DNA of 39,392 bases, taken from NCBI RefSeq assembly GCF_013870535.1, contig NZ_JACBXC010000003.1, forward strand, positions 1 through 39,392. Reading direction: 5' to 3'. The stretch comes from Streptomyces phytophilus. Lineage in GTDB: Bacteria > Actinomycetota > Actinomycetes > Streptomycetales > Streptomycetaceae. Made by a program: the position numbers and the translations under genes. Below are positions 1-39,392 of this stretch, piece after piece; within the stretch, counting starts at the first letter, position 1, and each line of letters starts with the position of its first letter. A model generated the notes under the pieces. That model ran no database searches. It was not told where the DNA came from and saw only the letters and a list, made by a program, of their open reading frames with translations.

Positions 1-171
1 GTCGGGCTCCGCCCGACTGATATGCCGTCACTTCGTTCCGGCAGTAGCCCGCTTCGCGGGCTGAGCCCTTCGGGCTTGTCGGCTTCGCCTAGCGGCAGGG
101 TCCGCTTCGCTCCCCCTGCCTCAACTCTTCGGCTTCGCCTCCGAGTTTTCAAGGCCCGCTACCGCGGGCCT
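1..171. other. Candidate telomere of a linear replicon (seven hairpins)
   Basis: Seven inverted repeats follow one another with almost no space. Arms are 1-7/11-17, 23-27/39-43, 46-52/56-62, 64-68/72-76, 94-100/114-120, 123-127/143-147 (with an inner GGC TTC GCC at 131-139) and 152-159/164-171; a small GGC TTC GCC lies at 81-89. The first palindrome starts at base 1. The triloops read TTC or TCC on this strand, so GAA or GGA on the complement, which would be the 3' overhang. GNA triloops in a chain of palindromes over the last 160-170 bp are the established structure of Streptomyces telomeres, patched by terminal-protein-primed synthesis. The bases differ from the archetypal telomere as I remember it, so this may be a variant class. 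That the window edge is the true DNA end is inferred. Confidence 0.72.
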
Positions 172-1000
172 GCTGGCTACAGGATCCGGCTCATCGGGTG
201 ACTTGGGCTTCCTGCTGACTGTAGGTCAGGGTGATTTGCGGTGTCTGTCTCAACGACAGTGAAGGTGCTTCCTTCCTGCAAAAATTCCTGAGGATCCGAG
301 TTTCCTTCCCTTCCCTGGGACGAGCCGGCCTCACTCTGCAGCAGGAGACGAGGCGACTGGGCGATTGCGGTTCAGGGACGGGGCTCGACAGGAGATCGTC
401 AGCGTGGCTGTTGGTATCCGCCGCGCGGTCCACTGCTTCTCCAGCAGGGCTCTTCGATCCTCGCGCAAGGCGATGGGATTCGCCGGCCCGCAAGCTTCAG
501 CGTGTGGACACCGCTCTGCCGCCGACGGTCAAACCGTCATCGTGGTGGATCGTATTCGCGAACCGAGCAAGTCCTCCTTCGTACGATGACTTTCGTGTGA
601 CACCGCTTTCGCGGACTCGTGTTCGCTGTGGATGTCTGTGATGGGCTTACGTTTCAGGTTGCCGTCTACTTTTCGTCGCTGATTACGCTAGTAGATCCAG
701 ACTTACGTCGTGCAGTCTCCTGAGTCATAAGTTGTGTGTCGCTTAACTTTGGAGTGGCGTACTTATCATTGTTGCGGCTGCTGTAGTAATCGCGCTTCTA
801 CTAACTTCGCTGTGAGCTTTCAGCGGAGGTACGTGCGTCATAATCATCCGGCGCTTCATTGGTTCGTCGTGAACTATGTTGTAGAATCTTCGTGAGTCAG
901 TTGAAAAGCTGGCTCACAGTAGGTGGATCCAAACGTAAGCGGACCCCATACACGGAAGCTGGTCGCGGAAGGGTACGGGGTCCAGAGTGAAGGAACCACA
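172..1000. other. Subtelomeric non-coding region with a low-GC patch
   Basis: I see no convincing gene here; the open frames lack ribosome sites and family-like sequence. Composition drops sharply: a hand count of 661-900 gives 116 G+C of 240 (48%), far below the neighbouring genes. The patch has recurring short words such as CTTACG, TACTA and TAGTA. A hairpin at 892-900/909-917 (9 pairs, one G-U, 8-nt loop) lies at its right edge. The patch could be a replication, telomere-processing or RNA element, or simply an old horizontally acquired remnant. No function can be assigned. Confidence 0.5.
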
Positions 1001-1028
1001 GGGCAGGTCTGCCTAGGCGGACCTGCCC
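1001..1028 (-). terminator. Near-perfect palindrome after the 38-aa gene
   Basis: A 28-bp palindrome with a single mismatched pair (outer arms GGGCAGGTC and GACCTGCCC) sits two bases past the stop codon of the minus-strand small gene. The position and G+C-rich stem suit a Streptomyces terminator without a U tract. A protein-binding site is an alternative. Confidence 0.5.
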
Positions 1029-1029
1029 G

Positions 1030-1146
1030 CTACAGTCCCAGGCAGAGGCGGATGACGTAGTACGCGAGCTGCGCCATGCGCACTGCGAGGGTCATCTGCG
1101 GCCATGGATCTGCTGGTTTCTTCACCCGCTTCTTGCGGGTGCTCAT
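1030..1146 (-). CDS. Small basic, hydrophobic-tailed peptide (38 aa)
   Basis: The start is fixed by an excellent ribosome site, GGAGGTGA, a few bases before ATG at 1146. The peptide has a very basic N-terminus (STRKKRVKKP) and a C-terminal half (LAYYVIRLCLGL) that could be a short membrane-associated helix. It is followed at once by the palindrome at 1001-1028. I do not know its function; similar short Streptomyces peptides seem familiar, but I cannot name a family. The nearest neighbour upstream is the remains of an IS-split gene, so it appears to be a single-gene unit. The strong ribosome site is the main reason to accept an ORF this short. Confidence 0.6.
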   Translation of the reverse strand: MSTRKKRVKKPADPWPQMTLAVRMAQLAYYVIRLCLGL

Positions 1147-1438
1147 AAGCTCACCTCCGGATATGGCGGTGCCGGGCGCGGAATGCGTGCGGCACCGAGA
1201 ATCGTACCGTATTGCGCGGCGCATTGGGGCTTTCCGCTATTGCCCTGCCCTGATCAGGGGGAATAGGCTTTCCTGCCGTGGACGGCCCCGGAGTATGGCT
1301 GGGGTGTGGCTGCGGGTACTGGGGTCGGTTACAGCGTGAGGGCGGTGCGGACTTGTGCGGCGGCATGGGCGAGTTCGGCGGTGCCGGCGGTGCGGCCCAG
1401 TAGATACAGGGCGCGGTCGACGGGGTCGACGGAGGCTC

Positions 1439-2140
1439 TTAGAGCTCGTAACACGATCACGATGTGCGGTGTTTCAGGCGCCGCCAGCAGATGAGGGCGT
1501 TGTGCAAGTCGAGTCGGCGTTCCCAGCGGATGGCGAGGCGTTTGAACTGGTGCAGCAGAGCGAAGGCGGGATGCCGTCGGCCAGGGTGAGGGTCTGCGTG
1601 ACGTCGTTGACGTTCGCGGCGGTGGTGATCACCTTCAGCGGTGTGCCGTTCCCATCGCAGATGAGGTGGTGCTTGCTGCCGGTCTTGCCCCGGTCGACCG
1701 GCGACGGACCGGTCCCCTCGCCCCCTCTTTCGCCTTTACGTGAGAGGCGTCTACGCAGGCACGCGTCCAGTCGATCTGCCCGGCCGCGTTCAGCTCGGCC
1801 AGGAGTATGCGGTGCAACTGATCGAAGACGCCGGCCTCGTGCCACCGGCCCAGCCTGCGCCAGCAGGTCTGACCGGAGCCGGAGCCCAGTTCCAGCGGCA
1901 GCTGCTGCCAGGTGATCCCGGTGTACAGCACGAACAGGATGCCTTGCAGGCACCGCCGGTCGTCCACCGGCCGCGGGCCCGGTGACCGCTCGGGCCACTT
2001 CGGCAGCAACGGCTCGATCACCGCCCACAACTCGTCGTCCACGATCCACGGCCTGTTGCTCACACCCTCACGAACGGCTCAATCCTCACACCGGACACGG
2101 CCACCAGCACCACATCACAAGATTGTGTTACGAGCTCTTA
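1439..2140 (-). mobile_element. IS5-family insertion sequence, internally deleted
   Basis: Inverted ends GAGCTCGTAACACGATC (from 1442) and, on the other strand, GAGCTCGTAACACAATC (from 2137) match at 16 of 17 positions. They are flanked by TTA at 1439-1441 and 2138-2140, which fits a 3-bp target duplication. The body is 696 bp, shorter than the roughly 850 bp usual for this group, because part of the transposase is missing. It lies inside the C-terminal part of a conserved hypothetical gene. Confidence 0.88.
1457..2063 (-). pseudogene. IS5-family transposase remnant
   Basis: From ATG 2063 the frame gives the usual N-terminus of this family (PWIVDDELWAVIEPLLP, then GITWQQLPLELGSG) and the first catalytic Asp region (CVDASHVKAK). 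Near 1740 the sense moves to another frame, continuing SPVDRGKTGSKHHLICDG and ANVNDVTQTLTLADGIPP. It then jumps straight to the family's C-terminal text (ALLHQFKRLAIRWERR, ending LKHRTS) in a third frame. The segment that should lie between DGIPP and the C-terminus is deleted, so the transposase cannot be active. The first frame change could have been a programmed frameshift in the parent element; the deletion is plainly damage. Confidence 0.85.
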
Positions 2141-3010
2141 GGGCTGTGTGGATCAGGGCACGCGGGGCGTGGGGCACGAGGTGGACTGCTCCGTCGGCGG
2201 CGGGTGCTTCACGGTGGCGTTCCTGGATGCGCCACAGTTCGGCGTGTGAGGCGCCGCAGAAGTAGGCGTATGGGCCGGAGCCCGGGTCGACGCCGATGCC
2301 GGTCATGAAGGCTCCGACGCGGCCGGTGTAGCTGCCAGCGCTCTTGCCTTCGCAATCGACGAAACCCCCTTTGGGGCCACGGTGGACTGTCATGCCGAGC
2401 GTTGTCTCGTACAGATGGTCTAGGTCGGCGGTCTGGGCGCCGTAGCCTCGGGCCGAGGCCAGACCTAGCTGGGCTGCGGTCTTCTCCAGCGCGGACGCGC
2501 TGGCACGACGCAGTGCATAGAGGCGGGCGACGCGGATCCGGCCGTCGATGGCAGGGTCCAGCAGCAGCCACGCCTGTGCGGCTGCTTCCAGCGCGGCGCG
2601 GGTCATTGTGTCCAGGGCCAGGCTGGAGGTGGGGCTGGAGCCCAGCAACCGGTGTGCGGCATCGGCGTGTTCCACTGCGGCTGCGATAAGGAGTCCGGCG
2701 GCTGTGTAGGCGGAGCCCAGTGGTGCATCGCCCCAGGCGGTGCCGTCGGGCGGCGCAGTCCGGCGGTGGCCGCTGCCTCGCGGGCTGCCGGTGAGCGCCA
2801 TAGGAGGTTCCATGGTCCGGTGGTGCGTCGGTGGGCCACCGTCAGCAGGTGTCCGACTGGTCCGTGCCAGCGCAGCACGTCGCCGATGGTGATGGGGGCG
2901 TCCGGTGCGGGCACAGTGTGGGCGGACCTTCCTGCGGAGTGGGGCGATCAGGGTGATCGCGATTGGTGCGGCTGGCGCGGCTGGGTGGATGCAGCCGGAC
3001 CTGGAGAATT

Positions 3011-4535
3011 CTATGGGGCCTGGGCGGGGGCCAGTTGCTTTCCTGCGGCCCACGGGTAGGAGGCCCACCCCTGGTCCAGAACACGGTTGCGGCCGAAGCT
3101 GTGGCTGGTGAGGCATTCGTTGATCGCCCAGGTCGATCGTTCTGGGTCGGCGGCCCGCTCTAGGAGCAGGGCGCTGGGGGTGATGTCTGCCAGGGTGACC
3201 AGGCGTTCGATCTCCTGGGAGCTGGTTACTGCGGTGGGGATGTCGGGGGTCGGCAGGTCCAGGTGGGGCAGGTGCGCGTTGGGCACGGGAAGGGGTTCTA
3301 GCGTGACCACCAATGCCTGGCGTGGCCGGTCCGATGGGATGTCAGTGATGGCCGGGTGTCGCTGGTCGATGAGGGCGGAGGTCCGGTTGATCTGGCGGTA
3401 GGCGCGGGTGAGCTTGGCGTCGGTCTCGGCTACGCCGCGTTCCAGGCCCAGGCGGGAGCTCTCGGTGGGCATCATCGACTTCACCTCTACCAGTAGCACC
3501 AGGTCGTCGAAGACGACGAGCCAGTCCACGCTTTGCAGTTCGTTCTTGCCCTTGGTGTAGGTGATCTCTCCCAGGACGTGTGTGTGGGGTATCAGGCGGA
3601 GTTGGCGTCCGATGTACTCTTCGAACAAGTAGCCGGTCTCTTGGAGGAAGTCGGGGCCGAAGTGCTCCCGTCCGGTGTGGTAGATGCCTGGTGGGATGGC
3701 CTTGCGCCACACCAGCGACGGCGATGGGCACAGCAGTCCTGGGCCGCAGCCAGTTACTGCTGGGCGGCCGGCCAGCGGGTTGTAGGCGAAGCGCCGGTAC
3801 AGGCCCGTGCTTGCTCCCGCCAGCCGCTGTTGGCTTGTCACGCTCCGCTGTTCGGCTTTCTTGAACGTCGCCGTGTCGATGGTGAAGTGACGTCCAGCCA
3901 CCTGTTCCACGGTGTGCTGGCCGACTGTGGCGGCGAATCGCTGTCCGTCGGCACTGCCGAAGATGGCCTCCGGATCGAACCGTCCCGCGCAGGTTAGGGC
4001 AGCTGCCCACATCAGCTGTGCAGTGCCGACGTAGTCCGACAATGAGCAGCCGAAGATCTCTGCCTCCCAGCCCGGCTTGATGAAGCGCGGCCAGCGGTGT
4101 GTCGGGAAGAGGGTGTGCAGGTAGGGCGCCGCGGTGCGGGCAAGGCTGTGGAACTCCGGGGCCTGCCAGGCCATCTGCTCCCCGCTCATCCGCATCATGA
4201 AATCCCTCAGCCGCACTGCGGGGTCGTCGGCGCTGAACAAGGTCGGGTCCTTCAGGCTGGCGTACGCCGCCAGGATCTGGAACAGATCGTCTTCGCTGGC
4301 ATTGCTGCGCTGGTGCTCGGTGCCGTAAGCCAGGCATACCCGGGCCGCATCGGCCAGGGCCCATGGGGTGTACTTCTTGTACGGGCTGTCCAGCCACGGC
4401 TGCGGCCGGTCCGGGCGGTTGTAGCGGGCGGCGGCCGCCGCGATTCAGCGGCAGCAGCGAACTCGGGCGGTGCCGGCGCACCCGCTGCCGCTACTCCTCC
4501 TCCGACACCAACCGGTCATACACATACGCAGTCAT
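3011..4535 (-). pseudogene. PD-(D/E)XK-like nuclease gene with amber codon and +1 insertion
   Basis: The natural start looks like ATG 4535 (MTAYVYDRLVSEEE), but codon 15 is TAG (4493-4491). The same frame goes on RQRVRRHRPSSLLPL to about 4445, where one extra A shifts the sense to IAAAAARYNRPD and onwards to the stop at 3011. Removing that base gives exactly 508 codons (507 aa). The C-terminal half has a pattern suggesting a restriction-nuclease fold: SVDWLVVF, then LLVEVKS (Asp ... Glu-x-Lys). I remember similar genes in Streptomyces but no proven function. A truncated product starting inside the long downstream frame is possible; otherwise the gene is dead. It lies upstream of, and in the same direction as, the other decayed telomere-proximal gene. 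Confidence 0.7.
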
Positions 4536-4655
4536 CCCGTCATGATCCTGGCCTAAAAGATTATTTCGACTCTTTTGGCCTGCTCCGGTGCCCTGAGCAT
4601 GGTTGCGGCCGGACGCCGCGTGGCTCGTGACCCGGCGCTGCGCCGACTGGACGGG

Positions 4656-7103
4656 TCAGGTCAATTCGGTGGCAGGGGTGCCGTCGTCGGTCCAGTCGCC
4701 CGCGAACAGCGCGTCGATCAGGGCCGCCTGGCCGAGGGGAAGCCGTCCGGCGCGGTGGCTGGTGCGGGCTTTGGCGAGCCAGGGTCCGATCTTGATGTTC
4801 TCACCGTCGACGGTGACCTCTTCGCGAGCGGTAGGGGCGCGACGTTCGCGGGCGAGGAACAGCTCGAGGATCTGGACGGTCTGCTCGAAACTGCGGCGGG
4901 TGCGGGTGGGGGGCTTCAGTGGGCTAGTGGCCGGGTTGAGTCCGATGTCAGTGAGGAGTTGCTGCTGGCGGGGTGCCAGCGTGGTCCAGGATGTGAACTG
5001 GCGGTGGAGCCAGCTGCCGGCTTTCACCGGTCCGATGAGGGTGTCCAGGCGGAGGGCGGCGGGATCATGGCCGGCGGCCAGGTGGGCGCGCAGCAGGTGG
5101 AATTTACGGTGCCAGTCCGGGCCGTGTGGCAGCTTCCAGTCCGTGTCGATCGCTTCGAGGTCGGCAGTGCGCGCCGGGTCGAGGCGCCCGCGGTGGGCGA
5201 GAGAGCGTTGCTCGGCGAGCCAGGCGCCCAAAGGGGTGGTGGAGGGGGCCGCGAGGTGGCCGTGGTGCCGATGGTAGTCGGTGGCAGCAGCAAGGTGGGC
5301 GCGCCAGGCGGCGTCGTGTTTGTCCCAGATCATGCCGAGTGCGTCGAGTTCTGCGGTCCATGTGGGGTCGAGGCTGCCAGCGGTGCGGGCATCGCGCATG
5401 GTGGTGACGAAGCGGCCCAGGTCGTAGCCGAAGGGATCGAGGTAGTCGGCGGGGACGTCGAGGTGACCGTAGATGTCATGGAATGCCTGGGCTGCGGCCA
5501 GGCCTTCGCGGCGGGCTCGTGAGAGGGCGGCACGCGGGTTGAAGGAGATCAGGTCCATAGCGCGGGCGATGCGTTCGGGGTGGACGGTGAAGTCGAAGTG
5601 CCAGCGGTGCTGGATGAGTCGACTGGTCTCTTGCGGCAGGCGGTTGGTCTTGCTGGGCAGGCGTTCGAGGATGCGGTGGTCGTGGCTTGCAAGTGCGGTG
5701 GTGATGGCCCATACGGGTTCGTAGGCGGTGCCGAGGATGTCTTGCGGGTCGGCGCCGGGTGGCACGTAGACGGGAACGATCAGGCTTGCTGTCTTGCCGC
5801 TGACGTCCAGGCGCAGTGCGCGTCCCAACGCCTGGACGCAGCGGATGACGCTGCTGGTCGGATCGGCGAAGGCCACCGCGTCGACGCTGGGAATGTCGAC
5901 GCCTTCGGCGATCACCTTGGCATTTGCCAAGATTGCGTACGGGCAGGCCGCGAAGCGGGTGAAAATGTCAGCGCGCTCCTCGGGTGTGTGGTCGCCGTGG
6001 ACGAAGAACACCTGGGGATCCAGACCCGGGAACGCATCGGGGTCGGTGCGCCGCAACTGCCGCAGGGTGTGGCCGATCTCGCGGGTGAAGCGGACCGCGT
6101 CGTCCACCAGGTGGAAGAAGACCAGGATCCGGCGCGCGGAGTGCGCGGCCATGGCGCTCAGTACGGCCAGGTGCAGGGCGGTGGTGCGCAGCGCGTCCTC
6201 GGGGTCGGCAGGGGCGCTGGCCGATGAATCGTCTACGGTGCCGGGAGCGGGGAGGTTGAGGCGGGTACGCAGGTCGGGGTCGGTGATCGTGGGCACCACG
6301 ATGCGGTAGTCCGCGGCCACTCCGTCCTCGATCGCCTGTGCCAGCGGGTATTCGAAGACTTTTCGGCCGTAGACGGCCTCGTTGTCCATGGAGTTCGCGC
6401 TGGCATCGCTGCTGGGCGTGTCGGCGCTGCGGCGGGGGCGGCGGGGGTCGGCGGAGCCGGCGAGGTCGGGCGCGGCGAAGCTGCGCGGAGTGGCCGTCAT
6501 GTAAAGGCGGCGGGCTGCGCGGATGCGGGCCGCGTCGTTGATAGTGGCCCACTTCTTATCGGCCCGGCCGGCGATCCGGTGGGCCTCGTCCATGACGGCG
6601 AGATCGAAAGCGGGGACGTGGTGGGGGGTGTGCTGGGTGTCTTCGATCTTGCCCAGCGAGTCGTAGGTGCAGATCACCGTCAGACGGGGAAGCCGGTCTG
6701 GTCCCTCCCCCACGGCCGCCATCAGTTCCGCGAGGGCCTGCGGACTACTGGTCGACCCGATGCGGCGGGCGGCGAGGGCGCCGTGGGCGCTTGCGTCCAT
6801 CGAGGACACGATCAGCATCTGCTCGGTGTGGCCGTCACGGCGCCAGGCGAGTGCGGTCTGTGTGGCCAGGTCGAGTGTGGGCACCGCCACCAGGACCAGG
6901 CGGGCATCAAGGGTGTCCGCGGTGCGGATGGCCACCAACGTCTTGCCCGTGCCGGTCGCCGATACCAGCAGCGCCCGCGTGTTAAGCCTTCGCAGGTGCC
7001 GCACCACCGCGTCCAAGGCTCTGGCCTGGTCCGGGCGCAGTACTGCCCTCCTGGGCAGATGGGCGGCGGGGACGTCGACCGGTGTGACCATGCCGCCCAT
7101 CAT
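4656..7103 (-). CDS. DEAH-box superfamily 2 helicase with helicase-associated repeats
   Basis: The product (815 aa from the first ATG; ATG 7091 or the second ATG are alternatives, with AGGAG about 20 bases upstream) is an SF2 nucleic-acid helicase. Motif I is SATGTGKT (about residues 48-55), motif II MDEAH (about 170), motif III MTATPR (about 202), and a helicase C domain follows with GVDIPS and LGRALR. The C-terminal third contains two to three helicase-associated (HA) repeats, Trp-rich blocks such as HYHRHHGHLAAPS and LDALGMIW. HA-repeat helicases are frequent at Streptomyces chromosome ends and on linear plasmids, and the telomere-linked TtrA helicases involved in conjugation are of this general kind. 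The position 4.6 kb from the end fits that, but equivalence to TtrA is not shown. The gene is intact, unlike its left neighbours, and is divergent from the ABC-3C operon across 182 bp. Confidence 0.88.
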   Translation of the reverse strand: MMGGMVTPVDVPAAHLPRRAVLRPDQARALDAVVRHLRRLNTRALLVSATGTGKTLVAIRTADTLDARLVLVAVPTLDLATQTALAWRRDGHTEQMLIVSSMDASAHGALAARRIGSTSSPQALAELMAAVGEGPDRLPRLTVICTYDSLGKIEDTQHTPHHVPAFDLAVMDEAHRIAGRADKKWATINDAARIRAARRLYMTATPRSFAAPDLAGSADPRRPRRSADTPSSDASANSMDNEAVYGRKVFEYPLAQAIEDGVAADYRIVVPTITDPDLRTRLNLPAPGTVDDSSASAPADPEDALRTTALHLAVLSAMAAHSARRILVFFHLVDDAVRFTREIGHTLRQLRRTDPDAFPGLDPQVFFVHGDHTPEERADIFTRFAACPYAILANAKVIAEGVDIPSVDAVAFADPTSSVIRCVQALGRALRLDVSGKTASLIVPVYVPPGADPQDILGTAYEPVWAITTALASHDHRILERLPSKTNRLPQETSRLIQHRWHFDFTVHPERIARAMDLISFNPRAALSRARREGLAAAQAFHDIYGHLDVPADYLDPFGYDLGRFVTTMRDARTAGSLDPTWTAELDALGMIWDKHDAAWRAHLAAATDYHRHHGHLAAPSTTPLGAWLAEQRSLAHRGRLDPARTADLEAIDTDWKLPHGPDWHRKFHLLRAHLAAGHDPAALRLDTLIGPVKAGSWLHRQFTSWTTLAPRQQQLLTDIGLNPATSPLKPPTRTRRSFEQTVQILELFLARERRAPTAREEVTVDGENIKIGPWLAKARTSHRAGRLPLGQAALIDALFAGDWTDDGTPATELT

Positions 7104-7285
7104 CGCGCACCGGCGGGCCGCTCCTGGTTACATCCGTCTGGCGCGGACGGACTGCCTGTGCTCCAGGGCCGACCGGCGGGCCACACTCCAAGGTGATGGC
7201 TTTGGATAACTGCCGCCTACGCCATGCCAGTCGATGGTATGACATCTGGGGCAGTGGTCTGGTTTGACGTACAACCGGGAGATCG

Positions 7286-8416
7286 ATGAGCGCATCGGAG
7301 CAGTCCGGCGGGCTTCCGGGCAAACCTGTGTTCACCAGGTTGCCGAAGCCTTCACAGACCCCGGTGACAGTGGCCTCCCCCATGATGGCTATGCCGCCCG
7401 TGCTGACACCGAAGCAGCAGTTGGTGCATCACTCGGCGGATGACTGGGAGGAGTTCATCTACGAGTGGGTTCTCGCACTCGAGGAGGCCGGGTACGTGGA
7501 CGTGGTGGGCATGGGGGGATCCAACGACCGCGGGGTGGACATCGCCGCTTTCCTTACGCCGGACAAAACCGACGGTGACTGGCACGCCTACCAGTGCAAG
7601 CACTACGGCAGGGCTCTCGGAGGTGCCGCCGCCTTCCCCGAGATCCTCAAGATCCACTCTGCGGTGGCGGAGTCGCAGTACCGGACACTGCCAGAGCGCT
7701 ACGTGTTCGTCGCGCCGAAGATAGGTGCTTCGCTCACGCAGGACCTGGCAAAGCCTTCAACGCTCAAGGCCAAGTTCTTCGACTGGACGGACAAGAATCA
7801 GGACAAGCTCACACTTGAGTATCCGGGGGGCATGCTGGAGCGTGCACTGGGCCTTGCACACGGAGAAGGGTTCTCCCGCTTCGAGGCGGGGAACCTGGAC
7901 AAGATCCTCACACAGCACGCTGCAACTCCCCATCACGTCAGAAGATTCGGCACGCCCCTACCGGACCGGCCAGCCCGCCTGTCCGCACCGCCGGAGCACA
8001 CTCCGGACGAAGCCCGGTACGTCCAGCAACTGCTGGACGTCTACGGCGAGAAGTGGGGATGCTCGACCACCTCCCCGCACGAGGCACGGGCGCACGCCAA
8101 GGCCGGTCCCAACCTGCAGCGGCAGCGCGAGGCGTTCTATTGCGCAGAGCAACTGCGCCTGTTCGCCCGCGACCACATCCCGCCGGGGACATTCGAAAGC
8201 CTCCAGGACGACGTGTTCAGCGGCGTCGCCGAAGTGGAGGAGCAGGACTTCGCAACCGGCTATGACCGGCTCAAGGCCGTTTTGGAGGCAGCACGGAACA
8301 TGCAGTTGGGCGCCAACATCCTGCTGAGGGTGGAGCGCCCGGACGACCGCAAGGGGATCTGCCACCAGTTGGCCAACGACGACCGTCTGATCTGGGTGCA
8401 GGGAGGGGAGCAGTGA
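7286..8416 (+). CDS. ABC-3C system: restriction-endonuclease-fold component
   Basis: First gene of a three-gene operon; ATG with GGGAG upstream; 376 aa. Residues about 50-130 carry a Mrr-like PD-(D/E)XK nuclease signature: an acidic helix (DDWEEFIYEW, Glu56/57), GSNDRGVD with Asp85, then AYQCKHY, in which Gln103-x-Lys105 is the usual QxK variant. The rest is a mostly helical domain of the type that ends ABC-three-component effectors. In ABC-3C systems an SMC/RecF-like ATPase and a small middle component are thought to sense invading nucleic acid and license a toxic or nucleolytic effector. This protein would be the effector that cuts DNA. The stop overlaps the next start by 4 bp (GTGA), so the genes are translationally coupled. 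Confidence 0.8.
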   Translation: MSASEQSGGLPGKPVFTRLPKPSQTPVTVASPMMAMPPVLTPKQQLVHHSADDWEEFIYEWVLALEEAGYVDVVGMGGSNDRGVDIAAFLTPDKTDGDWHAYQCKHYGRALGGAAAFPEILKIHSAVAESQYRTLPERYVFVAPKIGASLTQDLAKPSTLKAKFFDWTDKNQDKLTLEYPGGMLERALGLAHGEGFSRFEAGNLDKILTQHAATPHHVRRFGTPLPDRPARLSAPPEHTPDEARYVQQLLDVYGEKWGCSTTSPHEARAHAKAGPNLQRQREAFYCAEQLRLFARDHIPPGTFESLQDDVFSGVAEVEEQDFATGYDRLKAVLEAARNMQLGANILLRVERPDDRKGICHQLANDDRLIWVQGGEQ

Positions 8417-8880
8417 ATCCGCTCAACAGCCCACTTGAGGTCGGCATGCGCACGCTGGTGCTGTTGTCCGCGTCCTTCCCGAGGCCGCTGGATGTGGCGC
8501 AACTAGTTTACCTGGACCACGCGATGCTCCACAGCGGAGAGCTGCACGGCCCGCCCAGCTTGCATCCGAGGGTTCCGGCCGGCCCTGGCGAGCTGGCGAT
8601 GAAACGGCACTTGATCGAGCAGGGCCTGATCGTCCTGATGCGGGCGGGCCTGGCAGACGTCGAAGCCGGCGAGGACGGCCTGGTTTACCGTGCGAGCGAG
8701 GAGGGGCCGGGCTTCGTGGACATCCTGGCGGCGCCCTACACCGATCAGCTCAAGCACCGTGCCGCTTGGGTGATCGCCACCCAGTCCTCACCCGGGCTGG
8801 ACGTCCGCGCCGCGACCCGTGACATCACCGACCGGTGGGCCCGCGACTTCGCTTCCCACCAGCCCTTCCCCGGAGAGTGA
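8413..8880 (+). CDS. ABC-3C system middle component
   Basis: A 155-aa protein starting GTG within the stop of the nuclease gene. It opens NPLNSPLEVGMRTLVLL and carries LDHAMLHSGELHGPPSLHP. It is a small winged-helix-like protein of the kind placed between effector and ATPase in ABC-3C operons, and I recognise it as the middle component, probably of the MC2 class. It is expected to bridge the coiled-coil ATPase and the nuclease. There are no membrane segments or catalytic motifs. The next gene begins two bases after its stop. The assignment rests on the opening motif, size and gene order together; sequence alone would be weaker. Confidence 0.75.
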   Translation: MNPLNSPLEVGMRTLVLLSASFPRPLDVAQLVYLDHAMLHSGELHGPPSLHPRVPAGPGELAMKRHLIEQGLIVLMRAGLADVEAGEDGLVYRASEEGPGFVDILAAPYTDQLKHRAAWVIATQSSPGLDVRAATRDITDRWARDFASHQPFPGE

Positions 8881-8882
8881 CC

Positions 8883-10748
8883 GTGCCCGGTCTGCGCCTT
8901 GTGCACCTGACGTTCGCCGGCGACGGCAAGGAAACGGCCCAGGTCGTCTTCGATCCGCGGCTGACCGTGATCTACGGCGCCTCCGACACCGGCAAGTCCT
9001 TCGTCACCGAGGCGATCGACTACATGCTCGGCGCCCGCAAGCTCAACCTGATCCCCGAAGCCGACGGCTACACACAGATCCTGCTGGGTATTGAGCTGCC
9101 CGACGGGCAGGTCATCACCTTGATGCGCGGCCCCAACAGCGCCCGGGTCAACGTGTTCAACCAGGACCTGCGCGGCCTGATCTACCGTGCGGCCGACCTG
9201 GAGCTGACCGCGCAGCACCACGGCAGGACGTCCAAGAACCTCTCCCGCTACCTGCTGGAGCGCATCGGGCTGGACGGCGCGCTGATCGCCACCAACGACA
9301 CCGGCGGGACCAAGGCGGTGGCGTTCCGGGACCTACTGCATCTGTGCCTGGTCAGCGAGACCCGGATGGTGGCCAAGACCCCGCCCGTACTGTTGTCCAC
9401 CGGCGCCAGCGGGCAGACAGCCCGCAAGTCGGTCCTGAATCTGCTGCTGACCGGCCAGGGCGAGCAGGCCTCCGCAGTGCAGCCCAACACGGGGCAACGA
9501 CGGGTCCACAAGGGCAAGATCAGCCTGCTCGACGAGCTGGTCCTGGACCTCCAGCGGCAGCTGGACCCGCAGGGCGGCAACGAATCGGAGCTGGCCGAAC
9601 AGCTACGGCGCATCCTGACCCACCAGGACGGCGCCGCGGTCTCCCTGCGCGGGGTCGCAGACCGCCACGCGCAGGCGATCGGGCGGCGGGCGGCGCTGTC
9701 GGTGGCACTGGGCCAGCACGACCAGCGCCTGACGGAAGTCGACGACCTGATGGGCCGCTTCGGGCTCCTAGGCAGCCAGTACGAATCCGATCTCGCACGC
9801 CTGGTGATGGTCGAGGAAGCCGGCAGCCTGCTGGGCTACTTCCGCATTGGAACATGCGTCTTCTGCGGCGCGGAGCCCGAGCACCAGAGCGCCGGCCACG
9901 ACGCCCAGGAGACCACCGCCCTGCACACCGCCGTGCTCGCCGAGGACACCAAGACCCGACAGCTGCTGTCCGATCTGCACCTGACCATCGACGGCCTGCG
10001 CGAGCAGCGCGAAGAGATCGCCGGCCAGCGCGCCCGGAACCTGGAGGACTCCGCGGCGACCGACCGCGAGATCGCCGGGGTCGAAGAGGAACTGCAGCCA
10101 CTCGAGAACCAGGCAGCCGAGCTGATGTCGGCCCGGTCCCGCGTCGAGGAACAGCTCGGCCTCCACCGCCGGATCCAGGAACTCGAGGACGTCCGTGCAG
10201 GGCTGGTTGCCGACGGGGCGGTTCCCGGAGGCCCTCCCAGCCGAGGCATCCCCGCCGGCACCCTCGCCGAATTCGACCGTGCCATCGCCCGCACCCTGGA
10301 GCAGTGGCAGGTCCGCGTCCATGACATGGCTTACGACCAGTACAGCGGCGAGCTGTATGTCGGTGACCACGCCCGCGCCGGCCATGGCAAGGGCATGCGA
10401 GCGGTCCTGCACTCCGCATTCGCCGTGTCTCTGGCCGATCACTGCCTGCGCAAGGAGCACCACCACCCCGGATTCGTCGTCCTGGACTCCCCGCTGGTCA
10501 CCTATCGGCAGCCCGGGGTGCGCCGCACCGACGATCCCGACCTGCCCGACAGCGTCATCGACTACTTCTACCGCGACCTGCTCCAGCGTTTTGCCGGCCA
10601 GGCCGTCGTCGTGGAGAACACCGACCCGCCCGCGGACGTCGCCGCGCACGCGCAGGTGTACATGTTCAGCCGAGACCCCCAGGAACACCGCTTCGGGTTC
10701 TTCCCCGTCCGTCCCGACGAGCCCTCGGCAGACCCCGCAGACGGCTGA
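8883..10748 (+). CDS. ABC-3C system SMC/RecF-like ATPase (DUF3732-type)
   Basis: The start is taken as GTG 8883, with GGAGAG 6 bases upstream, rather than the longer frame that overlaps the previous gene; 621 aa. The Walker A motif GASDTGKS lies at residues 32-39, right after LTVIY, as in RecF/SMC heads. A CVFCGAEPEH motif near residue 324, flanked by long charged helices (QREEIAGQRARNLEDS, EEELQPLENQ), looks like one half of a zinc hook at the tip of a coiled coil. The C-terminal head contains HPGFVVLDSPL (Walker B type, Asp near 534) and ends with AVVVENTDPP. It is the motor or sensor of the ABC three-component system. A hairpin terminator follows the stop within 30 bases. Confidence 0.83.
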   Translation: MPGLRLVHLTFAGDGKETAQVVFDPRLTVIYGASDTGKSFVTEAIDYMLGARKLNLIPEADGYTQILLGIELPDGQVITLMRGPNSARVNVFNQDLRGLIYRAADLELTAQHHGRTSKNLSRYLLERIGLDGALIATNDTGGTKAVAFRDLLHLCLVSETRMVAKTPPVLLSTGASGQTARKSVLNLLLTGQGEQASAVQPNTGQRRVHKGKISLLDELVLDLQRQLDPQGGNESELAEQLRRILTHQDGAAVSLRGVADRHAQAIGRRAALSVALGQHDQRLTEVDDLMGRFGLLGSQYESDLARLVMVEEAGSLLGYFRIGTCVFCGAEPEHQSAGHDAQETTALHTAVLAEDTKTRQLLSDLHLTIDGLREQREEIAGQRARNLEDSAATDREIAGVEEELQPLENQAAELMSARSRVEEQLGLHRRIQELEDVRAGLVADGAVPGGPPSRGIPAGTLAEFDRAIARTLEQWQVRVHDMAYDQYSGELYVGDHARAGHGKGMRAVLHSAFAVSLADHCLRKEHHHPGFVVLDSPLVTYRQPGVRRTDDPDLPDSVIDYFYRDLLQRFAGQAVVVENTDPPADVAAHAQVYMFSRDPQEHRFGFFPVRPDEPSADPADG

Positions 10749-10758
10749 CGGACGGGAA

Positions 10759-10775
10759 CTGCCGTCTTGCGGCAG
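10759..10775 (+). terminator. Hairpin after the ABC-3C operon
   Basis: A 6-bp perfect stem, CTGCCG/CGGCAG, with loop TCTTG begins 10 bases after the ATPase stop. It lies between convergent operons, so it would separate ABC-3C from the Wadjet transcript. There is no U tract, which is usual in Streptomyces. Confidence 0.5.
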
Positions 10776-10911
10776 CCGGATGCGGGACCGCCGGACGGCA
10801 TGTGCTCCGGGCGCGGGCGGTCTCCGTTCCGGCCGGTCTTGTGGCCCACCGCGACGGGGCACGCGTGAGCGCAGCGCCTGGTGCCACACGGGGGCCGCCC
10901 GGATTTCCTGG

Positions 10912-11829
10912 TCAGCTCAGCAGTGCCGCGGCGCGGCTGCGCAGCATCCGGAGTGGCTCGCGGGCGCCGAGCAGCGCGAAGAAGTCGCCGATGCCCCAGA
11001 CGGACAGTGAGCCGGTCCGTGCGTGGTACCAGCCGACGCGGTCGAGGCGGTGGGTGTCGGGATAGTCCAGCAAGGCGTAGCCGGCGAGCTGGTAGATGTC
11101 CTGGGCGGGCAGCTTGCCGGGGTCCTTGGTGGCCTTGATGTCGACGAGGAGGCGCCCTGCGATCCAGTCGGCGTCGGCTCCGCCGACGTCACGGCTTCCG
11201 GCGAATGTCGGCGCGAGGGTCACGTCGTGAGGGGCGGTGGTCTCCCGGATGCCGGCCAGGCCCTCGTTGGCGCGGCCGGTCACGGCGGTGATGTCGGCCG
11301 CGGCGTATGCGGGCACCGTGTCCAGGAGCTCGTCCAGGGTGAAGGCGGGGTGTGCGCCCCCCAGCGGAGTGGTGGGCCAGACGCGTCCGGTGCGGAAGAC
11401 CTCCTCGAACCAGGCCGCCGCATAGCAGAGCCGGGCCAGGCGGTCCTCGACCGCGGACGAACGGCTGACGGGGCGGCTCCGGTCGTCGAGGCCGTGGGTG
11501 ACGGCCAGTTTCTCTAAGTCGTCCAGCAGCGCGCTGCCGACGTGATGCAGAACAGGTGCGTAGGCGCCGGCGATACGGATGCCTTGGCCGATCGAGCGGT
11601 CGCGCGCCACGGTGGCGCGCAGGGCGAGTCGCAGGCGGTGGTCGATGGCAGCACCGAGCGTGTGCCATGCGGGCCTGACGGCGTCACCTGCTACGGGAAG
11701 GAGCGCAGGGGCGCTACTTCGGTGGGTGGCGCGATAGGCCGCCCTGACAGCCGCGGCGTCGGGCAATTGCCCGGTCAGGAAGCGGCGTAAGGGGGAGTTC
11801 TTGTCGTCGATCATGGAGGTGAGGCTCAC
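10912..11829 (-). CDS. PD-(D/E)XK-like nuclease, fifth gene behind jetD
   Basis: The start is set at GTG 11829 (VSLTSMIDDKNS), with AGGAG about 10 bases upstream; 305 aa. The N-terminal two thirds are helical, with no family I can name. Near residues 205-240 the protein reads GGADADWIAG, then LLVDIKATKD and DIYQLAGYALLDYPD. An Asp, then Asp-x-Lys, then a Gln-containing helix is the order seen in PD-(D/E)XK nucleases of the Cas4/RecB sort. It lies 86 bp after jetD in the same direction and ends the minus-strand run, so it may be transcribed with Wadjet. Type II Wadjet is defined by four genes, so this may be an accessory nuclease, an independent defence gene, or a passenger. Confidence 0.65.
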   Translation of the reverse strand: MSLTSMIDDKNSPLRRFLTGQLPDAAAVRAAYRATHRSSAPALLPVAGDAVRPAWHTLGAAIDHRLRLALRATVARDRSIGQGIRIAGAYAPVLHHVGSALLDDLEKLAVTHGLDDRSRPVSRSSAVEDRLARLCYAAAWFEEVFRTGRVWPTTPLGGAHPAFTLDELLDTVPAYAAADITAVTGRANEGLAGIRETTAPHDVTLAPTFAGSRDVGGADADWIAGRLLVDIKATKDPGKLPAQDIYQLAGYALLDYPDTHRLDRVGWYHARTGSLSVWGIGDFFALLGAREPLRMLRSRAAALLS

Positions 11830-11914
11830 GGAAGGCTCCTGGGGTGGCGGGCAGGACACGGCGCGTGGCGTCAGAGACGGGGGGCACACCGCGTGCGGGA
11901 GGTCGGGGCGTGTT

Positions 11915-13201
11915 TCAGGCCCGTGGCGTGGGCGGAGGATGCGGTGTGCCCGCTGCGATGTCGGCGAGCAGGATCGGCAGGAGATCCTCTTCGTAGGCGT
12001 GTGCGCGGCGCGCGTTCATGGCCGCTGCCAGGTGTGGGTCCCAGGGGGTGTCGGCTTCTTCCAGGTGCAGGTCGAGGGTGCCCTTGGTGGCGACGGCGAG
12101 GTAGTCGGCGGCGCTCATCCGCCACGGGACCGCTGCGGGCGCGGCGGCGAGCAGGGCGCGCACGTGTGCCAGTCCGGCTGGGTCGAAGTCGGCTCGGACC
12201 GCGACGTTCCAACCGGCTTCGGATAGTGCGCCGATGGCCGCGCACTCCACGTGTGAGGGGGTGCCGGCCGTGCACACCACCCGGGGTATCGTGGCGGTGT
12301 CACCGGCAAGAGCTTGCGTGCTGGCCGCGGCGAGGACCGACGGGTTCTCGGTGACGAACGCCCAGGCGCCCGGGATTGCAGGGGGCGCCCATGCGATGCC
12401 GGTCAGTTCTCTCGGCGGCACGGTGAACGTGGCGCCGGGCGGCACGTGCCAGCCGCGGGGAGTCACTCCGGTGATGATGAGCCCGCCGAGCAGATCGTCG
12501 CAGTCCACTCCGAGGTGCGCCCAGCCCGCGCGTGGGGCGGTGGCGGAATTGCCGGTCAGAGCAAGCACCAGGGCGGGCAGCGTTCCCGTGTCGAGCGCGT
12601 GTGGGTCGCCGGGGACCAGGACGCGGCGGTCGATGCGGTCTCCGGGCTCCGGCAACCGCCCGGCCACCTGCAGTGCCGTGCGCAGCAGCGCCGCAGGGTC
12701 TGGCGCGTTGAGGATGCGGGTAACCCAGCCGGTGCTGCGCAGCCGGGCGAAGACGCTCTCCAGGTCCACAAGCGCGCGTGCATGGCCCGGAAGGTCGGCG
12801 GCGCCGGCTTCGAGTTGCGCACGGAGCTGCTGGACGGAGCGCTCGTATGCGGCGCGGGCTCGGGCTTTGGCTGCCAGGCGCCGGCCGCTGGCGTGGGCGG
12901 CGACTGCACCCGGGGTCAGGGCCGGGCCCCGGACGGCGAGCACGGCGGTCAGTTCGCCCAGGTCGATACGGCGACGCTGACCGGGAACAAGCGGTCGTCC
13001 GTTGATCAGGCCGGCTGCTGCGGCGCGCTGGGCAGGTGGGGCGGGAATCGTCACGGTGACTGCGGGTCCCTCGGTGAGAAGTGGGTCGCCACGCCGGTCG
13101 GCGACTGCCGCGAGTTCGCTCCACAGCCAGGTGAGGTCCGGGTTCAGCAGAGGGCCGAGGTCGGCGCCTGCGCAGGCGCCAGCGCACAGCGGGCAGGTCA
13201 T
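11915..13201 (-). CDS. jetD: Wadjet type II JetD, TOPRIM nuclease (DUF2399 family)
   Basis: 428 aa; ATG overlaps the jetC stop by 4 bp (ATGA). The N-terminus has a CPLCAGACAGAD cysteine cluster, and the middle is the usual helical arm. The C-terminal TOPRIM-type nuclease core is visible: AFVTENPSVL with the catalytic Glu near residue 285, VVCTAGTPSHVECAA, and the acidic DFDPAG near residue 337. This is the DUF2399/TIGR02679 order. In Wadjet systems JetD is the nuclease that cuts plasmid DNA once the JetABC motor has extruded a whole circular molecule. Family membership and gene order agree, so the call is firm; the role is transferred from studied Wadjet systems. Confidence 0.88.
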   Translation of the reverse strand: MTCPLCAGACAGADLGPLLNPDLTWLWSELAAVADRRGDPLLTEGPAVTVTIPAPPAQRAAAAGLINGRPLVPGQRRRIDLGELTAVLAVRGPALTPGAVAAHASGRRLAAKARARAAYERSVQQLRAQLEAGAADLPGHARALVDLESVFARLRSTGWVTRILNAPDPAALLRTALQVAGRLPEPGDRIDRRVLVPGDPHALDTGTLPALVLALTGNSATAPRAGWAHLGVDCDDLLGGLIITGVTPRGWHVPPGATFTVPPRELTGIAWAPPAIPGAWAFVTENPSVLAAASTQALAGDTATIPRVVCTAGTPSHVECAAIGALSEAGWNVAVRADFDPAGLAHVRALLAAAPAAVPWRMSAADYLAVATKGTLDLHLEEADTPWDPHLAAAMNARRAHAYEEDLLPILLADIAAGTPHPPPTPRA

Positions 13202-16200
13202 GCCGGCCCCTCATCGTCCAAGGCCGGGTCGGCCTCGTCGCCGGGCAGGGGTTGCAGTCCTCGGACCAGCATGGGGAAGGCGACGACGGTCCCGTCCTCG
13301 CCCGCTTCGAGGTCGTGTGCGTCGATGCCGTCCCATGCTCCCGGTGCGCCGTCCCACAGGTAGGAGGTGCACAGCAGGTCGACGTCGAGTTCTGCCAGGT
13401 AGCGGGCCAGGCCCTCGCGGCCGCGTTCGTCGACTTCGGCCGGGACTTCGTCGAGGGGGACCAGGCGCAGGCCGGTCGGGGTGAGGCGGTCGTAGTTGGC
13501 GGCGATCGCGGCGAGCATCGGTGCCAGGACGACAAGGCGCCGCTCGCCGCCGGACAGGCCGGTACGGGAACCCCAGCGGCGGGTGGTGGGCTCGCCGTCG
13601 GGTCCGGGACGTTCGACAAGGTAGTGGACATCGACCCAGTCGCGGATGTCGACGGCCGCGGTGAGGCGTTCGGTCATGGTGTTGCCGTCCGCGGCTGCCA
13701 GCAGGGCCTGCAGGGCCTCTCCGACCTGGGTCTTCTGTTCTTCGGTGCGCAGGGCGTCGCCCACCTTGCAGGACAGTTCGTACACGGTGCGTGTGGCGGG
13801 GTCGAGGTCGTCGCGCAGTTCGATGTGGACCTGGATTCCGACGCCGGAAGAGGCTTGTGCTGCGCGCATTTTCGTGTTGACCGATTTCTTCCATTCCGTC
13901 AGGGTGGCCCAGGCGGTGCCGATAGCGGAGGGCAGGCGGCCGACGACGAAGTCGCGCAGGGCGGCTTCTTCTGCGGCGTCGAGCGCGTTCTTGGCTCTGG
14001 TGGCAAGGGCCTGTGCGCGGGCGGCGGCATCGGGCGGGTTGTACTGGGTCTCGGTGTGGGTGAGAACGAACGTCTCGAGTTCGTCGAGGCCGGCCGGCGG
14101 GTCGCTGCGGGCGATGGTCCAGGTCTGGGCGAGTTCGGCGCGGACGTCGTCGTAGTGCTCGCCCAGGATCTTCTTGGACGCGGTGGGACGGCGGGCGAGG
14201 AGTTCGGCGGCGCGGTCGAGGAGTTCGGGGCCGGTGCCGAGGCCGTCTGTGGTGAGGGCACCGCGGGCGGACAGGAAGGCGTCCACATCCAGTGCCCGCC
14301 TGATAGGTGCCCAGGCCAGGAGCCGCGCCAGGTAGGTGTGTGTGGATTCCTGCCGGGGACGTGCCGCGTCGAGGCCCTTGCGGGCGGTCCCCAGTTCGCT
14401 CTCCCGGGTGCTGAGCAGCTTTTCGGCGTCAATGGCTTTCCGGCGGGCTGTTTCGAGTTGCGAGGAGAGCTCTTCGGCCCGGGCCTTGGCGGCTTCGAAC
14501 CGCCGGGCGGCGTCGTCGACGTCGCCGGCGAACTCGGCCTCGGCCAGTTCCGCCCCGGTCTCCAGTGCGGTGTCGTGTGCGCGCTGCGCGGCGTGCTCAA
14601 GTTCCGCCAGCCGGGCGGTCAGTGCGCTCTCGTCCGGAAGCGAACGCAGCACGCGGTCCAGTGTGATCAAAAGCCGGCCGGTGAGCTGCTTGGCGCACGA
14701 CTCCAGTTTCTCGGCGCGTGTCCGGCTCGATTCGATCAGTTCGGTCAGCTCGTCGAGGGTGGTGGGCAGGCCGAGGTCCCGGGCACGCGCGATCCAGTCG
14801 GCGTGCAGGCGAGTGTGCTCTGCCGCGGCGGCGTCTGCTTGGCCGCGAAGGATCCGTGCGGCGTCTTCGAGCCGGTGCGCTGCCTTCGCGGTTCGGGCGC
14901 GCTCGGCCTCCGCATCGACCAGGGCGTCCCGCGGGGGGAAGGACCGTGCTGCGCTGCGGACGGCGTCGCGGCTCCGGCGGCGGTCCGCGGCCTCGGTGCG
15001 CTCGCCGGCGGCCTGCTCTTGGAGTGTCGCCGCGGCCTCGTCGAGCTCATCGGCCATGGTCCGAGCCCGGGCCAGGCGGGTGCGGGCTCCGATGTGCGAG
15101 GCGGCAGGCGGGACGGCCCCGGTTGGGGTGAGGGCGGCTGCAGGATTGGCGGTGAGGGGGCCAGCTGCGAAGGTGCCGTCGCGGCCAATGACCAGAGCGG
15201 CATCGTGGCGAGGGCTGGTCGCGGTGTCGCTCAGCGCGATACGGGCTAGGACGGTGCGGGCGAGGTCGGCCCGGGGGTGGTCGGGGTCGACGTCCAGCAC
15301 CGCGGTCAGGTTGTGCTCGGCGGGGCTGCCAGCAGGGCTGATGTGCCAAGCGCTGGTGGTGGCGCCGCCGGTGTGCAGATGGGCGCTCAGGACACCGGCA
15401 CAGGCGAGCGCGAACTCCAGCAGCGTCCGCTGGTTCTCCGTCATGCCAGAACGCCATTCCAGCAGCGATCCGAGCGCAGCGTCGTCATCACCCGGCCCGG
15501 CCCACTGGGGGCGCGGCAGCGGCAAGAGTTGCCCCTCGCGCAGACGGCGGGCCTGGGCACGGTGCTCGGCGGCGGCGGCGTCAAGTTGTGCCGCAGTGAC
15601 CTGGTGGTTGCGGGCGGCGTTCTCATGGTGGGCGGCGAGTGCTTCGCCGACCTGCAGGGCCTGGAGTGCCCATGCGCTGAGCCGGTTGCGCACGGCGGCC
15701 GGTTCGGCGCCAGCGAGGGCGTCGATTTCGGCGGCTTCCCATACCGAGTACTCGTCCAACGACAAGAGGTCCGGGTCGTGCAGGCCCCGCAGGTCAGGGT
15801 GCTGCGGCGCCCACCGGGCGACAGCGCGGAGCGCGTCGCGGGCGGCTTCGCGGGCGTTGCTGCCGGCGCGGGCCGCCGCCTGGGTGGCCTCGTCATGGTC
15901 GCTCTCGGCACGGGAAGCTCGGTCTTCTGCTGTCTTGGCGGTCCGAGCGGCTTCGGCGACCGCGGTGTGGTCTTTCTGGATGAGGGTGGCTCTACCGGCG
16001 GTACCTCGGTGGGTTTGCGCCGAGGCGATCCAGGCCGCCGCGAGGTCGAGCAGGCCGGTCCGGTCGTGGGTGAGTGTCAGGCCGGGCCCCGGGTCGACGG
16101 TGCGGTCGGCGACGTGGCGTGTGCTGCGGGCCCGCGGGCGGTGAGCGAGCAGGGTCTCCAGCACGGCCTGCGGGGCGCCCGCGGACACGGCGTCCTCAGC

Positions 16201-17457
16201 AAGCTCGGCGGCGTCGCCGACGACGTCACCCAACGCTCCCTCGGCGGCGACGGTGCTGTCGCGGGCATGCGCGGCAGCGGCCTCGAGCGTACTGAAGGCG
16301 CTGGCCGCGGAGTTCTGCTCGGCTATCAGACGTTTCCGCAGATCAATGACAGGACCGTGCGCCTTGTAGGCGTCACTGATCTCGATGGCATGCGCCTCAG
16401 CCATCGCGGCGCGGTGGTCGCCAGCCAGCCGCCTGACCTCAGCGTCCGCATCCTTGGCGCCGCTGTTGGCCTGGGACAGGTGGTTCTCGGCGTTCCTGAC
16501 CTGCTGGCGACCGGTGTTGACGTCGGCAGCGGCGTCGCTTGCGGCACTGTGTGCGGTACGGGTGACGTCGACGACATGCCCGGTCCACACCCGGGAGAAC
16601 TCGCTCAGCACGTCCGCGGCATGCTCGTCGCGTTCGAAAGCATCCCGGGTGGTTTTGGACTCGGCCAGGGCATCCGCGGTGGCGGTCAGAACATCGCCGG
16701 CGACTCCCGGGAGGGACTGCCGCAGCGCCGCGGCGGCCGCGGCCGGTGACACGTCGCCCAGCAGGGACGGGTTGCGGACCTCCCGCAGTCGCGAGGCGAG
16801 TTCACGCACCTCCTCGGCGGTGGTGGACCAGAGCCGGGCGGCCAGGTGTTCGACGTAGGCGTCTGGGCCCTCGAAGACCTGCCCGCCGTCTTCCTGGATG
16901 CGGGCACAGAAGTCGTCGTGCTCCCACGCCCCGCCGCCGGGCGCGCGCAGCGCCACCTCGTACAGCGGCCGTCCGGGCACGGTGAAGGGGACGACCGTGA
17001 CGGATGGCGAGGCGCTGGGTGAGTACTGGAGGCGGACCCCGAAACTCACCACCGATCCGGCCGGCGCCGTCTGCGCCGGCGATGCCGCTGTCGGCTCTGC
17101 GTCAGGCGCGGCAAAACTCAGCCACAGGTATCCGTAGCGGCGACGGCTCTTGGCGGGGGCGCCTTCACTCATGAGGAGTTTCAGCGTGGTGGGGCGTGCC
17201 TTGCCGGCGGCGAGTTTGGCAGCGTTCAGGTCCAGCAGGTAGGGCCATAGCGCCTCCAGGGCGGTGGTCTTGCCCGTACCGTTGGGTCCCCGCAGCAGCA
17301 GCCGGCCCGAAGCTGCGGGCAGGTCCAGGTCTCCGTAGCGCCACACGTTCGACAGTCCGGCGCCGATCAGGCGCCAGCGGCCGCCGAACCGGCCGGCGTT
17401 GCCGGACGGCGCGGGCGGAGACTGCATGGTGAAGTCCAGGTCGAGGATGTCGCTCAC
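13198..17457 (-). CDS. jetC: Wadjet type II JetC, SMC-like ATPase (TIGR02680 family)
   Basis: The true start is GTG 17457, overlapping the jetB stop (GTGA) and preceded by AAGGAA; the longer upstream frame only shadows jetB. The product is 1,419 aa. Walker A GPNGTGKT lies at residues 57-64. About 1,100 residues of alternating charged helices follow, typical of long SMC coiled coils. The ABC signature LSGGE lies near 1,302 and Walker B LRLVPLDEV near 1,330. This size and layout match the large subunit of the DUF2397/2398/2399 cluster, known as type II Wadjet. JetC drives ATP-dependent loop extrusion on incoming plasmids together with the JetA kleisin and JetB. High GC creates long false frames on the other strand. 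Confidence 0.92.
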   Translation of the reverse strand: MSDILDLDFTMQSPPAPSGNAGRFGGRWRLIGAGLSNVWRYGDLDLPAASGRLLLRGPNGTGKTTALEALWPYLLDLNAAKLAAGKARPTTLKLLMSEGAPAKSRRRYGYLWLSFAAPDAEPTAASPAQTAPAGSVVSFGVRLQYSPSASPSVTVVPFTVPGRPLYEVALRAPGGGAWEHDDFCARIQEDGGQVFEGPDAYVEHLAARLWSTTAEEVRELASRLREVRNPSLLGDVSPAAAAAALRQSLPGVAGDVLTATADALAESKTTRDAFERDEHAADVLSEFSRVWTGHVVDVTRTAHSAASDAAADVNTGRQQVRNAENHLSQANSGAKDADAEVRRLAGDHRAAMAEAHAIEISDAYKAHGPVIDLRKRLIAEQNSAASAFSTLEAAAAHARDSTVAAEGALGDVVGDAAELAEDAVSAGAPQAVLETLLAHRPRARSTRHVADRTVDPGPGLTLTHDRTGLLDLAAAWIASAQTHRGTAGRATLIQKDHTAVAEAARTAKTAEDRASRAESDHDEATQAAARAGSNAREAARDALRAVARWAPQHPDLRGLHDPDLLSLDEYSVWEAAEIDALAGAEPAAVRNRLSAWALQALQVGEALAAHHENAARNHQVTAAQLDAAAAEHRAQARRLREGQLLPLPRPQWAGPGDDDAALGSLLEWRSGMTENQRTLLEFALACAGVLSAHLHTGGATTSAWHISPAGSPAEHNLTAVLDVDPDHPRADLARTVLARIALSDTATSPRHDAALVIGRDGTFAAGPLTANPAAALTPTGAVPPAASHIGARTRLARARTMADELDEAAATLQEQAAGERTEAADRRRSRDAVRSAARSFPPRDALVDAEAERARTAKAAHRLEDAARILRGQADAAAAEHTRLHADWIARARDLGLPTTLDELTELIESSRTRAEKLESCAKQLTGRLLITLDRVLRSLPDESALTARLAELEHAAQRAHDTALETGAELAEAEFAGDVDDAARRFEAAKARAEELSSQLETARRKAIDAEKLLSTRESELGTARKGLDAARPRQESTHTYLARLLAWAPIRRALDVDAFLSARGALTTDGLGTGPELLDRAAELLARRPTASKKILGEHYDDVRAELAQTWTIARSDPPAGLDELETFVLTHTETQYNPPDAAARAQALATRAKNALDAAEEAALRDFVVGRLPSAIGTAWATLTEWKKSVNTKMRAAQASSGVGIQVHIELRDDLDPATRTVYELSCKVGDALRTEEQKTQVGEALQALLAAADGNTMTERLTAAVDIRDWVDVHYLVERPGPDGEPTTRRWGSRTGLSGGERRLVVLAPMLAAIAANYDRLTPTGLRLVPLDEVPAEVDERGREGLARYLAELDVDLLCTSYLWDGAPGAWDGIDAHDLEAGEDGTVVAFPMLVRGLQPLPGDEADPALDDEGPA

Positions 17458-18857
17458 CGCAGTTCCTTGTCTTCTTGCTGATCGGCCGCGAAGGTGCTGA
17501 ACAAGTCCGGGTACTGGCGAGCCGGTGTGTCGGATCTGCCCGCGCCTGGGGGGCGCTTGGCCGTCGGGGTGGTTGCGGGAGGGCGGGTGCGGGAGCGGGT
17601 GGTTTGGGGAGCGGCGCTGCCTTCTTCCGCCCAGCGGCCGGTGGCGGGAGCGAACCACCACTGCGGACCGGCCGCGTCGTCGATGGGATGGTCGGCGTGG
17701 TCGAGGTGGACCAGGTTGGTGCCGGTCAACAGGTCCACGACCCGCTCCGCCAGCAGAGCCGGGTCAGATGCGTACTCGGCGCCCCAACCGCCTTTGCCCG
17801 AGGCTTTGCTGTCGGCGAACTGCGCCAGTGCAGCGACCACGTCGTGATGCGTCATGCCGCGCCACCCCGGTCCGGGGCCGTCACCGGCGGTGCCGTGAAC
17901 GGCGGCGTGGTCGATCAGGAGCAGCGCGGCGTGCGCGACCGTGCCGGGTGTGGGAAAGGGCATCGGGCCGAGTTCACGGTGGTGGCGGAAGGACTCGTCC
18001 GGCACGACGAAGGCCGCGCCTTCGCTGCGGCGCTCCAGGCTCAGCCCGAAGGCGGCCGCCAAGGGGGCGCCGTCGTCGCCCCGGACGCGCTGGCTCAGCC
18101 ACTGCGCTTCGGCGTCGTCCAGCAGCGCAGTGTGCACGCAGGTGTCGTCCACCAGCGCACGGCGCATCCGGCGGGCCGCGTCCGGCTCCCGCTGCACCTG
18201 CTCAAGCCACCCGTGCGGGTCGGTCGCGGGATCGACGGTGCCGGGGTTGGCGACCACATGGGCCAGCCGGGTGTGGTGGATGGCAAGCAGGACCGGCGCC
18301 TGCTCATCGTGAAGGTAGCCCTCCAGATTGCCGTCAAGACGCTCCACCACGCCGCGTTCGTCGAGCATGCGCAGCGCGGCCACGATCGCACGCCGCTCGC
18401 CCAGATCGCCCCGCTGCGGCAGGGCAGCCTCGGCTGCCGCGGAGCGGGCGGCGGTGACCATCTGCCCGAGCCCGGTCCTCGGCGGCATCGACTCGGCTGC
18501 CGCGACCAGCAGGAAGAACCAGGAGCAGGCAGCCGGGCTCGGTCCCTGCCGCGCCCACACCGTCGGGCGCGGTGGAGCGCTCTTGCGCAGCCGCACCAGG
18601 TTCCGTTCGATGACCAGGACCCACCCCAGCCGGGCGACGGCGGAGCGCAGCGCACTCTCGTTGCGGCGCACCGCGGCGATCAGTTCGTCGTCGCGGCCGC
18701 CGACCAGCCAGGGTGTGGCCGCCAGACGGCGCAGCAGCGATGCTGCTTCGGCGTCGGCCTCGGGCCTCCAGGCCCTGCGGCGCCGTGAGGCGTCCGCCGA
18801 GCCCGTCGCGGGGTCGGTGGCAGGTTCGGCGGATTCCCGATGGATCTCCTGGCTCAT
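17454..18857 (-). CDS. jetB: Wadjet type II JetB (DUF2398 family)
   Basis: 467 aa; its ATG overlaps the jetA stop (ATGA) and its stop overlaps jetC. Winged-helix text is visible: LLRRLAATPWLVGG, RLGWVLVIERNLVRLRK, then RAIVAALRMLDERGVVERLDG. This is the pattern of DUF2398/TIGR02678, the KITE-like partner that binds the kleisin in Wadjet. The last 70 residues are Pro/Thr/Arg-rich and probably disordered. The role is structural: it completes the JetABC loop-extruding complex. The four-base overlaps through the cluster suggest one mRNA with coupled translation. Confidence 0.88.
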   Translation of the reverse strand: MSQEIHRESAEPATDPATGSADASRRRRAWRPEADAEAASLLRRLAATPWLVGGRDDELIAAVRRNESALRSAVARLGWVLVIERNLVRLRKSAPPRPTVWARQGPSPAACSWFFLLVAAAESMPPRTGLGQMVTAARSAAAEAALPQRGDLGERRAIVAALRMLDERGVVERLDGNLEGYLHDEQAPVLLAIHHTRLAHVVANPGTVDPATDPHGWLEQVQREPDAARRMRRALVDDTCVHTALLDDAEAQWLSQRVRGDDGAPLAAAFGLSLERRSEGAAFVVPDESFRHHRELGPMPFPTPGTVAHAALLLIDHAAVHGTAGDGPGPGWRGMTHHDVVAALAQFADSKASGKGGWGAEYASDPALLAERVVDLLTGTNLVHLDHADHPIDDAAGPQWWFAPATGRWAEEGSAAPQTTRSRTRPPATTPTAKRPPGAGRSDTPARQYPDLFSTFAADQQEDKELR

Positions 18858-20491
18858 GCTGCGCCTTCCTGCGACGGAGCGGTGCCGAGTGTCTGACGGC
18901 TGCTCAGGTGGCCCGGGCCGCGCTGCGGGGCGATCCGTAGCGTGGCGCGCACTGTCAGGTCGTCGGTCATGGTGGCACCGGCAAGCGCTTCCATGGCGGC
19001 CCGGGAGGGACGGCGGCCGGGCTGATGGAACAGGGGGATACGGCCAGGCAGCAGAACGCGCCAGGTGGGGGCCTCCACTGTGCCGGTGGCGGTGCCGGTG
19101 TGGACCAGGGTGCAGGCCAGTCCCCCGCTGGTTCCCGTGCGGGCCGGACCTGTTGCGCCTGCGCGAGCGGCAGTCATGAGGGCGGCGAGCGCCACCCGGG
19201 CTGCGGCTTCGTCCAGCTGCTGGCCGGGTACCGCAGCCAGCACCGTGGTCACTGCTGCCGAGTGTTCGACCTGGCGTCGCGCCCGGTCGGCGGCGACCTG
19301 GGCCCTGACCGCCGTGTCATCGCGCGGCGCGCTGCCCCGCCCGCGCGGGCCGGAGCGGCCGGTGGTGCGCAGCAGCGTCGGCACCGGCACCTGGGGGCCA
19401 CCGCGCCAGGAAGGGTTGCGGCCGGCTTCGCCCTCGTCGGCCTGGCCGTAGAGCTTGCGCCAGGCATGGTCGCCCACCGCAGCCTGGAAGATCTGCACCC
19501 CCACCTCAGGAGTCAGCACCGCCCGGGCCAGAGACAAAGCACGAGTACGGCTGGAGGCCGTACCCGCGGACGAGTGCAGCCGGCGCAGGTTGGCATGCAT
19601 GCTCGGCAACGTCCGCACCAGGCGCAACGAGAACCGTGCCGCCCGACCGGTGCGGACGTCGAACCAGGCCCGCAGTCCTTCCCAGTCCTCCACGCGGCCG
19701 CCGCGGGAGGCGGTGAGCGCGCCGGCGGCGATGAGGTCACGGGCCTGGGAGGCATCGACCGACGCCTGGGCCAGCGGGCCGAACCACGGCACGAGAGCAG
19801 TCAGAGCCGCTGCGGCGCGGGCGGAACCGGAGTCGAGTTCGGCCGCGACACGGGTGGCGTAGTCGACCAGCAAACCCTTGAGGTCCCCGGTGCGTTCCTC
19901 GTCCAGGTCGAACCGGTCGGCCAGCGCCATCAGCGCATCCTCAGCACCGACCAGGGCAGCATCCAGGTCGTCATGGCTGGTGAACACCGCGCCCACCGCA
20001 TCCACGCACGCACGGTCCAGGCCGCCGACGACAGGCTCGCTCTCCCCCAGCGCGGCGGCGAGGGACTCCAGGTGAATGACGATGCGGTTCAGCGACACGA
20101 TCGGGATCTCCCGCACCGTCGCCGTCCCGGCCAGAACCTGCCGGTAGAAGCGCTGGACGTGCCGGCCCGCGGGGCTGGCGGTGTAGCGCCAGTTCCGCGC
20201 CAGGATCTCCACATACCGGCGCGCCCGGCTGTTGTCCGACCGGACCGAGACCGCGCCCAGATCGTGGAGAGCGTTCAAGCGAGCCTCCACCGTCCGCGCA
20301 TCCACACGAGGCCCTGCAGCCGGCAGTGCTGCCGTCACCTCAGCTGCCGTCAGGTCGGTCACCGATCCTTCCAGCACATCCATGATCGCGATGTACTCGT
20401 CGGACTCAGGACGCACCAGATATCCCACAACCCGCCGCGCATCAGACACAACCTCAGCCCCGGCGAAATCCTGCTCTTCTTGCGTCACCAC
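18854..20491 (-). CDS. jetA: Wadjet type II JetA (DUF2397 family, kleisin)
   Basis: The first gene of the operon begins GTG 20491 (a second GTG follows at once) after a strong GGAGGGGGA; 545 aa. The opening has YLVRPESDEYIAIMDVL, and the winged-helix segment LNALHDLGAVSVRSDNSRA is followed by GRHVQRFYRQVL, a pattern I know from DUF2397/TIGR02677. In type II Wadjet this protein is the kleisin that closes the JetC dimer. The middle is long-helical, and the C-terminal third, rich in Ala, Arg and Gly (about residues 350-545), is less conserved. The region upstream (20492-21161) is non-coding and must hold the operon promoter. Confidence 0.88.
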   Translation of the reverse strand: MVTQEEQDFAGAEVVSDARRVVGYLVRPESDEYIAIMDVLEGSVTDLTAAEVTAALPAAGPRVDARTVEARLNALHDLGAVSVRSDNSRARRYVEILARNWRYTASPAGRHVQRFYRQVLAGTATVREIPIVSLNRIVIHLESLAAALGESEPVVGGLDRACVDAVGAVFTSHDDLDAALVGAEDALMALADRFDLDEERTGDLKGLLVDYATRVAAELDSGSARAAAALTALVPWFGPLAQASVDASQARDLIAAGALTASRGGRVEDWEGLRAWFDVRTGRAARFSLRLVRTLPSMHANLRRLHSSAGTASSRTRALSLARAVLTPEVGVQIFQAAVGDHAWRKLYGQADEGEAGRNPSWRGGPQVPVPTLLRTTGRSGPRGRGSAPRDDTAVRAQVAADRARRQVEHSAAVTTVLAAVPGQQLDEAAARVALAALMTAARAGATGPARTGTSGGLACTLVHTGTATGTVEAPTWRVLLPGRIPLFHQPGRRPSRAAMEALAGATMTDDLTVRATLRIAPQRGPGHLSSRQTLGTAPSQEGAA

Positions 20492-21161
20492 TCCCCCTCC
20501 ATGCCGCCACGGGCCGCATTCCCGGCCTGCATTTGGAAGTTAGACGGCACCACCGACAACCGCCCCCGGAAACAGCAAAATCCAGGCTCGCTCCTCCCCC
20601 GGTAGCGACCTGAAATCGTCAGCAGCGACCACCAACCAGCAACCGCTACCGACCCCACGCCAACCCTCTCGCAGCCAAGAACACAACCCTCATCCAAGGC
20701 TCTGGCCTGCCCTTTCTGACACGTGGAAAAGGCTGTGGTGTTCGAGGCCGCAATGGCCGGTGAGGCCGCCAGCACCGCATCTCAGACCGCTCATCAAGTG
20801 AAATCCGGCCAGACTCATACGACAAGCACCCACAGCCACAAATTCGGCAAAGAGTTCTAATTTCAAGGGGGCTACTTCAGGGCCGCGGCGGCTGCACCTA
20901 CGTCCATTCCGGCTCCCCGGACGGCTGCGGCTCGCCAGAGCTGAGAACTGAGCCTGGTGAGAGTCCCTGCCTCTCAGCAACAACCAATGGTGCCGCCAGC
21001 CCGGCGGTCGAACTGCGCCGCTGGTCTCCCACTCCCCTTCAGTGAGGGGCTGGCTGATCTGGATGTGCGCCGCGGCGGGCACCGCCGGGCCGGGGTTCCT
21101 CGTCGTGCGGCAGCAGATCGCATCTCGCATCTTGGTTGCCGGATCGGCTCTTGACGGTCGT
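20492..21161. other. Non-coding region upstream of the Wadjet operon
   Basis: 670 bp between the jetA start and the end of the DnaB-N gene. The open frames in it have no ribosome sites and no family-like sequence. It should contain the Wadjet promoter, but I cannot point to convincing -10 and -35 boxes. The stretch at about 20780-20880 is a little less GC-rich. I find no strong inverted repeat. Confidence 0.5.
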
Positions 21162-21629
21162 TCAGTCGTCGTCGGTGAGGAATCCGTGCATCGGCATCGG
21201 CGGTATCCCTTCGGGTGCGTTCCCTTGCGCCCGGTACGTATCAGGGTCAGCAGGGGACGGCTTGGGTCGTAGCGCCGCTAGGTCTCGCACGATCGCGAGG
21301 TAGTAGATGGCGACTGGCTCTGGCGGTGCGTGCGCGGCAAGTTGGTGGAGATCGTCAATCGTGACCGAGTCGGCCCGGGCGCTGCTGTGGTGAGAGAGTT
21401 CGGCCTCTACGTGGGCGGGGTCGCAGGGTTGGCCTCGGCCGCGTACTGCAGCCGCGGCTTGGAAGATGGCGCGGTGTCGGTCGTTGGTGAAGGCCATGGC
21501 CGTTGCCGTGACGAGGGCGTGGTCCCCGATGGACGGGTAGCGCAAGACAGCGCCCAGGAGCCGTCGTTCGGCAGCGGGGTCGTTCAGGTGGGGGTCGGGC
21601 TCGGGGTGCCCGATCAGTGTGGTGGTCAC
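21162..21629 (-). CDS. Stand-alone DnaB N-terminal-domain protein (155 aa)
   Basis: GTG start (MTTTLIGHPEPDP). Residues about 18-100 follow the DnaB N-terminal domain: AAERRLLGAVLRYPS, then MAFTNDRHRAIFQAAA and CDPAHVEAELSHH, the helical bundle that mediates hexamer and primase contacts. The RecA-like ATPase domain of real DnaB is absent; the tail is Pro/Asp-rich and ends PMHGFLTDDD. It is therefore not a helicase. It could bind DnaB or primase, as loaders or inhibitors do, or be a leftover of a larger gene. It follows the UvrD-like gene in the same direction after about 240 bp. Confidence 0.68.
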   Translation of the reverse strand: MTTTLIGHPEPDPHLNDPAAERRLLGAVLRYPSIGDHALVTATAMAFTNDRHRAIFQAAAAVRGRGQPCDPAHVEAELSHHSSARADSVTIDDLHQLAAHAPPEPVAIYYLAIVRDLAALRPKPSPADPDTYRAQGNAPEGIPPMPMHGFLTDDD

Positions 21630-21866
21630 GAGAAGGCAGTTGCTCCGGTGCTGGCGATGTCGTGCGTCTGGGGCACCATGGTGGCACCGAGAGGATCAGT
21701 GCGCCTCCCCGGTGGTGGATGGACTGCTGCGGACTTACCGTCAGGCAAAACGCGCCTGTCTCGGGGTAACTCGGGCTAGCCGGCTCTCGGTGGGTCCCCG
21801 GCATTGTCTGCTATCGGCGGGTGGGTGTTCGCTGCTTCGGCGGTCTCGCCTCCGTTCTGCGAGTTG

Positions 21867-23354
21867 CTAGTCGGTGAGTTGGGGTGCGTCGGGGTGCTCG
21901 TTGATCCATTGGAGGCCGTCGGGGTCGAGGTGGTGGCGGGCTCGTGTGACGGCGACGTAGGCCAGGCGTGCTTCCTCGGGCGGGACGGGGCCGGGGATGG
22001 GGCGGCCGTGGGCGTCGTTTTCGTCGGTGTCCTTGGGGGGCGGGAAGTCGGCGGCGATACGGACGGCAGGCCATTCGCGGCCCTTGGCCTTGTGGACGGT
22101 GGAGACGGTCACGTGCGCGTGGGGTTCGGGGACGAGGCGGTCGACGGCGTGGAGGATGGCGTCGGGGCCGTGGTCCTCGATGAGGTTGACGAAGGGCTGG
22201 AGGTCGGCGCCGGCGGGGTCGAGTTCGGCGTAGTCGCGCAGTGCGTTCCAGGTGGTGAACAGGACGAGTTCGGGGTGGTGGGTGGGGCGGTTGTCCAGGA
22301 GGTTCTGGGCGGCTTGGGCGAGGGCGCGAAGTGCGTTGCCGCCGCCGACGAGGGCTGTAGGGTGCCCCATGGCCTGGTGGGTGAGGATTTCAGTGACGGC
22401 GCCGATGTTGGTGCGGCACAAGATGGCATCCGGAGCGCCGGAGGCGGGGCCGAGGGTGGTGGTGAGGGCGGGGCTTCCGGTCAGGCGGATGGGGGCGTCG
22501 GTCAGGGCTAGCCAGCGGTTGGCTTCGTCGGCGAGGCGGGGCCCAAAGCGGAAGGACTGGCTGAGGGTGAGGTGGGTGCCGTCGGAGCCCGTCATGATGT
22601 CGCGGGCGCCGCGCCAGCCGTAGATGGCCTGTGCGGAGTCGCCGACGATGACGATCTGGGCGTGGTCACGCTGGGCGGCGACGAGGTGTTCCAGGACGGG
22701 GTTGGTGTCCTGGGCTTCGTCCAGGAGCAGGAAGTCGGTGGGAAGTACAGGGTCGGTCAGGGCCCACATCTTCAGGTAGTGGTCGTGGTCGAAGCGCACG
22801 GCTCCCGATGCGGGGTTTTGCAGGTCGTCCCAGGCTTTGCCCGCGTACGGCAGGAGGAGGTCGGCGAGTTCAGCGTGGGCCTTGTCGTCCTCCAGGCCGC
22901 GCAGGCGGGGGACGTGGTTGTGGGTGAGTTCGCGGTCGGCGGAGTGGCAGAAGGCGGTGACGGTACGCAGGGCGGTGTTGGACAGGGTGGTGGGTTGCAG
23001 GTCGTGGCCGGCGATGCGGGCGGGGCGGGTCAGGCCGAGGTCCTGGCCGGTCTGCCAGCCGGGGCGGCGGGGGCTGTTCAGGCGGGTGCGGTAGCGGTGG
23101 CCGACGGTGGCGTAGGCCAGTGAGTGGGCGGTCTTGCACTGCACGCTGGTGGGGAAGCGGGTGGCGGCTTCGGTGGCGATGGCGCGGTTGAAGGCGAGGT
23201 AGCGGCCGCGGCGGGGGCCAGCCTGTTCTGCCATGAGCGCGAGGGTGGAGGTCTTGCCGGTACCGGCGCCGGCCTGCACGACCAAGTGCTCGCCTTCGCG
23301 GAAGGCGTCGACGGCGGCGGCCTGCTCGTCAGTGGGGGTAAGGGCAGGGGGCAT
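21867..23354 (-). CDS. UvrD/Rep-family superfamily 1 helicase (495 aa)
   Basis: The start is placed at ATG 23354 (MPPALTPTDEQAAAV), with GGAG 7 bases upstream; the longer frame has no such site. The Q motif is TPTDEQ, motif I AGAGTGKT (28-35), motif II LLLDEAQDTN (near 213), motif III GDSAQAIYGWRG (near 245), motif V STVHKAKGREWP (near 423) and motif VI YVAVTRARHHL (near 471). All core motifs of an SF1A 3'-to-5' DNA helicase are present, but the protein is compact: there are no long 1B/2B insertions and no nuclease domain. Such short UvrD-like proteins are common on Streptomyces accessory elements. Their role in defence or replication is not settled. Degraded UvrD-type sequence also lies at 35.5-35.9 kb. 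Confidence 0.88.
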   Translation of the reverse strand: MPPALTPTDEQAAAVDAFREGEHLVVQAGAGTGKTSTLALMAEQAGPRRGRYLAFNRAIATEAATRFPTSVQCKTAHSLAYATVGHRYRTRLNSPRRPGWQTGQDLGLTRPARIAGHDLQPTTLSNTALRTVTAFCHSADRELTHNHVPRLRGLEDDKAHAELADLLLPYAGKAWDDLQNPASGAVRFDHDHYLKMWALTDPVLPTDFLLLDEAQDTNPVLEHLVAAQRDHAQIVIVGDSAQAIYGWRGARDIMTGSDGTHLTLSQSFRFGPRLADEANRWLALTDAPIRLTGSPALTTTLGPASGAPDAILCRTNIGAVTEILTHQAMGHPTALVGGGNALRALAQAAQNLLDNRPTHHPELVLFTTWNALRDYAELDPAGADLQPFVNLIEDHGPDAILHAVDRLVPEPHAHVTVSTVHKAKGREWPAVRIAADFPPPKDTDENDAHGRPIPGPVPPEEARLAYVAVTRARHHLDPDGLQWINEHPDAPQLTD

Positions 23355-23566
23355 GGGGCACTCCGGTCGGTCACGCACGGAAAGGCGCCTGTGCTCTCAG
23401 AGCCCAGGCAGGAATCGGGAGTGAAGCTGCCAGCCGACACGCCGCGGGCGAAGGCGCGCGCCGTCGGGGTCCCACGGGAGGGTGATCCAAACCAAACGCC
23501 TGCCCGAAACTGGCAGATGTGGCCGATTACGGGGTCCGGTTCGGGTGACAGTGGCCGGGAACGCTG

Positions 23567-23827
23567 TCAGCCGCTTACGCCTGGGGGTTCGTGGTCGTCG
23601 CACAGGGCGCCGAGGAGTTCGCCGAGCGGGGTCTGCAGGGCGTGGGCGAGGGCGTGCCAGGTGGCGAGGGTGCCGATGGTGCGGCCCTGTTCGATCTCGA
23701 TGAGGGTGCGCCGGGACAGGCCGCTGGCCTCAGCAAGCCGGTCGTAGCTCCATCCGCGCTCGGCCCGCAGGCGGGAGAGGGCGTGCCGCAGGGCCTCGAG
23801 GTCGGGCTCCGGCGGGAAGATCGTCAC
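23567..23827 (-). CDS. XRE-family HTH regulator (86 aa)
   Basis: GTG 23827 start, weak GGATGG upstream. A single XRE/Cro-type helix-turn-helix covers residues about 12-70: ALSRLRAERGWSYDRLAEAS, then GLSRRTLIEIEQGRTIGTLA and ALAHALQTPLGELL. It is probably a homodimeric repressor. Three copies of a 17-bp sequence lie directly upstream, two of them 15-52 bases before its start, so autoregulation and control of the divergent cysteine-rich gene are likely. It lies just upstream of the UvrD-like gene, in the same direction. Confidence 0.85.
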   Translation of the reverse strand: MTIFPPEPDLEALRHALSRLRAERGWSYDRLAEASGLSRRTLIEIEQGRTIGTLATWHALAHALQTPLGELLGALCDDHEPPGVSG

Positions 23828-23841
23828 CTGCCCATCCGACG

Positions 23842-23924
23842 GTGCAGACCCCTGCCCTGGCAGTGCAGACCTCTGCCCTATTTACGGGGGTCCGGGTGAA
23901 TCCCGGCAGGGCAGGGCTCTGCAC
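23842..23924. promoter_or_regulatory. Triple operator between divergent genes
   Basis: Three copies of GTGCAGANCYCTGCCCT: 23842-23858 and 23863-23879 in direct orientation, and 23908-23924 inverted with one change. The direct copies are 21 bp apart, two helical turns, so bound proteins would sit on the same face. The third copy directly precedes TAGTGT (23925-23930), a possible -10 box for the plus-strand gene. The XRE protein next door is the natural ligand. Confidence 0.75.
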
Positions 23925-23992
23925 TAGTGTGTGCGCGCCCTGAACCCGCCCGGACAGCGCCGGACCTGCCCGACCACGGCTGGAGAGAGCCT

Positions 23993-24436
23993 GTGACCAC
24001 TCCCCTGCCCGCCCGCGTCTGGACCGTGACCATCAGCGCCACGGCCGGACGCAGCACCTTTACCTGCAGCGCCTGCCCGTCACCGGCGGTCGCATCGGAT
24101 GCACCTCTGGCCAGGCAGATTCGCCGCCACTTCGCGCATCACCTCACCACCACCCCGCTCCCGGCACACCTGCGGATCTGCCAGTGCCGGGAGTACGGCT
24201 GCGCCTGGCATCGGCCGCAGGTCCCCTGCTCCGGTCCACTGCGTCTGCTGCTCACCCGCACCGATGCCGGCCGCACCTGGCGCCTGGCCGACACCTGCCT
24301 CGGCTGCGCCAGCGCCACCCCCCACGCAGCCCCCGTCCCCGAACCCCCGCGGCCCTCCGCCGTCTCCTCCCCCACTCCCGTCTCCGAACCCCCGGAGCCG
24401 ATGCAAGGGCCCGGGGAATGGGTCGAGGCACTGTGA
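23993..24436 (+). CDS. Cysteine-rich zinc-binding-like protein (147 aa)
   Basis: The start is taken at GTG 23993 (VTTPLPARVWTVT), with GGAGAG upstream, not at the earlier in-frame GTG. Cysteines are paired: Cys25-x2-Cys28, Cys63-x-Cys65, Cys70, Cys79 and Cys102-x2-Cys105, with His residues between (RRHFAHHL, CAWHRP). The spacing suggests two zinc sites. The last 40 residues are Pro/Ser-rich and probably disordered. I remember close relatives in many Streptomyces genomes but no assigned role. It is transcribed away from the XRE regulator through the triple operator, so it is probably under that repressor. Confidence 0.75.
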   Translation: MTTPLPARVWTVTISATAGRSTFTCSACPSPAVASDAPLARQIRRHFAHHLTTTPLPAHLRICQCREYGCAWHRPQVPCSGPLRLLLTRTDAGRTWRLADTCLGCASATPHAAPVPEPPRPSAVSSPTPVSEPPEPMQGPGEWVEAL

Positions 24437-24659
24437 GCACCTTCAAAGTGGCCACCGTCGGATCACCCGGGCTCCGTGGATGAAGGACAGGCGGGTACGG
24501 AGACGGACATGTCGGCGCACCCCGCCAGTCCGTGACAAGCCGCCAGCGCTGCGGGCCTGTCGCCGGCGTCCCCGAGGGGCGCAACACAGTCCAGGTGTTG
24601 CGGCGCAGGGGCCGACCATGGCCAGGCCGCTGCACCCGTCGCTCCATCAGGCCGGCCGG

Positions 24660-25776
24660 TCAATCGTCCGGTGAAGTGCCGTGCCGAGACGCTGCGAGCC
24701 CGCTGGTGTCCTCGGTGGGGTGTGCGGCATGCCACCACTTGTGGAAGTAGTCCACGTCGCCGCCGGTCACGGCCAAGAACGCTGCAAGGTGCTCCCAGTT
24801 GGCGGGCGTTCCGTTGAGGACCTGCTGTGCAGCGTCGGCGCTGAGCTTGTTCTCGGAGGCCAGGGCTATCCGCTGGGGTGTGGGCTGCTTGGCGCTGCGC
24901 CACAGGGTCAGGATGGCTCGCAGCAGCGCGGCGTGCGCCTCCTCCTCGGTCACATCCTGCGCGAGGGCGAGGAGGGGAGTGTGCTGGCGGTATCGGGTGG
25001 CCTCCTTCACCCGGGCTTGCCGCAGATGTTCCATGTCCCAGGTCGCCTGGAGGACAGCGAGGTCGGCGTTGCAGTGACGGCCGAGCCTGGAGGTAATCGC
25101 CCATGACGGCATCCGTTCACCGTTCAGGATGCGGTAGAGGTAGGAGGGATCGCAGCCGATGTGCTTGGCGATCTGCTGCAGGTTCTGGCGGCGTTTGCGG
25201 ACCAGGCTGGACAGGACGGGTGCCAGCTGGTTGTAGACGGCCTGGTGGCCGTTGGGGTGGTAGAGATCGGCGAGTTCGGCCGGATTGCCGGTATCAGGGG
25301 TGGCATCGGTTGGCTCGGCGGTGGTGCGGTACGGCTTGAGCCGGTTGTGGATGTACTGGGGCGTGTAGCGGCGCCGGGCCGTGTCCTCGCTCATGTTCAA
25401 GGTCGTCGCCAGCGTCTTCCACTGGGCGCCTCCGGCGCGCAGGTGCCCGATGAGGCCGGGCCCGCAGCGCTTCGGTGTGCCGCTCGGCTTGCTCCAGCAC
25501 CTGCAGGGCCTGCTGGCTGCTGGTGAAGGTGGGGTTGAGCAGCAGGCGGATCGTCTCGCGCGACTGTTCCTGTAAGTCGCGGGCGACCTCCAGCAGCGGC
25601 TCAACGGATCCGGGCTGTTTCGGACCCCTGGGAGGTCCGCTGCGGCCGGCGTTCCTGCGGCGGTTGGCGGCCTGGCGGCAGCGCACTCCGCAGTACACCG
25701 CCGGCCTGCCGCACGCAGAAGGGGTGAAAAGGGTGCCGCAATGTGCACAGGTAACGAGGTGGGGCGCAGGTGTCAT
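24660..25776 (-). pseudogene. Zinc-ribbon/HTH regulator with a frameshift
   Basis: ATG 25776 opens MTPAPHLVTCAHCGTLF, a zinc ribbon with CAHC and YCGVRC. The frame continues to EQAERHTEALR, and the sense then passes to another frame reading GLIGHLRAGGAQWKTLA and running to the stop at 24660. The change falls in a GGGCCC run near 25456-25464. Removing one base gives exactly 372 codons (371 aa, EALRAGLIGHL). After the zinc ribbon come a helical part and an XRE-type helix-turn-helix (about residues 200-270: LQQIAKHIGCDPSYLYRILN). It was probably a DNA-binding regulator. The lesion lies in a homopolymer-like tract, so a sequencing error is a real alternative to a mutation. Confidence 0.75.
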
Positions 25777-25877
25777 GGTTCTCCACTGGCTGAGCGACGG
25801 AAAGGGCCACGCATCGATCGATTGCGTGACACGAACGGCTGGGTGTGCAGTTGCGTCCGCGCCGACTATGCGGCCCG

Positions 25878-25932
25878 GTGAGTCGTGCGGCCGGGCCGGC
25901 CGCCGGTGGGCTGGCCCGGCCGCACGACTCAC
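25878..25932 (-). terminator. 20-bp perfect inverted repeat overlapping a stop codon
   Basis: Arms 25878-25897 and 25913-25932 are perfect 20-base complements around a 15-nt loop. The TGA stop of the small membrane-protein gene (25931-25929) lies inside the upstream arm. It is probably an intrinsic terminator isolating that gene from the regulator downstream. There is no U tract. Confidence 0.65.
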
Positions 25933-26183
25933 CTCTGTCGGCGGTGAAGAGCCCAGCGAGCAGCACAGACTACGCCCGGGCCGAGTGGAAGGGACACCTC
26001 CCATGACAGCGGGAGGTATAGCGACGTGCCCCAGACATGCCATACCGCGCCCGCGGCGAGGAACGCTGCGGACCAGATGAACATGGCCTTGACCGATCGG
26101 GCACGAGGGGTGCAACTTTCGTCGCACCCCCTACTCTCGTGGCGCCCTCGGCGGCGCCCGGAGCGCAGCTGGGCAGTGCTCAT
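25929..26183 (-). CDS. Small membrane protein (84 aa)
   Basis: ATG 26183 with GAGAGGA nine bases upstream. A basic N-terminus (QLRSGRRRGRHESRG) is followed by two hydrophobic stretches, AMFIWSAAFLAAGAVWHVWG and YLPLSWEVSLPLGPGVVCAA, and a basic tail, RWALHRRQR. This fits a two-pass inner-membrane protein with both ends in the cytoplasm. The stop lies inside a large terminator-like hairpin. I recognise no family. Confidence 0.5.
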   Translation of the reverse strand: MSTAQLRSGRRRGRHESRGCDESCTPRARSVKAMFIWSAAFLAAGAVWHVWGTSLYLPLSWEVSLPLGPGVVCAARWALHRRQR

Positions 26184-27109
26184 GATCGGGTCCTCTCAGC
26201 TGTTCGGCTGCGGGACCCCGGACGGTTGGCTGCCAGAGGGGGTCCCGCCTGACGAAGCGAGAAGCTAGGGGGCGGCACACCAGGTGCGACCTGGGACATA
26301 GGCCGCACAGCGGAAATCCCCGAGGTCAGCGGCAACCTTTTCGTGCCCGCCCCCGGCATCTCCCACCGAAATCCCGGACGTCGGCCACAGGCCGTACAGC
26401 ACGTGATAAAGAGGTCAACGCGCCCTGCACGCCCCAGAGTTGCACGTAGCGCCCAGCTACGGCATCCGCCGCCGAGCACACCGGCAGCCCGGACTCGGCA
26501 CCGCTGAGCCCACCGACTACGCCGCCCTCCTTCCACCCGGCAGCCCCAACGGCCTCACGGCAGCGACTCGCCCTTCGCCCACCAAGACACCCGCGGGCCC
26601 CCGCGGCCGCCGAATGGGCGAACCCATTCGCCCATGGCTTGCGGAGGGGCGGTGGCATCCCAAAGACGGCGGCACCGCCCCTACCGGCCCATCACCGCCA
26701 TCGCTCGACCGGGGGCGGATCGGGGCACCCTCGCTGACTTCCCACCGATCACCCGCGCCGCCGCACACGGCTCGCGCCGGCACCACCACCCTCGCTCCTG
26801 ACCCTTGGAACACGTTTCGAGGCCCCGCTCGTGTGCCGCAACGCGTGGTCTGGGTGCGGCTGGTGATGCGCATGGTTGTAGGCAAAATGCTCCAAACTTC
26901 TGTTCGATATCGCACTAAAAATTGGTAGAGACCACCCATCATCGCCGCAGCCACTCACCGTGTAGGTTCAGCAACTGCGTGCGACGAAGTCGTTATTCCG
27001 CATGCTCGGTGGGGGCAGGGGAAGGGCATGCGGGTCCGTCTGCAGGGGGGATACGCGCTGGGGACGACTCTGCATTCGACTGGGTGTGCCACGATCGGAA
27101 GGACACATC
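26184..27109. other. Non-coding region upstream of the RHS gene
   Basis: About 925 bp with no gene I can support; the long frames are typical high-GC noise. It contains the paired hairpins at 26612-26635 and an AT-richer stretch at about 26875-26935 (including the palindrome CGATATCG), which is the likeliest place for the RHS promoter. I cannot define -35 and -10 boxes. Confidence 0.45.
26612..26635. repeat. Two mutually exclusive hairpins
   Basis: ATGGGCGAA (26614-26622) pairs with TTCGCCCAT (26627-26635), while GAATGGG (26612-26618) can instead pair with CCCATTC (26623-26629) around a CGAA loop. The two folds share bases and cannot coexist. It may be an operator or an attenuator-like element; no adjacent gene explains it. 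Confidence 0.5.
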
Positions 27110-30100
27110 TTGAGTCGCTTCAAACGGTGGCCCCGGGGCAGACAGGCGAAGGAGCCGTCACGCTCACCCGCAAGACTGCTTCGTTTTCTGCTGGTTGTCG
27201 CTGTGGCCGCGGGGCTCGTACTGCCCGGGGTGCTGCAGGCTGGGCCGTTCGCCCCGGACGATGACCCGCCAGCGGCACCTGCACCGGTCGCCAGGAACGT
27301 CTCCGAACCGGTCAAGCCGGCCAAGGCGATGTCTGCGAAGGAGCGCGGGGCGCAACTGGATGCGGACCGAGTGCTGCGCGACGCCTATCCGCAGTTGGAC
27401 CGGGCGGGACGCGAGGATCGTTCGGCGGCTGAGGAGAAGCTGCGGAAGCAGCTGAAGACAGCTGAGCAAGGTCCGTCCGATGAGGGTGGGATATCCACCC
27501 AACTGGGCAGGGACCGCGGGGATGGGAAAGAACTCGTGGCTCTGGCTGAAAAGCAGCCGACCAGGATCAAGTCCGAGGGGCCTTCCACACTGGCTGACGA
27601 GCCACCGTTCGATGACCACGGCGAGGTCATCGACATGGGGGTGACCGCTCCATCGAACCCGCAGTTGTGGGTCAACGCCCGACCCGGTCAGACCACATGG
27701 AGTGTCGAGGCCAACTGGTCCAGCAGCCAAGGGATACCGCAGGGACCGGTCTTCCTTCAAATAGACTTCTACCGCGCTTCCGACGACAAGCTGCTCGGCA
27801 CAAGGAACTTCGATACAGATCCGAGCGACTACCGCGACGGTGACACCACCGGTACCTGCCTCCAGTGGCTGAACCCGACTTACCCCGTCAAGGTATGCAA
27901 CTTCAACATCTACGACGGGATGCTGCTGACCAGCCCGGCTGAGGGCTACTACGCGAAGCTGTCGTACGCGACGAAGATCCAGAAGGACTGGCGGGAGGTG
28001 AAACCGGACACGTGGCAACTGTTCTACATCCCGCACACCTGGACTTCGAAAACCACGTCGCCGACAGGGCCCGCGTACAAGACACCTGGCATCTCGGAGC
28101 AGCTGGCCGGTGCGTGCGTGTGCCCGTACCAGGCGTACCAGGCGGACCCGGTGAACACCGCGACTGGGGCTGTGCATGAGACCGCCACTGACGCCTCCGT
28201 GCAAGGGAAGGGCCTGCCGTTTGAGGCGACGCGTTTCTACGCTTCCAACGCCACCAGCGACGATGGGCTACTGGGCAAGGGCTGGCGGCTACCGTTCGAG
28301 ACCGGCCTGCAGGTCGGCCCCGACACAGTCACGCTGACGGACTTCGACGGCGGGCTGGTGAAGTTCACCGAGAACGCCGACGGCACCTTCAGCGGCGAGA
28401 AGCCCGCGAAGTACACCCTGACCAAAACGGGTGATGGCTACCGGCTCACCGACACCGAACACTCATCCCGCCAGTTCGACGCCGCTGGCCAGGTGACTAA
28501 GTGGGTGGACGGCTCCGGCCAGGGCCTGACCTTCGCCTACGACAGCGGCAAGCTCGCCTCCGTCACCGACGCAGCGGGGCGACAGCACACTCTGACCGTT
28601 GATGCTGCCAGCGGGCGTCTCGCCCAGGTCGACCTTGCCGATGGCCGCAGCGTCACTTACGACTACGCCGGCGGCCAGTTGACCTCCGCCACCGCCGTGG
28701 ATGGCGGTGTGACCAAGTACGGCTACGACACCGGCGGTCGGCTCGCGACGATCACTGACCCGAACGGCAAGCTGGTCACCCAGAACACCTACGACACCAC
28801 CACCGGCCGCATCACCAAGCAGATCGACGCTCACGGCGGGGAGTACACATTCACCTGGGAGCCCGACCCTGACTTGCCCAACGGATCCGGCGAGTCCACC
28901 ATGACCGACCCGGCGGGCGGCCGGTGGACGGACGCCTACGAGGCGGGCGTGCTGATCGGCAGCTACAAGCCGGCAGGCGGCTATGACAGACGCTACTTCG
29001 ATCAGCACCTGAACGTCACCGCGCAATACGACGACAAGTCGCAGCCTACGACCAGGAAGTTCGACGCCCGCGGGAACGTGACGGAGCAGACCAAGGGCGG
29101 AGTGACACAGAAATTCACCTGGGACTCCTTCGACCGTGTCACCTCTTACACCGACGGCCGGGGGAAGAAGACCACCGTCACCCATGAGGGCTCCTCAGAC
29201 CTTCCCGCGACGGTGACCGCACCCGCGGGGACGACCACCTATACGTACACCGCGGACGGGCAGGTCGCCACCACGACCGAACCCGGGAACCGCGTCACGA
29301 GCTACACCTACAACAGCCATGGCCTGGTGGCCTCGGAGACGACGCCGGCAGGCCGCACCACCACCTACACCTACGACGCCGCGGGCCGGGTGAAAACCAC
29401 CACCGAGCCGCGAGGCAACGTATCCGGAGCAGACCCGGCAAAGTACACCACCACCACGGCCTACAACGCCCAGGGCCGGGTCGCGACGATCACCGGCCCC
29501 GAAGGCAACACCACGTCCTTCACCTACGACGAGGCGGGCAACACCACGTCCGTCACGGATTCGCTGGACCGGAAGACGACCTACGAGTACAACGCTGCCG
29601 GGCAGGTTACGAAGGTCACCGACCCGGAGGGCAGGGTCACCTCCCGCGAGTACGACAAGCGGGGCAACCTGCTCGCTGAGGTCGATCCAGCCGAGGGCCG
29701 CACCACCCACACCTACGATTCCCGGTCCCGCACCGTGTCGACGACGACACCTCGCGGCAACGTGACCGGCGCGGACCCGAAGAAGTACACCACCACCTAC
29801 GGCTACGACGACAACGGCAACCAGACCAAGCTCGTCGACCCCACCGGCGCCACCACGACGACGGTCTATGACGAGCTCGACCGTCCGGTGAAAGTCACCG
29901 ACCCGATGAACAAGGTCACCGAGACGGGGTACGACGCTGCCGGGAACGTCACGCAGGTGATCCAGCCGCACGGCAAGGGGCCGTCGTTCAGCTACACCGA
30001 CGACAACCTCCTCAAGACGGTCACCGACGCGCTGGGGAACATCACGACCCACGACTACGGCACCGCCCGGTACAAGAGCGCCGAGACCAGCCCTCTGGGC

Positions 30101-32584
30101 AACAAAGCCACCTGGACGTACAACAAGGACGGCCAGGTCATCAGCAAGGTGAACCCGCGCGGCAACGTGACCGGCGCGGACCCGGCGAAGTACACCACCA
30201 CCTACGGCTACGACGCAGCAGGAAACCTCACCGAAGTCACAGATCCCCTCGGCAACACCACCGAGACCACCTACAATGCGCTGGGCCGGCAGACGTCCGT
30301 CACCAATCCGAACGGCAAGACCACTACCACGGCGTACGACTCACTCGGACGCACGACCAAGGTCACCGCGCCCGACGGCGGCGAGACCAGCTACGCCTAC
30401 TCGGCCGGCCTGGTCTCCTCACGTACGGATGCGAACGGTCACGTCACCGCCTTCGGGTACGACACGGCTGGTCGTCTGACTTCTGCCACCGACCCGTTGA
30501 ACCGCGAGATCACCTACGGGTACAACGCGGACGGCCACCAGAACAAGGTCACCAACGGGCGCGGTGTGACCACCAGCGTCACCTACGATGCCCTCGGTCG
30601 CCCGACCGTCACTGACTACTCCGACACCACACCGGATGTGACCGTCAAGTACGACGGCAACGGCAACCGGCTGGAGGTCACGGACGGCACCGGGGCGCGC
30701 ACCTTCACCTACAACCCGCTCGACCAGCTCAAGACCGCCTCAGTGCCTGGACTGGCGAACGGTTTCACCTACGGTTACGACGGCGCCGGCCAACTGACCA
30801 AGCGCACCCCGCCGTCAGGCACGACCACCCAGTACACCTTCGACAAGGACGGCCGTACAACAGCCGCGACCACCGGCTCGGTCACGACCGGCTACGGCTA
30901 CGACGCAACCGGGAACCTGACGTCCACCAGCCTGCCTGCCGGCAATGGCTACACCGAGAACCGCACCTATGACGCTGCGGGGCGCATGACCGGCATCGCC
31001 TCGGTCAAGGGCGACACGACCCTGACGAGCCACACAGCGCAGCTGGATGCCGCCGGGCAGCCGGTGCGGGTCGACCAGATCGGCGGCCTGCGGGCGTCGG
31101 CGTACTACACCTACGACGACGCCGGGCGCATGCTGACCACCTGCACCTCCGCAACGCAGGCGCAGGCGTGCCCATCCGGAGAACCCACCACCAGCTACAC
31201 CTACGACCAAGTCGGCAACCGAACCAGCCACACCAACAGTTCCGGGGCAGAGACCACCTACACCTACGACGCGGCTGACCAACTCGCCTCCACCACCAGC
31301 GGTTCCACCACCGTCGCGTACGAACATGACGCCGACGGCAACCGCACCAGGGCCGGCGCCAGCACCTACACCTACGACGCCGAAAACCGTCTGATCAAGG
31401 CTGTCGGGAAGAGAACCAAGGAGTTCAACTACGACGCCGACAGCAACCGCGTAACGGACAGCCGCAGCTCCACCGTGCGGGCCTGGGACATGACCTACCC
31501 CGTGCCGGTGCTAGCCGGCGAGTACGACCCCGACAGCACTGCCCCGGATCTGACACGGGAGTACCGCTACAACCCGCTGGGCCAGATCGAGTCGATGTAC
31601 CAGGGATTCACCGGCAAGTCGCACTACTACCATCGGGACCTGATCGGCTCCATCACAAAAGTGACTGCGGCGGACGACGGCAGCACCGTGGAGGGGTACA
31701 GCTACGACGCCTTCGGCGCCGACGGGCCCACTCTCGGCACAAGCGACAGCTCCCTCAACCAGTGGTTCGGATTCGCCGGCGAATACAAGGAGTTCCTGGG
31801 CAACGAGTCCAGCCCGGCATCGGAGGCGGGGGGCTACAACCTCCGCGCACGGTCCTATGACCCGGTCACCGGCCGCTTCACCAGCACGGATCCCTACACA
31901 CCCGGTCAGGAGACCCCGGAGGCGTCACCGTACCCCTACGCGGACAACGCGCCCACGTGGCTCGTCGACCCGCTCGGCAGGGACGCCTGTCCGCCGGGGG
32001 CCGTGCCGGTCAGCGGGGACGTCTGCAGCTACGGCGCCTATCCAGGCCCAGAACCTGACGAGACCGCACATGAACTGCTCAAGGAATGGGTCATTGGATG
32101 GGGATCCACTGTCCGCTACTACGGCCCTGGCAGCGTCCTCGTCGACCAGATGCGACGAGACCCCTCCATGACGGTCGTGCGCAGCAAGATTCGCGGACAG
32201 CTCGCAGCGGGGAAGTCCGACGGATCCGTCGCCTACAGCGTCTTCGATGACGGGTGGAGCCGACTCTTCACCGATGTCCTGAGCAAAATTAACCTGTCGG
32301 ACAGGAACACGGACGCCGCTGTATTCATCGGCTCCTACGTTCTGGAATGGAAGCGAACCGGAGACCAAAACTACTGGTCACCTTCCAGCGCCGTGGGTGT
32401 CAACATGAGGATCGAAAACTCAACCACTCTCACGTCACTCACACACCTTCCCGGACCCTGGCGCAGTTTCCTGGAGGAATGCATCGGAGCACCGCTGGAC
32501 GCGGCCGCAAACTGGCTCGAAGGACCATTCGAGACAATCACTCAGATCCTCCATTGGAATGAGTGGTTCTACCCGAGCGTCTAG
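27110..32584 (+). CDS. Secreted RHS/YD-repeat protein with variable C-terminal tip
   Basis: The start is set at TTG 27110, which has GGAAGGA 8 bases upstream; an earlier in-frame ATG has none. The product is 1,824 aa. An Arg-rich N-terminus and LLRFLLVVAVAAGLVLPG form a signal peptide or anchor. From about residue 345 come DPVNTATGAV and the DUF6531-type entry, then a long run of YD repeats (consensus Y-D-x2-G-x3) to about 1,620. Three repeats carry the same insertion, RGNVTGADPAKY or a variant. The RHS core closes with YNLRARSYDPVTGRFTSTDP and WLVDPLGR. The last 200 residues (after DACPPGAVPVSG) are a separate domain with GSYVLEWKR and VNMRIENSTT, likely beta-rich and lower in GC. RHS shells encapsulate and release such tips as contact-dependent toxins (WapA type). 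I cannot identify this tip's activity. Confidence 0.9.
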   Translation: MSRFKRWPRGRQAKEPSRSPARLLRFLLVVAVAAGLVLPGVLQAGPFAPDDDPPAAPAPVARNVSEPVKPAKAMSAKERGAQLDADRVLRDAYPQLDRAGREDRSAAEEKLRKQLKTAEQGPSDEGGISTQLGRDRGDGKELVALAEKQPTRIKSEGPSTLADEPPFDDHGEVIDMGVTAPSNPQLWVNARPGQTTWSVEANWSSSQGIPQGPVFLQIDFYRASDDKLLGTRNFDTDPSDYRDGDTTGTCLQWLNPTYPVKVCNFNIYDGMLLTSPAEGYYAKLSYATKIQKDWREVKPDTWQLFYIPHTWTSKTTSPTGPAYKTPGISEQLAGACVCPYQAYQADPVNTATGAVHETATDASVQGKGLPFEATRFYASNATSDDGLLGKGWRLPFETGLQVGPDTVTLTDFDGGLVKFTENADGTFSGEKPAKYTLTKTGDGYRLTDTEHSSRQFDAAGQVTKWVDGSGQGLTFAYDSGKLASVTDAAGRQHTLTVDAASGRLAQVDLADGRSVTYDYAGGQLTSATAVDGGVTKYGYDTGGRLATITDPNGKLVTQNTYDTTTGRITKQIDAHGGEYTFTWEPDPDLPNGSGESTMTDPAGGRWTDAYEAGVLIGSYKPAGGYDRRYFDQHLNVTAQYDDKSQPTTRKFDARGNVTEQTKGGVTQKFTWDSFDRVTSYTDGRGKKTTVTHEGSSDLPATVTAPAGTTTYTYTADGQVATTTEPGNRVTSYTYNSHGLVASETTPAGRTTTYTYDAAGRVKTTTEPRGNVSGADPAKYTTTTAYNAQGRVATITGPEGNTTSFTYDEAGNTTSVTDSLDRKTTYEYNAAGQVTKVTDPEGRVTSREYDKRGNLLAEVDPAEGRTTHTYDSRSRTVSTTTPRGNVTGADPKKYTTTYGYDDNGNQTKLVDPTGATTTTVYDELDRPVKVTDPMNKVTETGYDAAGNVTQVIQPHGKGPSFSYTDDNLLKTVTDALGNITTHDYGTARYKSAETSPLGNKATWTYNKDGQVISKVNPRGNVTGADPAKYTTTYGYDAAGNLTEVTDPLGNTTETTYNALGRQTSVTNPNGKTTTTAYDSLGRTTKVTAPDGGETSYAYSAGLVSSRTDANGHVTAFGYDTAGRLTSATDPLNREITYGYNADGHQNKVTNGRGVTTSVTYDALGRPTVTDYSDTTPDVTVKYDGNGNRLEVTDGTGARTFTYNPLDQLKTASVPGLANGFTYGYDGAGQLTKRTPPSGTTTQYTFDKDGRTTAATTGSVTTGYGYDATGNLTSTSLPAGNGYTENRTYDAAGRMTGIASVKGDTTLTSHTAQLDAAGQPVRVDQIGGLRASAYYTYDDAGRMLTTCTSATQAQACPSGEPTTSYTYDQVGNRTSHTNSSGAETTYTYDAADQLASTTSGSTTVAYEHDADGNRTRAGASTYTYDAENRLIKAVGKRTKEFNYDADSNRVTDSRSSTVRAWDMTYPVPVLAGEYDPDSTAPDLTREYRYNPLGQIESMYQGFTGKSHYYHRDLIGSITKVTAADDGSTVEGYSYDAFGADGPTLGTSDSSLNQWFGFAGEYKEFLGNESSPASEAGGYNLRARSYDPVTGRFTSTDPYTPGQETPEASPYPYADNAPTWLVDPLGRDACPPGAVPVSGDVCSYGAYPGPEPDETAHELLKEWVIGWGSTVRYYGPGSVLVDQMRRDPSMTVVRSKIRGQLAAGKSDGSVAYSVFDDGWSRLFTDVLSKINLSDRNTDAAVFIGSYVLEWKRTGDQNYWSPSSAVGVNMRIENSTTLTSLTHLPGPWRSFLEECIGAPLDAAANWLEGPFETITQILHWNEWFYPSV

Positions 32585-32593
32585 TCATGCGCT

Positions 32594-32634
32594 GTCGCCG
32601 TCTCCCGGCTGTAATTCAGCCGGGAGACGGCGAC
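32594..32634 (+). terminator. 18-bp perfect hairpin after the RHS gene
   Basis: Arms 32594-32611 and 32617-32634 are perfect complements with loop TAATT, starting 10 bases past the RHS stop. This is a very strong stem and should block read-through into the lipoprotein gene 35 bp further on. Confidence 0.85.
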
Positions 32635-32656
32635 TCCTCTGCCAGGCACACACTGC

Positions 32657-32662
32657 TAGGAT
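32657..32662 (+). promoter_or_regulatory. -10 box of a probably leaderless lipoprotein gene
   Basis: TAGGAT lies seven bases before the ATG at 32669, and there is no ribosome site between. That spacing puts the transcription start at or next to the A of ATG, as in the many leaderless mRNAs of Streptomyces. No clear -35 is visible. Confidence 0.5.
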
Positions 32663-32668
32663 CTGCCG

Positions 32669-33142
32669 ATGCCACACTGGATACATAGCCGCATCGCCGC
32701 AGGTGCCACGCTTATTGCGACAGGCAGCCTGCTTGCAGGGGCACTCACCTCGTGCGCCAACTACACCGGATGCGACATCGAGCGGCTCGACGAAGGCGTG
32801 AAGGCCAGCGACTTGAACGGCCGTTACGTAGGCAGCGAGTACGGCACGCTCGATCTTGAACCCAAAGGTCAACTCAATTTCCACGACTGGCGGCATTACG
32901 ACACGTTCAGTGGACTCGACGGCGAATCAATCGAAATCCCTTCTGGCACTGGCACCTGGAAGCTCACTCGTACAGGGAAAGACGACGAAGTAGAAGTTAG
33001 CCTAGTCGTATCAAGTTCGGTCTCCAAGGACCGTGATGTGACCTATGAGCTACTTGCTGACGGATCAGCAGACGACCCCACGCTCTACCAGTTCCATGGC
33101 GATCCTGATTCGTGCGACTTGAACACTCTTAAACGTGAATGA
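32669..33142 (+). CDS. Lipoprotein, likely immunity protein for the RHS tip
   Basis: 157 aa. The N-terminus has a signal peptide (AAGATLIATGSLLAGAL) ending in a lipobox L-T-S-Cys29, so the mature protein of about 129 aa would be lipid-anchored on the outer face of the membrane. The mature part reads LNGRYVGSEYGTLDLEPKGQ and GTGTWKLTR, a small beta-sandwich-like pattern. Immunity genes usually lie directly after their RHS toxin, and this one starts 84 bp after the RHS stop. GC is low like the tip's (hand counts of 57% at 32881-32940 and 52% at 32941-33000, against 67% at 29701-29760 in the RHS core), suggesting tip and lipoprotein arrived together. The immunity role is inferred from position; an outward-facing lipoprotein would protect against a toxin acting at the cell surface. 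Confidence 0.7.
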   Translation: MPHWIHSRIAAGATLIATGSLLAGALTSCANYTGCDIERLDEGVKASDLNGRYVGSEYGTLDLEPKGQLNFHDWRHYDTFSGLDGESIEIPSGTGTWKLTRTGKDDEVEVSLVVSSSVSKDRDVTYELLADGSADDPTLYQFHGDPDSCDLNTLKRE

Positions 33143-33322
33143 TCTCCTTGAATACGCTCGCCCCTTCAGTCCTCAGACCTCTCAGTGACGACGAGAAGCG
33201 GGGCGGCCTGCCTGTCATCGACTCCAGGCCGTCGCCGTGACACTTCCAGCGGCTAACATGCTGAGGCGGATCAACCAGACAGCCATTGCCGACGTGGCAG
33301 TTGAGGATTCGGCATGGTGTGT

Positions 33323-34476
33323 TACTGACCTTGAATGTGTGATGTCGTCATGGTGGTGTGGGTCGGAGTCCTGTGCCGGTGAGGCAGCCGTCGAGGACGT
33401 CGGGCCGGTATTGGAGCCGGCGTAGTCCTTGCCGGATGGTGGCGATGAGATCGTCGGGGTCGGCGAAGCCCGGTTGGCCAAGGTGGTCCGCCGCAGTACG
33501 GACCAGATGCCCTCAACAGGGTTGAGGTCGGGTGCGTAGGGCGGGAGCTGGAAGACAGTCAGCCAGTCGCGTGCGGCGATGTAGCGGCGCATCCCGGCGG
33601 CCAGGTGGGTGTTGAGGTTGTCCCAGACCAGCACTATCGGGCCGCCAAGTTGCTGGTGAGCGGTCTGGATGAGGTCGCGGTAGTCCTTCCAGGAGAAGCT
33701 CTTGCGTCCGTCGGGCCGGGCGTCCGCACAGGGCCGGTAGATCAGCCGGGGGCGCCGGCCGGGCTTGTAGCAGACCAGGGCGGCCACAGATAAGCGGCGG
33801 CGGGAGCGGCCCCGCACGCGGACAACGGGGGTGTGGCCGCGGCGGGACCAGGTGCGGCTGGTCGGCGGCGTCATCGAGAATCCGGCTTCGTCTTCGAAGA
33901 CGAGCCAGGCGCCGAGCGCCGCCGCGGTCCTTCCACCTGCGGCCAGGTCTCCTTCACCCATCCGGCCACAGCCGCCTCGTTGCGTTCCACCGCGCGGCGG
34001 GCCGGGACCTGGCAGCTCCAGCCGTGCCGCCGCAGCAGAGCGGCCACCCCCTGGACGGTGTAGCTCTTGTGGAACCGGCGCCCGATCAGCGTCTTGATCC
34101 GCGACAGGGTCCAGATCTGGTCCGGCCAGCCATGCGCGACCGCGCCCTTCGCCAGCTCACGCTCCAGCACGGAGAACAACTCGTCGCTCAGCAGCGGCAG
34201 CGACGCCGGCCCCTTGGACGCCAGCGCTCGTGCCCCGCCCTGCGACCAGGACTTACGCCAGCGCTGCACCGACCGCACGCTGACCCGCAGATCACGGGCG
34301 ATCACCGCATTGTCGTCGCCGGCCCTGAACCGCTCGGCCGCCTCAAGTCGTAACTTCTCGCGGAAGGCCCGCCGTTCATCGGACAGCCCACCACCTTGCG
34401 CGTACCTCACACAACCGGCATACCGCAGGGATCACGAGACGTCAGCCCACACGACACCACGCATTGAACTTCAGTA
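33323..34476 (-). mobile_element. IS630-family insertion sequence, degenerate
   Basis: The ends match as an imperfect inverted repeat. The left begins TACTGACCTTGAATG (33323) and the right, on the other strand, TACTGAAGTTCAATG (34476). Over 26 bp they share TACTGA, AATG, GTG and TGTCGT. Each end starts with TA, which fits the TA target duplication of IS630/mariner elements. Length is about 1.15 kb. It carries one transposase with frame disruptions. Confidence 0.78.
33348..34410 (-). pseudogene. IS630-family transposase, frameshifted
   Basis: GTG 34410 opens an HTH part (RDLRVSVRSVQRWRKSW, then HGWSCQVPARRAVERNE). Near 33900-33930 the sense changes frame to AAALGAWLVFEDEAGFSMTP, followed by IVLVWDNLNTHLAAG and PYAPDLNPVEGIWSVLRR. 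These give the DDE triad: Asp of FEDE, Asp of WDN, Glu of PVEG. A second change near 33465-33475 is needed to reach the expected tail (FADPDDLIATIRQGLRRLQY) ending at TGA 33350-33348. The first shift could be programmed, as in some IS630 relatives, but the second looks like a lost base, so the copy is probably inactive. Confidence 0.82.
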
Positions 34477-34810
34477 GATGCGCTGGAGGGGCTTGAGGGA
34501 TCCACGGCGATAGGCGAGTACTTCCATGGCGTCGACTTCGACTTGGCTTTGAAGATCATCCACAGCGTCCGCAACGACTCCATGACCTCAGTCCGGCGAG
34601 CAGGTAGGTGAGCGCCGGCACCTGCTCGGCGGATTCCGGCGTTGCCTGCTGCATCAGCGCCCGGCCGGCGGCGCCCCCGTCCGGGATCAGACAGGCATCG
34701 CTGGGGAAACACAGGGCTGCAGCGCGCTCCTGATCTACGCCGCTGGCCGGCCAGCAGAAGCGGGGATCTCACTCTTCCTCACATTCTCTCATTTGGAGTA
34801 GACTGCCCCC
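34477..34810. other. Gene remnants between IS630 and the RAMA gene
   Basis: No intact gene. On the plus strand, right at the IS edge, a frame reads DALEGLEGSTAIGEYF and then DFDLALKIIHSVRND before stopping (about 34478-34609). It looks like the 3' end of a real gene but does not join in frame to anything left of the IS that I recognise. On the minus strand, about 34580-34710, FPSDACLIPDGGAAGRALM is another plausible fragment. The last 30 bp hold the RAMA gene promoter. Confidence 0.4.
34778..34804 (+). promoter_or_regulatory. Promoter/operator of the RAMA-domain gene
   Basis: CTCACATTCTCTCATTTG (34778-34795), three bases, then the -10-like TAGACT (34799-34804). The same arrangement recurs at 35243-35269. 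ATG follows at 34811, six bases after the box, so the mRNA is probably leaderless. The shared 18-bp block implies a common regulator. Confidence 0.6.
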
Positions 34811-35203
34811 ATGCCCAAGAACATCACGGTGGACGATGTCACCCACACCCAGATCACCCTGCTCGCCCGCGCCTGGGACGTCCCCCCCGGGGAGGCGGTG
34901 CGCCGGCTGGTCGGCCACTTCCAGCACCCCTCCCCCGCCGCAGCCCCATCAGCGCCCGCAAGCAACCGGGTTGCCGTCCATGCCATTTACGACGGAGTAC
35001 ACGTCCCCGGCCTGTACGATCCCGCAACCCAGGCGCTCACGATCACCGAGGGCCCGGCGGCCGGCACGTACCGCACCCCCAGCGGGGCGGCCAGCGCGGT
35101 CCTGCAGGCCCTCAAGCCGCACGTGAAGCCCAACCGCAACGGCTGGGGCTTTTGGGCTCTCGACGACAGCGGTGAACTCCTTCAGACACTCCGCCGACGC
35201 TAA
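34811..35203 (+). CDS. RAMA-domain protein (130 aa)
   Basis: ATG 34811 without a ribosome site, probably leaderless. The N-terminal 40 residues (NITVDDVTHTQITLLARAWD, then GEAVRRLVGHF) could be a short DNA-binding or dimerisation helix pair. Residues about 52-130 fit the RAMA domain (restriction-system adenine-methylation associated): YDGVHVPGLYDPATQALTI, then RTPSGAASAVL, the hallmark NGWGFW and DSGELLQTLR. RAMA domains are predicted to read modified or foreign DNA and are often fused to nucleases or methylases; here the domain stands alone. It may work with a partner elsewhere or act as a small regulator. It is intact, and the next small gene has a near-identical promoter. Confidence 0.78.
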   Translation: MPKNITVDDVTHTQITLLARAWDVPPGEAVRRLVGHFQHPSPAAAPSAPASNRVAVHAIYDGVHVPGLYDPATQALTITEGPAAGTYRTPSGAASAVLQALKPHVKPNRNGWGFWALDDSGELLQTLRRR

Positions 35204-35242
35204 GCAGCCGACACCTCCCCGACCCTCAGAAACTCAGCCTTG

Positions 35243-35269
35243 CTCACACTCTCTCACCTGTGCTACTAT
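35243..35269 (+). promoter_or_regulatory. Second copy of the shared promoter/operator
   Basis: CTCACACTCTCTCACCTG (35243-35260), three bases, then TACTAT (35264-35269). It matches the element upstream of the RAMA gene at 15 of 18 block positions and in spacing. It drives the 61-aa membrane protein that starts at 35332. Confidence 0.6.
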
Positions 35270-35331
35270 CGACGCTCAATTACGGTGGTGGTGCCGTACC
35301 GCCATTGCGCGCACGATCCTGGGAGTCGCAT

Positions 35332-35517
35332 TTGCACAACGACCGAGACCCGCTGCTGAGCCAACGCTCCGCCCTCATCCTGCTTTTGGGCGTGCTCGTG
35401 GGTATCGGCGCCGGAACCGTGGCCGCACTCGGAGATGCCGACCCGGCCACCGCCGTACTGACCGGCGCAAGTGCCTCCGGCGCAGGCATCATCTTCTTCA
35501 ACGCCACCATCGCCTAG
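35332..35517 (+). CDS. Small two-helix membrane protein (61 aa)
   Basis: TTG 35332 with GGGAG six bases upstream; the first residues are LHNDRDPLLSQRS. Two hydrophobic segments follow, ALILLLGVLVGIGAGTVAAL and AVLTGASASGAGIIFFNATI, separated by GDADPAT. It looks like a hairpin inner-membrane protein, holin-like in size. I recall near-identical short proteins in Streptomyces without a function. Co-regulation with the RAMA protein through the duplicated promoter suggests a two-gene unit, possibly a sensor with a membrane-acting effector, but that is inference. Confidence 0.65.
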   Translation: MHNDRDPLLSQRSALILLLGVLVGIGAGTVAALGDADPATAVLTGASASGAGIIFFNATIA

Positions 35518-35519
35518 AG

Positions 35520-35915
35520 CCTGCCCAGCCTCGGAACGCGGCACACGACGGACCGGCTCAGTTCGGCGAAGGGCCCGGGGCGGGCGCTTGCCGCGGGGGT
35601 TTTGCCGTCGAGGCGCTGGTTGATCCAGGACAGGCCGCCGAGGGGCGCAGGCGAGGCGGACCTCCGCGTCGTCGATGTCGCCGGGCAGCGGGCTGTCAGT
35701 GTCTTCCTGGTCGACGGGTTCGGTGAAGTCCTCGCCGATGCGACCGGAAGCCCATTCCCGGCCCTTGGCCTCGTGCGCGGTGGGGACGACTGTCTTCGGC
35801 GCCCTGCTCGACGGCAAGTCCATCCACCGCATTGAGGATGTCGTCGACGCCGCGTTCGTCGACGACATCGGCCAGCGGCAGGAGACCCCGTCCGGAGCAG
35901 GGCGTCACCTACCAC
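35520..35915 (-). pseudogene. UvrD-like helicase C-terminal remnant
   Basis: On the minus strand the text passes through two frames: VDDILNAVDGLAVEQ and then VVPTAHEAKGREWASGRI, EDFTEPVDQEDTD and DDAEVRLA. This matches the region around motif V of the intact UvrD-like protein in this window (DAILHAVDRL, STVHKAKGREWPAVRIAADF, PEEARLAYVAVTRARH). It is multiply frameshifted and lacks the N-terminal helicase part, so it is a dead fragment of a related gene. Confidence 0.65.
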
Positions 35916-36040
35916 CAGGACTCCGAGAACCGGGACGCCCTCGCGGCCGAGATCGCCGCCCGTGACGGCCAGGCCGTCCTCCCCTCGGCGAACTCCCGGG
36001 CGGTGGCCAAAGCGGCGGTGCTGCCCTACCGCCACCACCT

Positions 36041-36250
36041 TCAAGGTGGCGATGGGGTGGTTGCAGTGCAGGCTCCAGGTTTGATGACGTCGCGGAGAGC
36101 CGCCGCATCGGGGACCAGGAGGAGGATCTTCGCCGTGGGCTGTGCCTGGCTGAGGGCGCTGGCCGCCACGGTGGTCTTGCCGCCCCCGGCCGACATGGCG
36201 AGGGTCAGCCGCCGTTCGACGTCGCGCAGCACCTGCTCGAACTTCTTCGA
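36041..36250 (-). pseudogene. Helicase N-terminal fragment with Walker A motif
   Basis: Reads EQVLRDVERRLTLAMSAGGG, completed by KTTVAASAL (a Walker A box), then AKILLLVPDAAAL, as in motif Ia of SF2 helicases. It is then lost against plus-strand sequence. No further helicase motifs follow, so it is a fragment of about 65 codons inserted among other remnants. Which family it came from cannot be said. Confidence 0.5.
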
Positions 36251-36695
36251 CTACCTCGCGGACGAACTGAGCCTGACGGTCTTTTGGAGCGGCATCGGCT
36301 CCAGCGACACCCTCCGCGAAGCACGCACCGCCCGCTTCCCCGCCCTGCGCCGGACCAGCGACGCCGCACCGCTGCGCCAGCGGGCCGTACCCACCCTGTG
36401 GGTCAACCGGCTACCGCCCCGCAGCCCCGAACACCCCGACGAATGGCCCCGCGCCCTCGCCAGTTTCGACGGCAGACTCCAGCTGTGCCACCACCGGCCC
36501 AACAGCCTCCTGGAACTCGACGAAGAGCTCTACGACATCACCGACGGGCTCATGGAACACCTCACCCCGCTACTCAGCATGGCCGCGCAGATCGCCATCC
36601 TCGACGGCACCGAAGCGATCACACCCGAGACCCTGCACGACGCAGCCCGCTACCTCGATCTGCCCGCGGCAGGCACGATGGACGAGGCGTGGTGA
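36242..36695 (+). pseudogene. C-terminal fragment of a TniB-like AAA ATPase
   Basis: Plus-strand text from about 36242 reads FDYLADELSLTVFWSGIGSS, RFPALRRT, WVNRLPPRSPEHPDEWPRAL, ELYDITDGLMEHLTPLLSMA and AILDGTEAITPETLHDAARY, ending at TGA 36695. The arginine- and helix-rich lid resembles the last third of TniB-type transposition ATPases. The N-terminal Walker motifs are missing, and upstream sequence is unrelated, so it is a truncated gene. The partner TniA transposase is absent from the window. The assignment to TniB is from memory and moderate. Confidence 0.5.
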
Positions 36696-36817
36696 CGCAG
36701 AGCGCGGATGCCGGGCTCTCACGACCGACGAGTACGCGGGCCGCTCGCACGCCGTGTCGGGGCACTCGCACACGTAGCCCGGCGGGCCCGCAGCTGGCGG
36801 GCGCCCCTGAAATGCGA

Positions 36818-36851
36818 CAGGGTCCGGACCCTCGAACGGATCCGGACCCTG
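36818..36851 (-). terminator. Terminator hairpin behind the tRNA
   Basis: CAGGGTCCGGA (36818-36828) and TCCGGACCCTG (36841-36851) are a perfect 11-bp inverted repeat around a 12-nt loop, starting 8 bases past the tRNA 3' end. Confidence 0.75.
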
Positions 36852-36859
36852 CTCGGCAG

Positions 36860-36933
36860 TAGCGGGGACAGGATTTGAACCTGCGGCCTCTGGGTTATGA
36901 GCCCAGCGAGCTACCGAGCTGCTCCACCCCGCG
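36860..36933 (-). tRNA. Initiator tRNA-fMet (CAT)
   Basis: 74 nt on the minus strand, from C at 36933 to the discriminator A at 36860. The anticodon loop CTCATAA is closed by an anticodon stem ending in three G-C pairs (CTGGG/CCCAG), and position 1 (C) does not pair with position 72 (T). Both are hallmarks of initiator tRNA. The T arm is GCAGG/CCTGT around TTCAAAT. CCA is not encoded (CTG follows). Its fold looks intact. Being in an accessory region with decayed neighbours, it may be an extra copy or an integration target. Confidence 0.93.
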
Positions 36934-36991
36934 TCGGTGAAGCCAACCGTACGCCATCCCGCGGGGTCCGCAGACCGCCTCCGGCCAGGGA

Positions 36992-37564
36992 CTATGCAGC
37001 GAAGCCGACGTTGGTGCAGTACTCGTACGCTCCGTACTGGGATCCCAGATCAGGCAGGATGTCGTCGGTCCAGGCCGCGTCCAAGCCGTGGTGGTCGCCG
37101 GCCGCCTACGCGCCGACGATCCGATCCCAGCGGCGCACGTTCATGTGCCGGAAGGGAACGTCGCGCTGCAGCGGGCGGGCGACGCCGGACTGGTTGAGGG
37201 GGTGGATCTCGACCCTGGTGCCGCCGTTGGCGTTGAGGTGCTTGAGCAGGTTCCGGGCCACGTTCTGCCGGCGCACCACCCGGTAGGCGTCGTCGATCTT
37301 CTTCAGGTTCTTCTTCGAGGGGGTGCGCTTGCCTTCCAGCCACGCCCTGAGCGTGCGGTCGGTCACCGTCAGCCCGGCGTCCTTGGCGGCCTGACGGGCG
37401 TGGTCGGACCTGGTCAGGTATTTCAGGCGCGCCACCAGACCGCGTTTCGCGGTGACGGGGGTGGTGATGCCGCCGGCGAGGTCGTCGAGTTTTCGCCCGA
37501 CGAGTTCGCTTCCCTTGACGCCGCTGGCGCCGAACTTTCCGAAGTCGTTGTTCCTCTCCGGCAT
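36992..37564 (-). pseudogene. Terminal-protein-like gene interrupted by an amber codon
   Basis: ATG 37564 follows the upstream stop directly (TAGATG), so translation was coupled. The open part is 152 aa: a Gly/Lys-rich start (FGKFGASGVKGSELVGRKLD), then an HTH-like core LVARLKYLTRSDHARQAAKD, TVTDRTLRAWLEGKRTPSKK. A TAG at 37108-37106 stops it after WDRIVGA. The same frame goes on AAGDHHGLDAAWTDDILPDL, GSQYGAYEYCTNVGFAA, to TAG 36994-36992, giving 190 residues overall, near the size of Streptomyces terminal proteins (Tpg, about 185 aa), which also carry an HTH. The Tpg-like label rests on layout and partner, not on proven homology. A truncated but active product cannot be excluded. Confidence 0.55.
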
Positions 37565-39041
37565 CTACCGCTCCTCCCCCGTGGTGTCGGTGCCCGCGGT
37601 GTAGAGGTCTTTGACCTTGACCTCGGTGACCCCGCGGCCTTCGGGAAAGACACGGCGCCAGTCGCCGATGACGTGGAGTTCGTCGGTGCCCATCGCGCGG
37701 ACGACGGCGAGTCCTTCGTCGTGGGCTTTGAGCGCCTTCGTCCAGAGGTTGGCGAAGGCCTGCGAGCGGATGATGTGCATCCAGTCCGGACGGTACAGCT
37801 CCCGGTTGTAGTTCGACTCCCCCATGGTGGAGACGAACTTCGCGTACATGGCCTTCACGTACTCCAGGGTGACGGTGTCACCGTCGGCGATGGCGGTGTC
37901 CCGGGCCTCTTTGAGCGTGATGCGGAACTTCTCCAGCAGGTTCTCCGTGGCCCCCGAGGTGTAGGACTCGTGGACTTCCGGCGCCTCGCACAGCCCGTAC
38001 TTCGGGCCGGACAGGCGCAGCAGGAGACGCAGGGTGGGTTCGGTGACCCACAGGGGTCCGGGCTCGTCGCGCTCGCCGATCGGGTTGGGCAGCACGCCGT
38101 CGTGCTCCCAGGCGGGTGGGGTGATCAGGTGGACTCCGGCGCGGCGGCGGTCGTGCGGCATGCCGGTGGTGTGCTCGAGCTGCCCGAGCGGCAGATGAGT
38201 CTTGAGGGCGGACAGGTAGGCGCCGTTGATGTCCAGTGCCGTCACCTCATGAACGCCGGGCGGCAGTTCGGCGCGGTCCACTTGGGGCGGGCCTCCCAGA
38301 TCTGGTCCGCACCCCGGGAGGCCTGCTTCTTCAGGATGTCGGGAATCCAAGGGTGGGCGATCACGTCATAGCGGGCGCCCTTGCGGGTCTCGTCCAGCAA
38401 GCGCATCGCGTCCGGAATCGCCTTCTTCAACAGCGCCGCGGTGGCCGCTTCCACGTCACCCTGATGCTCCGCGAGCGCACCCTCAACCGCCGCATGGATC
38501 AAGCCCACCGGGCCGACTGCTCCTGGAAAGCCCGGCGGGCCGGGCCCTTGGCACGCTCCGACGGCTTCGAGGCCGGGGCAGGCCGGCCGGCGACCGGGGC
38601 TGGCTGCGCCCCGGCTGTGCTGTCCTGGCATCCGGCCGGGTCCAGGTGCTGAGCGAAGCCCTCCACCCGCTGTCCGGCCGGACGCCCGCACAGCACACAC
38701 GGCTCCGGCACGGTGAGTACCTCGACTTCGTCCCCGCCCTCGGGCTCGGAGGAAGCGGGCCCGGCCGCAGTGGACTCCACCGCCGCCTCGGGTTTGGGCG
38801 TGGAGTCGGTGGCGAGCTACCCGTCCAGGAGGTAGGCGTACTTGACGCGCACCTCGCCGGCCGGATCCCGGCCGGCTTCCCAGGCGCTAACCGTGGACGG
38901 GCTCACCCCGAGGGCACGGGCCACCTGCGCCTTGGACAGCTGAGCCTGCTCGCGCAAGGCGCGGCGGGCCTCAGGGTCCGGGAGGTCAGTCTGCGGGCCG
39001 ACGGAGGCGAGGAGCGAGTCGATCGCGTCGAAGTCACTCAC
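37565..39041 (-). pseudogene. HTH + zinc + family-B-polymerase-like protein, three lesions
   Basis: The GTG start at 39041 (AAGGGAG upstream) opens an XRE-type HTH of 74 aa (AIDSLLASVGPQ, SKAQVARALGVSPSTVSAWE) ending at TAG 38819-38817. The same frame continues (LATDSTPKPEA) through a CVLCG ... HLDPAGC zinc motif until one base is missing near 38502. The next part reads LIHAAVEGALAEHQGD to IWEARPKWTA, and a second base is missing near 38270. It then runs LPPGVHEVTALDINGAYLSA to the end. Restoring both bases and reading the TAG gives exactly 493 codons. DINGAYLSALK resembles polymerase-B motif A (DxxSLYP), YVKAMYAKFVSTMGE motif B, and VRAMGTDELHVIGDW motif C. An N-terminal HTH followed by a priming or polymerising part recalls Streptomyces Tap, so this is a candidate telomere-maintenance protein, now broken. 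Confidence 0.6.
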
Positions 39042-39054
39042 CGGGACGCTCCCT

Positions 39055-39387
39055 TCAGATGTAGGTGACGGGGTTGCGGGACAAGTGCGGGCTCTTGGTG
39101 GCGCGGCCGACACGGTCGTCGCCGCGCAGCAACTCCCCCTGGAGGGCGTAGCGGTCGCCGTGCTTGGAGATCCCGGTGATCTTCGCGACGGCGAGGACAG
39201 CGCCCCCGGTGTTGATGATCTGCACCTCGTCCTGGGCGAGAGCACGGTCGGCATTGAACTTCCAGATGCCGCGGCCAGCCTCCCAGACTTCGTCCTCACT
39301 CATGCCGGGGCGCCATCCGATGGTCGACCGCCCGAGCATGTCATCGGGGTCCGCCTCGCGCTCGGGGCCGATCTGGATCTGCAACAC
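39055..39387 (-). CDS. Conserved hypothetical protein of the HTH-polymerase-like module (110 aa)
   Basis: GTG at 39387 begins LQIQIGPEREADPDDML, only five bases from the window edge, so the true start could lie outside. The body reads GWRPGMSEDEVWEAGRGIWK, ADRALAQDEVQIINTGGAVL and AKITGISKHGDRYALQGELL, ending SRNPVTYI. It looks like a small alpha/beta protein with a beta-barrel-like second half. It is intact and lies 13 bases upstream of the HTH-polymerase-like gene. I remember it travelling with that gene in Streptomyces, which suggests a shared job, but no activity is known. Confidence 0.7.
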   Translation of the reverse strand: MLQIQIGPEREADPDDMLGRSTIGWRPGMSEDEVWEAGRGIWKFNADRALAQDEVQIINTGGAVLAVAKITGISKHGDRYALQGELLRGDDRVGRATKSPHLSRNPVTYI

Positions 39388-39392
39388 TCGGG

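Follow-up and report, generated by a model that had tools for sequence, protein, structure and literature searches.

The window, a stretch of 39,392 nucleotides from Streptomyces phytophilus, is one whole contig of a draft assembly (NZ_JACBXC010000003.1). A broken pair of genes lies at its right end on the minus strand, downstream of an intact small open reading frame. The features of this block and of the left end of the contig are listed below.

39055-39387, minus strand: intact upstream open reading frame (110 aa) that opens the conserved block (aligns with NZ_CP108593.1, 4842-5174)
37565-39044, minus strand: larger gene, pseudogene of a putative Tap-like telomere polymerase with one amber codon and two frame shifts (alignment to NZ_CP108593.1)
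38817-39044, minus strand: XRE-type helix-turn-helix (HTH) and Tap-like N-terminus, up to the first amber codon (HTH_31, E 6.4e-11; NF047542, E 2.1e-15, 56.5 bits)
38628-38699, minus strand, approximate limits: zinc-binding-like C-x2-C...H...C segment (conserved residues)
38204-38233, minus strand: predicted polymerase motif A, DINGAYLSAL (Asp invariant in 58/58 homologues)
37820-37861, minus strand: predicted polymerase motif B, YVKAMYAKFVSTMG (K, Y and K invariant in 58/58)
37670-37690, minus strand: predicted polymerase motif C, GTDELHV (T, D and E invariant in 58/58)
36992-37564, minus strand: smaller gene, pseudogene of a putative Tpg-like terminal protein whose intact relatives have 190 aa (tblastn)
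1-220, no strand assigned: telomere-like end with tandem hairpins carrying GAA and GGA loops, of a group that differs from the module-linked telomeres (folding)

The block spans 2.4 kb (window 39387-36958, minus strand) and shares 89.6% DNA identity over 2480 alignment columns with NZ_CP108593.1, a linear plasmid on which its counterpart is an intact three-gene block lying 1.4 kb from one end. The two proteins encoded there by the intact pair comprise 509 and 190 aa. The stop codon of the larger gene is followed directly by the ATG of the smaller one in the window and in NZ_CP108593.1 alike, in keeping with the translational coupling described in the sequence-only reading. The 110-aa upstream ORF has a dN/dS of 0.17 relative to NZ_CP108593.1 and no significant match in Pfam or NCBIfam. 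The smaller gene is 92% identical by tblastn to the intact gene adjoining the NZ_CP108593.1 polymerase gene, and its protein profile match (E 3e-100) contains a single TAG.

Compared with NZ_CP108593.1, the larger gene carries an early amber codon (38819-38817) that coincides with a 9-base gap, a frame-shifting complex indel near 38510 in which two bases are lost and one is gained, and, near 38276, a gap of one base, in addition to in-frame gaps of 33, 6 and 3 bases. The smaller gene has one amber codon (37108-37106) in its C-terminal part. Two ambers and two frame shifts had been counted before, each attributed to a single base; the count stands, but one shift is a two-out, one-in event and the first amber accompanies a 9-base deletion. 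The lesions do not look like single-base sequencing errors. The decay is recent, as had been proposed, because the dN/dS of the broken pair is still 0.24 and 0.18. There is a small chance that the module is alive and the lesions are assembly or sequencing errors: the draft is poor (1772 contigs, 82% completeness), the module sits at a contig end, and its dN/dS resembles the values of intact genes. The 9-base deletion and the complex indel speak against such errors, as do the lesion in the second gene and the adjoining 33-36.7 kb, which by eye contains overlapping ORF pieces and an IS-like pair.

In an alignment of 58 intact homologues of the larger protein, residues C129, C132, H146 and C152 never vary, and the segment that contains them is predicted to bind zinc. 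The sequence-only reading had proposed an HTH protein with polymerase-B-like motifs A, B and C; all three are present, and chance matches were rejected on the invariance of their key residues across the 58 homologues. The Asp residues of motifs A and C are also kept in 9/9 plasmid relatives, and in archetypal Tap the matching Asp residues, read by eye, are both invariant in 4/4 sequences. In hhalign, the stretch homologous to motif A falls on DVNSLYPAQM of phi29 DNA polymerase and AMYSKFVS of the homologues falls on SLYGKFAS (motif B); motif C lies outside the printed stretch of this alignment.

The kinship of the larger protein to Tap is evident at both ends. The N-terminus of the intact homologue matches NF047542, the NCBIfam model of Tap, over residues 4-182 (E 6.7e-21, 74.7 bits), and the larger gene of the window scores 65.3 bits; both values are below the curated cut-off of 600 bits. 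The C-terminal core aligns with archetypal Tap at an hhalign probability of 98.4 (E 6.3e-15), in a stretch that stops before motif C. Distant members of the family align with Tap at E 7e-15, and the close family at E 1.7e-4 under a second hhalign setting. These two regions of homology, the HTH region at the N-terminus and the core at the C-terminus, identify the larger protein as a divergent and short form of Tap. The pair is a system of the Tap/Tpg type, a point that goes beyond the earlier reading.

The small HTH protein is of terminal-protein size, as had been proposed. Its Tpg-like traits are its length of 190 aa in intact relatives, an HTH at about residues 35-102 of the model, and a gene placed directly downstream of the tap-like gene. 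Its match to the Tpg model NF047541 is weak (15.7 bits, E 0.011, against a curated cut-off of 90 bits). In Tpg the acceptor residue is given as T114 in the available text of PMC3572947. Ser126 of the small protein, which the model places in a coil, shows a conservation of at least 90% in homologue set A3, its equivalence to T114 being uncertain; Ser or Thr is found at or next to this position in 8/9 plasmid sequences, the ninth being unclear. VIA-align returned HTH proteins as the best rows (Z up to 5.1), and for the C-terminal part it gave nothing clear and no evidence of a new fold. A terminal protein (TP)-like gene lies within 250 nt downstream of the polymerase gene in 64/80 genome loci, with no intact TP-like gene at this distance in the other 16. 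In each of the nine plasmid loci read first it follows immediately, even where identity over part of the polymerase falls to 29-31%.

Our data support, without proving, the assignment of the larger protein to the family B polymerases. A structure prediction had been proposed as the check for a family-B palm, and in a Foldseek search with the predicted structure of the intact homologue polymerases do rank first: phi29 DNA polymerase is the top match (E 1.2e-3, probability 0.96), no row reaches E 0.001, and 42/50 among the matches listed are polymerases. The assignment stops short of proof because the confidence of the model (pLDDT 65.4, pTM 0.39) and the superposition of the top row (TM 0.20, rmsd 11.1 Å) are poor. 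With distant members included, hhalign against 37 phi29/PRD1-type polymerases gave E values of 0.0004, 0.002 and 0.003 versus 0.08 and 0.12 for reversed controls, at probabilities of 10-35%; neither the close family by itself (E 0.15) nor Tap by itself (E 0.56) gave a significant match. No sequence-profile library calls the protein a polymerase, and phmmer and profile searches of PDB sequences returned none. VIA-align of the large protein gave mostly HTH rows, together with DNA polymerase alpha/primosome rows at Z 6.7-6.8 over model residues ~263-498. Neither a scan for the core in viral contigs nor a tblastn search of phage records confirmed a relative.

The pair could also be an end-patching system of the Tap/Tpg type whose core is not a family-B palm, its likeness to polymerases reflecting a common layout of sheet and helices. 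The moderate model, the poor superposition and the weak direct sequence signal to phi29-type polymerases are compatible with this, and the available text of a 2015 paper reports no DNA polymerase motif in Tap or Tac (PMC4513846). We nevertheless regard a different fold as improbable, given that the top of the Foldseek list consists almost exclusively of polymerases of one fold family, that motifs A and B are in register in the HMM alignment and that the acidic motif residues are invariant.

Relatives of the pair are enriched near replicon ends. Six complete chromosomes carry copies 1.2-58 kb from both ends, and homologues are found near telomeres and not mainly on circular replicons far from them. 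Neither of the two results that the sequence-only reading had named as refuting it, a predicted structure lacking the palm or a mainly circular, telomere-distant setting of intact homologues, was obtained. The median distance to an end is 50 kb for 60 plasmids, among the matches listed. On both plasmids and chromosomes there are some copies deep within the replicon, such as the module of pSCAT at ~350 kb. A circular, telomere-free context as the rule was rejected, with one of the nine plasmid records first read labelled circular; the pSGZL record also bears this label, although its telomere is published.

The sequence-only reading had suggested looking for co-occurrence with particular telomere types, and such a link was found. 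With a telomere query taken from a module-bearing plasmid, the TP gene is present in 21/21 plasmid records of one telomere type (13 at full length, 7 covering the whole 152-residue query and 1 as fragments), many records coming from one strain collection, with some duplicates and three modules identical in DNA. The polymerase core is found in 15/21 of these plasmids among the matches listed, and not in the other 6. Outside the window's own genome, 9/9 genomes with the telomere-like stretch have a close TP gene, versus 28/150 overall (hypergeometric 8e-8), at cut-offs (telomere 1e-8, TP 1e-90) set after the lists were seen and after 17 of 26 genomes had been dropped for short telomere matches at E 1e-5 to 1e-3. 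In eight of the nine a telomere hit lies no more than ~170 bases from where a contig starts or ends, G136 being ambiguous; in G056, also among the nine, the polymerase is represented only by a fragment of 60 residues. Full-length Tap tends not to occur together with the polymerase module (33/48 vs 21/102, Fisher 1.8e-8, kinship ignored); genomes were scored as lacking Tap if nothing exceeded the NCBIfam cut-off, and split or partial Taps (e.g. G107, G113, G010) were counted among them. The telomere type linked to the partner gene matches pSCAT, published as Sg2247-type. Two published Sg2247 plasmids, pSCAT and pSGZL, carry the polymerase and TP genes; pSGZL's own end matches the telomere group weakly (76-78% over 46-55 nt).

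An ordinary pair of transcription regulators that lies near telomeres by chance would fit the annotations at the nine plasmid loci, which read HTH or transcriptional regulator, hypothetical, acyltransferase, helicase-like or antitoxin-like and never telomere protein. Both NZ_CP108593.1 proteins match HTH models, with the small one scoring slightly below the Pfam cut-off. This explanation is very unlikely: the HTH accounts for a small share of the 509 aa, the core at the C-terminus shows homology to Tap and has invariant acidic residues, and a regulator would not be expected to accompany one telomere type almost without exception, as the TP gene does.

We consider it likely that the block is the remnant of a recently inactivated operon for protein-primed end patching at telomeres, of the Tap/Tpg kind, whose close relatives most likely serve Sg2247-type telomeres. 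In intact relatives, binding to the folded 3' overhang would fall to the Tap-like HTH/zinc N-terminus of the first protein, and its minimal family-B palm would join the initial nucleotides to the partner terminal protein, which would remain on the 5' end. According to the available text of PMC8743542, telomere proteins went undetected in S. rimosus and S. albidoflavus, whose genomes have Sg2247-type ends; the pair is a concrete candidate for them.

Like archetypal Tap/Tpg, the pair combines an HTH N-terminus and the same C-terminal core with a small HTH partner of ~185-190 aa, in the operon order printed for tap-tpg in the available part of PMC3572947. In contrast, its larger protein is ~200 aa shorter and contains the C-x2-C zinc-like segment, both proteins score far below the family cut-offs (74.7/600 and 15.7/90 bits), and the pair is linked to another telomere type. 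It resembles the protein-primed family-B polymerases and terminal proteins of phi29/PRD1-like phages in fold ranking, in motifs A and B being in register and in the adjacency of polymerase and TP genes. Unlike theirs, its short core stands behind HTH or helicase N-termini, apparently lacks the exonuclease part, to judge from its size, and is predicted to patch ends instead of copying the whole replicon. Two distant relatives, with a DnaB-like helicase domain, the same core and then a TP-like gene, recall the pRL2-type systems (Tap/helicase-like plus Tpg-like), candidates known here only as described in the available text of PMC8743542. SCP1 Tac/Tpc and S. griseus GtpB/GtpA, compared by their descriptions in the available portions of PMC4513846 and PMC7205883, are likewise pairs of a telomere-associated and a terminal protein. 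The two-gene make-up described in PMC7205883 would suit the pair belonging to one of these two systems already in print and not to an unnamed class, which we hold to be unlikely. The consulted part of the same paper reports no Tap or Tpg homologue on pRLB1-9.1 with GtpB/GtpA among the queries, at a 50% identity cut-off, whereas we found the polymerase core at 85% identity on a plasmid of strain RLB1-9, which is not necessarily pRLB1-9.1.

A broader view, to which we give about even chances, is that all Streptomyces Tap-type proteins are minimal family-B polymerases derived from a phi29-like polymerase/TP pair, that exchange of their heads (HTH, HTH plus zinc, DnaB-like helicase) gave rise to the telomere classes, and that the class in the window is the Sg2247 enzyme pair. 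If so, the copying of bacterial chromosome ends would be tied to phage protein-primed replication, and what was regarded as a new class of polymerase without motifs would become a family-B enzyme with predicted active-site residues. The shared core would provide predicted catalytic residues for Tap as well. Tap and Tac make DNA on a protein primer, yet no polymerase motif was seen in them, as stated in the available text of PMC4513846. The main text of a review of B-family polymerases (PMC7544198) makes no mention of Streptomyces, Actinobacteria, telomeres, linear plasmids or terminal proteins. A 2017 paper, 'Telomere associated primase Tap...', may already name a catalytic domain.

Within the window both genes of the pair are inactivated, and the contig terminates in a telomere of another type. 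It is therefore probable that a different end-replication system has taken over. The sequence-only reading had suggested that the pair could be the remains of a second end-replication system replaced by one elsewhere; the replacement itself is plausible in view of this telomere difference and of the Tap and Tpg fragments noted below. The window would then capture the decay of one end system on a replicon that ends in a telomere of another type. Positions 1-220 fold with a z-score of -3.67 (0/200 shuffles as good), and in blastn among 22 ends the window end has a single match, at 81.7% over 71 nt, to the end of a genome that carries full-length Tap. Fragments of Tap and Tpg are present at other places in the window's own genome.

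The window spans contig C996 from end to end; the draft assembly is fragmented (1772 contigs, 82% complete). The left end of the window carries a row of short GAA- and GGA-loop hairpins (fold z -3.67; equalled by 0 of 200 shuffles), the arrangement seen in Streptomyces telomeres. The right end holds a block of three genes, including a gene for a Tap-like putative polymerase (large) and a Tpg-like terminal protein (TP) gene (small), both broken:

39387-39055, minus strand, intact ORF of 110 aa, first of the three genes
39044-37565, minus strand, broken large gene, 3' of the 110-aa ORF
37564-36992, minus strand, broken small gene, starting directly at the large gene's stop codon

Window positions 39387-36958 align at 89.6% DNA identity with positions 4842 to ~7320 of L002, which is the terminal part of a 104-kb linear plasmid from Streptomyces sp. 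NBC_01178. All three genes are open in this plasmid (110, 509 and 190 aa), where the small gene stops ~1.4 kb short of the terminus. Relative to L002, the large gene of the window has an early amber codon, accompanied by the loss of 9 bases, as well as a small complex indel and a one-base deletion; the lesion of the small gene is one amber codon. The dN/dS between window and L002 (0.24 for the large gene, 0.18 for the small gene) resembles that of two intact relatives against L002 (0.21-0.22 and 0.11-0.20, respectively), which argues that selection on the module lasted until recently. The sequence-only reading had called the module freshly decayed, and these values bear it out. A tRNA-Met (CAT) gene lies directly behind the dead TP gene (36859-36933, minus strand) and is perhaps plasmid- or element-borne. 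At 33215-34410 (minus strand), two overlapping ORFs in different frames resemble an IS630-type transposase by eye, with overlapping ORF pieces beside them to 36.7 kb.

On the NBC_01178 plasmid, the outermost 204 bases form tandem GGA/GTA hairpins (fold z -5.0). A blastn search with this terminal stretch found a similar stretch in 21 plasmid records, with the best match in each located at a record end or no more than a few hundred bases from it. All 21 plasmids carry the TP gene (full length in 13, all 152 query residues matched in 7, fragments only in 1), and 15 carry the polymerase core, the C-terminal part of the large protein with motifs A, B and C. No core was found in a search of the other six (NZ_CP108493, NZ_CP108263, NZ_CP108311, NZ_CP108303, NZ_CP061282 and NZ_CP108294), in which a TP-like gene is present (as fragments in one). 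For three of these, the host strain has the core on a sister plasmid; a fourth, from S. xanthii, apparently belongs to surveyed genome G098 (identical coordinates), where the core is on contig C1. The polymerase may act in trans for the six core-less plasmids with an Sg2247-like end.

With a cut-off of E 1e-8, a stretch like this telomere is present in nine of 150 Streptomyces genomes. The close TP gene occurs in each of the nine, against 28 of the 150 overall (hypergeometric 8e-8), and the polymerase is matched strongly in eight. The tie of this telomere group to the published Sg2247 class runs via pSCAT of S. cattleya, which is classed as Sg2247-type in PMC8743542 and whose end shows a match to this group (81% identity with the chromosome end of genome G048 over 185 nt). 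Both published Sg2247-type plasmids checked, pSCAT and pSGZL, carry the polymerase and TP genes. The authors of PMC8743542 reported no detectable telomere proteins in genomes with Sg2247-type ends (S. rimosus, S. albidoflavus); the pair is a strong candidate for them.

In six complete chromosomes, core copies are equidistant from both ends, at 1.2 kb (G062), 3.2 kb (G122), 3.7 kb (G047), 11.4 kb (G104), 14.3 kb (G065) and 57.6 kb (G144). The end copies of G122, G047 and G065 are of a more distant kind with reading frames of >1000 codons, and G047 and G104 have additional copies 462-497 kb inside. A copy lies 17-18 kb from one end in genomes G085, G048 and G129, and 214 kb from an end in G013. 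Among the 60 plasmid matches listed, the core is skewed endward, with a median relative position of 0.19 (end 0, centre 1; one-sided KS p 9e-7, a value that is too small because near-duplicate plasmids are included), and 12 of the 60 lie within 15 kb of a plasmid end.

A one-genome-per-species survey confirmed 295 relatives, of which 80 were kept. An intact TP-like gene follows the polymerase gene within 250 nt in 64 of the 80 genome loci, and in 52 of those 64 the spacing is -10 to +5 nt. On plasmids, a gene of 182-198 aa lies immediately 3' of the polymerase gene in 9/9 loci examined, among them a Brachybacterium locus and relatives whose polymerase is only ~30% identical over part of its length. 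In two relatives the HTH head is replaced by a DnaB-like helicase domain and a Phd-like segment. Single in-frame TAG codons occur in some homologues (G062, G119 and G019; in G062 in both end copies). The 17,342-base linear plasmid L004 of Streptomyces canus encodes the core within a 1062-aa protein, a TP-like gene and its own SSB, and might be a minimal protein-primed replicon.

The N-terminal 180 residues of an intact homologue match the NCBIfam Tap model with E 6.7e-21 and 74.7 bits, the family cut-off of 600 bits lying far above. A Pfam search with the intact large protein returned nothing significant beyond the HTH. When a profile of 58 intact homologues was compared with one of four archetypal Taps, the C-terminal core aligned (probability 98.4, E 6.3e-15) as far as a point just short of motif C; a second setting gave E 7e-15 for more distant members and E 1.7e-4 for the close family alone. 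It follows from the N-terminal and core matches that the large protein is a short, divergent Tap, homologous in both regions.

The predicted structure of an intact large homologue is of moderate confidence (pLDDT 65.4, pTM 0.39). Its top Foldseek match in the PDB is the complex of phi29 DNA polymerase with its terminal protein (E 1.2e-3, probability 0.96), with a poor superposition (TM 0.20, rmsd 11.1 Å); none of the matches listed reached E 0.001. The 50 matches listed comprise 42 polymerases, assigned by title or entry and apparently of family B, and 8 HTH proteins. HMM-HMM comparison with 37 phi29/PRD1-type polymerases gave E 0.0004 for distant members, 0.002 for family plus distant members and 0.003 with Tap added (probabilities 10-35%; reversed controls E 0.08 and 0.12), and was not significant for the close family alone (E 0.15) or Tap alone (E 0.56). 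The alignment pairs DVNGAYLSALK with phi29-type DVNSLYPAQMY, and AMYSKFVS with SLYGKFAS. All 58 homologues retain the motif A and motif C Asp residues and the motif B Lys and Tyr residues without exception; archetypal Tap has a counterpart of motif A (IDVNMAF) as well as an Asp where motif C would be. The Tap-type core likely hides a family-B palm. If so, this would reconcile the DNA synthesis of Tap and its SCP1 counterpart Tac on their terminal proteins with the absence of a polymerase motif, both as reported in a 2015 paper (PMC4513846).

The small protein (190 aa) has a well-predicted structure (pLDDT 88.5) with a Cro/C1-like HTH at model residues ~35-102, and matches the Tpg model weakly (E 0.011). 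Its Ser126, at least 90% conserved, is located in a coil that follows the HTH half of the model; PMC3572947 likewise describes the Tpg acceptor T114 as lying in a coil. Our guess is that the two residues are equivalent.

A strong polymerase-core match was found in 33 of 48 genomes without a full Tap versus 21 of 102 with Tap (150 genomes; Fisher 1.8e-8, which ignores shared ancestry). The window's own telomere gave no match to the Sg2247 group. In a comparison of 22 ends, its sole match was the end of one full-length-Tap genome (81.7% over 71 nt); against plasmid ends, there were five weak matches. Elsewhere, the window's genome has a Tap-like fragment at the edge of a contig and the C-terminus of a Tpg, scoring above the family cut-off, and no second polymerase-core copy was found in the 82% complete draft. 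Most simply, an Sg2247-type end system would have been carried in, perhaps on a plasmid, and would then have died once another system served the replicon end.

Towards the left end, a Lamassu-type pair, LmuA and LmuB (7286-10748, plus strand), adjoins a subtelomeric Wadjet-type operon (11915-20491, minus strand) with JetA, JetB, JetC and JetD all matched (both PADLOC); together the two loci are a defence island near the telomere. A 1860-aa protein encoded at 27002-32584 (plus strand) has many YD-type repeats and, by eye, an RHS-like appearance.
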